This document shows, piece after piece, positions 1 through 64,000 of a DNA stretch of 64,000 nt. Source of the stretch: Rallus limicola (lineage: Eukaryota > Chordata > Aves > Gruiformes > Rallidae); the NCBI GenBank assembly GCA_022605955.1, contig JAKCOZ010000082.1, forward strand, positions 895,501-959,500, written 5' to 3'. How positions within the stretch are numbered: position 1 is the first letter of the stretch; the number at the start of each line of letters is the position of its first letter. The translations under genes and the position numbers were made by a program. The notes under the pieces are model-generated. The model did no database searches, had not been told where the DNA came from, and saw nothing but the letters and a program-made list of their open reading frames with translations.

Positions 1-926
1 ACTTCACAGAGCACCCCGGATCCCCTAGCCGTGCCCAGGGGGCTGATGAGCAGCCTCGTGTCGTTCCCCAGACCCAGCACCTTCCTGGGCCCCCCCGGCC
101 GGGAGACGAGGACGGGGCCAGTGACGTTACCCACAGCACAGAGCGGGCCGGGGGGGCCCTGGGGAGCCCCATGGGGCACCAGCACCATCACCCTGCTCCC
201 AGCGCTCCAGCTGTCTGCAGCAAGAAGAGGGGCTGCAGGGGTCTGAGGGGGGCACAGAGCAGGGATGGAGGGGAGGGAGGGCAGGGGGACATGGGGAAAG
301 GGGACAGGGCAGGTGGAAAGGGGGATGGAGGATGCTGAAGGAGGACAGGGGATGAGGGAGGCAGCAGGGGATGGGGGACATGGGGCAGACATGGGGGTCC
401 CACTCCCTAGCTATGTCGCCATCCTACCTCCCACTAACAGCGTGGTGCCATTGCTGAAATCCAGGTGTGAGGCAGCTACATACGCACACAGGTAGATGCC
501 GGTGTCATTGGGTTGGGCCTGGGTGATGCTCAGGGTGATTCTGCGCTTCTCGAACTGGCAAGAGAATCTCCCATTCCTCTCTGAGAGACAAGGCAGGACC
601 AGTTTGGGCTCCTTCCCGTCAACACGCCAGTACCAGGACACTTTGCCTTTACTCTCCATGTCCTTGCTGGCCTCGCAGTCGATGTTCACCTGCTCCCCAG
701 GCTGCACAACCAGGACGGGCTGGGGCTGGTGCAGCTTCAGCAGCGCTGCCGGGGCTGCAGGAACAAGTGTGGGCTCAGTTCCCCCTCCAGACTCAACCCC
801 CAGCCCCACCATCCCCCCTGCTCCCCCCCAGAAGAAGCCCAGATCTCTCCCTAAAATGCAGCCTGGCTACCCACCCAGGCAGAGCCACAGCAGCCCCGTG
901 GGGGCCAGCGTGTCCCTGGCTGCCAT
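1..926 (-). CDS. Minus-strand TCR-like VJ–C receptor, unit 1 (partial)
   Basis: Exons read on the minus strand: leader 875–926 (MAARDTLAPTGLLWLCL), V 428–754, and a C exon from 214 running off the left edge. All junctions have GT/AG and keep frame. The V domain has the first Cys (NIDC), WYW after CDR1, DTGIYLC before CDR3, and a fused J-like strand FSNGTTLLV. There is an extra Cys pair (VLPC and RFSC). The C domain lacks the Trp expected after its first Cys. Transmembrane and tail exons lie outside the window, so whether this copy is inhibitory or activating cannot be told. It lies head-to-head with the plus-strand gene starting at 1692. It is presumably a type I membrane protein of leukocytes. 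The structure is seen; the function is inferred from the complete copies. I do not recognise a named family. Confidence 0.8.
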
Positions 927-1691
927 CAGGGCCGGGGCTGTGTGGGGGAGTCTTCCTTCACCCTGGGTCAGCTGCAGCCGCACCCCCAGCACCCCTATGA
1001 CACCCTTCAAAGGACTCAAACCTGCAAAGCCCTTCCCAGCCCCCAGCCCTGCTGCTGCCTTTCCTGCTGCGGTTGGGCAGAGCGAGGCCTCGGCCAACCC
1101 AGCCACCCAAAACCCTCCCCGAGCCCCATTGCGGGCGGTGGGGGAAGGGGGTCGGTGTCAATACCCACGGCAGAAGCGACACAGCCCAGCAGCCAGGCTG
1201 ACCGCAGCCACCTGCGGCTCCAGCAAAGCCTCCGGCTGCTGCAGAAAGGCGCAAGGTCTGTACCAGGGACCCCTGAGAGAGACGTGCAGCGCTCGGCCGC
1301 CCACGCCGCGCTCCGGGGGCCGTTTCCAGGGGCTGCCAGGCAGGAGCCTGGGCAAATCCAGCCCCAGCACCCCCAGCGAGCCACGGCTGTGCCTTGGGGA
1401 GCAGAAGAATGCAGAGGAGCTGCTGGGAGAGACGGACAGGGGGCTGGTCCCTGGCACCCTCCACTGCCCCTCCCGGCATCACCCCGTGCTGGACCCAGTC
1501 CAGAAGGGTCCCGTAGCCGGGGGATGCCTGGCCAAACCGCCGCTTCCACCCCATCTCTGTCCCCCCCAGGCCTGGGAGGCCCCATGGCCAAAGGACGGGA
1601 TGACCCGTGGGGCTGGTGCCTCAGAGCCCCCCCAGCTCTCCCCAGCCAGGCCAGGAAAGAAGATCTCCCCAGCAGAGGGGTTGTGTCCAGC
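927..1691. promoter_or_regulatory. Divergent intergenic region, unit 1 (putative bidirectional promoter)
   Basis: This 765-bp spacer separates the start codons of the two divergent receptor genes. Its core (about 1010–1400) recurs almost unchanged in the other three units, while neighbouring coding exons differ more. An ETS-like TTTCCT (1060–1065) lies two bases from a RUNX-like TGCGGT (1068–1073), an arrangement known from T-cell and myeloid enhancers. The promoter role is inferred; I could not assign a TATA box or start site. Confidence 0.5.
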
Positions 1692-2997
1692 ATGTCCTAC
1701 GGGCTCCTGGGGACCCTCCTGCTCCTGCTGCCAGGTACGTGCCTGCTCCAGAAACATCCCAACCTGCTGGCATGTGCTCACTGGAGGGGTTGGGGGAGGT
1801 CTGTGTGTCCTAAAATACTGTAATGGGATCTGTTGGAAAGCCTGAATTGCAGAAACCCCAACTCAGAGCTGCTCCCCCTGTGCAGGAGAGGTCTGGGCAC
1901 AGGCAGGACGGGTCCAGCAAAGCCCAGGGCAGCTCTGGGTGCTCCCCGGACACACGGCGAAGATGAGTTGTCAAACCTGGGAGCACAGAAACTACATAGA
2001 CTGGTACAAGGAGAAGCCAGATGGCAGCTTGAACTGGATATACTGGAGCACGAATTCCTCTTACCTGGATGGAAGATACTCTGGGGGGATGAAATCAGAC
2101 CAGACATTTATCCTCACCATCAGCCTTGCACAGAGGGAGGACTCTGGGGTTTATTACTGCTGCTCCTATGGTGTGAAACCCATATTTGGGAGTGGGACCA
2201 GGCTGGTTGTGAGCAGTGAGTGTCACACGACAGCTGGGGACATCCCTGGGGAGGTTTGTGCCCCCCCCCCACACCCCGTTTCCCTTTTCAGATGCCACAG
2301 AGCCCCAGCTCTCCATCTTGGTGCAGGCCAGCACGGAGGAGCCCGGGCAGCCCCCAGCCACCTTCCCCCTGCTCTGCCACCTCCACGACATCCCTGAGGG
2401 CTGGGACACCGTGCGCTGGCAGCCCGGCGGGGAGGTGACTCCCGTGATGGCGGCGGCCCTGGATGAGCAGGGTGTCCTCAGCGCATGGAGCATCACCTGG
2501 GTGTTAGCCGAGCGCTGGGATGGGGCTGCGACGTGCACGGCCGAGAACAGGGGCGAGAACAGGAGCATCAACACCACCATCACCATAGAACGTTTGGAGG
2601 GTAATTAGTCCTGTCTCCCCCAGCCCCAAATTCCCCCACACCAACAGGCTTTAAACCTGCGCATCCCCCTTGCTGGGCCCTGACCCCCATCTGGGGGATG
2701 CTCGGCTCTCCAGAGGCACCAAGCCCAACCCTGCCCCTCTATTCCCTCTCCTTTCCCAGCACACACAGGTTCCTGCCCTTCCTGGCCACTGCCGCTGTCC
2801 CTGTCCTGCGTCTGCCTCCTTCTCCTGCTCCAGCTGATCATCCTGCTCTACAGACGGCATCTGGCCAGAGGTGACCCCCCCAGCACCCCCCTCACAGCCC
2901 CTTCGCCCTGACTCTCTCCTCACACCCTGCAGCCACCCACACGCCCACCCGTGAGACCCACTCGGGGGGTGAAACCGCTTCCTCCACCCCAGCCTGA
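1692..2997 (+). CDS. Plus-strand TCR-like VJ–C1 receptor, unit 1
   Basis: Exons 1692–1734, 1886–2215, 2292–2600, 2760–2870 and 2933–2997 join in frame to 285 residues. The start MSYGLLGTLLLLLPG is a signal peptide. The V domain (about residues 20–124) has KMSCQTW, DWYKEK, DSGVYYC and a fused J strand FGSGTRLVV. The C domain (125–227) is canonical C1-set, with LLCHLHD, a Trp 14 residues after that Cys, and ATC as the second Cys. A Cys (TGSC) stands just outside the transmembrane helix (about 235–257), which has one Gln and no charge. The tail is about 25 residues, rich in Thr and Ser, with no Tyr. V and J are contiguous with no recombination signal, so the receptor is germline-fixed. It probably pairs with the divergent minus-strand chain. 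No family name is recognised. Confidence 0.85.
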
Positions 2998-3003
2998 AAT
3001 AAA
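2998..3003 (+). terminator. Poly(A) signal of plus-strand receptor, unit 1
   Basis: AATAAA begins directly after the TGA stop codon, so the 3' untranslated region is very short. The same arrangement occurs at 9210–9215, 14292–14297 and 19624–19629 in the other plus-strand copies. Confidence 0.7.
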
Positions 3004-3104
3004 TTCATTTATTTCCAGTGACGTGACGCTGCTCGGGTGAGAACCCAACACCTGGGATTGAGTTCATTATTGAGTTAATTGGGGGGCTGGGGGGGGAAAC
3101 AACC

Positions 3105-3630
3105 CTGCGAGGCTGGGAACAGAGTGAAAGCCCTCTGCATCCCCAGCTCCCACCTGCAGCATCCCCAACGCGCTGGCGGCTGCTCGGGGAGACCAAAAGT
3201 CGGGGGTGAATCTGATCCAGGTGCCGGCTCACACTCGGCTCCGGCTGCCGGCAGCTCCCAGGCGCTGGGTGTCCCCCCAACACCCTCTTCGGCACAGCAC
3301 TGCATGTCCCCCGGGCCAGTCCCAGCCCTCCCCGTGGCAGGAGCAGCTCAGGAGCAGCCCGGCCCCTTCCCAAGCCCTCGGCGTCGGGCGCAGCGCTGGC
3401 TTCGCCACCACATCTCCCCCGTGGCCAGGCCGAGGGGCCGAGCTGTGCACAGCCAGCGCCCGCCAAGCTCCTGGCTGTGGTTTACCAGCAATGAGCGCCC
3501 CAGCGCCGGAAAGAATGCAAAAGCCCCGGGGAGCTGCCAAGGGCTCGCAGCGAGGGGGGACGGGACGAGCCAGCGCCGCGACACCGCCGCCTCGTGCCGC
3601 CAGCGCACGGCCCCGCAGCCGCCCCCTCAG
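3105..3630. repeat. Conserved spacer block, copy 1 of 3
   Basis: This GC-rich non-genic stretch recurs nearly base for base at about 9325–9860 and 14430–14950, downstream of the plus-strand genes of units 2 and 3. The unit 4 equivalent (about 19796–19900) is strongly diverged. Reading frames in it are open on several strands, as expected of GC-rich DNA, and none resembles a known protein. Recent unit duplication or gene conversion would explain the identity. Confidence 0.7.
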
Positions 3631-3631
3631 A

Positions 3632-4683
3632 TTTGGGGGGCCGCAGCACCTCCATCAGCCCCCTCATCCTGTGTTTTCCATTCCGGGGCCGTGGGGCTGG
3701 GAGCGGGGATGGAAATAACCCCTAGGAAGGGCAGCTCATCCACCCACCTCTCAGCTGACACCCGGCACTGCACGGAGCGGTGCAAACCCCACACGGGTGT
3801 TTTGGGGTTCCCTTCACGTGCGTCCTCAGCCCCTGCAGTAAAAACACCCTACGGCCTCCTGTCACCCCCCACGACTTCCGCAGGGATCCTGCTGCCACCG
3901 TCTGCGGGGGCGCGAGTCCTCGCCAAGAGATGACTCCGAGGGACCAGCTGCGCCTCAGTTTCCCTTTCAGACTGGCTTCCGGCCCTGACCACAGGGACGT
4001 GAGGCGATGCAGCCGAGAGACAGGGACAGCGGCCATCTCACCCACCCCTTCGGCCTCAGAGTCAAAGCAAGGTCATGGTGCAACACCTGCCTGCAGCCTG
4101 CTGGGCTTCACCTCTCAGAGCATCCCGGGATGCAGCACCCACCCATGGCTCCGCCACCCTCTTTTGGGTTTGCCTGGCAAGGTTTTGGCAGCGGTGGGGG
4201 GGCTTTTGGGGGGGGGGTTCTCCCAGAAGCTGCCAGAACCTTCCCCCCGGTCCCGCAGAGCCCACCCCAACCAGCTCCCAGACGCACCGAGCCCCACCGC
4301 TGCTGCCCAAGGCCCTGCCCACCAGAGATGGTGGTAGTGCCTCTCTGCTAATTGACCCCAAACCCCATTCCCATCCCCCTGTGATGCTGGCGGGGGAGGG
4401 AGAGATATCCTGTATATAGCTGACCCGGGAAGCAGGGAGGGGTGTGTGGAGCTGTTTGGAGGGTTGCCTTTGTTTCTCTTGCCCTGCTCTCTTTTGGCTG
4501 GGTAATAAAGGAGATACATTTAATTCCCTGCTCAGTCTGTTCAGCCCTGACAGGAATTGCTGCCCAATCTCTCCCTGTGCCCGTCTCAACCCCCAACCCT
4601 TTCCTTCCATCTCCCCTGCCCTGCCCAGCTGAGGAGGGGAGTGACCAAGAGGTTCCAGGGGTCGCACAGCTGTTGGGCAGCAC
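3632..4683. mobile_element. About 1-kb insertion private to unit 1, LTR-like at its right part
   Basis: Unit 2 has only about 200 bp between the conserved spacer block and the GGGCCTG minisatellite; unit 1 has about 1 kb here. Near 4412 there is a TATA-like TGTATATAG, and about 90 bp later an AATAAAG (4504) followed by a pyrimidine-rich stretch, the order expected in a retroviral LTR. No terminal repeats or target duplication could be fixed. It could instead be old unique sequence lost from the other units. Confidence 0.3.
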
Positions 4684-4699
4684 AGCTGCGATGTGTGAG

Positions 4700-5060
4700 G
4701 CTGGGGTGGGGAAAGGCTGGATGTGGCCAAGGGCCAGGGCAGCCCGAGGAACATCCCATGGGGCTGGGGTGGGAACTGGGGCCCTAGGGCCTGGAGCTGT
4801 GGACTGATGATGGGTTTAGAACTGAGGATGGGGCCTGGGGCTGAGGATGGGACCTGAGACTGGGGCCTTGGGGTGTAGGAATGGGCCTGGGCATGTGGCT
4901 CGGACTTCCAATGGGCCTGGGCATGACAACTGGGCCGAAGGACCTGAGGATGGGCCAGAGGAGGATGCTTGGGAGCCTGAAGAATGGGCATGGGCCTCTG
5001 GCCTGAGAATGGGCCTGAGCCTGGCAATAGGGCTGCGGCCTGGGGATGGGCTGGGGCTGC
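4700..5060. repeat. GGGCCTGAGGATG-type minisatellite, unit 1 spacer
   Basis: Short imperfect tandem units built on GGGCCTGGGGATG and GGGCCTGAGGATG. The same array occurs at about 10075–10450 and 15165–15530, at the same place in the other spacers, so it is part of the duplicated unit. Confidence 0.75.
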
Positions 5061-5301
5061 CAAGGCATGGGGCTTGAGCTGGGGAGGGGGCTGCCTGCCC
5101 TGGCTTCTTTCCTCCCCATCCCGCTCAAACCAGAAGGTGCTACAGATGCTGTGGGAGCCAGGAGCATAGGGGGGGGACCCTCACTGCACCTAAAAAATCT
5201 CTTCCGACACAGAGGGAGGGTGCGGGGTCTGCAGTCCTGCCCTGGGGACACACCGGACACACGGGGCCTTGGAGGCTGGACGCTGCCGAAGCCCAAAGCT
5301 C

Positions 5302-5307
5302 TTTATT
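5302..5307 (-). terminator. Poly(A) signal of minus-strand receptor, unit 2
   Basis: AATAAA on the minus strand, about 125 bp beyond the stop codon of the minus-strand gene. Equivalent sites are at 10687–10692 (unit 3) and 15761–15766 (unit 4). Confidence 0.7.
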
Positions 5308-5432
5308 TCACCCTGTTCAGCACAGCGGGGGCAGCCCCCCGGCGCCCCGGGTGTCTCAGGGGGATGCCGGGGGGGTGCGGGCAGGCAGGGATGAGCTCCG
5401 GGCTTGGGGGTGTCACCGTGTCCAGCTGTGGG

Positions 5433-7140
5433 TCACGGCCGGGGCCTCGCTGGGGCAGTGAAGATCAGCTGGGCGTAGTTCAGCTCTCCCTGCGGGGCAC
5501 GATGCCGTCAGAGCCCCCGCACCCCAATTTCCCCTCTGGCAGCAGCAGCGGGGCTGTGACCATCCCTTGCTGCCTGAGGTCCCCAAGCAGGGACACGCTG
5601 CCTCCTGCCAGCCCAGCCCGGGGACACCAGGGCTGCCCAGCCTCACCTCAGCCTCCTGTGACGCGGGGGGCTCCGTGGTCCTGGGTTGGGGGCCTGGAGG
5701 GGACAGAGCTGGGAGACATGTCCCCAGAGTATGGATGGAGAGGACAAAGGGGATGGGAGGGGATGGAGCAAGATGAGAGCAGGAGGGCATTAGGATAAAG
5801 AGGGAATAGGGAAGGAGGGGATTGAGATGAAGAGGGATCATCAGTGAAGGGGACACAGCGAGAGGGACAGGACAGTGGGGAGAGCAGGGCACATGGTGGG
5901 ACACCCCCCACACGTGCCACGCTCCTTACCCATCGGCCTGGTGCGGAGGAGGCAGCGGATGCTGAGGCAGATGCTGAGCAGCGGCAGCACCCCGGCCCCA
6001 GCCAGAACAGATGGTATGATCATGCAGTTGTCTGGGCAAGAGGGCCAAGCTCATTCTAATGTGCCCCAACAAACTCCCAACCTGTGGCCAGACCATCATA
6101 TCTGCCTCAGTTTCCTCACAGATGACCCAGCTGGGGGATGCTCCCTGTACTCACCCACATCCCTGAACAGCTCCAGGCTCCTGCGGATGGGGGACCCCGA
6201 GGCGTTGAATCGCACTTCACAGAGCACCCCGGATCCCCCGGCCGTGCCCAGGGGGCTGATGAGCAGCCTCGTGTCGTTCCCCAGCCCCAGCACCTTCCCA
6301 GGCCCCCCCGGCCGGGAGACGAGGACGGGGCCGTTGACATTACCCACGGCACAGACCGGGCCAGGGGGGCCCTGGGGAGCCCCATGGGGCGCCAGCACCA
6401 TCACCCTGCTCCCAGCGCTCCAGCTGTCTGCAGCAAGGAGAGGGGCTGCGGGGGGTCTGAGGGGGACACAGAGCAGGGATGGAGGGGAGGGAGGGCAGGG
6501 GGACATGGGGAAATGGGGACAGGGCAGGTGGAAAGGGGGATGGAGGATGCTGAAGGAGGACAGGGGATGAGGGAGGCAGCAGGATATGGGGGATAGGAGT
6601 GGCACCTGGGGGTCCCACTCCCTGGCCATGTCGCCATCCTACCTCCCACCACCAGCGTGGTGCTGCTGATGAAATCCAGGTTCCACACACTGTAATACGC
6701 ACACAGGTAGACGCCAGTGTCCTTGGGTTGGGCATGGGAGATGCTCAGGGTGACTCTGGGCTTCTTGAACTGGCAGGAGAATCTCCCTTTTCTCTCTGTC
6801 CCACAATCCAGGACCAGTTTGGGCTCCTTCCCTCCAACACGCCAGTACCAGGACACTTTGTCTTTACTCTCCATGTCCTCGCTGGCCTCGCAGTCGATGT
6901 TCACCTGCTCCCCGGGCTGCACAACCAGGACGGGCTGGGGCTGGTGCAGCCTCAGCAGCGCTGCCGGGGCTGCAGGAACAAGTGTGGGCTCGGTTCCCCC
7001 TCCAGACTCAACCCCCAGCCCCACCATCCCCCTCTGCTGCCCCCAGCAAAAGCCCAGAGACTCCCCAAAATGCAGCCTGGCTACCCACCCAGGCAGAGCC
7101 ACAGCAGCCTCACGGGGGCCAGCGAGTCCCTGGCTGCCAT
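5433..7140 (-). CDS. Minus-strand VJ–C receptor with ITIM, unit 2 (inhibitory form)
   Basis: Exons on the minus strand: 7089–7140, 6643–6969, 6155–6427, 5930–6031, 5647–5693 and 5433–5489. They join in frame to 285 residues. Signal peptide MAARDSLAPVRLLWLCL; V domain with NIDC, WYW, DTGVYLC and a degenerate J-like strand (LDFISSTTLVV); C domain with 41 residues between its cysteines and no core Trp, resembling TCR alpha. A Cys (DNC) precedes an uncharged transmembrane helix (IPSVLAGAGVLPLLSICLSI). The tail ends GELNYAQLIFTAPARPRP; LNYAQL fits the ITIM consensus (I/V/L/S-x-Y-x-x-L/V/I), so recruitment of SHP phosphatases is expected. It is divergent to the plus-strand gene at 7917. Structure is seen; inhibition is inferred from the motif. 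Confidence 0.87.
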
Positions 7141-7916
7141 CGGGGCCGGGGATGTGTGGAGGAGTCTTCCTTCACCCTGGGGCAGCTGCAGCCGCCCCCC
7201 AGCAGCCCACGAGGCCCTTCAAAGGACTCAAACCTGCAAAGCCCTTCCCAGCCCCCAGCCCTGCTGCTGCCTTTCCTGCTGCGGTTGGGCAGAGCGAGGC
7301 CTCGGCCAACCCAGCCACCCAAAACCCTCCCCGAGCCCCATTGCGGGCGGTGGGGGAAGGGGGTCGGTGTCAATACCCACGGCAGAAGCGACACAGCCCA
7401 GCAGCCAGGCTGACCGCAGCCACCTGCGGCTCCAGCAAAGCCTCCGGCTGCTGCAGAAAGGCGCAAGGTCTGTACCAGGGACCCCTGAGAGAGACGTGCT
7501 GCGCTCGGCCGCCCACGCCGCGCTCCGGGGGCCGTTTCCAGGGGCTGCCAGGCAGGAGCCTGGGCAAATCCAGCCCCAGCACCCCCAGCGAGCCACGGCT
7601 GTGCCTTGGGGAGCAGAAGAACGCGGGCACCACGCAGCCCAGGGCTGCTGGGAGATACGGGCAGGGTGCTGGTCCCTGGCACCCTCCACTGCCCCTCCCG
7701 GGATCACCCCGTGCTGGACCCAGCCCAGAAGGGTCCCGTCGCTGGGGGACAGCTGGCCAAACTGCTGCTTCCACCCCATCTCTGTCCCTCCCAGGCCTGG
7801 GAGGCCCCATGGCCAGAGGACGAGACAACCTATGGGGCTGGTGCCTCAGAGCCCCCCCAGCTCCCCCCAGCCTGGCCAGGAAAGAAGATCTCCCCAGCAG
7901 AGGGGTTGTGTCCAGC
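7141..7916. promoter_or_regulatory. Divergent intergenic region, unit 2 (putative bidirectional promoter)
   Basis: 776 bp between the start codons of the two chains. The core is nearly identical to that of unit 1. TTTCCT (7272–7277) and TGCGGT (7280–7285) form the same ETS/RUNX-like pair. Confidence 0.5.
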
Positions 7917-9209
7917 ATGTCCTACGGGCTCCTGGGGACCCTCCTGCTCCTGCTGCCAGGTACGTGCCTGCTCCAGAAACACCCCATCCCGATGGCATCT
8001 ACTCAGAGGGGGGTTGGCTCTTCCCCAAAACACTGTAATGGGATCTGTTGGAAAGCCTGAATTGCAGAAACCCCGACTCAGAGCTGTTCCCCCTGTGCAG
8101 GAGGGGTCTTAGCACAGGTGAAACGGATCCAGCAAAGCCCAGGGCAGCTCTGGGTGCTCCCCGGACACACGGTGAAGTTCAACTGTCACATCTCAGAGTA
8201 CAGATCCTACGTAGATTGGTACAAGGAGAAGGAGGATGGAAACTTGGTTTGGATTTACCGGAGTGCACATTACTCTTCTGCAAGTGGAAAATACTCGGGG
8301 AGGAACAATACAGGAAAGAATTTTTTCCTCGCCATCAGCCCTGCACAGAGGGAGGACTCTGGGGTTTATTACTGCAGCTACTTCAACACGCCCCTTGAGT
8401 TTGGGAGTGGGACCAGGCTGGTTGTGAGCAGTGAGTGTCACACGACAGCTGGGGACATCCCTGGGGAGGTTTGTGCCCCCCCCACACCCCGTTTCTCTTT
8501 TCAGATGCCGCTGAGCCACAGCTCTCCATCCTGGTGCCTGTCAGCACAGAGGAGCCTGGGCAGCCCCCAGCCACCTTCCCCCTGCTCTGCCACCTCCACG
8601 ACATCCCTGAGGGCTGGGACACCGTGCGCTGGCAGCCCGGCGGGGAGGTGACGCCCGTGATGGCGGCGGCCGTGGATGAGCAGGGTGTCCTCAGCGCATG
8701 GAGCATCACCTGGATGTTGGCCGAGCACTGGGATGGGGCTGTGATGTGCACGGCCGAGAACAGGGGCAAGAACAGGAGCATCAGTATCACCATCGGTAAG
8801 GGATGTGGGGAGGGTAATTAGTCCATTCTCCCCAGCCCCAAATTCCCCCACACCAACAGGCTTTAAACCTGCGCATCCCCCTTGCTGGGCCCCGACGCCC
8901 ATCTGGGGGATGCTCGGCTCTCCAGAGGCACCAAGCCCAACCCTGCCCCTCTATTCCCTCTCCTTTCCCAGCACACACAGGTTCCTGCCCTTCCTGGCCA
9001 CTGCCACTGTCCCTGTCCTGCGTCTGCCTCCTTCTCCTGCTCCAGCTGATCATCCTGCTCTACAGACGGCACCTGGCCAGAGGTGACCCCCCCAGCACCC
9101 CCCTCACAGCCCCTTCGCCCTGACTCTCTCCTCACACCCTGCAGCCACCCACACGCCCACCCGTGAGACCCACTCGGGGGGTGAAACCGCTTCCTCCACC
9201 CCAGCCTGA
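7917..9209 (+). CDS. Plus-strand TCR-like VJ–C1 receptor, unit 2
   Basis: Exons 7917–7959, 8101–8430, 8505–8813, 8972–9082 and 9145–9209 have the same lengths as the unit 1 gene and give 285 residues. The V domain is of a second class (KFNCHISEYRSYVDWYKEK, then CSYFNTPLEFGSGTRLVV), shared with unit 3 and unlike units 1 and 4. The C1 domain, membrane-proximal Cys and Tyr-free tail are as in unit 1. A base change near the end of the C exon creates a stronger in-frame donor (GTAAGG at 8796), so the exon may end 18 bp early at 8795. It pairs head-to-head with the ITIM gene of unit 2. Confidence 0.84.
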
Positions 9210-9324
9210 AATAAATTCATTTATTTCCAGTGACGTGACGCTGCTCGGGTGAGAACCCAACACCTGAGATTGAGTTCATTATTGAGTTAATTGGGGGGCT
9301 GGGGGGGGAAACAACCCTGCGAGG

Positions 9325-9860
9325 CTGGGAAAGTATTGAGGGGACAGAGTGAAAGCCCTCTGCATCCCCAGCTCCCACCTGCAGCATCCCCAACGCGCTG
9401 GCGGCTGCTCGGGGAGACCAAAAGTCGGGGCTGAATCTGATCCAGGTGCCGGCTCACACTCGGCTCCGGCTGCCGGCAGCTCCCAGGCGCTGGGTGTCCC
9501 CCCAACACCCTCTTCGGCACAGCACTGCATGTCCCCCGGGCCAGTCCCAGCCCTCCCCGTGGCAGGAGCAGCTCAGGAGCAGCCCGGCCCCTTCCCAAGC
9601 CCTCGGCGTCGGGCGCAGCGCTGGCTTCGCCACCACATCTCCCCCGTGGCCAGGCCGAGGGGCCGAGCTGTGCACAGCCAGCGCCCGCCAAGCTCCTGGC
9701 TGTGGTTTACCAGCAATGAGCGCCCCAGCGCCGGAAAGAATGCAAAAGCCCCGGGGAGCTGCCAAGGGCTCGCAGCGAGGGGGGACGGGACGAGCCAGCG
9801 CCGCGACACCGCCGCCTCGTGCCGCCAGCGCACGGCCCCGCAGCCGCCCCCTCAGATTTG
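9325..9860. repeat. Conserved spacer block, copy 2 of 3
   Basis: Near-identical to 3105–3630 and 14430–14950. No gene is seen in it. Confidence 0.7.
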
Positions 9861-10074
9861 GGGGTGACCGAGCGGCTGCGGGGGTCCCTGGCCCCCAGCC
9901 AGGGCCAGCCCCACAAGCGTCCCCTGGGCTGGCTCTCAGCTCCGCAGGGTGCTTTGTCCATCATTCGCAGCCCCGGGCTGGGATTCCTGACGTGTGGGGG
10001 GAACAAACCTTCCCCTGCTCCTGGGGGGCTCCAGCTGTGGGCTGGGGCTGGGCAGCCCAGCTGGGACGTGTGGG

Positions 10075-10450
10075 GCTGGGGTGGGGAAAGGCTGGAGGTG
10101 GCCAGGGGCCAAGCGTGGGGCTGGGGATGTGAACTGGGGCCTGGGGATGAGTTTGGACCTGAGGCTGAGGCCTGATGATGGTCTTAGGCCTGAGGATGGG
10201 GCCTTGGGGTGTAAGTATGGGCCTGGGGATCGAGCTGGGGACTTGGGGTGTAAGGATGGGCCTGGGAATGGGGCTGGCCCTTCCAATGGGCCTGGGCCTG
10301 AGGATGGGACCTGGGGGCCTGAGGATGGGCCTGAGGATGATGCTTGGGAGCCTGAAGAATGGGCCTGGGCCTCAGGCCTGAGGATGAACCTGAGCCTGGC
10401 AATAGAGCTGCAGCCTGGGGATGGGCTGGGGATGCCGCAGCATGGGGCTG
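10075..10450. repeat. GGGCCTGAGGATG-type minisatellite, unit 2 spacer
   Basis: Same tandem motif and position as the array at 4700–5060. Confidence 0.75.
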
Positions 10451-10831
10451 AAGCTGGCGAGGGGGCTGCCTGCCCTGACCCCTTTCCTCCCCATCCCTCT
10501 CAAACCAGAATGTGCTACAGATGTTGTGGAAGCCAGGCAGGGAGGGGGGACCCTCACTGCACCCAAAAATCTCTTCCGACACAGAGGGAGGGTGCAGGGT
10601 CTGCAGTCCCATCGCAGGGACAGGCCCTGGGGACACACCGGACACACGGGGCCATGGAGGCTGGACGCTGACAAATCCCAAAGCTCTTTATTTCACCCTG
10701 CTCAGCACAGCGGGGGCAGCCCCCCGGCACCCCAGGGGTCTCAGGGGGATGCCAGGGGGTGCGGGCAGACAGGGACGAGCTCCGGGTTTGGAGGTGTCAC
10801 CACATCCAGCTGTGGGTCAGGGCTGGTGATT

Positions 10832-12220
10832 TCAGATCCCAGGTTGGGGGCCTGGAGGGAAAGAGCCAGGAGATACGTTCCCAGTGTGGGGATGAGGGGA
10901 CAGAGGGGATTGAGGGGCATGAGGGAAGGAGGGGATTAGGATGGTGGAACAGGACAGTGGGGAGAGCAGGGCACATGGTGGGACACCCCTCACATGTGCC
11001 ACGCGCCTTACCCATCGGCCTGGTGCCGAAGAGGCAGCGGATGCTGAGGCAGATGCTGAGCAGCAGCAGCAGCCTGACCACGGTCAGGATCAAGACAAAG
11101 GGGCTGATCACGCAGCTGTCTGGGGGAGAGGGGCCGGTCCGTCCCAATGTACCCCCACAAATGTTTGGGCCAGAGTGTCACCTCTGCCTCCATTTCCCAC
11201 GGATGACCCAGCTGGGGGATGCTCCCTGTACTCACCCACATCCCTGAACAGCTCCAGGCTCCTGCGGATGGGGGACCCCGAGGCGTTGAATCGCACTTCA
11301 CAGAGCACCCCGGATCCCCCGGCCATGCCCAGGGGGCTGATGAGCAGCCTCATGTCGTTCCCCAGCCCCAGCACCTTCCCGGGCCCCCCCGGCCGGGAGA
11401 CGAGGACGGGGCCAGTGGTGTTACCCACGGCACAGACCGGGCCGGGGGGGTCCTGGGGAGCCCCATGGGGCGCCAGCACCATCACCCTGCTCCCAGCGCT
11501 CCAGCTGTCTGCAGCAAGGAGAGGGGCTGTGGGGGGGCTGAGAGAGGCACAGAGCAGGGAGGGAGGGGAGGGAGGGCAGGGGGACATGGGGAAATGGGGA
11601 CAGGGCAGGTGGAAAGGGGGATGGAGGATGCTGAAGGAGGACAGGGGATGAGGGAGGCAGCAGGATATGGGGGATAGGAGTGGTACATGGGGGTCCCACT
11701 CCCTGGCCATGTCACCATCCTACCTCCCACCACCAGCGTGGTGCTGCTGATGAAATCCAGGTTCCACACACTGTAATACGCACACAGGTAGATGCCGGTG
11801 TCCTTGGCTTGGGCGTGGGTGATGCTCAGGGTGACTCTGGGCTTCTTGAACTGGCAGGAGAATCTCCCTTTTCTCTCTGTCCCACAATCCAGGACCAGTT
11901 TGGGCTCCTTCCCGTCAACACGCCAGTACCAGGACACTTTGCTTTTAGTCTCCATGTCCTCGCTGGCCTCACAGTCGATGTTCACCTGCTCCCCGGGCTG
12001 CACAACCAGGACGGGCTGGGGCTGGTGCACCCTCAGCAGCGCTGCCGGAGCTGCAGGAACAAGTGTGGGCTCTGTTCCCCCTCCAGGCTCACCCCTAGCC
12101 CATCCATCCCTCCCTGCTGCCCCCAGAAAAAGCCCAGAGCCTCCCCAAAATGCAGCCTGGCTACCCACCCAGGCAGAGCCACAGCAGCCCCGTGGGGGCC
12201 AGCGAGTCCCTGGCTGCCAT
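10832..12220 (-). CDS. Minus-strand VJ–C receptor with TM arginine and no ITIM, unit 3 (activating form)
   Basis: Exons on the minus strand: 12169–12220, 11724–12050, 11236–11508, 11012–11119 and 10832–10851. They join in frame to 259 residues. Leader, V and C domains match the unit 2 gene closely (J-like LDFISSTTLVV). The transmembrane exon is different: a Cys (DSC) is followed by FVLILTVVRLLLLLSICLSI, with an Arg (codon 11073–11075) inside the membrane. The tail stops after PMGPQPGI because about 240 bp carrying the ITIM exon are gone. A basic residue in the membrane plus a short tail is the hallmark of receptors that use ITAM adaptors such as FcR-gamma or DAP12. That partner is inferred, not seen. 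Confidence 0.85.
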
Positions 12221-12986
12221 CAGGGCCGGGGCTGTGTGGGGGAGTCTTCCTCTGCCCTGGGTCAGCTGCAGCCGCCCCCCAGCACCCCTATGACACCCTT
12301 CAAAGGGACTCAAACCTGCAAAGCCCTTCCCAGCCCCCAGCCCTGCTGCTGCCTTTCCTGCTGCGGTTGGGCAGAGCGAGGCCTCGGCCAACCCAGCCAC
12401 CCAAAACCCTCCCCGAGCCCCATTGCGGGCGGTGGGGGAAGGGGGTCGGTGTCAATACCCACGGCAGAAGCGACACAGCCCAGCAGCCAGGCTGACCGCA
12501 GCCACCTGCGGCTCCAGCAAAGCCTCCGGCTGCTGCAGAAAGGCGCAAGGTCTGTACCAGGGACCCCTGAGAGAGACGTGCTGCGCTCGGCCGCCCACGC
12601 CGCGCTCCGGGGGCCGTTTCCAGGGGCTGCCAGGCAGAAGCCTGGGTAAATCTGGCCCCAGCACCCCCAGCGAGCCACGGCTGTGCCTTGGGGAGCAGAA
12701 GAACGCAGAGGAGCTGCTGGGAGAGACGGGCAGGGGGCTGGTCCCTGGCACCCTCCACTGCCCCTCCCGGCATCACCCCGTGCTGGACCCAGCCCAGAAG
12801 GGTCCCGTCGCTGGGGGACGGCTGGCCAAACTGCCGCTTCCACCCCATCTCTCTCCCCCCCCAGGCCTGGGAGGCCCCATGGCCAGAGGACGGGATGACC
12901 CATGGGGCTGGTGCGTCAGAGTCGCCCCAGCTCCCCCCAGCCTGGCCAGGAAAGAAGATCTCCCCAGCAGAGGGGTTGTGTCCAGC
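12221..12986. promoter_or_regulatory. Divergent intergenic region, unit 3 (putative bidirectional promoter)
   Basis: 766 bp between the start codons. It has the same conserved core, with TTTCCT at 12354–12359 and TGCGGT at 12362–12367. Confidence 0.5.
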
Positions 12987-14291
12987 ATGTCCTACGGGCT
13001 CCTGGGGACCCTCCTGCTCCTGCTGCCAGGTACGTGCCTGCTCCAAAAACACCCCAACCCGCTGGCATGTGCTCACTGGGGGAGTTGGGGGGGAGTGTGT
13101 GTCCTAAAATACTGTAGTGGGATCTGTTGGAAAGCCTGAATTGCAGAAACCCCAACTCAGAGCTGCTCCCCCCCATGCAGGAGGGGTCTTAGCACAGGTG
13201 AGACGGGTCCAGCAAAGCCCAGGGCAGCTCTGGGTGCTCCCCGGACACACGGCGAAGTTCAACTGTCACATCTCAGAGTACAGATCCTACGTAGATTGGT
13301 ACAAGGAGAAGGAGGATGGAAACTTGGTTTGGATTTACCGGAGTGCACATTACTCTTCTGCAAGTGGAAAATACTCGGGGAGGAACAATACAGGAAAGAA
13401 TTTTTTCCTCGCCATCAGCCCTGCACAGAGGGAGGACTCTGGGGTTTATTACTGCAGCTACTTCAACATGCCCCTTGAGTTTGGGAGTGGGACCAGGCTG
13501 GTTGTGAGCAGTGAGTGTCACACGACAGCTGGGGACATCCCTGCGGAGGTTTGTACCCCCCCACACACCCCGTTTCCCTTTTCAGATGCCACTGAGCCCC
13601 AGCTCTCCATCCTGGTGCCCTTTGGCACAGAGGAGCCTGGGCAGCCCCCAGCCACCTTCCCCCTGCTCTGCCACCTCCACGACATCCCTGAGGGCTGGGA
13701 CACCGTGCGCTGGCAGCCCAGCGGGGAGGTGACGCCCGTGATGGCGGCGGCCGTGGATGAGCAGGGTGTCCTCAGCGCATGGAGCATCACCTGGGTGTCG
13801 GCCGAGCGCTGGGACGGGGCTGTGACGTGCATGGCCGAGAACAGGGGCAAGAACAGGACCATCAACACCACCATCACCATAGAACGTTTGGAGGGTAATT
13901 AGTCCTGTCTCCCCCAGCCCCAAATTCCCCCACACCAACAGGCTTTAAACCTGCGCGTCCCCCTTGCTGGGCCCTGACCCCCATCTGGGGGATGCTCGGC
14001 TCTCCAGAGGCACCAAGCCCAACCCTGCCCCTCTATTCCCTCTCCTTTCCCAGCACACACAGGTTCCTGCCCTTCCTGGCCGCTGCCACTCTCCCTGTCC
14101 TGTGTCTGCCTCCTTCTCCTGCTCCAGCTGATCATCCTGCTCTACAGACGGAATCTGGCCAGAGGTGACCCCCCCGGCACCCCCCTCACAGCCCCTTCGC
14201 CCTGACTCTCTCCTCACACCCTGCAGCCACCCACACGCCCACCCGTGAGACCCACTCGGGGGGTGAAACCGCTTCCTCCACCCCAGCCTGA
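12987..14291 (+). CDS. Plus-strand TCR-like VJ–C1 receptor, unit 3
   Basis: Exons 12987–13029, 13181–13510, 13586–13894, 14054–14164 and 14227–14291 give 285 residues with exon lengths identical to the other plus-strand copies. The V domain is almost the same as in unit 2, with a CDR3-like change from FNTPLEF to FNMPLEF. The C domain is canonical C1, with NRT and NTT glycosylation sequons, a Cys before the uncharged transmembrane helix, and a Tyr-free tail. It is divergent to the activating-type minus-strand gene, so the same plus chain type faces both signalling types. Confidence 0.85.
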
Positions 14292-14429
14292 AATAAATTC
14301 ATTTATTTCCAGTGACGTGACGCTGCTCGGGTGAGAAACAAACAACTGGGATTGAGTTCATTATTGAGTTAATTGAGGGCGTCGGGGGGGGGAAGCAACC
14401 CTGTGAAGCTGGAAAAGTATTGAGGGGAC

Positions 14430-14950
14430 AGAGTGAAAGCCCTCTGCATCCCCAGCTCCCACCTGCAGCATCCCCAACGCGCTGGCGGCTGCTCGGGGAG
14501 ACCAAAAGTCGGGGCTGAATCTGATCCAGGTGCCGGCTCACACTCGGCTCCGGCTGCCGGCAGCTCCCAGGCGCTGGGTGTCCCCCCAACACCCTCTTCG
14601 GCACAGCACTGCATGTCCCCCGGGCCAGTCCCAGCCCTCCCCGTGGCAGGAGCAGCTCAGGAGCAGCCCGGCCCCTTCCCAAGCCCTCGGCGTCGGGCGC
14701 AGCGCTGGCTTCGCCACCACATCTCCCCCGTGGCCAGGCCGAGGGGCCGAGCTGTGCACAGCCAGCGCCCGCCAAGCTCCTGGCTGTGGTTTACCAGCAA
14801 TGAGCGCCCCAGCGCCGGAAAGAATGCAAAAGCCCCGGGGAGCTGCCAAGGGCTCGCAGCGAGGGGGGACGGGACGAGCCAGCGCCGCGACACCGCCGCC
14901 TCGTGCCGCCAGCGCACGGCCCCGCAGCCGCCCCCTCAGATTTGGGGGTG
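14430..14950. repeat. Conserved spacer block, copy 3 of 3
   Basis: Near-identical to 3105–3630 and 9325–9860. No gene is seen in it. Confidence 0.7.
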
Positions 14951-15164
14951 ACCGAGCGGCTGCGGGGGTCCCTGGCCCCCAGCCAGGGCCAGCCCCCCAA
15001 GCGTCCCCTGGGCTGGCTCTCAGCTCCGCAGGGTGCTTTGTCCGTGTCAGTCGCAGCCCCGGGCTGGGATTCCTGACGTGTGGGGGGAACAAACCTTCCC
15101 CTGCTCCTGGGGGGCTCCAGCTGTGGGCTGGGGCTGGGCAGCCCAGCTGGGATGTGTGGGGCTG

Positions 15165-15530
15165 GGGTGGGGAAAGGCTGGAGGTGGCCAAGGGCCAAGC
15201 ATGGGGCTGGGGATGTGAACTGGGGGCCTGGGGATGAGTTTGGACCTGAGGCTGGGGCCTGATGATGGTCTTAGGCCTGAGGATGGGGCCTTGGGGTGTA
15301 AGTATGGGCCTGGGGATCGAGCTGGGGACTTGGGGTGTAAGGATGGGCCTGGGAATGGGGCTGGCCCTTCCAATGGGCCTGGGCCTGAGGATGGGACCTG
15401 GGGGCCTGAGGATGGGCCTGAGGATGATGCTTGGGAGCCTGAAGAATGGGCCTGGGCCTCAGGCCTGAGGATGGGCCTGAGCCTGGCAATAGAGCTGCAG
15501 CCTGGGATGGGCTGGGGATGCCGCAGCACA
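15165..15530. repeat. GGGCCTGAGGATG-type minisatellite, unit 3 spacer
   Basis: Same tandem motif and position as at 4700–5060 and 10075–10450. Confidence 0.75.
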
Positions 15531-15890
15531 GGGCTCGAGCTGGGGAGGGGGCTGCCTGCTGCCTGACCCCTTTCCTTCCCATCCCTCTCAAACCAGAAGG
15601 TGCTACAGATGCTGTGGAAGCCAGGCATGGAGGGGGACCCTCACTGCACCCAAAAATCTCTTCCGACACAGAGGGAGGGTGCGGGGTCTGCAGTCCTGCC
15701 CTGGGGACACACCGGACACACGAGGCCATGGAGGCTGGACGCTGCCGAAGCCCAAAGCTCTTTATTTCACCCTGCTCAGCACAGCGGGGGCAGCCCCCCA
15801 GCACCCCAGGGGTCTCAAGGAGATGCTGGGGGGTGCGGGCAGGCAGGGACGAGCTCTGAACTTGGGGGTGTCACCGTGTCCAGCTGTGGG

Positions 15891-17555
15891 TCACGGCCGG
15901 GGCCTCGTTGGGGCAGTGAAGATCAGCTGGGCGTAGTTCAGCTCTCCCTACGGGGCACGATGCCATCAGAGCCCCCGCACCCCAATTTCCCCTCTGGCAG
16001 CAGCAGCGGGGCTGTGACCATCCCCTGCTGCCTGCGGTCCCCGAGCAGGGACACGCTGCCTCCAGCCAGCCCAGCCCGGGAACACCGGGGCTGCCCAGCC
16101 TCACCTCAGCCTTCCGTGACGCGGGGGGCTCCGTGGTCGCGGGTTGGGGGCCTGGGGGGGACACAGCTGGGAGACATGTCCCCAGAGTGGGGATGGAGGG
16201 AACAGAGGGGATGGAGGGGGATGGGGAAGAAGGGGATTGGGATGAAGGGGGATCGGCAGTGAAGGGGACACAGCGAGAGTAACAGGACCGTGGGGAGAGC
16301 AGGGCACATGGTGGGACACCCCCCACACGTGCCACGCTCCTTACCCATTGGCCTGGTGCGGAGGAGGCAGCGGATGCTGAGGCAGATGCTGAGCAGCAGC
16401 AGCACCCCGGCCCCAGCCAGGACAGAGATGAGGGGGGTGATCATGGAGCAGCCTGGGGAAGAGGGGCTGGATCGTCCTAATGTGCCCCAACAAACATTAG
16501 GGGCAGACAGTCCCCTCTGCCTCCATTTCCCACGGGTGACCCAGCTGGGGGATGCTCCCTGTACTCACCCACATCCCTGAACAGCTCCAGGCTCCTGCGG
16601 ATGGGGGACCCCGAGGCGTTGAATTGCACTTCACAGAGCACCCCGGATCCCCCGGCCCTGCCCAGGGGGCTGATGAGCAGCCTCGTGTCGTTCCCCAGCC
16701 CCAGCACCTTCCCGGGCCCCCCCGGCCGCGAGACGAGGACGGGGCCGTTGACGTTACCCACGGCACAGACCGGGCCAGGGGGGCCCTGGGGAGCCCCATG
16801 GGGCACCAGCACCATCACCCTGCTCCCAGCGCTCCAGCTGTCTGCAGCAAGGAGAGGGGCTGTGGGGGTTTGAGGGGGGCACAGAGCAGGGAGGGAGGGG
16901 AGGGAGGGCAGGGGGACATGGGGAAAGGGGGACAGGGCAGGTGGAGAGGGGGATGGAGGATGCTGAAGGAGGACAGGGGATGAGGGTGCCAGCAGGAGAT
17001 GGGGGACATGAACCGGACATGTGGGTCCCACTCCCTGGCCATGTCGCCATCCTACCTCCCACCACCAGCGTGGTGCCACTGCCAAAATCCAGGTGCCTCA
17101 CACTGTAATACGCACAGAGGTAGATGCCAGTGTCCTTGGCTTGGGCCTCGGTGATGCTCAGGGTGACTCTGGGCTTCTTGAACTGGCAGGAGATTCTCCC
17201 ATTTGTCTCTGTCCCACAATCCAGGACCAGTTTGGGCTCCTTCCCTCCAACACGCCAGTACCAGAACACTTTGCTTTTAGTCTCCATGTCCTCGCTGGCC
17301 TCGCAGTCGATGTTCACCTGCTCCCCGGGCTGCACAACCAGGACGGGCTGGGGCTGGTGCAGCCTCAGCAGCGCTGCCGGGGCTGTGGGAACAAGAGTGG
17401 GCTCAGTTCCCCCTCCAGGCTCAACCCCCAGCCCTGCCATCCCGCTCCGCTCCCCCCCAGCAAAAGCCCAGATCTCTCCCAAAAACACAGCCTGGCTACC
17501 CACCCAGGCAGAGCCACAGCAGCCCCGTGGGGGCAAGCAAGTCCCTGGCTGCCAT
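15891..17555 (-). CDS. Minus-strand VJ–C receptor with ITIM, unit 4 (inhibitory form)
   Basis: Exons on the minus strand: 17504–17555, 17056–17382, 16569–16841, 16345–16452, 16105–16151 and 15891–15947. They join in frame to 287 residues. The V domain ends LCAYYSVRHLDFGSGTTLVV, the only minus-strand copy here with an intact FGxG J motif. The C domain is the short form without the core Trp. The membrane exon reads GCSMITPLISVLAGAGVLLLL, uncharged and with the membrane-proximal Cys. The tail ends GELNYAQLIFTAPTRPRP, with ITIM LNYAQL at 15924–15941. Compared with unit 2 the transmembrane exon is two codons longer. It is head-to-head with the plus-strand gene at 18319. Function is inferred as inhibitory. 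Confidence 0.87.
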
Positions 17556-18318
17556 CGGGGCCGGGGATGTGTGGAGGAGTCTTCCTTCACCCTGGGGCAG
17601 CTGCAGCCGCCCCCCAGCAGCCCACGAGGCCCTTCAAAGGACTCAAACCTGCAAAGCCCTTCCCAGCCCCCAGCCCTGCTGCTGCCTTTCCTGCTGCGGT
17701 TGGGCAGAGCGAGGCCTCGGCCAACCCAGCCACCCAAAACCCTCCCCGAGCCCCATTGCGGGCGGTGGGGGAAGGGGGTCGGTGTCAATACCCACGGCAG
17801 AAGCGACACAGCCCAGCAGCCAGGCTGACCGCAGCCACCTGCGGCTCCAGCAAAGCCTCCGGCTGCTGCAGAAAGGCGCAAGGTCTGTACCAGGGACCCC
17901 TGAGAGAGACGTGCTGCGCTCGGCCGCCCACGCCGCGCTCCGGGGGCCGTTTCCAGGGGCTGCCAGGCAGGAGCCTGGGCAAATCCAGCCCCAGCACCCC
18001 CAGCGAGCCACGGCTGTGCCTTGGGGAGCAGAAGAACACAGAGGAGCTGCTGGGAGAGACGGGCAGGGGGCTGGTCCCTGGCACCCTCCACTGCCCCTCC
18101 CGGCATCACCCCGTGCTGGACCCAGCCCAGAAGGGTCCCGTCGCTGGGGGACGGCTGGCCAAACCGCCGCTTCCACCCCATCTCTGTCCCTCCCAGGCCT
18201 GGGAGGCCCCATGGCCAGAGGACGGGATGACCCGTGGGGCTGGTGCCTCAGAGCCCCCCCAGCTCTCCCCAGCCTGGCCAGGAAAGAAGATCTCCCCAGC
18301 AGAGGGGTTGTGTCCAGC
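17556..18318. promoter_or_regulatory. Divergent intergenic region, unit 4 (putative bidirectional promoter)
   Basis: 763 bp between the start codons, with the conserved core and TTTCCT (17687–17692) next to TGCGGT (17695–17700). Confidence 0.5.
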
Positions 18319-19623
18319 ATGTCCTATGGGCTCCTGGGGACCCTCCTGCTCCTGCTGCCAGGTACGTGCCTGCTCCAGAAACACCCCAACCTGCTGGTAT
18401 GTGCTCACTAGAGGGGTTGGGGGAGGTCTGTGTGTCCTAAAATACTGTAATGGGATCTGTTGGAAAGCCTGAATTGCAGAAACCCCAACTCAGAGCTGCT
18501 CCCCCTGTGCAGGAGGGGTCTGGGCACAGGCAGGACGGGTCCAGCAAAGCCCGGGGCAGCTCTGGGTGCTCCCTGGACACATGGCGAAGATGAGTTGTCA
18601 AACCTGGGAGCACAGAACCTACATAGACTGGTACAAGGAGAAGCCAGACGGCAGCTTGAACTGGATATACTGGAGCACGAATTCCTCTTACCCAGATGGA
18701 AGATACTCTGGGGGGAAGAAATCAGACCAGACATTTATCCTCACCATCAGCCCTGCACAGAGGGAGGACTCTGGGGTTTATTACTGCAGTTCCTCCGGAA
18801 TCTCCCCCGTATTTGGGAGTGGGACCAGGCTGGTTGTGAGCAGTGAGTGTCACACAACAGCTGGGGACATCCCTGGGGAGGTTTGTGCCCCCCCACACAC
18901 CCCCTTTCCCTTTTCAGATGCCACTGAGCCCCAGCTCTCCATCCTGGTGCCCGTCGGCACAGAGGAGCCTGGGCAGCCCCCAGCCACCTTCCCCCTGCTC
19001 TGCCACCTCCACGACATCCCTGAGGGCTGGGACACCGTGCGCTGGCAGCCCGGCGGGGAGGTGACGCCCGTGATGGCGGCGGCCGTGGATGAGCAGGGTG
19101 TCCTCAGTGCATGGAGCATCACCTGGGTGTCGGCCGAGCACTGGGATGGGGCTGCGACGTGCATAGCTGAGAACAGGGGCAAGAACAGGAGCATCAACAC
19201 CACCATCACCATAGAACGTTTGGAGGGTAATTAGTCCTGTCTCCCCCAGCCCCAAATTCCCCCACACCAACAGGCTTTAAACCTGCGCGTCCCCCTTGCT
19301 GGGCTCTGACCCCCATCTGGGGGATGCTTGGCTCTCCAGAGGCACCAAGCCCAACCCTGCCCCTCTATTCCCTCTCCTTTCCAAGCACACACAGGTTCCT
19401 GCCCTTCCTGGTTGCTGCTGCTGTCCCTGTCCTGCGTCTGCCTCCTTCTCCTGCTCCAGCTGATCATCCTGCTCTACAGATGGCATCTGGCCAGATGTGA
19501 CCCCCCCAGCACCCCCCTCACAGCCCCTTCGCCCTGACTCTCTCCTCACACCCTGCAGCCACCCACACGCCCACCCGTGAGACCCACTCGGGGGGTGAAA
19601 CCGCTTCCTCCACCCCAGCCTGA
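18319..19623 (+). CDS. Plus-strand TCR-like VJ–C1 receptor, unit 4
   Basis: Exons 18319–18361, 18513–18842, 18918–19226, 19386–19496 and 19559–19623 give 285 residues. The V domain belongs to the unit 1 class (KMSCQTWEHRTYIDWYKEK; CSSSGISPVFGSGTRLVV). The C1 domain, membrane-proximal Cys and Tyr-free tail are conserved. Two splice sites differ from the other copies: the acceptor before the transmembrane exon is CCAAG instead of CCCAG, and the donor after it is AGAT|GTGACC instead of AGAG|GTGACC. If the donor fails, the protein reads into the intron and ends a few residues later in TAPSP. This is the last unit; the array ends near 19680. Confidence 0.82.
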
Positions 19624-19679
19624 AATAAATTCATTTATTTCCAGTGACGTGACGCTGCTCGGGTGAGAACCCAACACCT

Positions 19680-20117
19680 GGGATTGTAAAATTTTTCTCA
19701 AAAAATAAAATGTCCTCCACGTTTCTCTGGGTGGGGTATGTGTGAAAAAAAACACTTCAAGGCGAGTAAATACACTTTTCCGGTGTGAGGGGAGGTGTGT
19801 GGTGGTGCAAGCAGTGCTGCAGCCCATCTCACATCTACTGCATCCCCTAAGTGCTCGGAGCACCCAAAAGTTGAAGGTAAATCTCATCCAGGTGCTGGCT
19901 TGTGCCTGTCCCTCCTTCATCTCTCTCTTAGCTGTCCCAGTCCCCAAAGGTTTTTTGGGTTTTGTGCCAGTGCTGCTCTTCCTGGTGTTGTGTGTCTCCT
20001 CTCCGTGCTGATACACTGCTGCTGCAGCACGCACAGTTATGTCATTCTACGTTGTTTTCCCCCGTTGCTGGTAAAGACACAGTCTCTAGGGCGTTATGGT
20101 TTGCTGTTGCTATTTAT
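19680..20117. other. Right boundary of the receptor array
   Basis: Similarity to the other units stops at about 19685. A diverged relic of the conserved spacer block can be followed at about 19796–19900. No gene is seen. Confidence 0.5.
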
Positions 20118-20500
20118 AAATATAGAATCAGAGAAGCATCTAGGTCAGAAAAGAGCTTTGAGATCAAGTCCAAGCCCTCCATCACTGTAACCTCTCCCAC
20201 AACATCTCCCAAACCGCCGTGTCTACCTGTTTTTCAGACAGCCCCAGCGACAGCGATTCTACCCACCTCCCTTGGGAAGCCTGTTCCATCGCTTCACCAC
20301 TCTTTTGGTGAAGGAATTTTTCCTAACATCCAGTCTGAACATCCCCTGGAGCAACTGGAACCTGTTCTGTCTTGCCCTGTCAGTAGTTATTAGGAAGAAG
20401 CAGCCAACAGCCGCCTCACTACATCCTCCTTTCAGGGAGCTGCAGAGAGCCATAAGGTCTCCGCTCAGCCTCCTCTTCTCCATCCTGTCCCTTTATGTCT
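20118..20500 (-). mobile_element. CR1 LINE fragment
   Basis: Reverse-oriented 3' part of a CR1 retrotransposon, starting with an ATAGAATCA-like end and carrying the CR1 3' region typical of bird genomes. Confidence 0.75.
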
Positions 20501-20849
20501 CTGCTCACCAATCCTTGTGCCATATTTTATATATCCCCTTGCTATCCCTTTCTTCCCCTCATGTTTTGACACTGGGCACTGGTAGATGCTCAAAGTAACT
20601 TTAGGGCAGTGTAAGGATCGTTCCCTGGCAAAGGAAAGCCCTGAGCCCCAGGGTCAGTGGGGCTGCTTGTAGGTGCCATGGGGCGGTTTCAGGCCATGTA
20701 TGTCTTTTGGTGCTGGCTGCTCTGGTTTGGGAGCTATTGCTGGGCGTTTAGCATGGTTGGACACTGGGAGAGCCGAGAACTAACACAAGGCACTGTTAGG
20801 ACCCTTCCCCGGGCTAAGAACGACCCGAGCCCTGGGGGTAACGGGCTGG

Positions 20850-21330
20850 ACGGGGAGGGCTCAGTCCAGGCCCGCCCCTCAGCCCGGCTCCGCTCTACGG
20901 CCCCCCCCACCTCCGCCCAGCCCCGAGGCGGTAAGCAGGGTGCTTGCGCGGCCCGGGGCGGTGCTGAGGCGCATGCGCTGTGGTGCATAAGGGCGCCGCC
21001 GCTTCAAGGGATTGGTCTCGGTGCGGCTGGCAGTGCTTCGGGGCAGAACGGGAGCGGCTGTTGCTTCCCAACCGGGGATGGGATGGGCCAGGGCCAGGGG
21101 CAGGGGCAGGGGCAGGGGCAGGGGCAGGGTAGGGTGGGTGCAGCATCTCCAGGAGCGACGCGACAGAGGCGGCGGCTCGGCCGCACTTTGCCCTCACTAA
21201 ACATGGCTGCCGCGCTTTGCTTTCAGAAAAAGGAGGCTATTGCGCCGGTCCTTGAGCAGGCGCGGCAAGGCGCTTGCTTGCGTCATCGCCCTGCGCCGGC
21301 CGCGGCACTAGCGGCGGCAGCGGAGGGGGT
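20850..21330 (+). promoter_or_regulatory. ADAR: ADAR CpG-island promoter and putative constitutive first exon (1B-like)
   Basis: CpG-dense segment with a donor GGGG|GTAAGG at 21328/21329. ACATGGCTGCC around 21203 fits both a strong start context and a YY1 site, which often marks start sites of housekeeping promoters. From ATG 21203 the frame stays open for 42 codons to the donor and is in phase with exon 2. Human ADAR has its constitutive exon 1B upstream of the inducible exon 1A, and the order here agrees. No transcript evidence is available to me. Confidence 0.5.
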
Positions 21331-21940
21331 AAGGGGGCGAGGCGGGGGAGGGAGGGGGGCGCGGCTCGAGGCCAGGCCTCACCTCTCCGCCGGGGCTGCC
21401 CGCGGGCTGAGCCGAGCAGCCTCCCCGGCCCGCGGGCGTCCTTCGGCTCCTGCCAGGCCCGGTGACCCGGGAGGGCCAGGGAAGCGCTTGGGCCCAGGCC
21501 GCGGCCTGGCCTCCGGCAGCCCCAGGGCCTTGTCGGGGCCGGGGGCTCGTTGGGGCCTCGGGCTCGTTGGGGCCTCGCAGGCGGAACGCCTGGGCTGAGG
21601 AGGCTTCTGTGGTGCCCCAGGCCCAGCTTGCGGGAGCCGCCTTTGCACCCGCGGCCCGGCCCGGCTCCCCGCTCGGTGCTTTCGGGGACCGAGCCCATTG
21701 GAGCCCGGCGTGGGCGCGGGGCAGCCGCCCTGGCTCACGGCCGTTCTCCTGCGTGCAGGGCCGTCAATCACCGGAGCTTCCCTCCAGGTCCGGGGCTTTC
21801 TGTAGCCGCCGGCGGGTTTGGAACGCTCGCAAAGCTGAGCGTGCTTTGGCAAGGCCCGAGTGCTGCCTCCCGCTGGGGAGAAGCCGCGGCCCCTCCCCGG
21901 GTGAGGGGGCGGCCCTGGGCGGAGCGGGAGGCAGCGACGG

Positions 21941-21961
21941 GAACCGAAACCGAAACGGAAC
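21941..21961 (+). promoter_or_regulatory. ISRE-like site 1 upstream of ADAR exon 1A
   Basis: GAAACCGAAA (21946–21955), flanked by further GGAA cores, fits the interferon-stimulated response element GAAANNGAAA. It lies about 140 bp upstream of the predicted p150 start codon, where mammalian ADAR carries its interferon-inducible promoter. Confidence 0.7.
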
Positions 21962-22045
21962 CTGCAGCCATCTTACCAGGCTGACCGGTTGCCCGCAGCC
22001 CTCCCGGCACCGCCTCCTCTCCCCGAGAGGCATTTTGCGCCTCGA

Positions 22046-22057
22046 AGTTTCTTTTTC
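22046..22057 (-). promoter_or_regulatory. ISRE-like site 2 upstream of ADAR exon 1A
   Basis: On the minus strand this reads GAAAAAGAAACT, a full match to GAAANNGAAACT. It lies 36 bp before the predicted start codon, so it may be within the first exon or at its edge. Confidence 0.6.
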
Positions 22058-22092
22058 CGTTTATTTTCTCGCGAAATAAGTGAATTTAGTGT

Positions 22093-25000
22093 ATGGGCGA
22101 AACTGAGGTAAGAGTGGGGTTTTCAAAGCCCCCTTCTCCCCACCCCCCACCCCCCCCGCCCTTCATGTCCACCAGTATTTCTGGCTCCTTTGGCTGAGGA
22201 GTCGCTTTTAAAACGAATTTAGTGAGTAGGGGGCTCCCAGAGGGACTCTGGCGGAGCTGGAAAGGGGGGAGCACCCACCCCATCACCACTCTGCCCTGAG
22301 CCTCCCCAGCACTGCTCACTGAGCCCACCTGGTTGGTAAAATAAGTGGTTGTGGTGGCAGCTGGGTGCAGGCAGAGGCTGTTAGTCACCTTTATTAATGA
22401 GAGGAAAACTTCAGTGTGCCTTGAGGTGTGTTTGATGGAGCTGAGGAGCTTTGTGAAGACAAAGCTTTTGAGATCTATCTATAGGAAGGTAGGATGGGGA
22501 CCCAGCAGTGTGTCAAAGGACCAGAACATACCCCTTCATGCTGGCTCACTGCACTGGTTTCAGCTGGGATAGAGCTATTTTTCAGTGCTGCGTTCTGGAT
22601 CGAGGGTGAGGGGTGTGTTGGTAACACTGATGTTTAGATGTTGCTAAGCAGCCTTCAAATTAAATCAAGGACTTTCCAGCTTCCCAGGCTTTGCCAACAA
22701 GGAGGTGTGAGCCCTCCCCAGGAGGTGGCCCCAGAGCTGGGAGGGGACAGGGCCAGGAGAGCTGACCCAAGCTGACCACAGGACATTCCACACCATATAA
22801 CATCATGCTCAGTATCTAACCTGGGTGGAGTTGCCTGGGGAGGGCTGCAGCTCAGGAACTGTGTCCTGCATTGCTTGCTTTGTCTATTCTTATCTTCATT
22901 TTCTACCCTGTTAAACTGTTTTTATCTCAATCCTGGAGTTTCACCCTTTTTAGATTCTCTCCCCCCCCCCCCCATCCTGCTGCAGAGGGCAGGGAGTGAA
23001 TCACCAGGTGGTTCTCTTAGCTGCTGTTTGAGTTAAACCACAAGTTATTTACTTTAAAAAAAAACTTATTAAAAGCTTAGACTTCAGCCCTACACCCAGG
23101 GGAGGTGGCACAACTGTGATGTGAGGTGAATTTGGGGTGTGATGAGCTTCCCCAGGTAGTTTTGAACCCTGAGTATAAAACCTGTCACAGCTCTGCCCTG
23201 TGTTGAGCTGCTTCACCTCCCTGTAACCCAGTTTTTCCAGTTCCAAAGTGGGGCTGAGATTCTTCTCCGTGTCAGAGGGGAGAGATTTCCTTGTGCTTTG
23301 GAAGCACAGTGTGAGAAGACAACCCCCCCCCTCCCTTGAAATTCAGCTCAGGAGGAGCAGCAGGTCACTTCTTAGAGCTGTTTCTCATGGCTAGCTGTGT
23401 GTTTCCCCTGGCTAGCCTTTGCCTGTGATTCCTGCCACTGCTTTCTGCACCAGGCAGGAGCAAAGTTTGCTCTTTGTGTTTACATGGATAATCTGGATTC
23501 CAAAGAGAACGGGAAAGCTTGATGAGGGGAAGGTGCTTGATGAGGTGAAGGTGCTTGATGAGGTGAAGGTGCTTGATGAGGTGAAGGTGCTTGATGAGCC
23601 TTGGTAGCAGGGAAGCTTTGGAACCTGCGTTGTGTAACTAGGATCTGAATGTGGTGTGGTGGGTCTTTTCCCCTCCTTGCAGGCTTAGGACAGTGAGGTG
23701 AATCCAAATTCCTTCTGGTGTGTGTAAATAGGATCTGAACTGTGGTTTGGTGGGTTTTATCCCTCCCTGCAGGCTTAGGACACTGGATTGAATCCCAACT
23801 CCCCTTTTGGTGTGTGTAACTAGGATCTGAACTGTGGTGTGATGGGTTTTACCCCTCCCTGCAGGCTCAGGACACTGGATTGAATCCCAATTCCTTCTGG
23901 TGTGTGTAACTAGGATCTGAACTGTGGTTTGGTGGGTTTTACCCCTCCCTGCAGGCTTAGGACAGCAGAGTGAATCCCAACTCCTTCTGGTGTGTGTAAC
24001 TAGGATCTGAATGTGGTGTGGTGGGTTTTTTCCCCTCCTTGCAGGCTTAGGACAGCAGAGTGAATCCCAACCCCTTCTGGTGCATGTAAATAGGATCTGA
24101 ACTGTGGTTTGGTGGGTTTTATCCCTCCCTGCAGACTTAGGACACTGGATTGAATCCCAACTCCCCTTTTGGTGTGTGTAACTAGGATCTGAATGTGGTG
24201 TGGTGGGTTTTTTCCCCTCCTTGCAGGCTTAGGACACTGGATTGAATCCCAACTCCCCTTTTGGTGTGTGTAACTAGGATCTGAAATGTGGTGTGGTGGG
24301 TTTTTTCCCCTCCTTGCAGGCTTAGGACAGTGAGGTGAATCCAAATTCCTTCTGGTGTGTGTAAATAGGATCTGAACTGTGGTGTGGTGGGTTTTACCCC
24401 TCCCTGCAGGCTCAGGACAGCAGAGTGAATCCCAATTCCTTCTGGTGTGTGTAAATAAGATCTGAAATGTGGCGTGGTGGGTTTTTTCCCCTCCCTGCAG
24501 GCTCAGGACAGCAGATTGAATCCCAACTCCTCTCCTTCTGGCGTGCAAACAGCCTGATTCACCCTCCTGTCCCAGCGTTGCGCTATGACCAGCGGCGCTG
24601 GGCGAGGCAGAGGCTCACATCTTCCTTGGTCGACACGTAACTGCCCCAGCACTAAGAAAGGGTCTTTCCACCGCCCTTCCGCCCTACGAGACAACAAGCT
24701 GCTCAAGTGCTTCCACCCACAGCCCCTGGCAGAGCAAGACACTGAGCCCCGTTGGCTTGAGGGCCACCAGGAGGCACGGAGCAGAAGTGTCCGAGCTGTG
24801 GCACCAGCAGAGAGATGGCAGCCCCGCTGTGGCAGAGCAGGATGCCGTAGGTTCTCCACCAAACGTCCCCGGGTAGAACCTTCTCCTTCTCAGTCCTGTT
24901 ACCAGAAGGACTCACACAGAGATTCTGACACCATCAGGCTGAATTTCCAGAGGTTGTCACTTGCTGGGCAAGATATTGAACAAGAAATTCTGACTCTTCT

Positions 25001-28000
25001 TGAGCAGCTTGAGGAAGGGAAGGCTTGCACGGTTCATAACCTTGCCCGTAGGCTAAGGAGTCAGAAGAAAGAGGTCAACCGTGTGTTGTATAAGCTCTTG
25101 AGAGAAGGCAAGCTGTACAGAGGTGAGGAGACACCACCACTGTGGAGGATTGCCACCTCAAGCACAGGGAGAGAAAGAAACCCTGCTGCCCACAGGGACG
25201 GTCACACAGGTCCAGCTTGTGAGAGCAGAGGAGGAGAGAGGAGCGCGCTTGGCTCAGGAGGCACCAATCTTGTGATGGCTGAAACGAAGGAGAAGATCTG
25301 TAACTATCTGTTCAGTGTGTCAGAGACAACTGCACTCAACCTTGCCAAAAACATTGGCTTTTCCAGGGCCAAGGATGTGAATGCTTTTCTCAGTGCTCTG
25401 GAGAAGCTGGGAGATGTCCACAAGCAGAACACCAACCCTCCCCGATGGTCCCTGACAGAGAGGAAGCGTGAGCGGATGCAGATGAGGCTGAAGGCTGGTA
25501 CGGTGACACAGCCAGCAGATCCTACCCCTGAGTCAGGTTTTCCACCACCTTCTGTCCCTCCCTGTCCCCAGGAGGTAACTGTAGCTTCTCCAGCAGTGAC
25601 AATATCAGAAGAAGAAAGGCTAGAGAATGGGCAGCAGCCTTTGGAACAAGCAGATCGCAGCGATGCTGCTGACGTGGGAGCTGCTCCACCTGAGGACACT
25701 AAACCCCAATTCTCCAGTTTGAATAATTATGATAATGCTGAAAATGGCAAGTGGGCCACTGATGATATCCCAGATAACCTCAACACCATCAACAAACAGC
25801 CCCACGAGACGGAATCCATCATGAATTCCCAGTGTTCCCCCAGTTACGCCGCCCAGTTTGAAACTGCTTTCCCGTGTACGCCCGTAGAGAAGCTGATGGC
25901 TTGTCAGGAGAAGAACCCAGTGAGTGGCCTTACTGAATATTCCCAGTTCACATCTCAGCACTGTGAGTTCACCATGCTGGAGCAGAGTGGACCCTCTCAT
26001 GAGCCACGGTAAGGAAATCTCCTGCCTTTCCTAAGCTTTTTGCTTGAAACTATTGGACTTGAACTAAGTTGATCCACTGAGCTTCATCCCATAGGGTCAG
26101 CTCGTTAGGACCTACTTAATTTCAGAAAGATTAACCTAGTTGATCCCTTGCACAGGGCAGCATCCAGGATCATGGGGTTGGAATGTCTCCAGAGATGGAT
26201 GGAGACTCCCCGACCTCTCTGGGCAGCCTGGCACAGGGTTCTGCCACCTTCCCAGCAAAGAAATTCCTCCTCAGGGTCAGGTGGAACTTCCTCTGCTCCA
26301 GTTTGTGCTTGTGGCCTCTTGTCCTGTCCCTGGGCACCACTGAACACAGACTGACCTGTCCTCCTGACCCTCAAAGGTTTATCAGCATTGAGAAGATCCC
26401 CCTCAGTCTTCTCATCTCTGAGCTAAACAGCCCTGAGTCCCTCAGCATCAGAGAGATGTTCTGTTCTCCTCAACATCTCCACAGCCCTTTGCTGTCCCTT
26501 CTCCAGGAGCTCCCTGTCCTTCCTGACTGAGGGAGCCCAGCACCTCTCTCAATATTCCCAATGAGGCCTCATGAATATTGACATAAATGTGTCTGTAGAT
26601 CTGCTGGGCAAGAAAATTGGCCACATTTCTACAGATGGAGTCCTGGGCTTAGTGATCCCCAAATGTCCAGCTGCAGATGGAACCATGCAGACTCCTTTTA
26701 AGCTTTCCCCCTCTCTGTGCAGGAGATGTAACCAAACTCATCACACACCCCTGTTACAGGTCTCTGGGGAACAAGGTAACTCAGCCTGTTCTTCAGAACA
26801 AAATCTGGAGCAGCTCCTGTGTCATGGGCAGCTCTGGAACCACGATGAAACAAGGCCCAGAGAATCATAAAATCCCAGCCTGGTCTGGGTTGGAAGGGAC
26901 CCCAAGGGTCACAGAGCTCCAACCCCCCTGCCACAAGCAGGGACACCAACCTCCAGGCTTGGGGAGTCCAGCTGGGGCCTCAGGAGGGCAGAGCAGAGAG
27001 GGACAATCCCCTCCCTGTCCCTGCTGCCACCCCTCTGCTGATGGAGCCCAGGATCCCATCACCCTTCCCAGCTGCCAGAGCCACTCCTGGCTCATCTTCA
27101 GTTTCTCATCCCCCATGACCCCCAGGTCCTTCTCAGCAGGGCTGCTCTCCAGGAGCTCTTCTCCCAGCCTGTATCTGTGTCTGGGATTCTTCCAGCCCAA
27201 GTGCAACACTTGACACTTTGTGTTGAACCTCCTGAGGTTCACCCAGGCCCAGCTTTCCAGCCTCTCAAGATCCCTCCAGAGGCAGAACTTCCTATTTTTG
27301 TCTTCTACACAGGGCAGCTTGGGGTTCCTCACCCAGCCAGGAGCTAGATGTCCTTCCTCTCTTGAATTCCAAGAGCAGCTTTCCCTGCTTTCTTTGGGAA
27401 AAATCATACTTTCACCTCTCAATTTCACCCCTTTGCTTTTTCTCTCCCAAAGCTTTAAGTTCCAGGCAGTGATCAACGGGCGCCGATTCCCACCAGCAGA
27501 AGCAGGAAGCAAAAAGCTGGCTAAGCAGGAGGCAGCAGCTAATGCCATGAGAGTCCTGATGAGTGAAGTGGAGAATGGAAAACAGGCTGGAATTAAATGT
27601 GAAGAGCCCCTTCCCTGTGACAACTCGGAGGTGGAATTGGTGAGTCTTCGTTTTCTTTACTCCTGAGGTTGGTCAAACTGGGTGTTAACCTGGGGTGAGG
27701 ATGGTGAAGGGCCTGGGGTGAGGATGGTGAAGGGCCTGGGGTGAGGATGGTGAAGGGCCTGGGGTGAGGATGGTGAAGGGCCTGGGGTGAGGATGGTGAA
27801 GGGCCTGGAGCATCTCCCCTGGGAGGAAAGGCTGAGGGTGCTGGGGCTGTTCAGCCTGGAGAGAAGAGACTGAGAGGGGATCTGATCCCTGGGGATCAAG
27901 AGCTGAAGGGTGGGACACAGGGGGACATGGGCAGCCTCTGCTCAGTGTCTGTGGGGACAGGACAAGGGGTGATGGGCTCAAGTTGGAGCACAGGGAGTTC

Positions 28001-31000
28001 TGCACCAACCTGGGGAAGAACTTTTCCCCAGTGAGGGTGAGGGAGCCCTGGGCCAGGCTGCCCAGGGGGTGTGGAGTCTCCTTCTCTGGAGAGATTCCAG
28101 CCCCATCTGGACACCAACCTGTGTGCCCTGTCCTAGGGACCCTGCTTTGGCAGGGGGTTGGACCTGATGAGCTCTGAAGGTCCTTTCCAACCCCTGTGAC
28201 CCTGTGATTCATCTCCTTGCTGTATCCTTTGCAGCCAGAGCCAGAATCATCCTCTGCACCAGCTCATCTCAACCTGCTTCCTGGGAAGCACCCCATCAGT
28301 GTGTTGATGGAATATGGACAGAAATCAGGGAACACCATTGAATTCCAGATGCTCTCTCAGGAAGGCCCACCTCATGATCCTAGGTATGGAATATTGTTGT
28401 CATTTTGGGGAGGATAGAAACCCTTTCTTTACTGTCCTTCCTCTTCATCCCACTCTCCATGTGGATGGACTTGCTGCTAACCCAGCTGTGTGTTCCTCTC
28501 ACCTGAGGAGTTTGTACATAGCTCCTCCAAGACATCAGCCTCCAGAAAGAGCCCAAAACTGATGATGTTCCTCAGACAAAAGGTGCTCTTTCTCCTGCCA
28601 GGCCAGGAACAGGTTCCAGTCCTGTACCCTACCTGGTGTGGTGTTCTCCTGGGAGTATTTAGGACATTGTTATAGGTTTATATTGGAGATAACCCAGAAG
28701 GATTAAACTTGCACTGGGAGAAGGGGGTAATAAACAGATGGAGACACATCTTCTTAACGTTTTTCATGTGCTGTAATGTCCTGTCAGGTTCAGCTACTGT
28801 GTGAAAATGGGTGACCAAATTTTCCCTGCTGTGGTAGGAAACAGCAAGAAGGGAGCAAAGCAAATGGCAGCAGAAGTTGCTGTGAAGATTCTTTCTGGAG
28901 AGTCTGTACCCCATGCCTTGCCTGAACAGGTACTAAAGCTGCTTTATAAGATCTAGGTGGGTTTGGGCTGGGTTTCCATGTGCCCTTTATTTTGTATTCC
29001 AATGGATTTCACCCCACAAAGTCATGTGGTGGCTCTAGCAGAGCTTTGCTGAGTGCTTTTAGCCTGCAACAATACCAACTACCCAGTATTTAACACCCTT
29101 CTCCCCTCTTAACTCTGCTCCAGCCTGTTGTGAAGCTCCATGGTGACCAGTCCATACACAGCTGTGGATCATGGATCGCTGCTCCAGATGAATCCAAGGT
29201 GGTGAAAGCAAAGGTTGTTGGGGAGCTCCTCAAGTACCTTCATGCCAACCCTGTGAGTGGCCTGCTGGAATACGCCCGCTCCAATGGATTCGCTGCAGAA
29301 TTCAAACTCATTGACCAGTCAGGACCCCCCCATGACCCCAAGTAAGTGGCTGCATCTGCCCAGAAGGAAACTTTGCACTGTTGTTGTCCTGGAGAAAGGG
29401 CAGAGGAAATTCTTGATGTGGTTCTAAGGTGGCAGCAAACTGAACTCCTGCCTCTGCCAAACCTTAGGTCTGGATCATAGAATAATAGAATGTTCTGGGT
29501 TGGAAGGGACCCCAAGGGTCACAGAGCTCCAACCCCCCTGCCACAGGCAGGGACACCAACCTCCAGGCCTGGAGCTACACAAGGTTGCCCAGGGCCCCAG
29601 CCAACCTGACCTTGAACACCCCCAGGGACGGGGCACCCACCCCCTCTCTGGGCAGCCCCTTCCAGCCCCTCACCACTCTCTCTGCACAGAACTTCCCCCT
29701 AAGATCTCCTCTCCCCCTTCCCTCCTCCAGCTTCACTCCTGCCCCCTTGTCCTGCCAGGCTCTGCCCTTGAACAAGCTGATTCCCCTCCTGTTCCTCTGC
29801 TCCCTTCAGGGACTGGCAGGCTGCACTGAGGTCCCCCCACAGCCTTCTCTTCTCCAGGCTGACCCAGCCCAGCTCCCTCAGCCTCTCTCCAGAGGGGAGC
29901 TGCTCCAGCCCTCTGAGCATCTCCATGGCTCCTCTGACCCCTCTCCAACAGCCCCACATCTCTCTTGTCCTGGGGCCCCAGCTCTGGACACAGGACTCCA
30001 GCTGGGGCCTCAGGAGGGCAGAGCAGAGAGGGACAATCCCCTCCCTCTCCCTGCTGCCACCCCTCTGCTGATGGAGCCCAGGATCCCATCTCTCTTCCCA
30101 GCTGCCAGAGCCACTGCTGGCTCATGGGAAGTTCCTCATCCACCCTGACCCCCAGGTCCTCCTCAGCAGGGCTGCTCTCCAGGAGCTCTTCTCCCAGCCT
30201 GTATCTGTGTCTGGGATTCTTCCAGCCCAGGTGCAACACCTGACACTTGGCAGTGTTGAACCTCATGAGGTTCACCCAGGCCCAACTTTCCAGCCTCTCA
30301 AGATCCCTCTGGATGGCTTCCTGTGGATAACAAGCTCCTCTCACTGAGAGAGTTTAAAAACCAGACTGAAATCTGTCGGTTCACTGGTTTCTCAGTGGTG
30401 TGTTGCTGTCTTCACAGGTTTGTCTATCAGGCAAAGGTTGGAGGCCGCTGGTTCCCAGCTGTAACAGCACACAGTAAGAAGCAGGGCAAGCAGGAGGCAG
30501 CTGATGCAGCACTCAGAGTCCTGATTGGAGAAATGGAGAAGATGGAGCGTGTGGAAGGGATGAACATCACTGAGGTAAATCCTCTTCCTCCAAAATTAGC
30601 ACTGCTTTTGTAGCCCTGCCTGTCCTGTGCTGTTCAGTCCAGCAGAAAAATGCCTTCAACAACATCTGCATCATCTTTGAAGGTGTAAAGAAGCTGACAC
30701 TTTCCTAAAGTGGGTTAGATGTTTCCTCAGGGCATGGATGCTCTCTTCCCTCCTGCTGGCATCAGCTTTAGGGCTAAACTCTCATAAAATTCTCCCACAA
30801 GCTACTGAAATACCATTCCCATTGTGGAAGCAGGAACATGCTCAAGTTTTAATTGTGATTTTTATTTTTTTTCCCCCCCTCTCCTTCCAAATTCCTTCAT
30901 GCTGCATTAAAAATCTGATGTCAGCTCAAAAGAAACCTCACAGGTCAGATGAGAGCAAAGCTCTGGTTGTGACAGGATGGCTGGCCCAAACCTTGTGCTG

Positions 31001-34000
31001 CTTTAAATCATGCTTAAAGTTTTGGTGAGCTCTTCAAAACCCTCTTCCAGACTGCACAGCTGAGGCTCTAAATAGAAAAGCCATCAGGGAGGATTTGTCA
31101 GGCAGTGCTAGAGGAGGGAAATGCCCATCTGCAGTGGGAATGACTGTGTAGTCTCCTCACAGGCAGCTGGAGAAAGGAATTCCTCCAGATTTCCTTGGCT
31201 GAGCCTCTGGGAAGAGGTTTGGTTCCTTTGGGAGGAGGGGGTTTCCCCTGGCAGCCTCAGGAAGCTGTTCCTCAGCCCCGTTTCACTTGCTTGCCAGGAG
31301 GACAACCTGCTGCTGGCTTTTAGTGATGGGCTCAAAAGCAGAACTCAAAGCATTGGAGTGGGAAAATCCCACTACTCCCCCCATTGGAGTAGGAAAATCC
31401 CTAAAACAACTTCCCCCACCCCTTGACAGGTTATTCCCCTGCTCCCAAAATCCATAGCTGGTGTTTTCTGTGTGCCTTCTGCTCAGATTGCTGTGCTGCA
31501 GGTGAGCTGCTCCTTGAGCTGCTTTGTTCCATGCCCTGCTCCTGATGTCTTAGAGATCCTGGTCTTTGTGTTCCAGCTCCCTGTGAGTGGCAGCACCCTG
31601 CATGATCAGATGGCCATGCTGAGCCACCAGCGCTTCAACAGCCTCACCGCTCGCATCCAGCACAGCCTGCTTGGGAGGAAGATCCTGGCTGCCATCATCA
31701 TGCAGAAAGGGAATGAGGACTTGGGAGTGGTGGTCAGCATTGGAACAGGTACATGCAGCTCCTTCCAGCAGAAGCTGAGCATTCATATTCCCTCTAGATT
31801 CCCTTGACTAGGGAATGGCTCTTGCTGTTGGGCTCTTCAGAGAGGGCAAGAATCACAGGGGTTGGAAGGGACCTCTAGAGATCATCAGGTCCAACCCCCC
31901 TGCCAAAGCAGCTCCCCAGCTCATATCACACAGGGCAGCATCCAGACAGGTCTTGAATACCTCCAGAGGAGGAGAGACTCCACAACCCCCTGGGCAGCCT
32001 GTCCCAGGGCTCCCTCACCTTCACTGGGGAAAAGTTCTTCCCCAGGTTGGTGCAGAACTCCCTGTGCTCCAACTTGAGTCCATCACCCCTTGTCCTGTCC
32101 CCACAGACCCTGAGCAGAGGCTGCCCATGTCCCCCTGTGTCCCACCCTTTAGCTCTTGATCCCCAGGGATCAGATCCCCTCTCAGTCTCTTCTCTCCAGG
32201 CTGAACAGCCCCAGCTCCCTCAGCCTTTCCTCCCAGGGGAGATGCTCCAGGCCCTTCAGCATCTCCATATCCCTCCTCTGGCCTCTCTCCAGGAGATCCC
32301 TGTCCCTTTGATCCCAGGGAGCCCAGCACTGGACACAACACTCCAGCTGGGGCCTGAGCAGGGCAGAGCAGAGGGGGAGGATCCCCTCCTGTGCCCTGCT
32401 GCCCACACTCCTCCTGATGCCCCCAGGATCCCATTGTCTCTCTCAGCCCCCAGGACACGCTGCTGGCTCATGGCCACCCTGTCACCTGAAGCATTCCCAG
32501 TGCTCCCCATGCTGTGATCTGGTTATGGGGAGAGAACAAAGCTAATGTGCCTGCAGCTAGTTTGCTCTTCAGCTGTGCTTGTGCTGGTCTGTGCACCAGA
32601 GCATGGGTTCCTTGTGTTGGACAGCACAAGATCCTGTGGCTCCTCTCATCTGGTCCCTTCCCTGGAGCTGCCACACTTCCCCCCAGAGTGCTGGGCTGAA
32701 CAGCACTCAGCAGGGGACACTGACCTGAACCCTGGGGCAGTTTTAAGCCTCCACTGTCCCTAAAGTAGTGTGAGCTCTTTGTCCCTTCATTGTCCTAACG
32801 ACTCAGATCAGGATTTAATCAGGGTCACTGTGGGTGCTGCTGCTCAGGAGCCCAGGGAGAGGAGGCTGGGGTAGGGGTGGGAGGCGAGGCTGGAGTAGGA
32901 TGAGGCTGGGGTAGGGGGGGGCGGGATATGAGGCTGGGGTGGGGGGGGTGGTATATGAGGCTGGGGTAGGGGGGGGGGGGATATGATATATGAGGCTGGG
33001 GTGGGGGGGCGGGATATGAGGCTGGGGTGGGGGGGCGGGATATGAGGCTGGGGGTGGGGGGGGGATATGAGGCTGGGGTAGGAGGGGGGATATGAGGCTG
33101 GGGTAGGGGGGGGGATATGAGGCTGGGGTAGGGGGGGGGATATGAGGCTGGGGTAGGGGGGGGGATATGAGGCTGGGGTAGGGGGGGGGATATGAGGCTG
33201 GGGTAGGGGGGGGATATGAGGCTGGGGTGGGGGGGGGGGATATGAGGCTGGGGTAGTGGGGGGGGGGTATATGAGGCTGGGGTGGGGGGGGGGTATATGA
33301 GGCTGGGGTGGGGGGGGGTATATGAGGCTGGGGTGGGGGGGGGTATATGATATATGAGGCTGGAGTAGGGGAGGGGGGTATATGATATATGAGGCTGGGG
33401 TGGGGGGGGGGATATGAGGCTGGGGTGGGGGGGGGGGATATGAGGCTGGGGTGGGGGGGGTATATGATATATGAGGCTGGGGTGGGGGGGGTATATGAGG
33501 CTGGGGTAGGGGGGGTGGTATATGAGGCTGGGGTGGGGGGGGGTATATGATATATGAGGCTGGGGTGGGGGGGGGGGATATGAGGCTGGGGTGGGGGGGG
33601 GGGATATGAGGCTGGGGTGGGGGGGGGTATATGATATATGAGGCTGGGGTGGGGGGGGGTATATGAGGCTGGGGTAGGGGGGGTGGTATATGAGGCTGGG
33701 GTAGGGGGGGTGGTATATGAGGCTGGGGTAGGGGGGGGGGTATATGATATATGAGGCTGGGGTGGGGGGGGGGGATATGAGGCTGGGGTGGGGTGGGGGA
33801 TATGAGGCTGGGGTGGGTGGGGGATATGAGGCTGGGGTGGGGGGGGATATGAGGCTGAGGTGGGGGGGATATGAGGCTGGGGTGGGGGGGGGGATATGAG
33901 GCTGGGGTAGGGGGGGGGGATATGAGGCTGGGGTGGGGGGGGGGATATGAGGCTGGGGGGGCAGGGGGGGGATATGAGGCTGGGGGGGTGGTGGTGGGGA

Positions 34001-37000
34001 TATGAGGCTGGGGTATGGGGGGGAGGAGAGACGGGGCTGGGGTAGGACAAGGTGGGGGGGGAAGACAAGGCTGGGGCTGGGGGGAAGAGACGAGACTGGG
34101 GTGGGACAAGAAGGGGGAGGGAGACGAGGCTGGGGTAGGACAAGGTTGGGGGGAGACAAGGCTGAGGCTGGGGGGGTGGGGAGACGAGGCTGGGGTGGGG
34201 GGGGAGACGAGGCTGGGGGGGGAGGATGATGAGGCTCTGTGAATCTGTGTGTTGACTTGGAAACTTGCCTTTTTCTTTCTTCCAGGGAATCGCTGTGTGA
34301 AGGGGGAAGAGCTGAGCTTGAAGGGGGAGACAGTGAATGACTCTCATGCAGAAATCATTTCTCGAAGAGGCTTTGTGAGGTGAGACAAGGGGGGAAACCT
34401 AAAGGAGGGAGGAGAGGGGCCTGCTGAGAGGCTCTGACCCGTTCTGGAGGGATGCTGCTGTGACGCCTCCTCGCTGTGCTGAGAAAGGCTGTGACCCTCT
34501 AGCACTACTGTTTACCCATGTGTTAAATAGAGGGAGGTTTTTTATTTCTGATGAGAGCAAGTGGTGCTTGAATGCTGCCCAAATTAGTACTGAACTGGAA
34601 ACCTTCCAAGAGCCTGAGGGTCACATCTGATGGACTCCAAATAAAGCATCCTGCACGCGACGTGCTGCTTCGCTCTGAGCCGAGGTGCTGAGCAATCTTT
34701 AGGCCTCATCCCCTTGTCCTGTCTGGATTTGGGCTTTAGGAGAAACATAGCCAATGTGTTTTGTGTTGATAAAATCAAGAGGGCAGCTCCCCACCAAGCT
34801 GTAGTCTCAAAGGATTCCACTCTTGCTTACTGCTGTCTGTCTCAGCTGTTAAATCTTGACAGCCGTGGCTGCTCTGCCACAGCAGAGCCCTTCAGAGATG
34901 AGAACAACAAGCTCCACCTCCCCTTGCCAAACAAATCCCTGCACAGGCTCTGCTTGAGGAGTCTCTGGGAGGGTTTTCTTTAGTCCTTGATGCTGTGTCT
35001 GACACCTCAAGGTTCTTCCCTGTCCTCAGAAGGAACCGTAAAGGATCCGGTCACTGTAAACAGCCCCTGGGGTTGTGCTCATGGTATCGCTTACAGTCGG
35101 CTGCCCCTGGGGCTGTTCACCCTGAATGCAAACTCAGTGCTGACTAAAGGTGCTGGGTTAACAACCTTGAAGTCTTCTTCATGCTTGGCTCAGATGCATG
35201 CCAGCAGCAGCCAGCCAGGCTCCTTTCTCACAGAAGGTTGGAAAAGATCTCCAGGATTATCCAGTCCAAGCATCCCCCCCACCACCTCTACTCCTCACTC
35301 ACCCACATCCCTGAGTCCCTCATCCAACCTTTCCTTGAACACCCTGAGGGATGGTGACTCCACCACTTCCCTGGGCAGCCCGTTCCAATGCCCAACCACT
35401 CCTTCTGAGGAGAAATATCTCCTCATTTCTATCCCAAACCTCCCCTGGTGCAACTCACAGCCGTTCCCTCTTGTCCTGTTGCTGGTTATCTGTGAGAAGA
35501 GGCTGACCCCCAGCTCACCACCACCTCCTTCCATGGAGTTGGAGAGAGCAGCAAGGTCTCCCCTGACCCTCCTCTTCTCTCCCCTCTGCTCCACCTGACA
35601 TAAACCTTCTTTTCTACTGCCTCTCCCCTCCATGGCAGGAAATCTGCTTTATTTCATGCCTTTTTGGTCCCATCAAACACAGTTTGGCCTCTGAGTACCC
35701 TCAGCTGCAGCTCCTGGTCCTCAGCCTCTTGTGCAGCAAGAGGCAGAACTCTGTGTATCCTGAACATGGCAGTGGTTGGGTTGATGTGCTCCTTATCCAA
35801 TGACCAAAGTGACTTTTTTTGGACCTGATTTTACTCTTTGCAGGTTTCTCTACAGTGAGTTGATGAAGTATGACCCATCTAATCCTTCCTCAGCAGCAGA
35901 GAGCATTTTCGAGCCGGCGGGAGGGAAGAGACTCAAAATCAAGAGCAGTGTGACCTTTCACCTCTACATCAGGTTTGTGTGTGAGGAGGGGTGACTGGTG
36001 TCCACAGGACTCTCCTGGCCCTGGGTGCTGACCTGGGGAGTGTTTGTTTTCTAGCACAGCACCCTGTGGAGATGGGGCACTCTTTGATAAGTCCTGCAGT
36101 GACCAGGCAAGCGTGGTGGGGCCAAGCCAACATCAGCCCCTCTTTGAGAACCCCAAACAAGGCAAGCTGCGGACCAAGGTGGAGAATGGTGAGTGTGTTC
36201 ACTCCCTGTGTGGTGGGATGCCCCCAGCTCTCTTCCCCTGAAACTTTCTGGAGCTCCAGAGCTTCCTTATCTGTTTCTTTGTGGTGGGGTTTGAAGCATT
36301 TGGGAAACAAGCAGGGTGGGTAAAAGGGATAGGGGGGGCATTAGCCCCTTCTCTGCCTGTTGGGCACTAACAGGAGTATGTTATTTCCTTCTGCTTCAGA
36401 TGTGTTGTGGTGGTTTCACCCTGGCTGGAGGCCAGATGCCCACCAAAGCTGCTCCATCACTCCCCTTTTCAGTTGAACAGGGGGAGAAAATAGATAACTG
36501 AGAGGCTCAGGAGTGGAGAGAAGGGCAGGGAGAGATCATTCCACAACCAGTGTTGCAGGCAGAACAGTTTTCTTTCCTGTTCTGTGTTATCTAATTTGTT
36601 ACACACAGAGAAAACCAGAGTTGGATAATGAGAAGTAAAAGCAGATCTTAATACACCTCCCCCCACCTCTCCTTCTTCCCAGGCTCAGCTTTATTCCCAA
36701 TTTCTCTCCCATCCTCCCAGGTGTCACAGGGGGAGACAGAGGATGGGGGTTTGGGTCAGTTCCTCATGAGATGATCTCCCCCTTAGCTGGGGGGGGTCGT
36801 TCCTCACCCCTTTCCCCTGCTGCACCCACAGCAGACAGTCCTCCACCAGCTTCTCCAGCCTGAGTCCTTTCCCACAGGGCTTCAGCTCTTCCCCAGCTGC
36901 CCCAGTGTGGGTCACTGCTGGGGGGGCAGTCATAGATCACAACGTGTCTCAGGCCCAGACTGCTCCAGCCTGGTCTCTCCTGGAGTCAGAAGCCCCCCCC

Positions 37001-40000
37001 TCCCCCAGCAAACTTGCTCTGGTGTGGGCCTCTCCCTCTCTCCACAGGCTGCAGGTCCTGCCAGGGCCTTGCTCCAGCACAGGTCATGGTGTCTTCCATA
37101 TGTCTCCACTCACATTGGTGTGTGGCTGCAGGTGGGGTCTCTGCTCCCCTTCCATGGGCTGTGGGATGACACCTGCTCCACCATGATCTTCTCCATGGGC
37201 TGCAAAGGAATCTTTCCAGTGCCTGGAGCACCTCCTTCCCCCTTCTTCACTGTCCTGAGGGTCTGCAGAGTTTCTTACATCTTCACTCACCTCTTTGGCA
37301 GCAAAAAGTGGGGGTTTTCCCTTCTTAAATATGATTCCCAGAGGTGCTGCCACCATCCCTGATGGGCTCAGCCTCAGTCAGCAGTGGCTACATCCTTGAG
37401 CTGGCTGGTGATGGCTCTGCTGGACCTGGAGAAGCTTCTAGCAGGTCCCTGCAGCCATCCCCCCCTTTCCACCAGAACCACACAAAAACACAACACCCAG
37501 GAATAACAACCCATCTGCAGTCAGTCCCAAATTCCCTTTTTCACAGGATGCTGAACTGTTCCCCAAACCTGGACTGACTCCAGAGGACACCCCGTGCCTA
37601 GAGGAGAGCTCCCCATGCAATTCCTGCTGGGGCTTCCATGTTCCATTCTACCACCCTCTTCACAGAAAGCCCCTTTCTTCTCTCATGCAGGAGAAGGTAC
37701 CATTCCTGTGGAGTCCAGTGACATCGTTCCCACCTGGGATGGGATCCAGCACGGGGAGCGGTTACGGACCATGTCCTGCAGCGACAAGATCTTACGCTGG
37801 AACATCCTTGGCTTGCAGGGAGCGTTGTTGTCCCACTTCCTGGAACCTGTTTATCTCAGCTCTGTTACACTTGGTATGAAACAGAATCACCAGGTTGGAA
37901 AAGCCCTTTCAGATCCTCAAGTCCAACCCTTCCCATCCTGTGCTGAACCAGATCCCTGAGCACCTCATCTGCCCTTTTTGAAACACCCCCAGGGAAGGGG
38001 ACTCAGCCCCTCCCTGGGCAGCCTGGGCCACAGCCCCACAACTCTGCCAGGGAAGAACTTTGCCCTCCCAGCTGAGCTGACCCTGCCCTGGGGCAGCTTG
38101 AGCCCATTGCCCCTTGTCCCAGCTCCTGGCCCCTGGCTGAAGAGTCCATCACCCACCTCTCTGCACCCTCCTGGCAGGGCAGGGGAGGTGGGGAGAAGGG
38201 CTCCCCTCAGCCTCCTCTTCTCCAGCCTCAACACCCCCAGCTCCCTCAGCTGCTCCTCAGAGGATTTGCCCTCCAGCCCCTTCCCCAGCCTGGTTGCCCT
38301 TCTCTGCACTGGCTCCAGGACCTCCATGTCCTTCTGATGCTGAGGAGCCCAGAACTGGACCCAGCACTCGAGGTGCAGCCTCCCCAGTGCCCAGTACAGG
38401 GGCACAATCACCTCCCAGTGAGGAGGCTGGCCCTGCTGGCCTTTCTGGGTTGGGATGGATGTACTGGGACATTCTGTAACCTTCCCTGATGGCAAACCTT
38501 ATCTCTGGAGCCTGTGGGAGGAGCTGAAGCGTTCTTAGCAGAGCTGTTGGGTTTGGAAGTGAAAATGGAGTTTGTGGGGTTTTAATGCTGTGGGTGGAGT
38601 GGGTTTTCTCCCAGGTTTTGTAGAAGATGAGTGTGATCCAGGAGGGTGAGACAGAAATCACCTGAATCACCTGGTTTGTGTCTTCAGTGAGAAGTTTTGG
38701 CATCTGTAAACCTTCATCTTGCACATCTGAGGTGCAAGATGATCTGATCTGATCTCCAGCTTTGATCTGGAGCTTAGGAGAAGCACTGAGGCTCTTAGGG
38801 TCTGGTCTGGCCATCACCCCTGTGCAGTTCCTGTCTCCTGATGCCTTCCCATCTCTCCTCACAGGTTACTTGTACAGCCAGGGACACTTAACACGTGCCA
38901 TCTGCTGCCGCGTTGCGAGAGATGGGAGCACGCTGCTGAGAGGCTCCAGGCTCCATATCACATCAACCATCCCAAGGTAACACAGATTTGGCACCTCTTT
39001 GGCTTTCCATCCCCTCACTACTGCCTCTGCCCTTGGGTTTTGGGCCTTGCTCTGCAGGGTGGTCACCTGGCAGGAGCTCTCCAACCAGGGTCAGGAGGTT
39101 AATGGCCAGAAACTTTCCCCCCTTTTGGGGGAATGGATTAAAGCTGGAGGAGGGAAGGTTTAAATTGGATCTTAGGGGGAAGTTCTGTGCAGAGAGAGTG
39201 GGGAGGGGCTGGAAGGGGCTGCCCAGAGAGGGGGTGGGTGCCCCATCCCTGGGGGTGTTCAAGGCCAGGTTGGCTGGGGTCAACCTTGTGTAGCTCCAGG
39301 CCTGGAGGTTGGTGTCCCTGCCTGTGGCAGGGGGGTTGGAGCTCTGTGCTCCCTGGGATCCCTTCCAACCCAGACCAGACTGGGATTCTATGATTCATGC
39401 CATCCCAGAGCCCCCTTTGTGTTGTCCCACAACACCCAGGGCCCCCTTCATGTCACCCCACAGCACCCAGGGCTTTCTGGAATTACTTGATCTGGGAAAA
39501 ATGAGACTAAGGTCGCCCCTGTAGCCTTCAGCTGAGTAAGAACCTAGTGCTTGCTGTGCTGGGAAGTTTGGGATGAGCTGAGGAGCACAGAGGAGGCAAG
39601 AGGCTCCTCTTACCAGCAAGCTAACACAGCAGGACTGGTGTCACACCCCCCCCCCCTTACACAGGTTGGGCGAGTCAGCGTCTACGACTCGGCGAGGCAG
39701 ACGGGGAAGACGAAGGAATCTTCAGTGAATTGGTGTCTTGCTGATGAAAGTGAAGTTGAAGTCTTGGATGGCACGAAAGGGAAAGTGGAGGGGTAAGAAG
39801 AGCCTTTCCTGACACTGCTTTTTCTCTTCAGGGAAAGGAGAGGAGGGAGGGGGAGAAGCTCTGAACTCAGGAGCGCGCTCTTGTGCTGTTACAGCACCTT
39901 AAATCTGGGGTGTTTTGGGGAGAGGGATTCCAAACCCACCTCAACAAGTGTTCTCCAAGCAAAACAAAGTATCACCCAGCCAGGACCCTGCAGCAGGAGA

Positions 40001-41021
40001 TCTCACAGGCATCCCACTGCAGGTTTTCCTCCTTCCTCTTTGCCCTTCTGAGTGTCATCTCCCTCATCCTGCTGGAGAAGAGCTCTGTGGAGAAGGACCT
40101 GGGGGTCCTGGTTGATGACAGGGTGGCCATGAGCCAGCAGTGTGTCCTGGGGGCTGAGAGAGACAATGGGATCCTGGGGGCATCAGGAGGAGTGTGGGCA
40201 GCAGGGCACAGGAGGGGATCCTCCCCCTCTGCTCTGCCCTGCTCAGGCACCAGCTGGAGTGTTGTGTCCAGTGCTGGGCTCCCTGGGATCAAAGGGACAG
40301 GGATCTCCTGGAGAGAGGCCAGAGGAGGGATATGGAGATGCTGAAGGGCCTGGAGCATCTCCCCTGGGAGGAAAGGCTGAGGGAGCTGGGGCTGTTCAGC
40401 CTGGAGAGAAGAAGACTTAGGGGGGACCTAATTAGTGTCTATAAATATCTTAGACTTGGGATGCAGGGGGAATTGGCCAGCCCCTTCTCAGTGTCTGTGG
40501 GGACAGGACAAGGGGTGATGGGCTCAAGCTGGAGCACAGGGAGTTCCACACCAACATGGGGATGAACTTTTCCCCAGTGAGGGTGAGGGAGCAGTGGAAC
40601 AGGCTGCCCAGGGAGGTGGTGGAGTCTCCTTCTCTGGAGAGATTCAAGTCTCCTCTGGATGCCTGTCTATGCAATATGAGATAGGGAGCTGCTTTGGCAG
40701 GGGGGTTGGACCCGATGATCTCTTGAGGTCCCTTCCAACCCCTGTGATTCTGTGATCCCTACCTCTGTTTCCCTTCTCAGCCTGAAGCTGGAAGTATCAC
40801 GTGTTTCCAAGAGGAAAATCTTCACCCTCTTCCAGCAGTTATGTGCCAAGAACAACCGCAAAGACCTCCAGCACCTCTCCAACTACTCAGATGCTAAGGA
40901 AGCTGCTGTGGCCTACCAAGAAGCCAAGCAGTGCTTCTTCAGCACGCTGGAAGAGATGGGTTATGGCAGCTGGATCCGCAAACCCCAAGAGGAAGACAAC
41001 TTCTCTTCCCTGGATGCATAA
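22093..41021 (+). CDS. ADAR: Double-stranded RNA-specific adenosine deaminase (ADAR1), p150 model
   Basis: Nuclear and cytoplasmic enzyme that converts adenosine to inosine in dsRNA, marking self RNA and limiting MDA5 sensing. Exons: 22093–22107, 24576–26008, 27453–27639, 28235–28383, 28788–28929, 29124–29341, 30418–30574, 31577–31748, 34286–34379, 35844–35972, 36055–36188, 37691–37873, 38865–38976, 39665–39792, 40781–41021; about 1164 residues. Zα (about residues 137–198) keeps the Lys, Asn, Tyr and PPLW contacts. Zβ begins at Met 239 (MAETKEK, 25275), the probable p110 start. Three dsRNA-binding domains follow (about 440–510, 560–630, 662–760). The deaminase has HAE (Glu codon 34351–34353) and zinc cysteines in PCGDG (36065–36067) and MSCSDK (37777–37779). 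Exon 38865–38976 is one base short of keeping frame. The poly(A) signal is at 41584–41589. The first exon is inferred from its donor, phase and the ISREs. Confidence 0.95.
22550..22985 (+). mobile_element. Solo LTR of an endogenous retrovirus, ADAR intron 1
   Basis: Resembles a common avian retroviral LTR: a TATA-like region near 22810, then TTAAACTG and TTTTTATCTCAA near 22910–22930, and a C-rich run. No coding region is attached. Recognised by general resemblance; ends are approximate. Confidence 0.5.
22986..23515. other. ADAR intron 1, no recognisable element
   Basis: Moderate-GC sequence between the LTR and the tandem repeats. I see no conserved exon or repeat in it. Confidence 0.4.
23519..23600 (+). 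repeat. 18-bp tandem repeat (CTTGATGAGGTGAAGGTG)
   Basis: Four to five near-perfect copies of CTTGATGAGGTGAAGGTG, directly before the larger minisatellite in ADAR intron 1. Confidence 0.85.
23625..24540 (+). repeat. About 90-bp minisatellite, ten units, each with a splice-acceptor-like motif
   Basis: Ten units of about 86–94 bp. Each has AGGATCTGAA, then GGTGGGTTTT, a pyrimidine tract (CCCCTCCCTGCAG or TCCCCTCCTTGCAG), then GCTTAGGACA. The CAG positions are near 23683, 23772, 23865, 23956, 24046, 24134, 24226, 24320, 24411 and 24500. The array ends about 35 bp before the predicted true acceptor of ADAR exon 2 (24575/24576), so every unit offers a decoy acceptor on the sense strand. Confidence 0.85.
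26145..26540 (-). mobile_element. CR1 LINE fragment in ADAR intron
   Basis: Reverse-oriented CR1 3' segment, in the intron after the large ADAR exon 2. Confidence 0.7.
26866..27295 (-). mobile_element. CR1 LINE fragment in ADAR intron
   Basis: Starts with ATCATAAAATCCCAGCCTGG, the reverse complement of a CR1 3' end, and continues into the CR1 3' region. Another CR1 fragment lies about 330 bp upstream. Confidence 0.8.
27690..28215 (+). mobile_element. CR1 LINE fragment with an internal 23-bp tandem expansion
   Basis: Forward-oriented CR1 ending in CCCCTGTGACCCTGTGATTC. Its 5' part (27690–27810) is an expansion of GGTGAAGGGCCTGGGGTGAG-type units, about five copies of 23 bp. Confidence 0.75.
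29478..30320 (-). mobile_element. CR1 LINE fragment, about 840 bp, in ADAR intron
   Basis: Reverse-oriented; begins ATAGAATAATAGAATG, the complement of a CR1 3' end, and includes the end of the second reading frame. It lies between the two exons that encode the third dsRNA-binding domain. Confidence 0.85.
30575..31576. other. ADAR intron without recognisable element
   Basis: About 1 kb of intron between the last dsRNA-binding exon and the first deaminase-region exon. I see no exon or repeat. Confidence 0.4.
31850..32490 (-). mobile_element. CR1 LINE fragment in ADAR intron
   Basis: Reverse-oriented CR1 3' region beginning at AATCACAGGGGTTGGAAGGG. Confidence 0.85.
32870..34235 (+). repeat. 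G-rich minisatellite, about 1.4 kb, in ADAR intron
   Basis: Dozens of units of about 22–30 bp of the form ATATGAGGCTGGGGTNGGGG plus further G, varying in G-run length. It lies 50 bp before the exon holding the catalytic HAE motif. The sense RNA would be G-rich with many runs of four or more G, favouring quadruplexes. A proline-rich reading frame of about 510 codons on the minus strand is only the translation of this repeat. Confidence 0.9.
35233..35625 (-). mobile_element. CR1 LINE fragment in ADAR intron
   Basis: Reverse-oriented CR1 3' region (GGTTGGAAAAGATCTCCAGG), more diverged than its neighbours. Confidence 0.75.
36405..37510. mobile_element. Endogenous-retrovirus-type repeat in ADAR intron
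   Basis: About 1.1 kb resembling a widespread bird ERV LTR, with recurring CTGCTCCAGC / TGTGGGTC / GGGCTGCAGG themes. No intact retroviral gene is visible. Assignment is by resemblance. Confidence 0.5.
37880..38380 (-). mobile_element. CR1-like LINE fragment in ADAR intron
   Basis: Reverse-oriented CR1-type 3' region (CAGAATCACCAGGTTGGAAA at its start), a more diverged subfamily. Confidence 0.7.
39130..39395 (+). mobile_element. CR1 LINE fragment in ADAR intron
   Basis: Forward-oriented; ends in GGGATTCTATGATTCATG, the typical CR1 3' end. Confidence 0.8.
40070..40757 (+). mobile_element. CR1 LINE fragment in last ADAR intron
   Basis: Forward-oriented; the end of the second reading frame ([18 protein letters not shown]) is followed by the 3' region and the terminal CTGTGATTCTGTGATC. 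It ends about 20 bp before the last ADAR exon. Confidence 0.85.
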
Positions 41022-41589
41022 CAAGGCACCCTGTGGGGGGGGGGGGGGTGAGTGTGCCCAGGTGTGTGTGGGGGGGATCCCCATCCTTCTTGCACACCCC
41101 TTTTCTGAAGCAGAATCAGCAGTTTCCCTTTTTTTAAGGCCTGGCTGCCTTCTCTCTGCTCTTGTTTACTCTGAGCCCCTGACCTTTCTCTTTTTAAAAC
41201 ATGCATGAAAAATAGCAGCTCTTTTTTTTTTAAACTAGGGCAGGCTCACTCCCCACTTGGCTTTTATTGTCTTTTTTGTCTCCTGTTTGGTTGTGGTTTT
41301 TTTAAAAGAAGGGACAAGAAACCAGAGGGCTTCTCAGACTTGTCACTTGAAACCTTTGGACTGTGCACTACAGAGCCCTCTGGCAAGTTTTTGAGGCAAA
41401 TTTTCTCTTTTTGGGAGGATAAAAAAGAAGAAAAAAAAACAACCCCAAAACCCCAAACTCAACCCAAATTTTCTGCCTGGTCTTGTGTGTGTCTGGAATG
41501 GTGGCTGGGAGCCCGTTGGAGCTGGGATATGGGCCTGAGCTCTGCAAGATGCCAGCAGGACCAGAGTAACATTCCATGTTGTTAATAAA

Positions 41590-43174
41590 AAACACCCCCA
41601 AAGTTCCTGTTTTATTAGCTGGCTCTGTGCTGTGCCTGTGTTAATCCCTGGGGGGGGATGGAGGGGCCCTGCCTGGAGCCGTGTGGGGTTTGGGGGTACC
41701 TTGAAATGCTGGGGATCCTTCCCCTTGCTGTCTGAGTGCAGCATCTCCTCTCCAGTCCCAGGAAGTTTCTTGGGAAGGCTGAAGGTGGCTGCAGGCTGTG
41801 TTGGGTGGCTTCTCCTGTCTAAACTCACCCCAGAGGTTTTTGGGGTGGTGCAGAGCAGCCCCAGCCCCTCTCCCACAGCACAGCATGTGCTGGCTTTGCC
41901 TGGGCCGTGCCAGTTGCCACCAGCATCTTTGGGCAGCGTGGAAGCATAGCCCAAACCCAAGTCCTGAGGCTGGGGGAGCCCAGCCTGGAGAACAAGACCC
42001 CAGCTCTGGCTCTGGTTTGTCCATCCCTGCAGGAAAGGGAAGCAGTGGAAACCCTGGGGCACAGCAGGGCTGCCAACGCTGCGGGTCACAGGCTCGCCCT
42101 GCCTGCAGCAGCCAGACAGTGCTTGGGCACCCTGCTCTCCCCTGCTTGTGGAGCAGGGCCCAGGCAGTGGTGATGGTGTGAGGACAGAGCAGGAGCATTT
42201 CCCTGCCCCCATCATCCTGCCAGCTCCTCAGAGTGCTGTGCTTGGGCTGTATCAGCGTTCCCAACGTGCTCCCCCCACACCCTCCCATCCTTCAGGGACT
42301 CGTGTCTCTCCTCCCCATGCTCTCCTAGGGCTACGCTGGCAGCAGAGGGGGTGCAGAGCTGGGAGAAGCAGGATGAGGCCCAGGCAGAGGGCTGGCAGGG
42401 TGCAGCTTTGGGGCAAAACTTCACTACCAGGGTGCTGCTGTGAGAGGAGCATCAGGCAGCTGGAGCAGCCCCGTTTCTCCAGCCAAGGGAAGTGTCAGCG
42501 AAGGGAACACTGTCCCTGCTGCCCAAACACCCAGCCCCCCGCCCCAGCACACCCCAGTTTCCCCATGGTGAGGGGCCTGGCTGCTCCCAGCTCCAGTTGT
42601 GATTCCTATTTCTCCTTTTCTTTCCTTGCACAATTTGTCTCTCTGCTCTGGTGAGCCTGAAGTTCAGAGAGGGACAGTGGCGCTGCCAGAGCGTGGAGCA
42701 GCCCCCGGCGCTGGTAGGTAGGGCCTAAAAATAGCATCCTCCTGCCTGGTCTGTGCACTCACCTCCAGGAGATGGAGCAAAGCAGCTCTATCCTCCTCCT
42801 CCTCCCTGTGCCCCCCACCTCTGCTGCTCCTGGGGTGTCCCTGGGACGGTGCACGGGCTGGGCGCTGCATGCTGGGACACCGACCCTTGGTGCCATATTG
42901 GCAGGAGGGGTGGTGAGGCACTAGTGCTCCCCAGGAGCATGGGAGGGAGCTGGGTCCATCCCTGCCACCACCTTCCATCCCTGCCACCACCTTCCATCCC
43001 TGCCACCACCTTCCATCCCTCAGCAATCATCATTTTCCTCTTCCAAAGCTGATTCCTACCTGAGAACGGAGCCCCCTCCACCTCATCCCATGCCACATCC
43101 TGTTCCCTCCTGCCTGCAGGGAATGGTGTGGGATCAAACGACACTAAAATGAACCAGCCCTCTCCAGTGTGAAT
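41590..43174. other. Intergenic region between the convergent ADAR and CHRNB2 genes
   Basis: About 1.6 kb between the two 3' ends. The only repeat seen is four copies of a CCATCCCTGCCACCACCTT motif at about 42955–43020. No gene is seen. Confidence 0.5.
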
Positions 43175-43175
43175 A

Positions 43176-43181
43176 TTTATT
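43176..43181 (-). terminator. CHRNB2 poly(A) signal
   Basis: AATAAA on the minus strand, about 155 bp beyond the CHRNB2 stop codon. Confidence 0.6.
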
Positions 43182-43333
43182 GGTTGGAGAACCCAGCTGG
43201 AGCCCAGCACCCAGCTCTCCATCCCCTCCCCGGGAACACCTGGCCCCCGGCTCGGTGGCAGGGAGAGGGTGCTGAACCCACTGTCCCTGCAGCTGGTGGG
43301 GTGGGTGGGGTGCGTGGCTGCCTCCCCAGGGCA

Positions 43334-46512
<3,179 letters not shown>

Positions 46513-46561
46513 GGGGAAGGGCCGCTGCCGGTGCCGCTGCCGGTGCCGCTGCCGGTGCCCG

Positions 46562-46603
46562 GGCGCTGTCCCCGGTGCTGCCCGCGCTCTCCGCGGTGCT
46601 GGA
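46562..46603 (-). promoter_or_regulatory. Two adjacent RE1/NRSE-like elements upstream of CHRNB2
   Basis: Two 21-bp stretches, 46562–46582 and 46583–46603, abut exactly. On the minus strand each contains CAGCACCG, then GGGAC or CGGAG, then AGCGC, and each matches about 17 of 21 positions of the REST-binding consensus by my count. They lie 50–91 bp upstream of the start codon. The mammalian beta-2 gene is known to have one such silencer near its start. Confidence 0.6.
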
Positions 46604-47357
46604 GCCGGCGGCGGCGGCCCGGGCGGGGCGGCCCCGGGCGGGAGGCGGTGCCGGGCTCTGCGCCGGGGCCGCCCCGCGCTCCCCGCTCCTCCGCCGTCAC
46701 CGTCGCCGTCACCGGCCCCGGGGGCCGCCCCCCGCCTCCGCCCCGCCGCGGGGAGGGGGGAGCAGCGGGGTGGGTGGGGGGTGGGACACGGTCACGGACA
46801 CACACAAGGGACGGGCCCCTCCCCCGGCCTCTCCGCTCCCACCGCGCTCCGGCCCCGCCGCCCCCGGTCTCCGCACGGTCCCAGCGGGGCGGGAACCGGA
46901 GGATGGGGTGGGGGGGAGGAACCGGACACAGAATGGGGGGGAAGGGGGGGGGGTAGCGGAGTTCCCACCGGGGGATGGGGAAGGGGGATTCTGGCTCTTC
47001 GAGACCCCCCCCCCACCCGGTACCTCCCCCTCCTCTCCGCCCTCCCCCCTCCCTTCGTGACCCCGCGAGACCCCTCCCGCAAGGGGGCGGGGCGAGAGGG
47101 AGGGGTTGCCCCGCCCCTCGACTCCCTTGGGGAAGATTCCGTACGTCACTTCCGGTTCGGGGCTTTCCCGCCCCTTCCCCCCCCCATCTTCCTCCTCCTC
47201 CGGTTGTTGCCGGCGCTTCCGGCCGTTGTGGTCCCGCCCGTTCCGCCAGCGGCGGGAGGGGTCACTTCCGGAGAGCGGGGCCGTCCCGCCGCCATCTTGG
47301 GCCGGCTCCCGGGGGGGCTGCGGCGGCGGCGGCGGCTGCGGCGGAGCGGGTCCCTCC
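46604..47357. promoter_or_regulatory. Bidirectional CpG-island promoter region, CHRNB2 / UBE2Q1
   Basis: The start codons of the divergent genes are about 845 bp apart and the whole interval is CpG-rich. TACGTCACTTCCGG near 47143 combines a CRE-like TACGTCA with an ETS-like CTTCCGG; more CTTCCGG sites follow at about 47214 and 47264, and GCCGCCATCTTGG near 47286 fits YY1. These are typical of housekeeping promoters and sit on the UBE2Q1 side. Confidence 0.6.
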
Positions 47358-50300
47358 ATGGGAAGATGCAGCGGGCGGGGGCGGAGGAGGCGGCGGGGGT
47401 CGCAGGCGGCGGCGGGAGGGGGACCCGGGCGGAGCGGTACCGAGGTGGCGGCGGCCCCCGCCGGGCGGCTCCTGAGGCGGGAGCTGCGGCTGCTCGAGTC
47501 CATCTTCCACCGGGGCCACGAGCGGTTCCGCATCGGCAGCGCCTGCCCCGACGAGATCAGCTGCGAGTTCGTCCCCGGCGCCGGGGCCCGCGCCGGTGCC
47601 TCCGCTTCCCGGGGGCCGCCGCCGGGGCCCGTCCGTATCCACTGCAACATCACGGTGAGGCCGCGGGAGAGGAGGAGGAGGAGGAGGAGGAGGAGGAGGG
47701 GGGGGGGGGCGGTTGGAACGGGATGGGACGGGCTCACCTGCCCGGTGCCGCGGCTCTGAGGGCGGGTGGGGGCCTCCCCGGTGCCGTGAGGCCCTCCCCG
47801 GGGACTAGAGAGGCACCCCCACCCCCCCACCCTGGCACCGTGAGGCCTGCGCCGTCCCGGTTCGACCGTTGGGCACCGTCGTTTCGGTGGAAACCCGCGC
47901 TGGGTGAGCCCCCGGTTCCGGTCCAGCCCCTGTGCGGCTTGTGGCGAGCTGGGCCCAGGTGGCAGCGATCAGCCGCGGGGCACTGAGGCCGGGCTCAGCC
48001 GGAGCCCCCTTGGGTTCTCCCCCTGCCCGTTCCCGAGCTTCCCAGGGCTCCCTTCAGCGGGGCAAACCCTGGGGGCAGCAGCCTGGCAGCCCTTTGGGGG
48101 GGCACGGGGCGTGCTTCTCATCCTTGCCGCCTCTTCCTCCCCTGTGGAACGCTCTGCCCCCCTTTCTGTGCTGGGCCAAGGGTTTTGGGGGGTGCCGGAG
48201 CCCTGGGCAGTGATGGGGGGAGGGTATTGCCTCCTCTCTGGCTCCTCTGTGCCTGGGTTTTAGGGTGTCCTGGCTCCAGGTCAGTTCACAATGGTGGGGG
48301 GGTGTGTCCAGACTTGCTGGTGCTGCGGTTTGGGGAGCAGCAGAGCATGGACACCCCCCACACACACACCCTGGTCATAGAATTGTTGAATCCCAGCCTG
48401 GTGTGGGTTGGAAGGGACCCCGAGGGACACAGAGCTCCAACCCCCCTGCCACAGGCAGGGACACCAACCTCCAGGCCTGGAGCTACACAAGGTTGACCCC
48501 AGCCAACCTGGCCTTGAACACCCCCAGGGATGGGGCACCCACCCCCTCTCTGGGCAGCCCCTGCCAGCCCCTCCCCACTCTCTCTGCACAGAACTTCCCC
48601 CCAATCTCTCCTCTCCCCCTTCCCTCCTCCAGCTTCACTCCAGCCCCCTTGTCCTGCCAGGCTCTGCCCTTGAACAAGCTGATTCCCCTCCTGTTCCTCT
48701 GCTCCCTTCAGGGACTGGCAGGCTGCAATGAGGTCCCCCCACAGCCTTCTCTTCTCCAGGCTGACCCAGCCCAGCTCCCTCAGCCTCTCTCCTTAGGGGA
48801 GCTGCTCCAGCCCTCTCCTCTGAGCATCTTTGTGACCCCTGATCCTGGGGTTTTCCAGAGGGGTATCTCAGGGCACCGTCAGGGGCTGCCAACAGCTTCA
48901 CCTGGGGTCAGGACCTCCACTCATCCTGTGTGACTGGGTCACACATCCCTGACCCTTCTCCAGCAGAGCTGGTGAGGTGAAGTCCCTTTGCTGTCCCACC
49001 TCAACAGCTTTACCCCAGAGGGGTGGCCAAATTGTCACCACGCTCCGTGTCCCACCCCAGGCCGTGGGGAAGCAGCACAGAGCTGAACCAGATCAGCACC
49101 CTTGGAGCAGGGGGTTGTTTTGCCCTCAGCCTGGGATTAGCCTGGAAGGGGGATGTAGCCACTTGTGGGTCGTGTCTGGAGGGAAGAGGGGCTGCAGCTC
49201 CCCCTCCTGCCTGGCTCACCGCTCCGTTTGGCACCGTGGAGGCAGTTGCAGTGGTTCAAACATTCCTTTCTCCTCTCCAGGAGTCTTACCCAGCTGTTCC
49301 CCCGATCTGGTCCGTGGAGTCGGATGATCCGAACCTGGCAGCTATCCTGGAGAGGCTGGTGGAAGTCAGGAAAGGAAACACGCTGGTGAGGGGACACTGC
49401 CTGGGGAGCAGGGAGGGACGGTGACAGCCTGGCTGCTTCGGGAGGCTAAAACTCCAAAGCAGGGTGAGAGCATTGGGTCTCCTCAGAGCTCAGGAAATTT
49501 GGGATGAGCAGCTTGGATTTCTCACTTGAGTTTGATGCTGGGGGTGTGGTTTTCTTCCACCTTCTCCCCACTTGCCTGCTGCTGCTCAGAGCCATCCTGC
49601 ACAGGAAAGAGCTGCTCCTGGGCCTTGGCTTGCTCACTTGCCAGGGGAAGTGTTGTAGTGGAAGGGGGGTGTCTCAGCTTGCTGGGGGTGTCCCTGTGCT
49701 GCTCTGATGCTTCTCTACTCTCCTGGCAGCTTTTGCAGCACCTGAAGCGAATAATCTCTGACCTGTGCAAACTCTACAACCTTCCCCAACATCCAGATGT
49801 TGAAATGCTGGACCAGCCTCTGCCAGCAGAACAGGTGAGTTACTCAAGAAGAGACTTTGGAAGCTGTAAAATGAGTTGCCTGCAGTTTCCTTGGAGATGC
49901 TGAGACCTCCCAATCACCCCAAAGGAGAAGAAACACGGTGGGTGAGGTGTTGATCCTTCTCCTTGGGGTAGATTCCAGCCCCTGCTCCATGGGATATTGG
50001 TGCTCTTGGTGTAGCTCCCTGTAAAGGGATGTTCTTACCATCACTCCACTTTTAACTTGGTTCTGCTCCTAAATCCCTGTGGAACCTTGGAAGTGTCCAG
50101 AAAGGCAGGAGTACCTGGGAGGGCAGGAAGAGTGATCTCCATCTCTGTCCTTTTGTCCCTGCAGAGCACGCAGGAAGAGGTGTCCTCTGAAGAAGAAGAT
50201 GAAGAGATGCCAGAGGTAAGTGCTGGGAGATACCCACTAAAAGATGAAAGGGTGGTGGGTCTGGGAGAAACTCCTGGAGCCCAGACAGGGAAAAACACTT

Positions 50301-53300
50301 CCTTTGGCTCCAAGAACCCAAATCCTGAGCCACAGATGGGAGCAACATGTTCCCAAACCTCAGAGCACCACAAGAGGCTATAGCTTCTGCCTCCTGAAGC
50401 ACATGGGCAAGCTATGAGCAGCCCCCCCCCTTAACCTCCTTTCTCTCCCCCCTCACCCTGCTGTGCTCTAGAGCCCCAAAAATCTACTCAGGAGCGATGA
50501 GATTGCCAGGTTGTCATCACTGGCAGGGAAATGACACTGTGAAAATGGGACTCCAGCAGAGAGGGTTAGATAGAGAGAGGGCTGAGTGTGTGACTGAGCT
50601 CGCTGGCAGGAGGGGCAGAGGCAGCCGTACGGCGCTGCAGGCTGGGGATATCACTCTGCAAAATCCAGCCTCCTCCCCACACACACACACTCCAGGCTTC
50701 AGTTGTTTGGTTTGTGGTTTAGACATCTCTAGAAGTGGGTGGAATAATCTTCAATCTCCATGGCAACGTTTTTCACAACGCCTCACACTCTTCTCCTGGG
50801 GCTGAGAGGCACCGAGTCGGCAGCACCCCAGAACTTGGAGGAGGAGGAGGGGTGGGGGGAGGCAGATTACTTTAACCTGGCAGTTTTGGGGTGCTATTAA
50901 CCATGTTAATAGCTTGTTAAAATCAGGGCTAGCCTTTCCCTCCCCCTCATGCTTCCTGTGAACACCTCCTTGTGCTCTCCATGCTTGTGTAAAGCAGAAG
51001 GTTCTTGCTCAGTGGTTGGGTTTTGGGGCTGTATGGGAAGAGCAGAGTGGCACAGACGTGCCCTGCTCCAGAGATGCAGGTTAATCCACTCCAGGGATTT
51101 TCTGGGAGGATCTATTTTTTTTTTCTCCTTCTGTGACTGGTCTAAAAATGTCAAAGCCCTTTCCAAAAATGCTGCTCAGCCAGACTAGCAGCAGCTGGTC
51201 TGGAGAGGCTGAAGGAAAGGCTTGGTCAGAGGGTTTAATACCAATGCTGGAGCTGTGTGGACCCTGCTGCTGTCTGCAGGTGCCAACGCAGTGGAGGGAT
51301 CTGTGTGGGGTCCCCTGATTGCTGCAACTGGTTTTTACTGGTGATTAACACCAGGGTTCTTGCACACATCAGCCTGATGAGCATCACTGTGGGAAGGGAT
51401 GAGGGGCTGAGCTTGCTCTGGGGTTGGGGAGGGTGTTGGTGTGGTGCTGCACAGAGCTGATGGGACCAAAGAGCCTCCAGACACACAGTGAAACATCACC
51501 TCTGGGGGAGGGGGGCTGGAATGTCCCAACTACCAGGAATCTCTGTCCCTCTTGGGTTTCTTGTTTGGGAAGGGGAATGACAGGGCCCAGCAGCACTGAG
51601 TGTTCCAACCATCCAGAAATGGGGATGCACAGGGGCTGCTTGAGCCACCCCCATGCTGAGATGCAGCACCCTTGGGTTACTCAGGGCTCGTTTGGAAGCC
51701 TACATAAGATTAATGGCTAATTATAAACAGGAGTGAGACTTGGCAAGGAAGAACAAAGAGCTTGTAACGAGCCTGATTAAATGCTGGAAAGGAAAGTACG
51801 CTGCTCTGCCTGCTGGATTCAACACTGGAAGGGCAGTGGGGAGCCCAGTGCCTGGTAATTCTTCACTGAAGCAGTGTGTCTTCTGCCCTGGTTGTGTCTC
51901 AGATTGGAGCTGGAGAGTTGTACTGGGAATTCTTACTGGTTCAGGTCAGCTTCCATCAGCAGTGCTCAGAGCAGGGAGGAGCGAAGGTGCTATCTCTCTC
52001 CTCTCCTCTTCCCCAGGACACTGAGGACTTGGACCACTATGAGATGAAAGAAGAAGAGCCAACAGATGGAAAGAAGACAGAGGATGAAGACATTGGGAAG
52101 GAAAACCTGGCCATTTTAGAGAAAATCAAAAAGAACCAGAGGCAAGATTACTTAAATGTACGTGTCACCTGGCGGGCAGGCAGCTTGGGGGAGCAGAGAG
52201 TGGGTGAGAGTGGCACAGGCACCCCACTAGCCCTTGATCTGAGGGGCTGGCCCCAGCCAGAGGTACAGCAGTTGCTTTTGGGGACTGGTCTGGCTGAGAT
52301 AGGAGCTCCCAGGAGCTGCATCTTTGGGAGGTGGCTGGTGGGTTGTGTTTTCATGGTCCTGTGCTGAGATTCTTACGCTGGTGATGCCTCGTCCCTGGGG
52401 GTGTTCAGGGCCAGGTTGGATGGACCCCTGGACAACCTTGTGTAGCTCCAGGCCTGGAGGTTGGTGTCCCTGCCTGTGTCAGGGGGGTTGGAGCTCTGTG
52501 ACCCTTGGGATCCCTTCCAACCCAGACCAGGCTGGGATTCTATGGTGAGAGGGCAGAGAGGTGTTTGTGCTGCAGCCTGGGGTGGAATTTGGGGCAAAGG
52601 GACGTTGCTGTAGGAAAGGCAGAGGTGGGGGATGTGGTGAGGTCTAGTCTAGGAGCTGGATGGGGTTCCTAGCTCTGGTGTTTGCCTCATGGAGCAGTGA
52701 CTGTGGTAACAATGCATCTTTCCTCTTCCCAAATCCCCTGTAGGGTGCAGTGTCTGGGTCTGTGCAGGCCACCGACCGGCTAATGAAGGAGCTCAGGGAT
52801 ATTTACCGATCACCAAGTTTCAAGGGCGGTAAGTGATCCTGGGGAGCTCGAGGGAGGGGGCTGCTGCTCACACTCTTCCTGCCAGGGTTTTCCTCCTCAT
52901 TCTTTGTGGCACCTAATGAGCCTTTCAGGGGTTCAGCTCAGGCAGGGAGAGGATCTCTGGCCCTTGATGGTTAAGGCTCTGTCAGGAGGAAGCAAAACTT
53001 TTTCAACCTGGAGAAGAGAAGGCTGTGGGGGGACCTCATTGCAGCCTGCCAGTCCCTGAAGGGAGCAGAGGAACAGGAGGGGAATGGGCTTGTTCCAAGG
53101 GCAGAGCCTGGCAGGACAAGGGGGCTGGAGTGAAGCTGGAGGATGGAAGGGGGAGAGGAGAGATTGGGGGGAAGTTCTGTGCAGAGAGAGTGGGGAGGGG
53201 CTGGAAGGGGCTGCCCAGAGAGGGGTGGGTGCCCCATCCCTGGGGGTGTTCAAGGCCAGGTTGGCTGGGGCCCTGGGCAACCTTGTGTAGCTCCAGGCCT

Positions 53301-56300
53301 GGAGGTTGGTGTCCCTGCCTGTGGCAGGGGCGTTGGAGCTCTGTGACCCTTGGGATCCCTTCCATCCCAGACCAGGCTGGGATTCTATGAAAACCACCTT
53401 TCCATCTCTGCCTCTTGCTGGATGGAAGCAAGGAGGGTGCTGTGGGTGGGAGGATTGTCTGGCTTTGAGGGTGATGATGCTCCTACTCCTTTCCTGAGCC
53501 CGAGCACTTAGGAAACACGAGGGAAAACACTGCCCTGGGGTTGGTCCTTCTGGACAAGTGCTGCTTTGGGGGGGGCTGAGGTGGTGCTGTGGGGATCTGG
53601 AATCTGGGTGGTTGGGTTTCCCCCTGGCAGTGACCCACCTCTTCTCTGCCTTGCAGGATACTATGCAGTTGAACTAGTGAATGACAGCCTATATGATTGG
53701 AACGTCAAACTCCTGAAGTAGGTGGCCTTGCTTGGGATGGTGGAACTTGGTAGTGGGACCAAAACCCTTTCCCCTGAGCCAGAGGGGAAGTGAGCAGGGC
53801 AGGGAGCACTGGGCAGACCTTGGTTAGCCTCTCTTTTGGCAGCTTGCTTGCTGTCTCCACATCAGAAAGGAGATGCCATCTCCAGAGAAAGGTGATCTAA
53901 TGAGGGCTCTACAAGTCTGTCTGCTGTTCCTAGAGTCCTGGAAGAGGTGCATCAGACAAAACCCCTGAGCTTTCACACCCTCCAGTCACCAGTGCTGCCT
54001 TCTCCTTGGGCTGGGCAGCCTTTTATTTTTAAAGTTGGCAACATGCACATAAAAATAAAGGGGTGTGATGGTCTTCTCTGCAAACCAGGAGCAGAATGGT
54101 GACAGCCCATGCTGTCACTGCCCTCTGGGTGAGACCCTGCAGGCCCACGTGGCAGCCTGGTTGTGCAGGTACAGTAGCTCTGGGGTTCAGTGGCAGCAAG
54201 TGGGGGCTGATTCAAGGTGCATGACCTTAGCTCTGACCTTCTGGGCTTTTTCCTTGGGCAGGGTTGACGAGGATAGCGCTTTGCACAATGATCTCCAGAT
54301 CCTCAAAGAGAAAGAAGGAACAGATTTCATCCTCCTAAACTTCTCCTTTAAAGTAAGGCTTCCCTGTACCTCCCCCTTCCTCGGGATACTCCTCCCTCAG
54401 TGTCTTGGCATCATCTCTCAATGCTTTTGGCTCCTTCTCTCTCCTTCCAGGATAACTTTCCTTTTGATCCACCGTTTGTGAGGGTCGTGTCCCCTGTGCT
54501 GTCAGGGGGGTAAGTAACTGTGGGCCTGTCTCTGCTCTCTGAGGTCTCCACCATCTCCCTGATCAGACTTCGTAGTCGCTCTCCTGGGGTGGCAGATGGG
54601 CACGTTTCCCTCTGAGATCTACTCTTAAGAAGAGAGTTCTCTGAAGCAGTGGGTGGGTGAGGCTGCATCCCTTTCTGGGGTAACTTTCTCCTTCCTCTTT
54701 TCTCTCCCCTCCCATCCCCAATTCCTTCCCCAAGGTATGTTCTGGGTGGCGGTGCCATCTGCATGGAGCTACTTACAAAACAGGTGGGTACGTTGACTCT
54801 GGGGTAGCTTCTGCTGTGCTTTGTATTCCTGCTGCAGCCAAATCTTGGCTGGCAGCTGCCTGGTGTGGCTTTTCCAGCCAGGAAGAACATCCCTTGGGCA
54901 GGGATCCTGTCTGTGCTGGCCTCACCATGTCACACTCTGTCCCTCAGGGCTGGAGCAGCGCCTACTCCATCGAGTCGGTCATTATGCAGATCAGCGCCAC
55001 GCTGGTGAAGGGGAAAGCAAGAGTCCAGTTTGGAGCCAATAAGGTAGGGAAGCAGCATCCAAGGAATGTGAGGAAGACTCTCTAGTGGGATGAAGGCAGC
55101 TGAACAGCTCTCTGGTTGGGTGGGGAAGGTGTGTGGGATGGTTCTAGCTGAACTCACCGTCCCTTTGGTTTCCCCTCCCAGAATCAGTACAGCCTGACGA
55201 GAGCACAACAGTCCTACAAGTCCCTGGTTCAGATTCATGAGAAGAATGGTAAGGACTGAGGGAGAACTGCTTTTCCCATTCCTAATCCAGGCCCCAGAAA
55301 AGCTCCTTGAGGTTTTTTTCCTGCCCAAAAATGCAGGGATTATCTGGAGCAAGGTGACAGCTGGCAGCAGCAGCCGCTGTCTAACATCCCTCTACCCCTC
55401 CCTGCTGAGCTCTGGCTGTGTTGTCTGGGTGGCATCAGGAAGTAACCTGGATAAAAAAGCCACCCAGGAGATGTGACAGCTTTGGGAGTGGGATTTGGAG
55501 AGGGTTCAGAGGAGCCATGGAGATGCTCAGAGGGCTGGAGCAGCTCCCCTCTGGAGAGAGGCTGAGGGAGCTGGGCTGGGTCAGCCTGGAGAAGAGAAGG
55601 CTGTGGGGGGACCTCATTGCAGCCTGCCAGTCCCTGAAGGGAGCAGAGGAACAGGAGGGGAATCAGCTTGTTCAAGGGCAGAGCCTGGCAGGACAAGGGG
55701 GCTGGAGTGAAGCTGGAGGAGGGAAGGGGGAGAGGAGAGATTGGGGGGAAGTTCTGTGCAGAGAGAGTGGGGAGGGGCTGGAAGGGGCTGCCCAGAGAGG
55801 GGGTGGGTGCCCCATCCCTGGGGGTGTTGAAGGCCAGGTTGGCTGGGGTCAACCTTGTGTAGCTCCAGGCCTGGAGGTTGGTGTCCCTGCCTGTGGCAGG
55901 GGGGTTGGAGCTCTGTGACCCTTGGGATCCCTTCCAACCCAGCCCAGGCTGGGATTCTATGAAAACCACCTTTCCATCTCTGCCTCTTGCTGGATGGAAG
56001 CAAGGAGGGTGCTGTGGGTGGGAGGATTGTCTGGCTTTGAGGGTGATGATGCTCCTACTCCTTTCCTGAGCCCGAGCACTTAGGAAACACGAGGGAAAAC
56101 ACTGCCCTGGGGTTGGTCCTTCTGGACAAGTGCTGCTTTGGGGGGGCTGAGGTGGTGCTGTGGGGATCTGGAATCTGGGTGGTTGGGTTTCCCCCTGGCA
56201 GTGACCCAGCCCAGTCTGGGATTCTATGATTTGATCCACTTGTGCTGCCGCTTCCAACTTTTCCTTCCCCATGGAACCTTCACCCCTCACAGATTCTCTC

Positions 56301-56342
56301 CTCATTTCAGGCTGGTACACACCCCCCAAGGAGGATGGCTAA
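47358..56342 (+). CDS. UBE2Q1: Ubiquitin-conjugating enzyme E2 Q1
   Basis: E2 enzyme carrying activated ubiquitin, with an N-terminal RWD-like region and a C-terminal UBC fold. Exons: 47358–47654, 49281–49385, 49730–49834, 50165–50215, 52017–52157, 52744–52828, 53657–53717, 54262–54352, 54451–54509, 54735–54783, 54948–55043, 55182–55248, 56311–56342; 412 residues, close to the human length. Landmarks: [20 protein letters not shown], an acidic stretch ([11 protein letters not shown]), and the active Cys in [10 protein letters not shown] (codon 54760–54762). The end is WYTPPKEDG. The in-frame start is ATG 47358; a nearby ATG (47366) that would begin MQR, as I recall for mammals, is in another frame. 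The exon 10 acceptor is CCAAG. A poly(A) signal is at 56490–56495. Confidence 0.95.
47655..48375. other. UBE2Q1 intron 1, 5' part
   Basis: GC-rich tail of the promoter island, including a GGAGGA microsatellite at about 47670–47705. No exon is seen. Confidence 0.4.
48376..48830 (-). mobile_element. CR1 LINE fragment in UBE2Q1 intron 1
   Basis: Reverse-oriented; begins ATAGAATTGTTGAATCCCAG, the complement of a CR1 3' end. Confidence 0.85.
50216..52016. other. UBE2Q1 intron 4, no recognisable repeat
   Basis: 1.8 kb with moderate GC. It contains a short ACACAC run near 50680. No exon is recognised. Confidence 0.4.
52385..52545 (+). mobile_element. CR1 LINE fragment in UBE2Q1 intron 5
   Basis: Forward-oriented CR1 3' end, terminating GCTGGGATTCTATGG. 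Confidence 0.8.
52985..53390 (+). mobile_element. CR1 LINE fragment in UBE2Q1 intron 6
   Basis: Forward-oriented CR1 3' region ending GGCTGGGATTCTATGA. It continues into a 250-bp non-CR1 segment that is duplicated at 55960–56207. Confidence 0.85.
53389..53637 (+). repeat. Duplicated intronic segment, copy A
   Basis: About 250 bp after the CR1 end, running from AAAACCACCTTTCC to GGCAGTGACCCA, nearly identical to 55960–56207 in intron 12 of the same gene. It stops about 20 bp before exon 7. Confidence 0.85.
55490..55962 (+). mobile_element. CR1 LINE fragment in UBE2Q1 intron 12
   Basis: Forward-oriented, ending GGCTGGGATTCTATGA, closely similar to the copy at 52985–53390. Confidence 0.85.
55960..56207 (+). 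repeat. Duplicated intronic segment, copy B
   Basis: Nearly identical to 53389–53637. It is followed at once by CCCAGTCTGGGATTCTATGA, another CR1-type 3' end. Confidence 0.85.
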
Positions 56343-56900
56343 CTAACACAGGACCCATCTGCTTCTCCTCTTGGATGCTCTACTTGGATCTTCACGCCTC
56401 TTGGCTTTTTCCCAGGATGTAAAATAGCTCTGCCTGTTGCAGGACAATAACGGCTGTTTAAAAAAAAAAAAACAAACAAAAAAACTCTAAATAAAAACTG
56501 TTTTAAACAGTTGGACTGACCTAAAACACTTGCTGGACCCTTGTTAGCAGGCATTCTTGTTAAAACAAAACTTTTGAGCCTCTTGTATCGCTGGAAACTT
56601 TCAACTCTACTCCAGTCTAGAGCATCCTCCTTTACCTATGCTATGGATTTAATTTATTTTCTTATTTCATGTACACTGCTTTTTTTTGTTACAGTGTATG
56701 ATGGATGTGTATGGAAAATGTATCTTTGGAGAGAAAAAAAAAAAATACAGATTACAGTTTGTTAATTTGAAAGGTGCTGGTCTGGCTGATGTGGTATTTT
56801 TGGTTTAAATATTTGGGGTTTTTTTTCTCCCCCCCCCATTTTTTTTGGCCTCTTGGTTGGATCATAGCCTGTGTTGGCAGCAGCAGGGAGCAAATAAACC
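56343..56900 (+). other. UBE2Q1 3' untranslated region
   Basis: AT-rich sequence after the stop codon, with poly(A) signals at 56490–56495 and, for a longer form, AATAAA near 56892. Confidence 0.6.
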
Positions 56901-59330
56901 CTCTATCTTCATCCCCCCCCCCTGGGGAGGTGGATGGGGAGCTGAGGGGCTGTGATAGAATTTGGGGTGCAGGAACAGCCCAGGGCTCTTGGTGCTGACA
57001 GAAGCTCTGCAACAGCTGATTTGGAAGAGGAAAAAAAAACCCCATTTTTTGCTTTTTTCCTTTTTTCTTTTATTTTGGATAACAACAGACTGTGGCTCCT
57101 GCCTTTTCTCTCCCAGACCAAGAACAGGTTCTTCTCCACACAAAACCCACCACCTTGTGCCCTGGAAGCAGAGGGGAAGATCTGTTCAGCCTCCCCCTGT
57201 CCTGCTCTGGATGAGGGGTGCATCCATGTCACCCAGGGGTGCTGCCTCTCACCCCAAACCTCTCCACGTCCTGCTTGCTGAGGAGTAAGGATGAGATGGG
57301 CTCAGCTGTGCCAAACCCAGAGCTGTACCCCCTTTGCCCCATCACTAACGTGGAAGGGGACAGTGATGGTCACTGAAACCTGAATGAAGGGCAGCGCTGG
57401 GTGTGATTGCTGCCTTCAGCCTCGCTCAGTGACCCAATTCCATGGGCTTTTACCTTATTTTTCCTCCTCAAACCCTCATTCCTGTGCTACAGGGCTGAGT
57501 CCCAATCCTGCCTGGAAGTTTTTTCTCCCATCACTTGCTTGTTGCTTCAGCCAAGTGCTGCTGGAAAGAGATTTGGGTGTTGGAACTCATCTAACTTCTG
57601 CTGTGTCCTCTGCTGGAGGGCATAGCTGACTCATTAAGTGTGTCAAAGCCCAACCATGGCTATTAATTCACTGTGTTTGAATAAAAGTGGTTAGAAAAAT
57701 CAAAGGGCCTCAGAAGAAGTCCATTATCTCCTCCAGCAGCTGTTCTCCTTGTTAGGCCTTGGAAGAAAAAAGAGGCTGGAGGAGGAGGATTAGTGATGGC
57801 TGCTCTGCTTGCAGCTGGAGGCTGTGGGACCAAGGCTGAGGACTCTCTCTAAGTGCTTTGCTGAAGGATTTGGGGGGGGATTGTGACCCTGGAGCAGCAC
57901 CCAGCAGTGTCCTGGGTGCTGGTGGGGATGAGGGCAGCTGCCATCCCCTTTTCAGCTCAATTAGCACTGAGAAATGAGCTCAGGGAAGAGCTAAACAGCA
58001 TGGGGTGTTGCTGCTGGGTGAGGTGGGTTTGGATACACTGAGGTGGGCAGGAGAACACACTCCTCCATCCTGGTGGCTTTCCAGGCTGGGATGAGGGGGA
58101 AGAGGTGACCAGGGACCTCCACCCAGGACCCTCCACTGCTGCCCAGGCAGGTGTTGAAGCTGGAAGTGTGGCAGGAATGGCACAAGCTGGTGTCTTGCAG
58201 GCTCCTGCCTGTCCCATCTGTTCACCCACCCTTGTGCCAGGATCTGTCCTGCTCTGAGCCCGGCTCAGCGCCCCTCACAGCCGTGCCAGCTCAGCTCCTG
58301 GTTTGGCTTCTCCAGGAGGTGGGTGCCTGGAGCCATCTGTGCTGCTGGGGATGCTCCCACAGCCTTTCCCTGTGGGAGCTGTCAGAACACAGCCACGGAG
58401 AGAGACTTCCTCAAGGAGCTGTGGGGATGGGAAATGCCACCGTGGCACAAAGCCACCTTAGATGGTGCTGCCTGTGGGTCTGTCCTGCTGGTTGGAGAGG
58501 AAGGGGAGAGTTCAACCCACAGAGGAACCAGCACCCAAGTTCACTGCTGGAGACAGGGAGTTTTTCCTTGGCTTCCAGAAGGTGAAGCTGGAACCAGCCA
58601 AGCCCCCAGTGCTGGTTTGGGCGCCGGGCTGGCTGCTCTGAGGCACATCCTGCCCTGCAGAGCTGGTGAGGAAATCACCACCACTTCCTACAGCTGCTGC
58701 TCGGGGCCACCCAGTGCCCCAAACACCTCCTCACACCGGGATGGGGAGGGACACGGTGCCAGGGATCAACAATCCCAGCTGATTGGGGGGGGGGGGGGGG
58801 GGGCTGTTCTCCCAGCGTACCCCCCGCAGCAGCATCACCCACCAGTTCTTGGGTTCTCCAGCACTTACCCCAAAGCTGGGCAGCTCCATCCCAGGGATGC
58901 AGCTTTACCCAACCCTCTGTTCCCCATCACCGTTGTGCTGTTGCAAATGGGTCAGTATGAGGCCCCCACCGGCCCCAGCCCCGTGCACCCCAGTTGTCAG
59001 CCTGGCAGGAAACCAAATCACGGGGTGGGGGGGGGTAGAGGAGGGGGGGTTTCCGGCAAGAAGCACCAGCAGAAGCAGGTCTCACCGGCGCGGTGTGAAC
59101 CGCAGTGAGAGCATCAGGGATGTGCCTTCACCTCCTCGCACTGGGCATGGTGGAGCATGGGGGATGGGGGGGGGGGGGCTGTACAGGGGGGTCCTTGGGT
59201 CCTGGTTCCATGCCCAGGGTCCTGTGGGAAGGGGGTGGGAGGGGTGGGTGTGTATGTGGACTGTCCTGAGGGGTCCACACACAGGGACCTGACAGCCCAC
59301 ACGGGTAGGGGGCTGGGGTGTCCCAACCCC
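56901..59330. other. Intergenic region between UBE2Q1 and SHE; no TDRD10
   Basis: Low-complexity poly(A)/poly(C) tracts, a long poly(G) run (about 58785–58803) and otherwise unique sequence. No exon with RRM or Tudor features is seen on either strand. Confidence 0.5.
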
Positions 59331-59334
59331 ACCC

Positions 59335-59425
59335 CTATCACCAGCACCCCCCATCACCAGCACCCCCCATCACCAGCACCCCCCATCACCAGCACCCCCC
59401 CATCACCAGCACCCCCCATCCAGCG
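59335..59425. repeat. Tandem repeat CATCACCAGCACCCCC
   Basis: About six copies of a 16-bp unit just before the CpG island upstream of SHE. Confidence 0.85.
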
Positions 59426-63472
<4,047 letters not shown>

Positions 63473-63579
63473 TGAGTGCCTGGGGGGGACAGGGGTTGGG
63501 ATGTGGGGGAGGGGGTGGTCCTGGTTACGTGGGGCAAGGGTGGGGAGGTCCCACCTTGGAGGGATGTAGCATTAGGAGT

Positions 63580-64000
63580 GCCCCAAAGTTGTTCACTCGA
63601 TGGGGTGGGAGCACCCAGGTCCCCAAGGGATGGTAAACCCCCCATCACCACTTCTTCCCCCCCCCCCCCAATTGTTCATCCAATAGGATGGGAGCACCCA
63701 GGTCCCCAGGGGATGGTAAACCCCCCCATCATCACTTCTTCCCCACCCAAATTGTTCATCCAATGGGGTGGGAGAACCCAGGTCCCCAGGGGATGGCAAC
63801 CCCCCATCATCACTTTCCCCCCCCTAAATTGTTCACTTGATGGACTGGGAGCACCCAGGTCCCCAGGGCATGGCAACCCCCCATCATCACTTCCCCCCCC
63901 CCCCCAATTGTTCATCCAATAGGATGGGAGCACCCAGGTCCCCAGGGGATGGTAAACCCCCCCATCATCACTTCTTCCCCACCCAAATTGTTCATCCAAT
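63580..64000 (+). repeat. About 80-bp tandem repeat in SHE intron 5
   Basis: Five or more units with TTGTTCATCCAATAGGATGG, GGAGCACCCAGGTCCCC and CCCCCATCATCACTTC, continuing past the right edge. Units start near 63588, 63672, 63755, 63827, 63906 and 63985. Confidence 0.85.

Follow-up and report, generated by a model that had tools for sequence, protein, structure and literature searches.

What kind of receptor is encoded by a run of head-to-head gene pairs in the rail Rallus limicola, in which each chain resembles one half of a T cell receptor (TCR)? A previous, sequence-only reading of the window (the whole stretch of 64,000 nucleotides analysed) had proposed a four-unit array of such divergent pairs, and this layout was confirmed: four tandem head-to-head units fill positions 1-19640, spaced by about 6.2, 5.1 and 5.3 kb, each with two VJ-C-transmembrane chains, one per strand (Table 1). 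One part of the claim did not stand, namely, the leftmost minus gene is not wholly inside the window but crosses base 1, its transmembrane (TM), tail and ITIM exons lying to the left (L009). That reading had also overlooked three features described below, namely, a second array, a split between ITIM and arginine minus chains, and a charge pair at the V-V contact. Taking all of these together, we consider it rather probable that the locus encodes a few related cell-surface receptors, TCR-like, made of two chains and formed without rearrangement, that serve as paired receptors.

Table 1. Features of the window array.
Feature	Position	Strand	Details
Unit 1 minus chain (window part)	1..926	-	ATG 926; exons 875-926, 428-754 (VJ); C exon ends 214, crosses base 1; ITIM type
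Unit 1 divergent spacer	927..1691	.	765 bp, GC 0.69, CpG o/e 0.39
Unit 1 plus chain	1692..2997	+	ATG 1692; exons 1692-1734, 1886-2215 (VJ), 2292-2600 (C), 2760-2870 (TM), 2933-2997 (tail)
Unit 2 minus chain	5433..7140	-	ATG 7140; exons 7089-7140, 6643-6969 (VJ), 6155-6427 (C), 5930-6031 (TM, uncharged), 5647-5693, 5433-5489 (ITIM LNYAQL)
Unit 2 ITIM exon	5433..5489	-	GELNYAQLIFTAPARPRP
Unit 2 plus chain	7917..9209	+	ATG 7917; exons 7917-7959, 8101-8430, 8505-8813, 8972-9082, 9145-9209
Unit 3 minus chain	10832..12220	-	ATG 12220; exons 12169-12220, 11724-12050 (VJ), 11236-11508 (C), 11012-11119 (TM, central Arg), 10832-10851 (short tail; ITIM exon deleted)
Unit 3 TM exon	11012..11119	-	CVISPFVLILTVVRLLLLLSICLSI; arginine within membrane segment
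Unit 3 plus chain	12987..14291	+	ATG 12987; exons 12987-13029, 13181-13510, 13586-13894, 14054-14164, 14227-14291
Unit 4 minus chain	15891..17555	-	ATG 17555; exons 17504-17555, 17056-17382 (VJ), 16569-16841 (C), 16345-16452 (TM, uncharged), 16105-16151, 15891-15947 (ITIM)
Unit 4 plus chain	18319..19623	+	ATG 18319; exons 18319-18361, 18513-18842, 18918-19226, 19386-19496, 19559-19623
Spacers of units 2-4	7141-7916, 12221-12986, 17556-18318	.	like that of unit 1; between divergent start codons

The window array adjoins ADAR1 and CHRNB2, and a second array (units 5 and 6) lies on the same contig in inverted orientation, about 385 kb away, both arrays forming one family; genome-wide, six minus-chain C exons were found, four in the window array and two in the second. 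No PDB match was obtained for a UBE2Q1-like piece. The inversion of the second array and its distance of 0.4 Mb would suit a functionless relic kept by chance, or a partial assembly duplicate. We regard this as very improbable, for long matches between the arrays are only 91-94% identical, and therefore they are not one haplotype represented twice; moreover, frames are complete in 11 of the 12 genes of the six units, and homologues occur well beyond the rail. A homologue search, which the sequence-only reading had proposed, returned 78 plus-chain matches, 71 of the 72 with a named species being from birds and one from a turtle, and 57 minus-profile matches among the best 7997 candidates scored, of which the 53 named are all from birds. 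Both chains have counterparts in many bird orders, and in several species they share a contig. The minus chain was not found in galliforms or ostrich by this profile search, which could miss it among the best 7997 candidates. In addition, exon-joined reading frames were met on two database contigs (P0056 and P0130), 1275 and 1303 bases long, most simply explained as cDNA, which also speaks against a relic. With the shared contigs and the single VJ exon, these homologues uphold the claim that birds have a multigene family of germline-joined receptors encoded by two genes each.

The plus-chain exon lengths, which had been given as identical in all four window units (43, 330, 309, 111 and 65), can be read in each of them, with open frames and GT/AG sites, and the constant start-codon spacing of 763–776 bp was confirmed (765, 776, 766 and 763 bp for units 1-4). 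Of the co-expression from one promoter that the sequence-only reading had inferred, what was seen is this constant spacing and the 97% likeness of the spacers between units. An additional in-frame GTAAGG donor lies 18 bases upstream in exon 3 of the plus chain of units 2, 5 and 6, and the tail exon of the unit 1 plus chain is without tyrosine. On the other strand, exons measure 52/327/273/108/47/57 in the ITIM units, the TM exon being 102 in unit 2, and 52/327/273/108/20 in units 3 and 6. No TATAAA or TATATA is present on the plus strand of the unit 1 spacer.

Both V exons of unit 1 match Pfam V-set (7e-16 and 2e-13), and in both chains V and the J strand share one exon, because of which a rearranging TCR/Ig locus was ruled out. 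RSS-like sites were not found in positions 1-20000 (CAC fixed, at most 4 of 16 mismatches), a weak test in that 0.4 are expected in shuffled sequence. The J-like strand fused to each V is canonical in all six plus chains (FGSGTRLVV), whereas among the six minus chains one has the canonical form (unit 4, FGSGTTLVV) and five a broken GxG. The C exons of the rail alone gave no Pfam match, and C1-set was matched by one of 50 plus homologues, that of the turtle (P0072, 9.6e-6). Two cysteines are present in the C domains of both chains in all six units; the core tryptophan is found in 15 of 17 aligned relatives, Arg or Gln standing there in all six minus C exons of the rail. Structure prediction supports a VJ-C fold for the crane orthologue of the plus chain and a TCR-V-like fold for the minus V, the one minus domain that was modelled well; the minus C domain has pLDDT below 50. 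With the plus-chain model, antibody chains rank first in Foldseek, and therefore the fold does not decide between a TCR-like and an antibody-like plus chain. SIRP ectodomains are V-C1-C1; here each gene has one V and one C exon.

The minus chains differ at their signalling ends. First, in four of six (units 1, 2, 4 and 5) the ITIM LNYAQL follows an uncharged membrane segment. Second, in units 3 and 6 the ITIM exon is deleted and an arginine lies inside the membrane segment. Third, no two units resemble each other more closely in their V domains than units 2 (ITIM) and 3 (Arg), at 93.5% and 96.3%; their C domains are 94.4% and 87.5% alike, whereas their membrane segments are 62% alike. Judged from sequence, alike V domains with unlike membrane segments are the pattern of a paired inhibitory and activating receptor; unit 6 is without a close ITIM twin among the six units. 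It could be argued that function is confined to the units with an ITIM, and that units 3 and 6 are decaying copies in which the ITIM exon was lost and the membrane arginine is incidental, since an activating reading depends on one deletion and one residue, and the unit 5 plus chain has already lost its start codon (AGG in its place). This appears improbable to us, as neither chain of units 3 and 6 has lost its complete reading frame or its splice sites, their Arg membrane segments agree in 33 of 36 residues across the two arrays, and Arg segments without ITIM are present too in crane and duck/goose models. Exceptions among the homologue models are three with a charged TM that keep the ITIM (in two of which the Arg is confined to the outer edge) and five with an uncharged TM that lack it; certain models without ITIM from ducks and geese resemble splice or annotation variants.

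A second regularity concerns position 44 at the V-V contact, which is Gln in aligned Ig V domains. Here it is Glu in 72 of 73 plus chains and Arg in 46 of 53 minus chains; in a small control of non-family V exons, readable in three of the seven loci tried (L001-L005, L007 and L008), it was Q, W and Q. These opposite charges suggest a plus/minus heterodimer. We propose that each unit yields, from one divergent spacer, a plus chain (VJ and C1-like, with a fold like that of light chains and TCRs) and a minus chain (TCR-V-like VJ and C), presumably co-expressed on an immune cell, whose V domains most likely pair as in TCRs and antibodies, Glu-Arg replacing Gln-Gln at their contact. Whether a unit inhibits or activates would depend on its minus chain: ITIM chains (units 1, 2, 4 and 5) would recruit SHP-type phosphatases and inhibit, and Arg chains without ITIM (units 3 and 6) would recruit an adaptor of the DAP12, FcR-gamma or CD3-zeta type and activate, so that units 2 and 3 probably recognise the same or a similar ligand with opposite sign. 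Against this proposal count the Arg or Gln at the core tryptophan position and the low pLDDT of the minus C domain, the broken GxG in five minus chains, the exceptions among the homologue models, the lack of a close ITIM twin of unit 6, the lost start codon in unit 5, dN/dS below 1 in the V loops, and the failure of the search above to find the minus chain in galliforms or ostrich. More tentatively, birds may keep a germline, charge-locked, two-chain TCR-like receptor made from one spacer and acting as an inhibitory/activating pair, in which one chain signals and whole units duplicate, so that V pairs stay together. If so, the two-chain VJ-C architecture of rearranging receptors would be united with the switch of innate paired receptors, and an antigen-receptor-like two-chain molecule working without rearrangement would be at hand in a living animal, in which the value of a two-chain receptor without RAG becomes testable. 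It would also point to a receptor family unnamed or misnamed in databases for many wild and farmed birds, where homologues are called 'uncharacterized', 'M1-specific T cell receptor beta chain-like' or 'titin-like'.

How does this proposal relate to known systems? KIR, LILR, SIRP, CHIR and CD300 receptors likewise combine nearly identical ectodomains with ends that either inhibit or activate, as found here for ITIM units, Arg units without ITIM, and the near-identical ectodomains of units 2 and 3. In those families the ligand is bound by a single chain, whereas the binding face in the rail would comprise two co-encoded VJ chains. TCR and Ig light chains share the VJ-C anatomy and predicted fold of the plus chain, and the predicted fold of the minus V; they differ from the rail chains, which have V and J in one exon with no RSS-like site found in the weak test above, Glu or Arg, not Gln, at position 44, and an ITIM in the minus tail. 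NITRs of bony fish resemble the rail family in their germline V and J-like strand, their clustered multigene organisation, and the presence of ITIM forms and of forms without ITIM that have a membrane Arg, but their second domain is of the I type and has six conserved cysteines, as described in PMC2442602, whereas that of the rail is C-type with two; the words 'heterodimer' and 'head-to-head' are absent from the main text of that paper. UrIg of sharks, MHC-linked, is a non-rearranging VJ-C1 gene too, although by its description in PMC10751288, on which the comparison rests, it is an elasmobranch Ig-like gene. Among the matches listed from the open-licence PMC literature, none described divergent VJ-C gene pairs that come in ITIM and Arg forms.

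The statement of the sequence-only reading that the family has no known name is doubtful, because it may be the same as chicken PRARP, to judge from a title and passing mentions. The reference list of PMC10751288 includes, by title, a paper on two non-rearranging chicken IgSF genes forming a novel family (Fu et al., 2019, J Immunol), which by its initials we take to be PRARP; PMC11599192, in passing, places PRARP among VJ-joined IgSF members. The rail genes could then be an expanded form of this avian family, each chain acting alone, as monomer or homodimer, and mainly inhibitory, their pairing being a by-product of duplication. The ITIM, as the commonest tail (4 of 6), and a TEYxxV in the plus chains of ostrich and some galliforms would fit. 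Nevertheless, we hold this to be unlikely, if less so than the alternatives above: linked plus and minus genes are kept across bird orders together with their opposite V-V charges, and PMC10751288, in a brief mention, names PRARP as one of the VJ genes located 'in the MHC', whereas the window lies beside ADAR1 and CHRNB2.

Finally, we compared divergence along the units. V exons have a mean DNA identity between units of 0.863 (minus) and 0.826 (plus), and are less alike than C (0.95), the spacers (97%; 0.969) and the measured introns (0.88-0.94), with the exception of minus-gene intron 3 (0.846). dN/dS is 0.83 (minus) and 0.60 (plus) for the whole V, and 0.62 and 0.40 for C. In the V loops it is 0.83 and 0.70, below 1 in both chains, which gives no support for positive selection on these loops, and therefore selection for V diversity is not demonstrated. 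The V loops differ more at silent sites as well, as expected from segment exchange.

The sequence-only reading had placed four complete receptor pairs in the array, and the arrangement it described was borne out: four head-to-head units, with equal plus-exon sizes (43, 330, 309, 111 and 65 bases in every unit) and with the start codons of the plus and minus genes a near-constant 763-776 bp apart, transcription diverging. However, only three of the minus genes lie inside the window; that of unit 1 runs off its left edge, and its remaining exons were read in L009, the stretch reaching left of the window. In all four units the plus-gene exons have open frames and GT/AG borders. The minus genes begin with exons of 52, 327 and 273 bases, followed by a membrane exon of 108 bases (102 in unit 2) and then by either 47 + 57 bases or just one terminal exon of 20 bases. 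Pfam V-set was matched by the V exons of plus and minus genes alike; a Pfam search with the C exons alone, for both genes, gave no match.

These receptor pairs probably work as paired inhibitory/activating receptors whose binding face resembles that of a TCR. They were rejected as TCRs because V and J share a single exon and no RSS-like site was found in 1-20000, a weak test in which 0.4 sites are expected by chance. They were also rejected as NITRs, since their second domain has two cysteines instead of the six conserved ones of NITRs (PMC2442602). Among named families chicken PRARP comes nearest, as a candidate relative judged by a paper title and by brief mentions elsewhere. Some features count against the paired-receptor reading. 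The core Trp of the minus C domain is absent in 6/6 of our units and kept in 15 of 17 aligned relatives, the structure model of this domain is poor, and only one of our six minus chains has an unbroken GxG in its J-like strand. V dN/dS is below 1, loops included; given that the loops are more divergent at silent sites too, segment exchange accounts for their divergence as well as selection does.

The minus-chain C exon had six matches in the genome (1.395 Gb; 9/9 candidates scored), namely, four in the window array and two on the same contig, C82, at 511463 and 516625. The latter belong to U5 and U6, head-to-head units oriented opposite to the window array, whose plus genes are readable throughout, bar the U5 start codon. 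There (genome G000, C82 about 509991; stretch L011) AGG replaces ATG, the sole broken start among the twelve genes. Near C82 about 517.7k, 3' of U6, lies what we take to be an APH1A-like gene, its first exon recognised by eye. The presence of such exons past the outer minus gene in both arrays suggests that a block containing APH1A was duplicated. ADAR1 adjoins the window array, with CHRNB2 further along, a neighbourhood that presumably corresponds to human 1q21, an MHC-paralogous region. Stretches L022, L023 and L010, at C82 about 865-877k, contain long reading frames of repetitive sequence that by eye resemble epidermal (loricrin-like) cluster repeats.

Features of the window and of the adjoining stretch L009
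Feature	Position	Strand	Remark
Four tandem units	1-19640		
Degenerate tandem repeat	23641-24502	minus	left of ADAR1
ADAR1 Z-alpha exon	24558-26009		
CHRNB2	43903-45135		
UBE2Q1-like gene, presumed	49508-52364		PDB search without match
APH1A-like exons	L009 about 5728-6522		just past outer minus gene, window array; PDB match

The search in other genomes to which the sequence-only reading had pointed gave, among the matches listed, bird homologues of both chains, and turtle for the plus chain only. The unit-4 plus chain matched 78 proteins, 72 with a species name (71 bird, one turtle); no passerine, parrot or falcon is among these 72 names, and the top identities, 71-83% across 40-65% of the chain, were to the rails Porphyrio and Atlantisia, which points to a rail or a near gruiform as the probable source. 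The minus chain found at least 37 proteins, all named, and its profile at least 57 among the 7997 best candidates, 53 of them named, in both cases all birds among the matches listed. These included no galliform or ostrich minus chain, which a word-based search may miss. Plus and minus homologues occur on contigs of equal size in nine species, and have neighbouring or close gene numbers in Athene and Accipiter. Two database homologue models, P0056 (plus chain, 306 aa, contig of 1275 bases) and P0130 (minus V joined directly to membrane and ITIM exons, contig of 1303 bases), look like spliced transcripts of other birds, because the contigs are small and the exons already joined. The C exon is skipped, V to membrane exon, in the minus-chain frames P0130, P0131 and P0132 (two from mallard, one unnamed).

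Minus chains of units 1, 2, 4 and 5 terminate in GELNYAQL..., an ITIM under the definition (S/I/V/L)xYxx(I/V/L) given in PMC2442602. Units 3 and 6 have a deletion of ~225 bp that removes the last part of the tail exon, the next intron and the ITIM exon, leaving the tail RTRPMGPQPGI or RTRPMGPQPGN; their membrane segment, ISPFVLILTVVRLLLLLSICLSI, has an arginine within. The corresponding end is LTYAQL, LQYAQL or LTYTQL in relatives from duck, goose, gull, crane and hawk, and membrane Arg without ITIM is also found in some crane and duck/goose models. Phalacrocorax carbo P0107 has LNCAQL, cysteine replacing the ITIM tyrosine. The membrane segment could be read in 40 models (34 from the database, six our own) but not in a further 24 database models; of the 40, 11 were charged without ITIM, 3 charged with ITIM, 21 uncharged with ITIM and 5 uncharged without. 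The p values of this association (Fisher, 0.0005 on all 40; 0.007 on 30 unique models; 0.005 without our six) are only a guide, because the models are related, three 'charged' ones (P0088, P0095, P0096) have Arg at the outer edge only, and some tails are annotation artefacts. The plus chains of the window lack a TEYxxV tail; this ITSM/ITIM-like motif ends the plus-chain tails of P0056, P0057, P0059 and P0066 (ostrich, guineafowl, a quail and one unnamed relative). Of all 15 pairs, units 2 and 3 are the closest in V domain in both chains (101/108 and 105/109 identical residues), yet their membrane segments are 61.8% alike.
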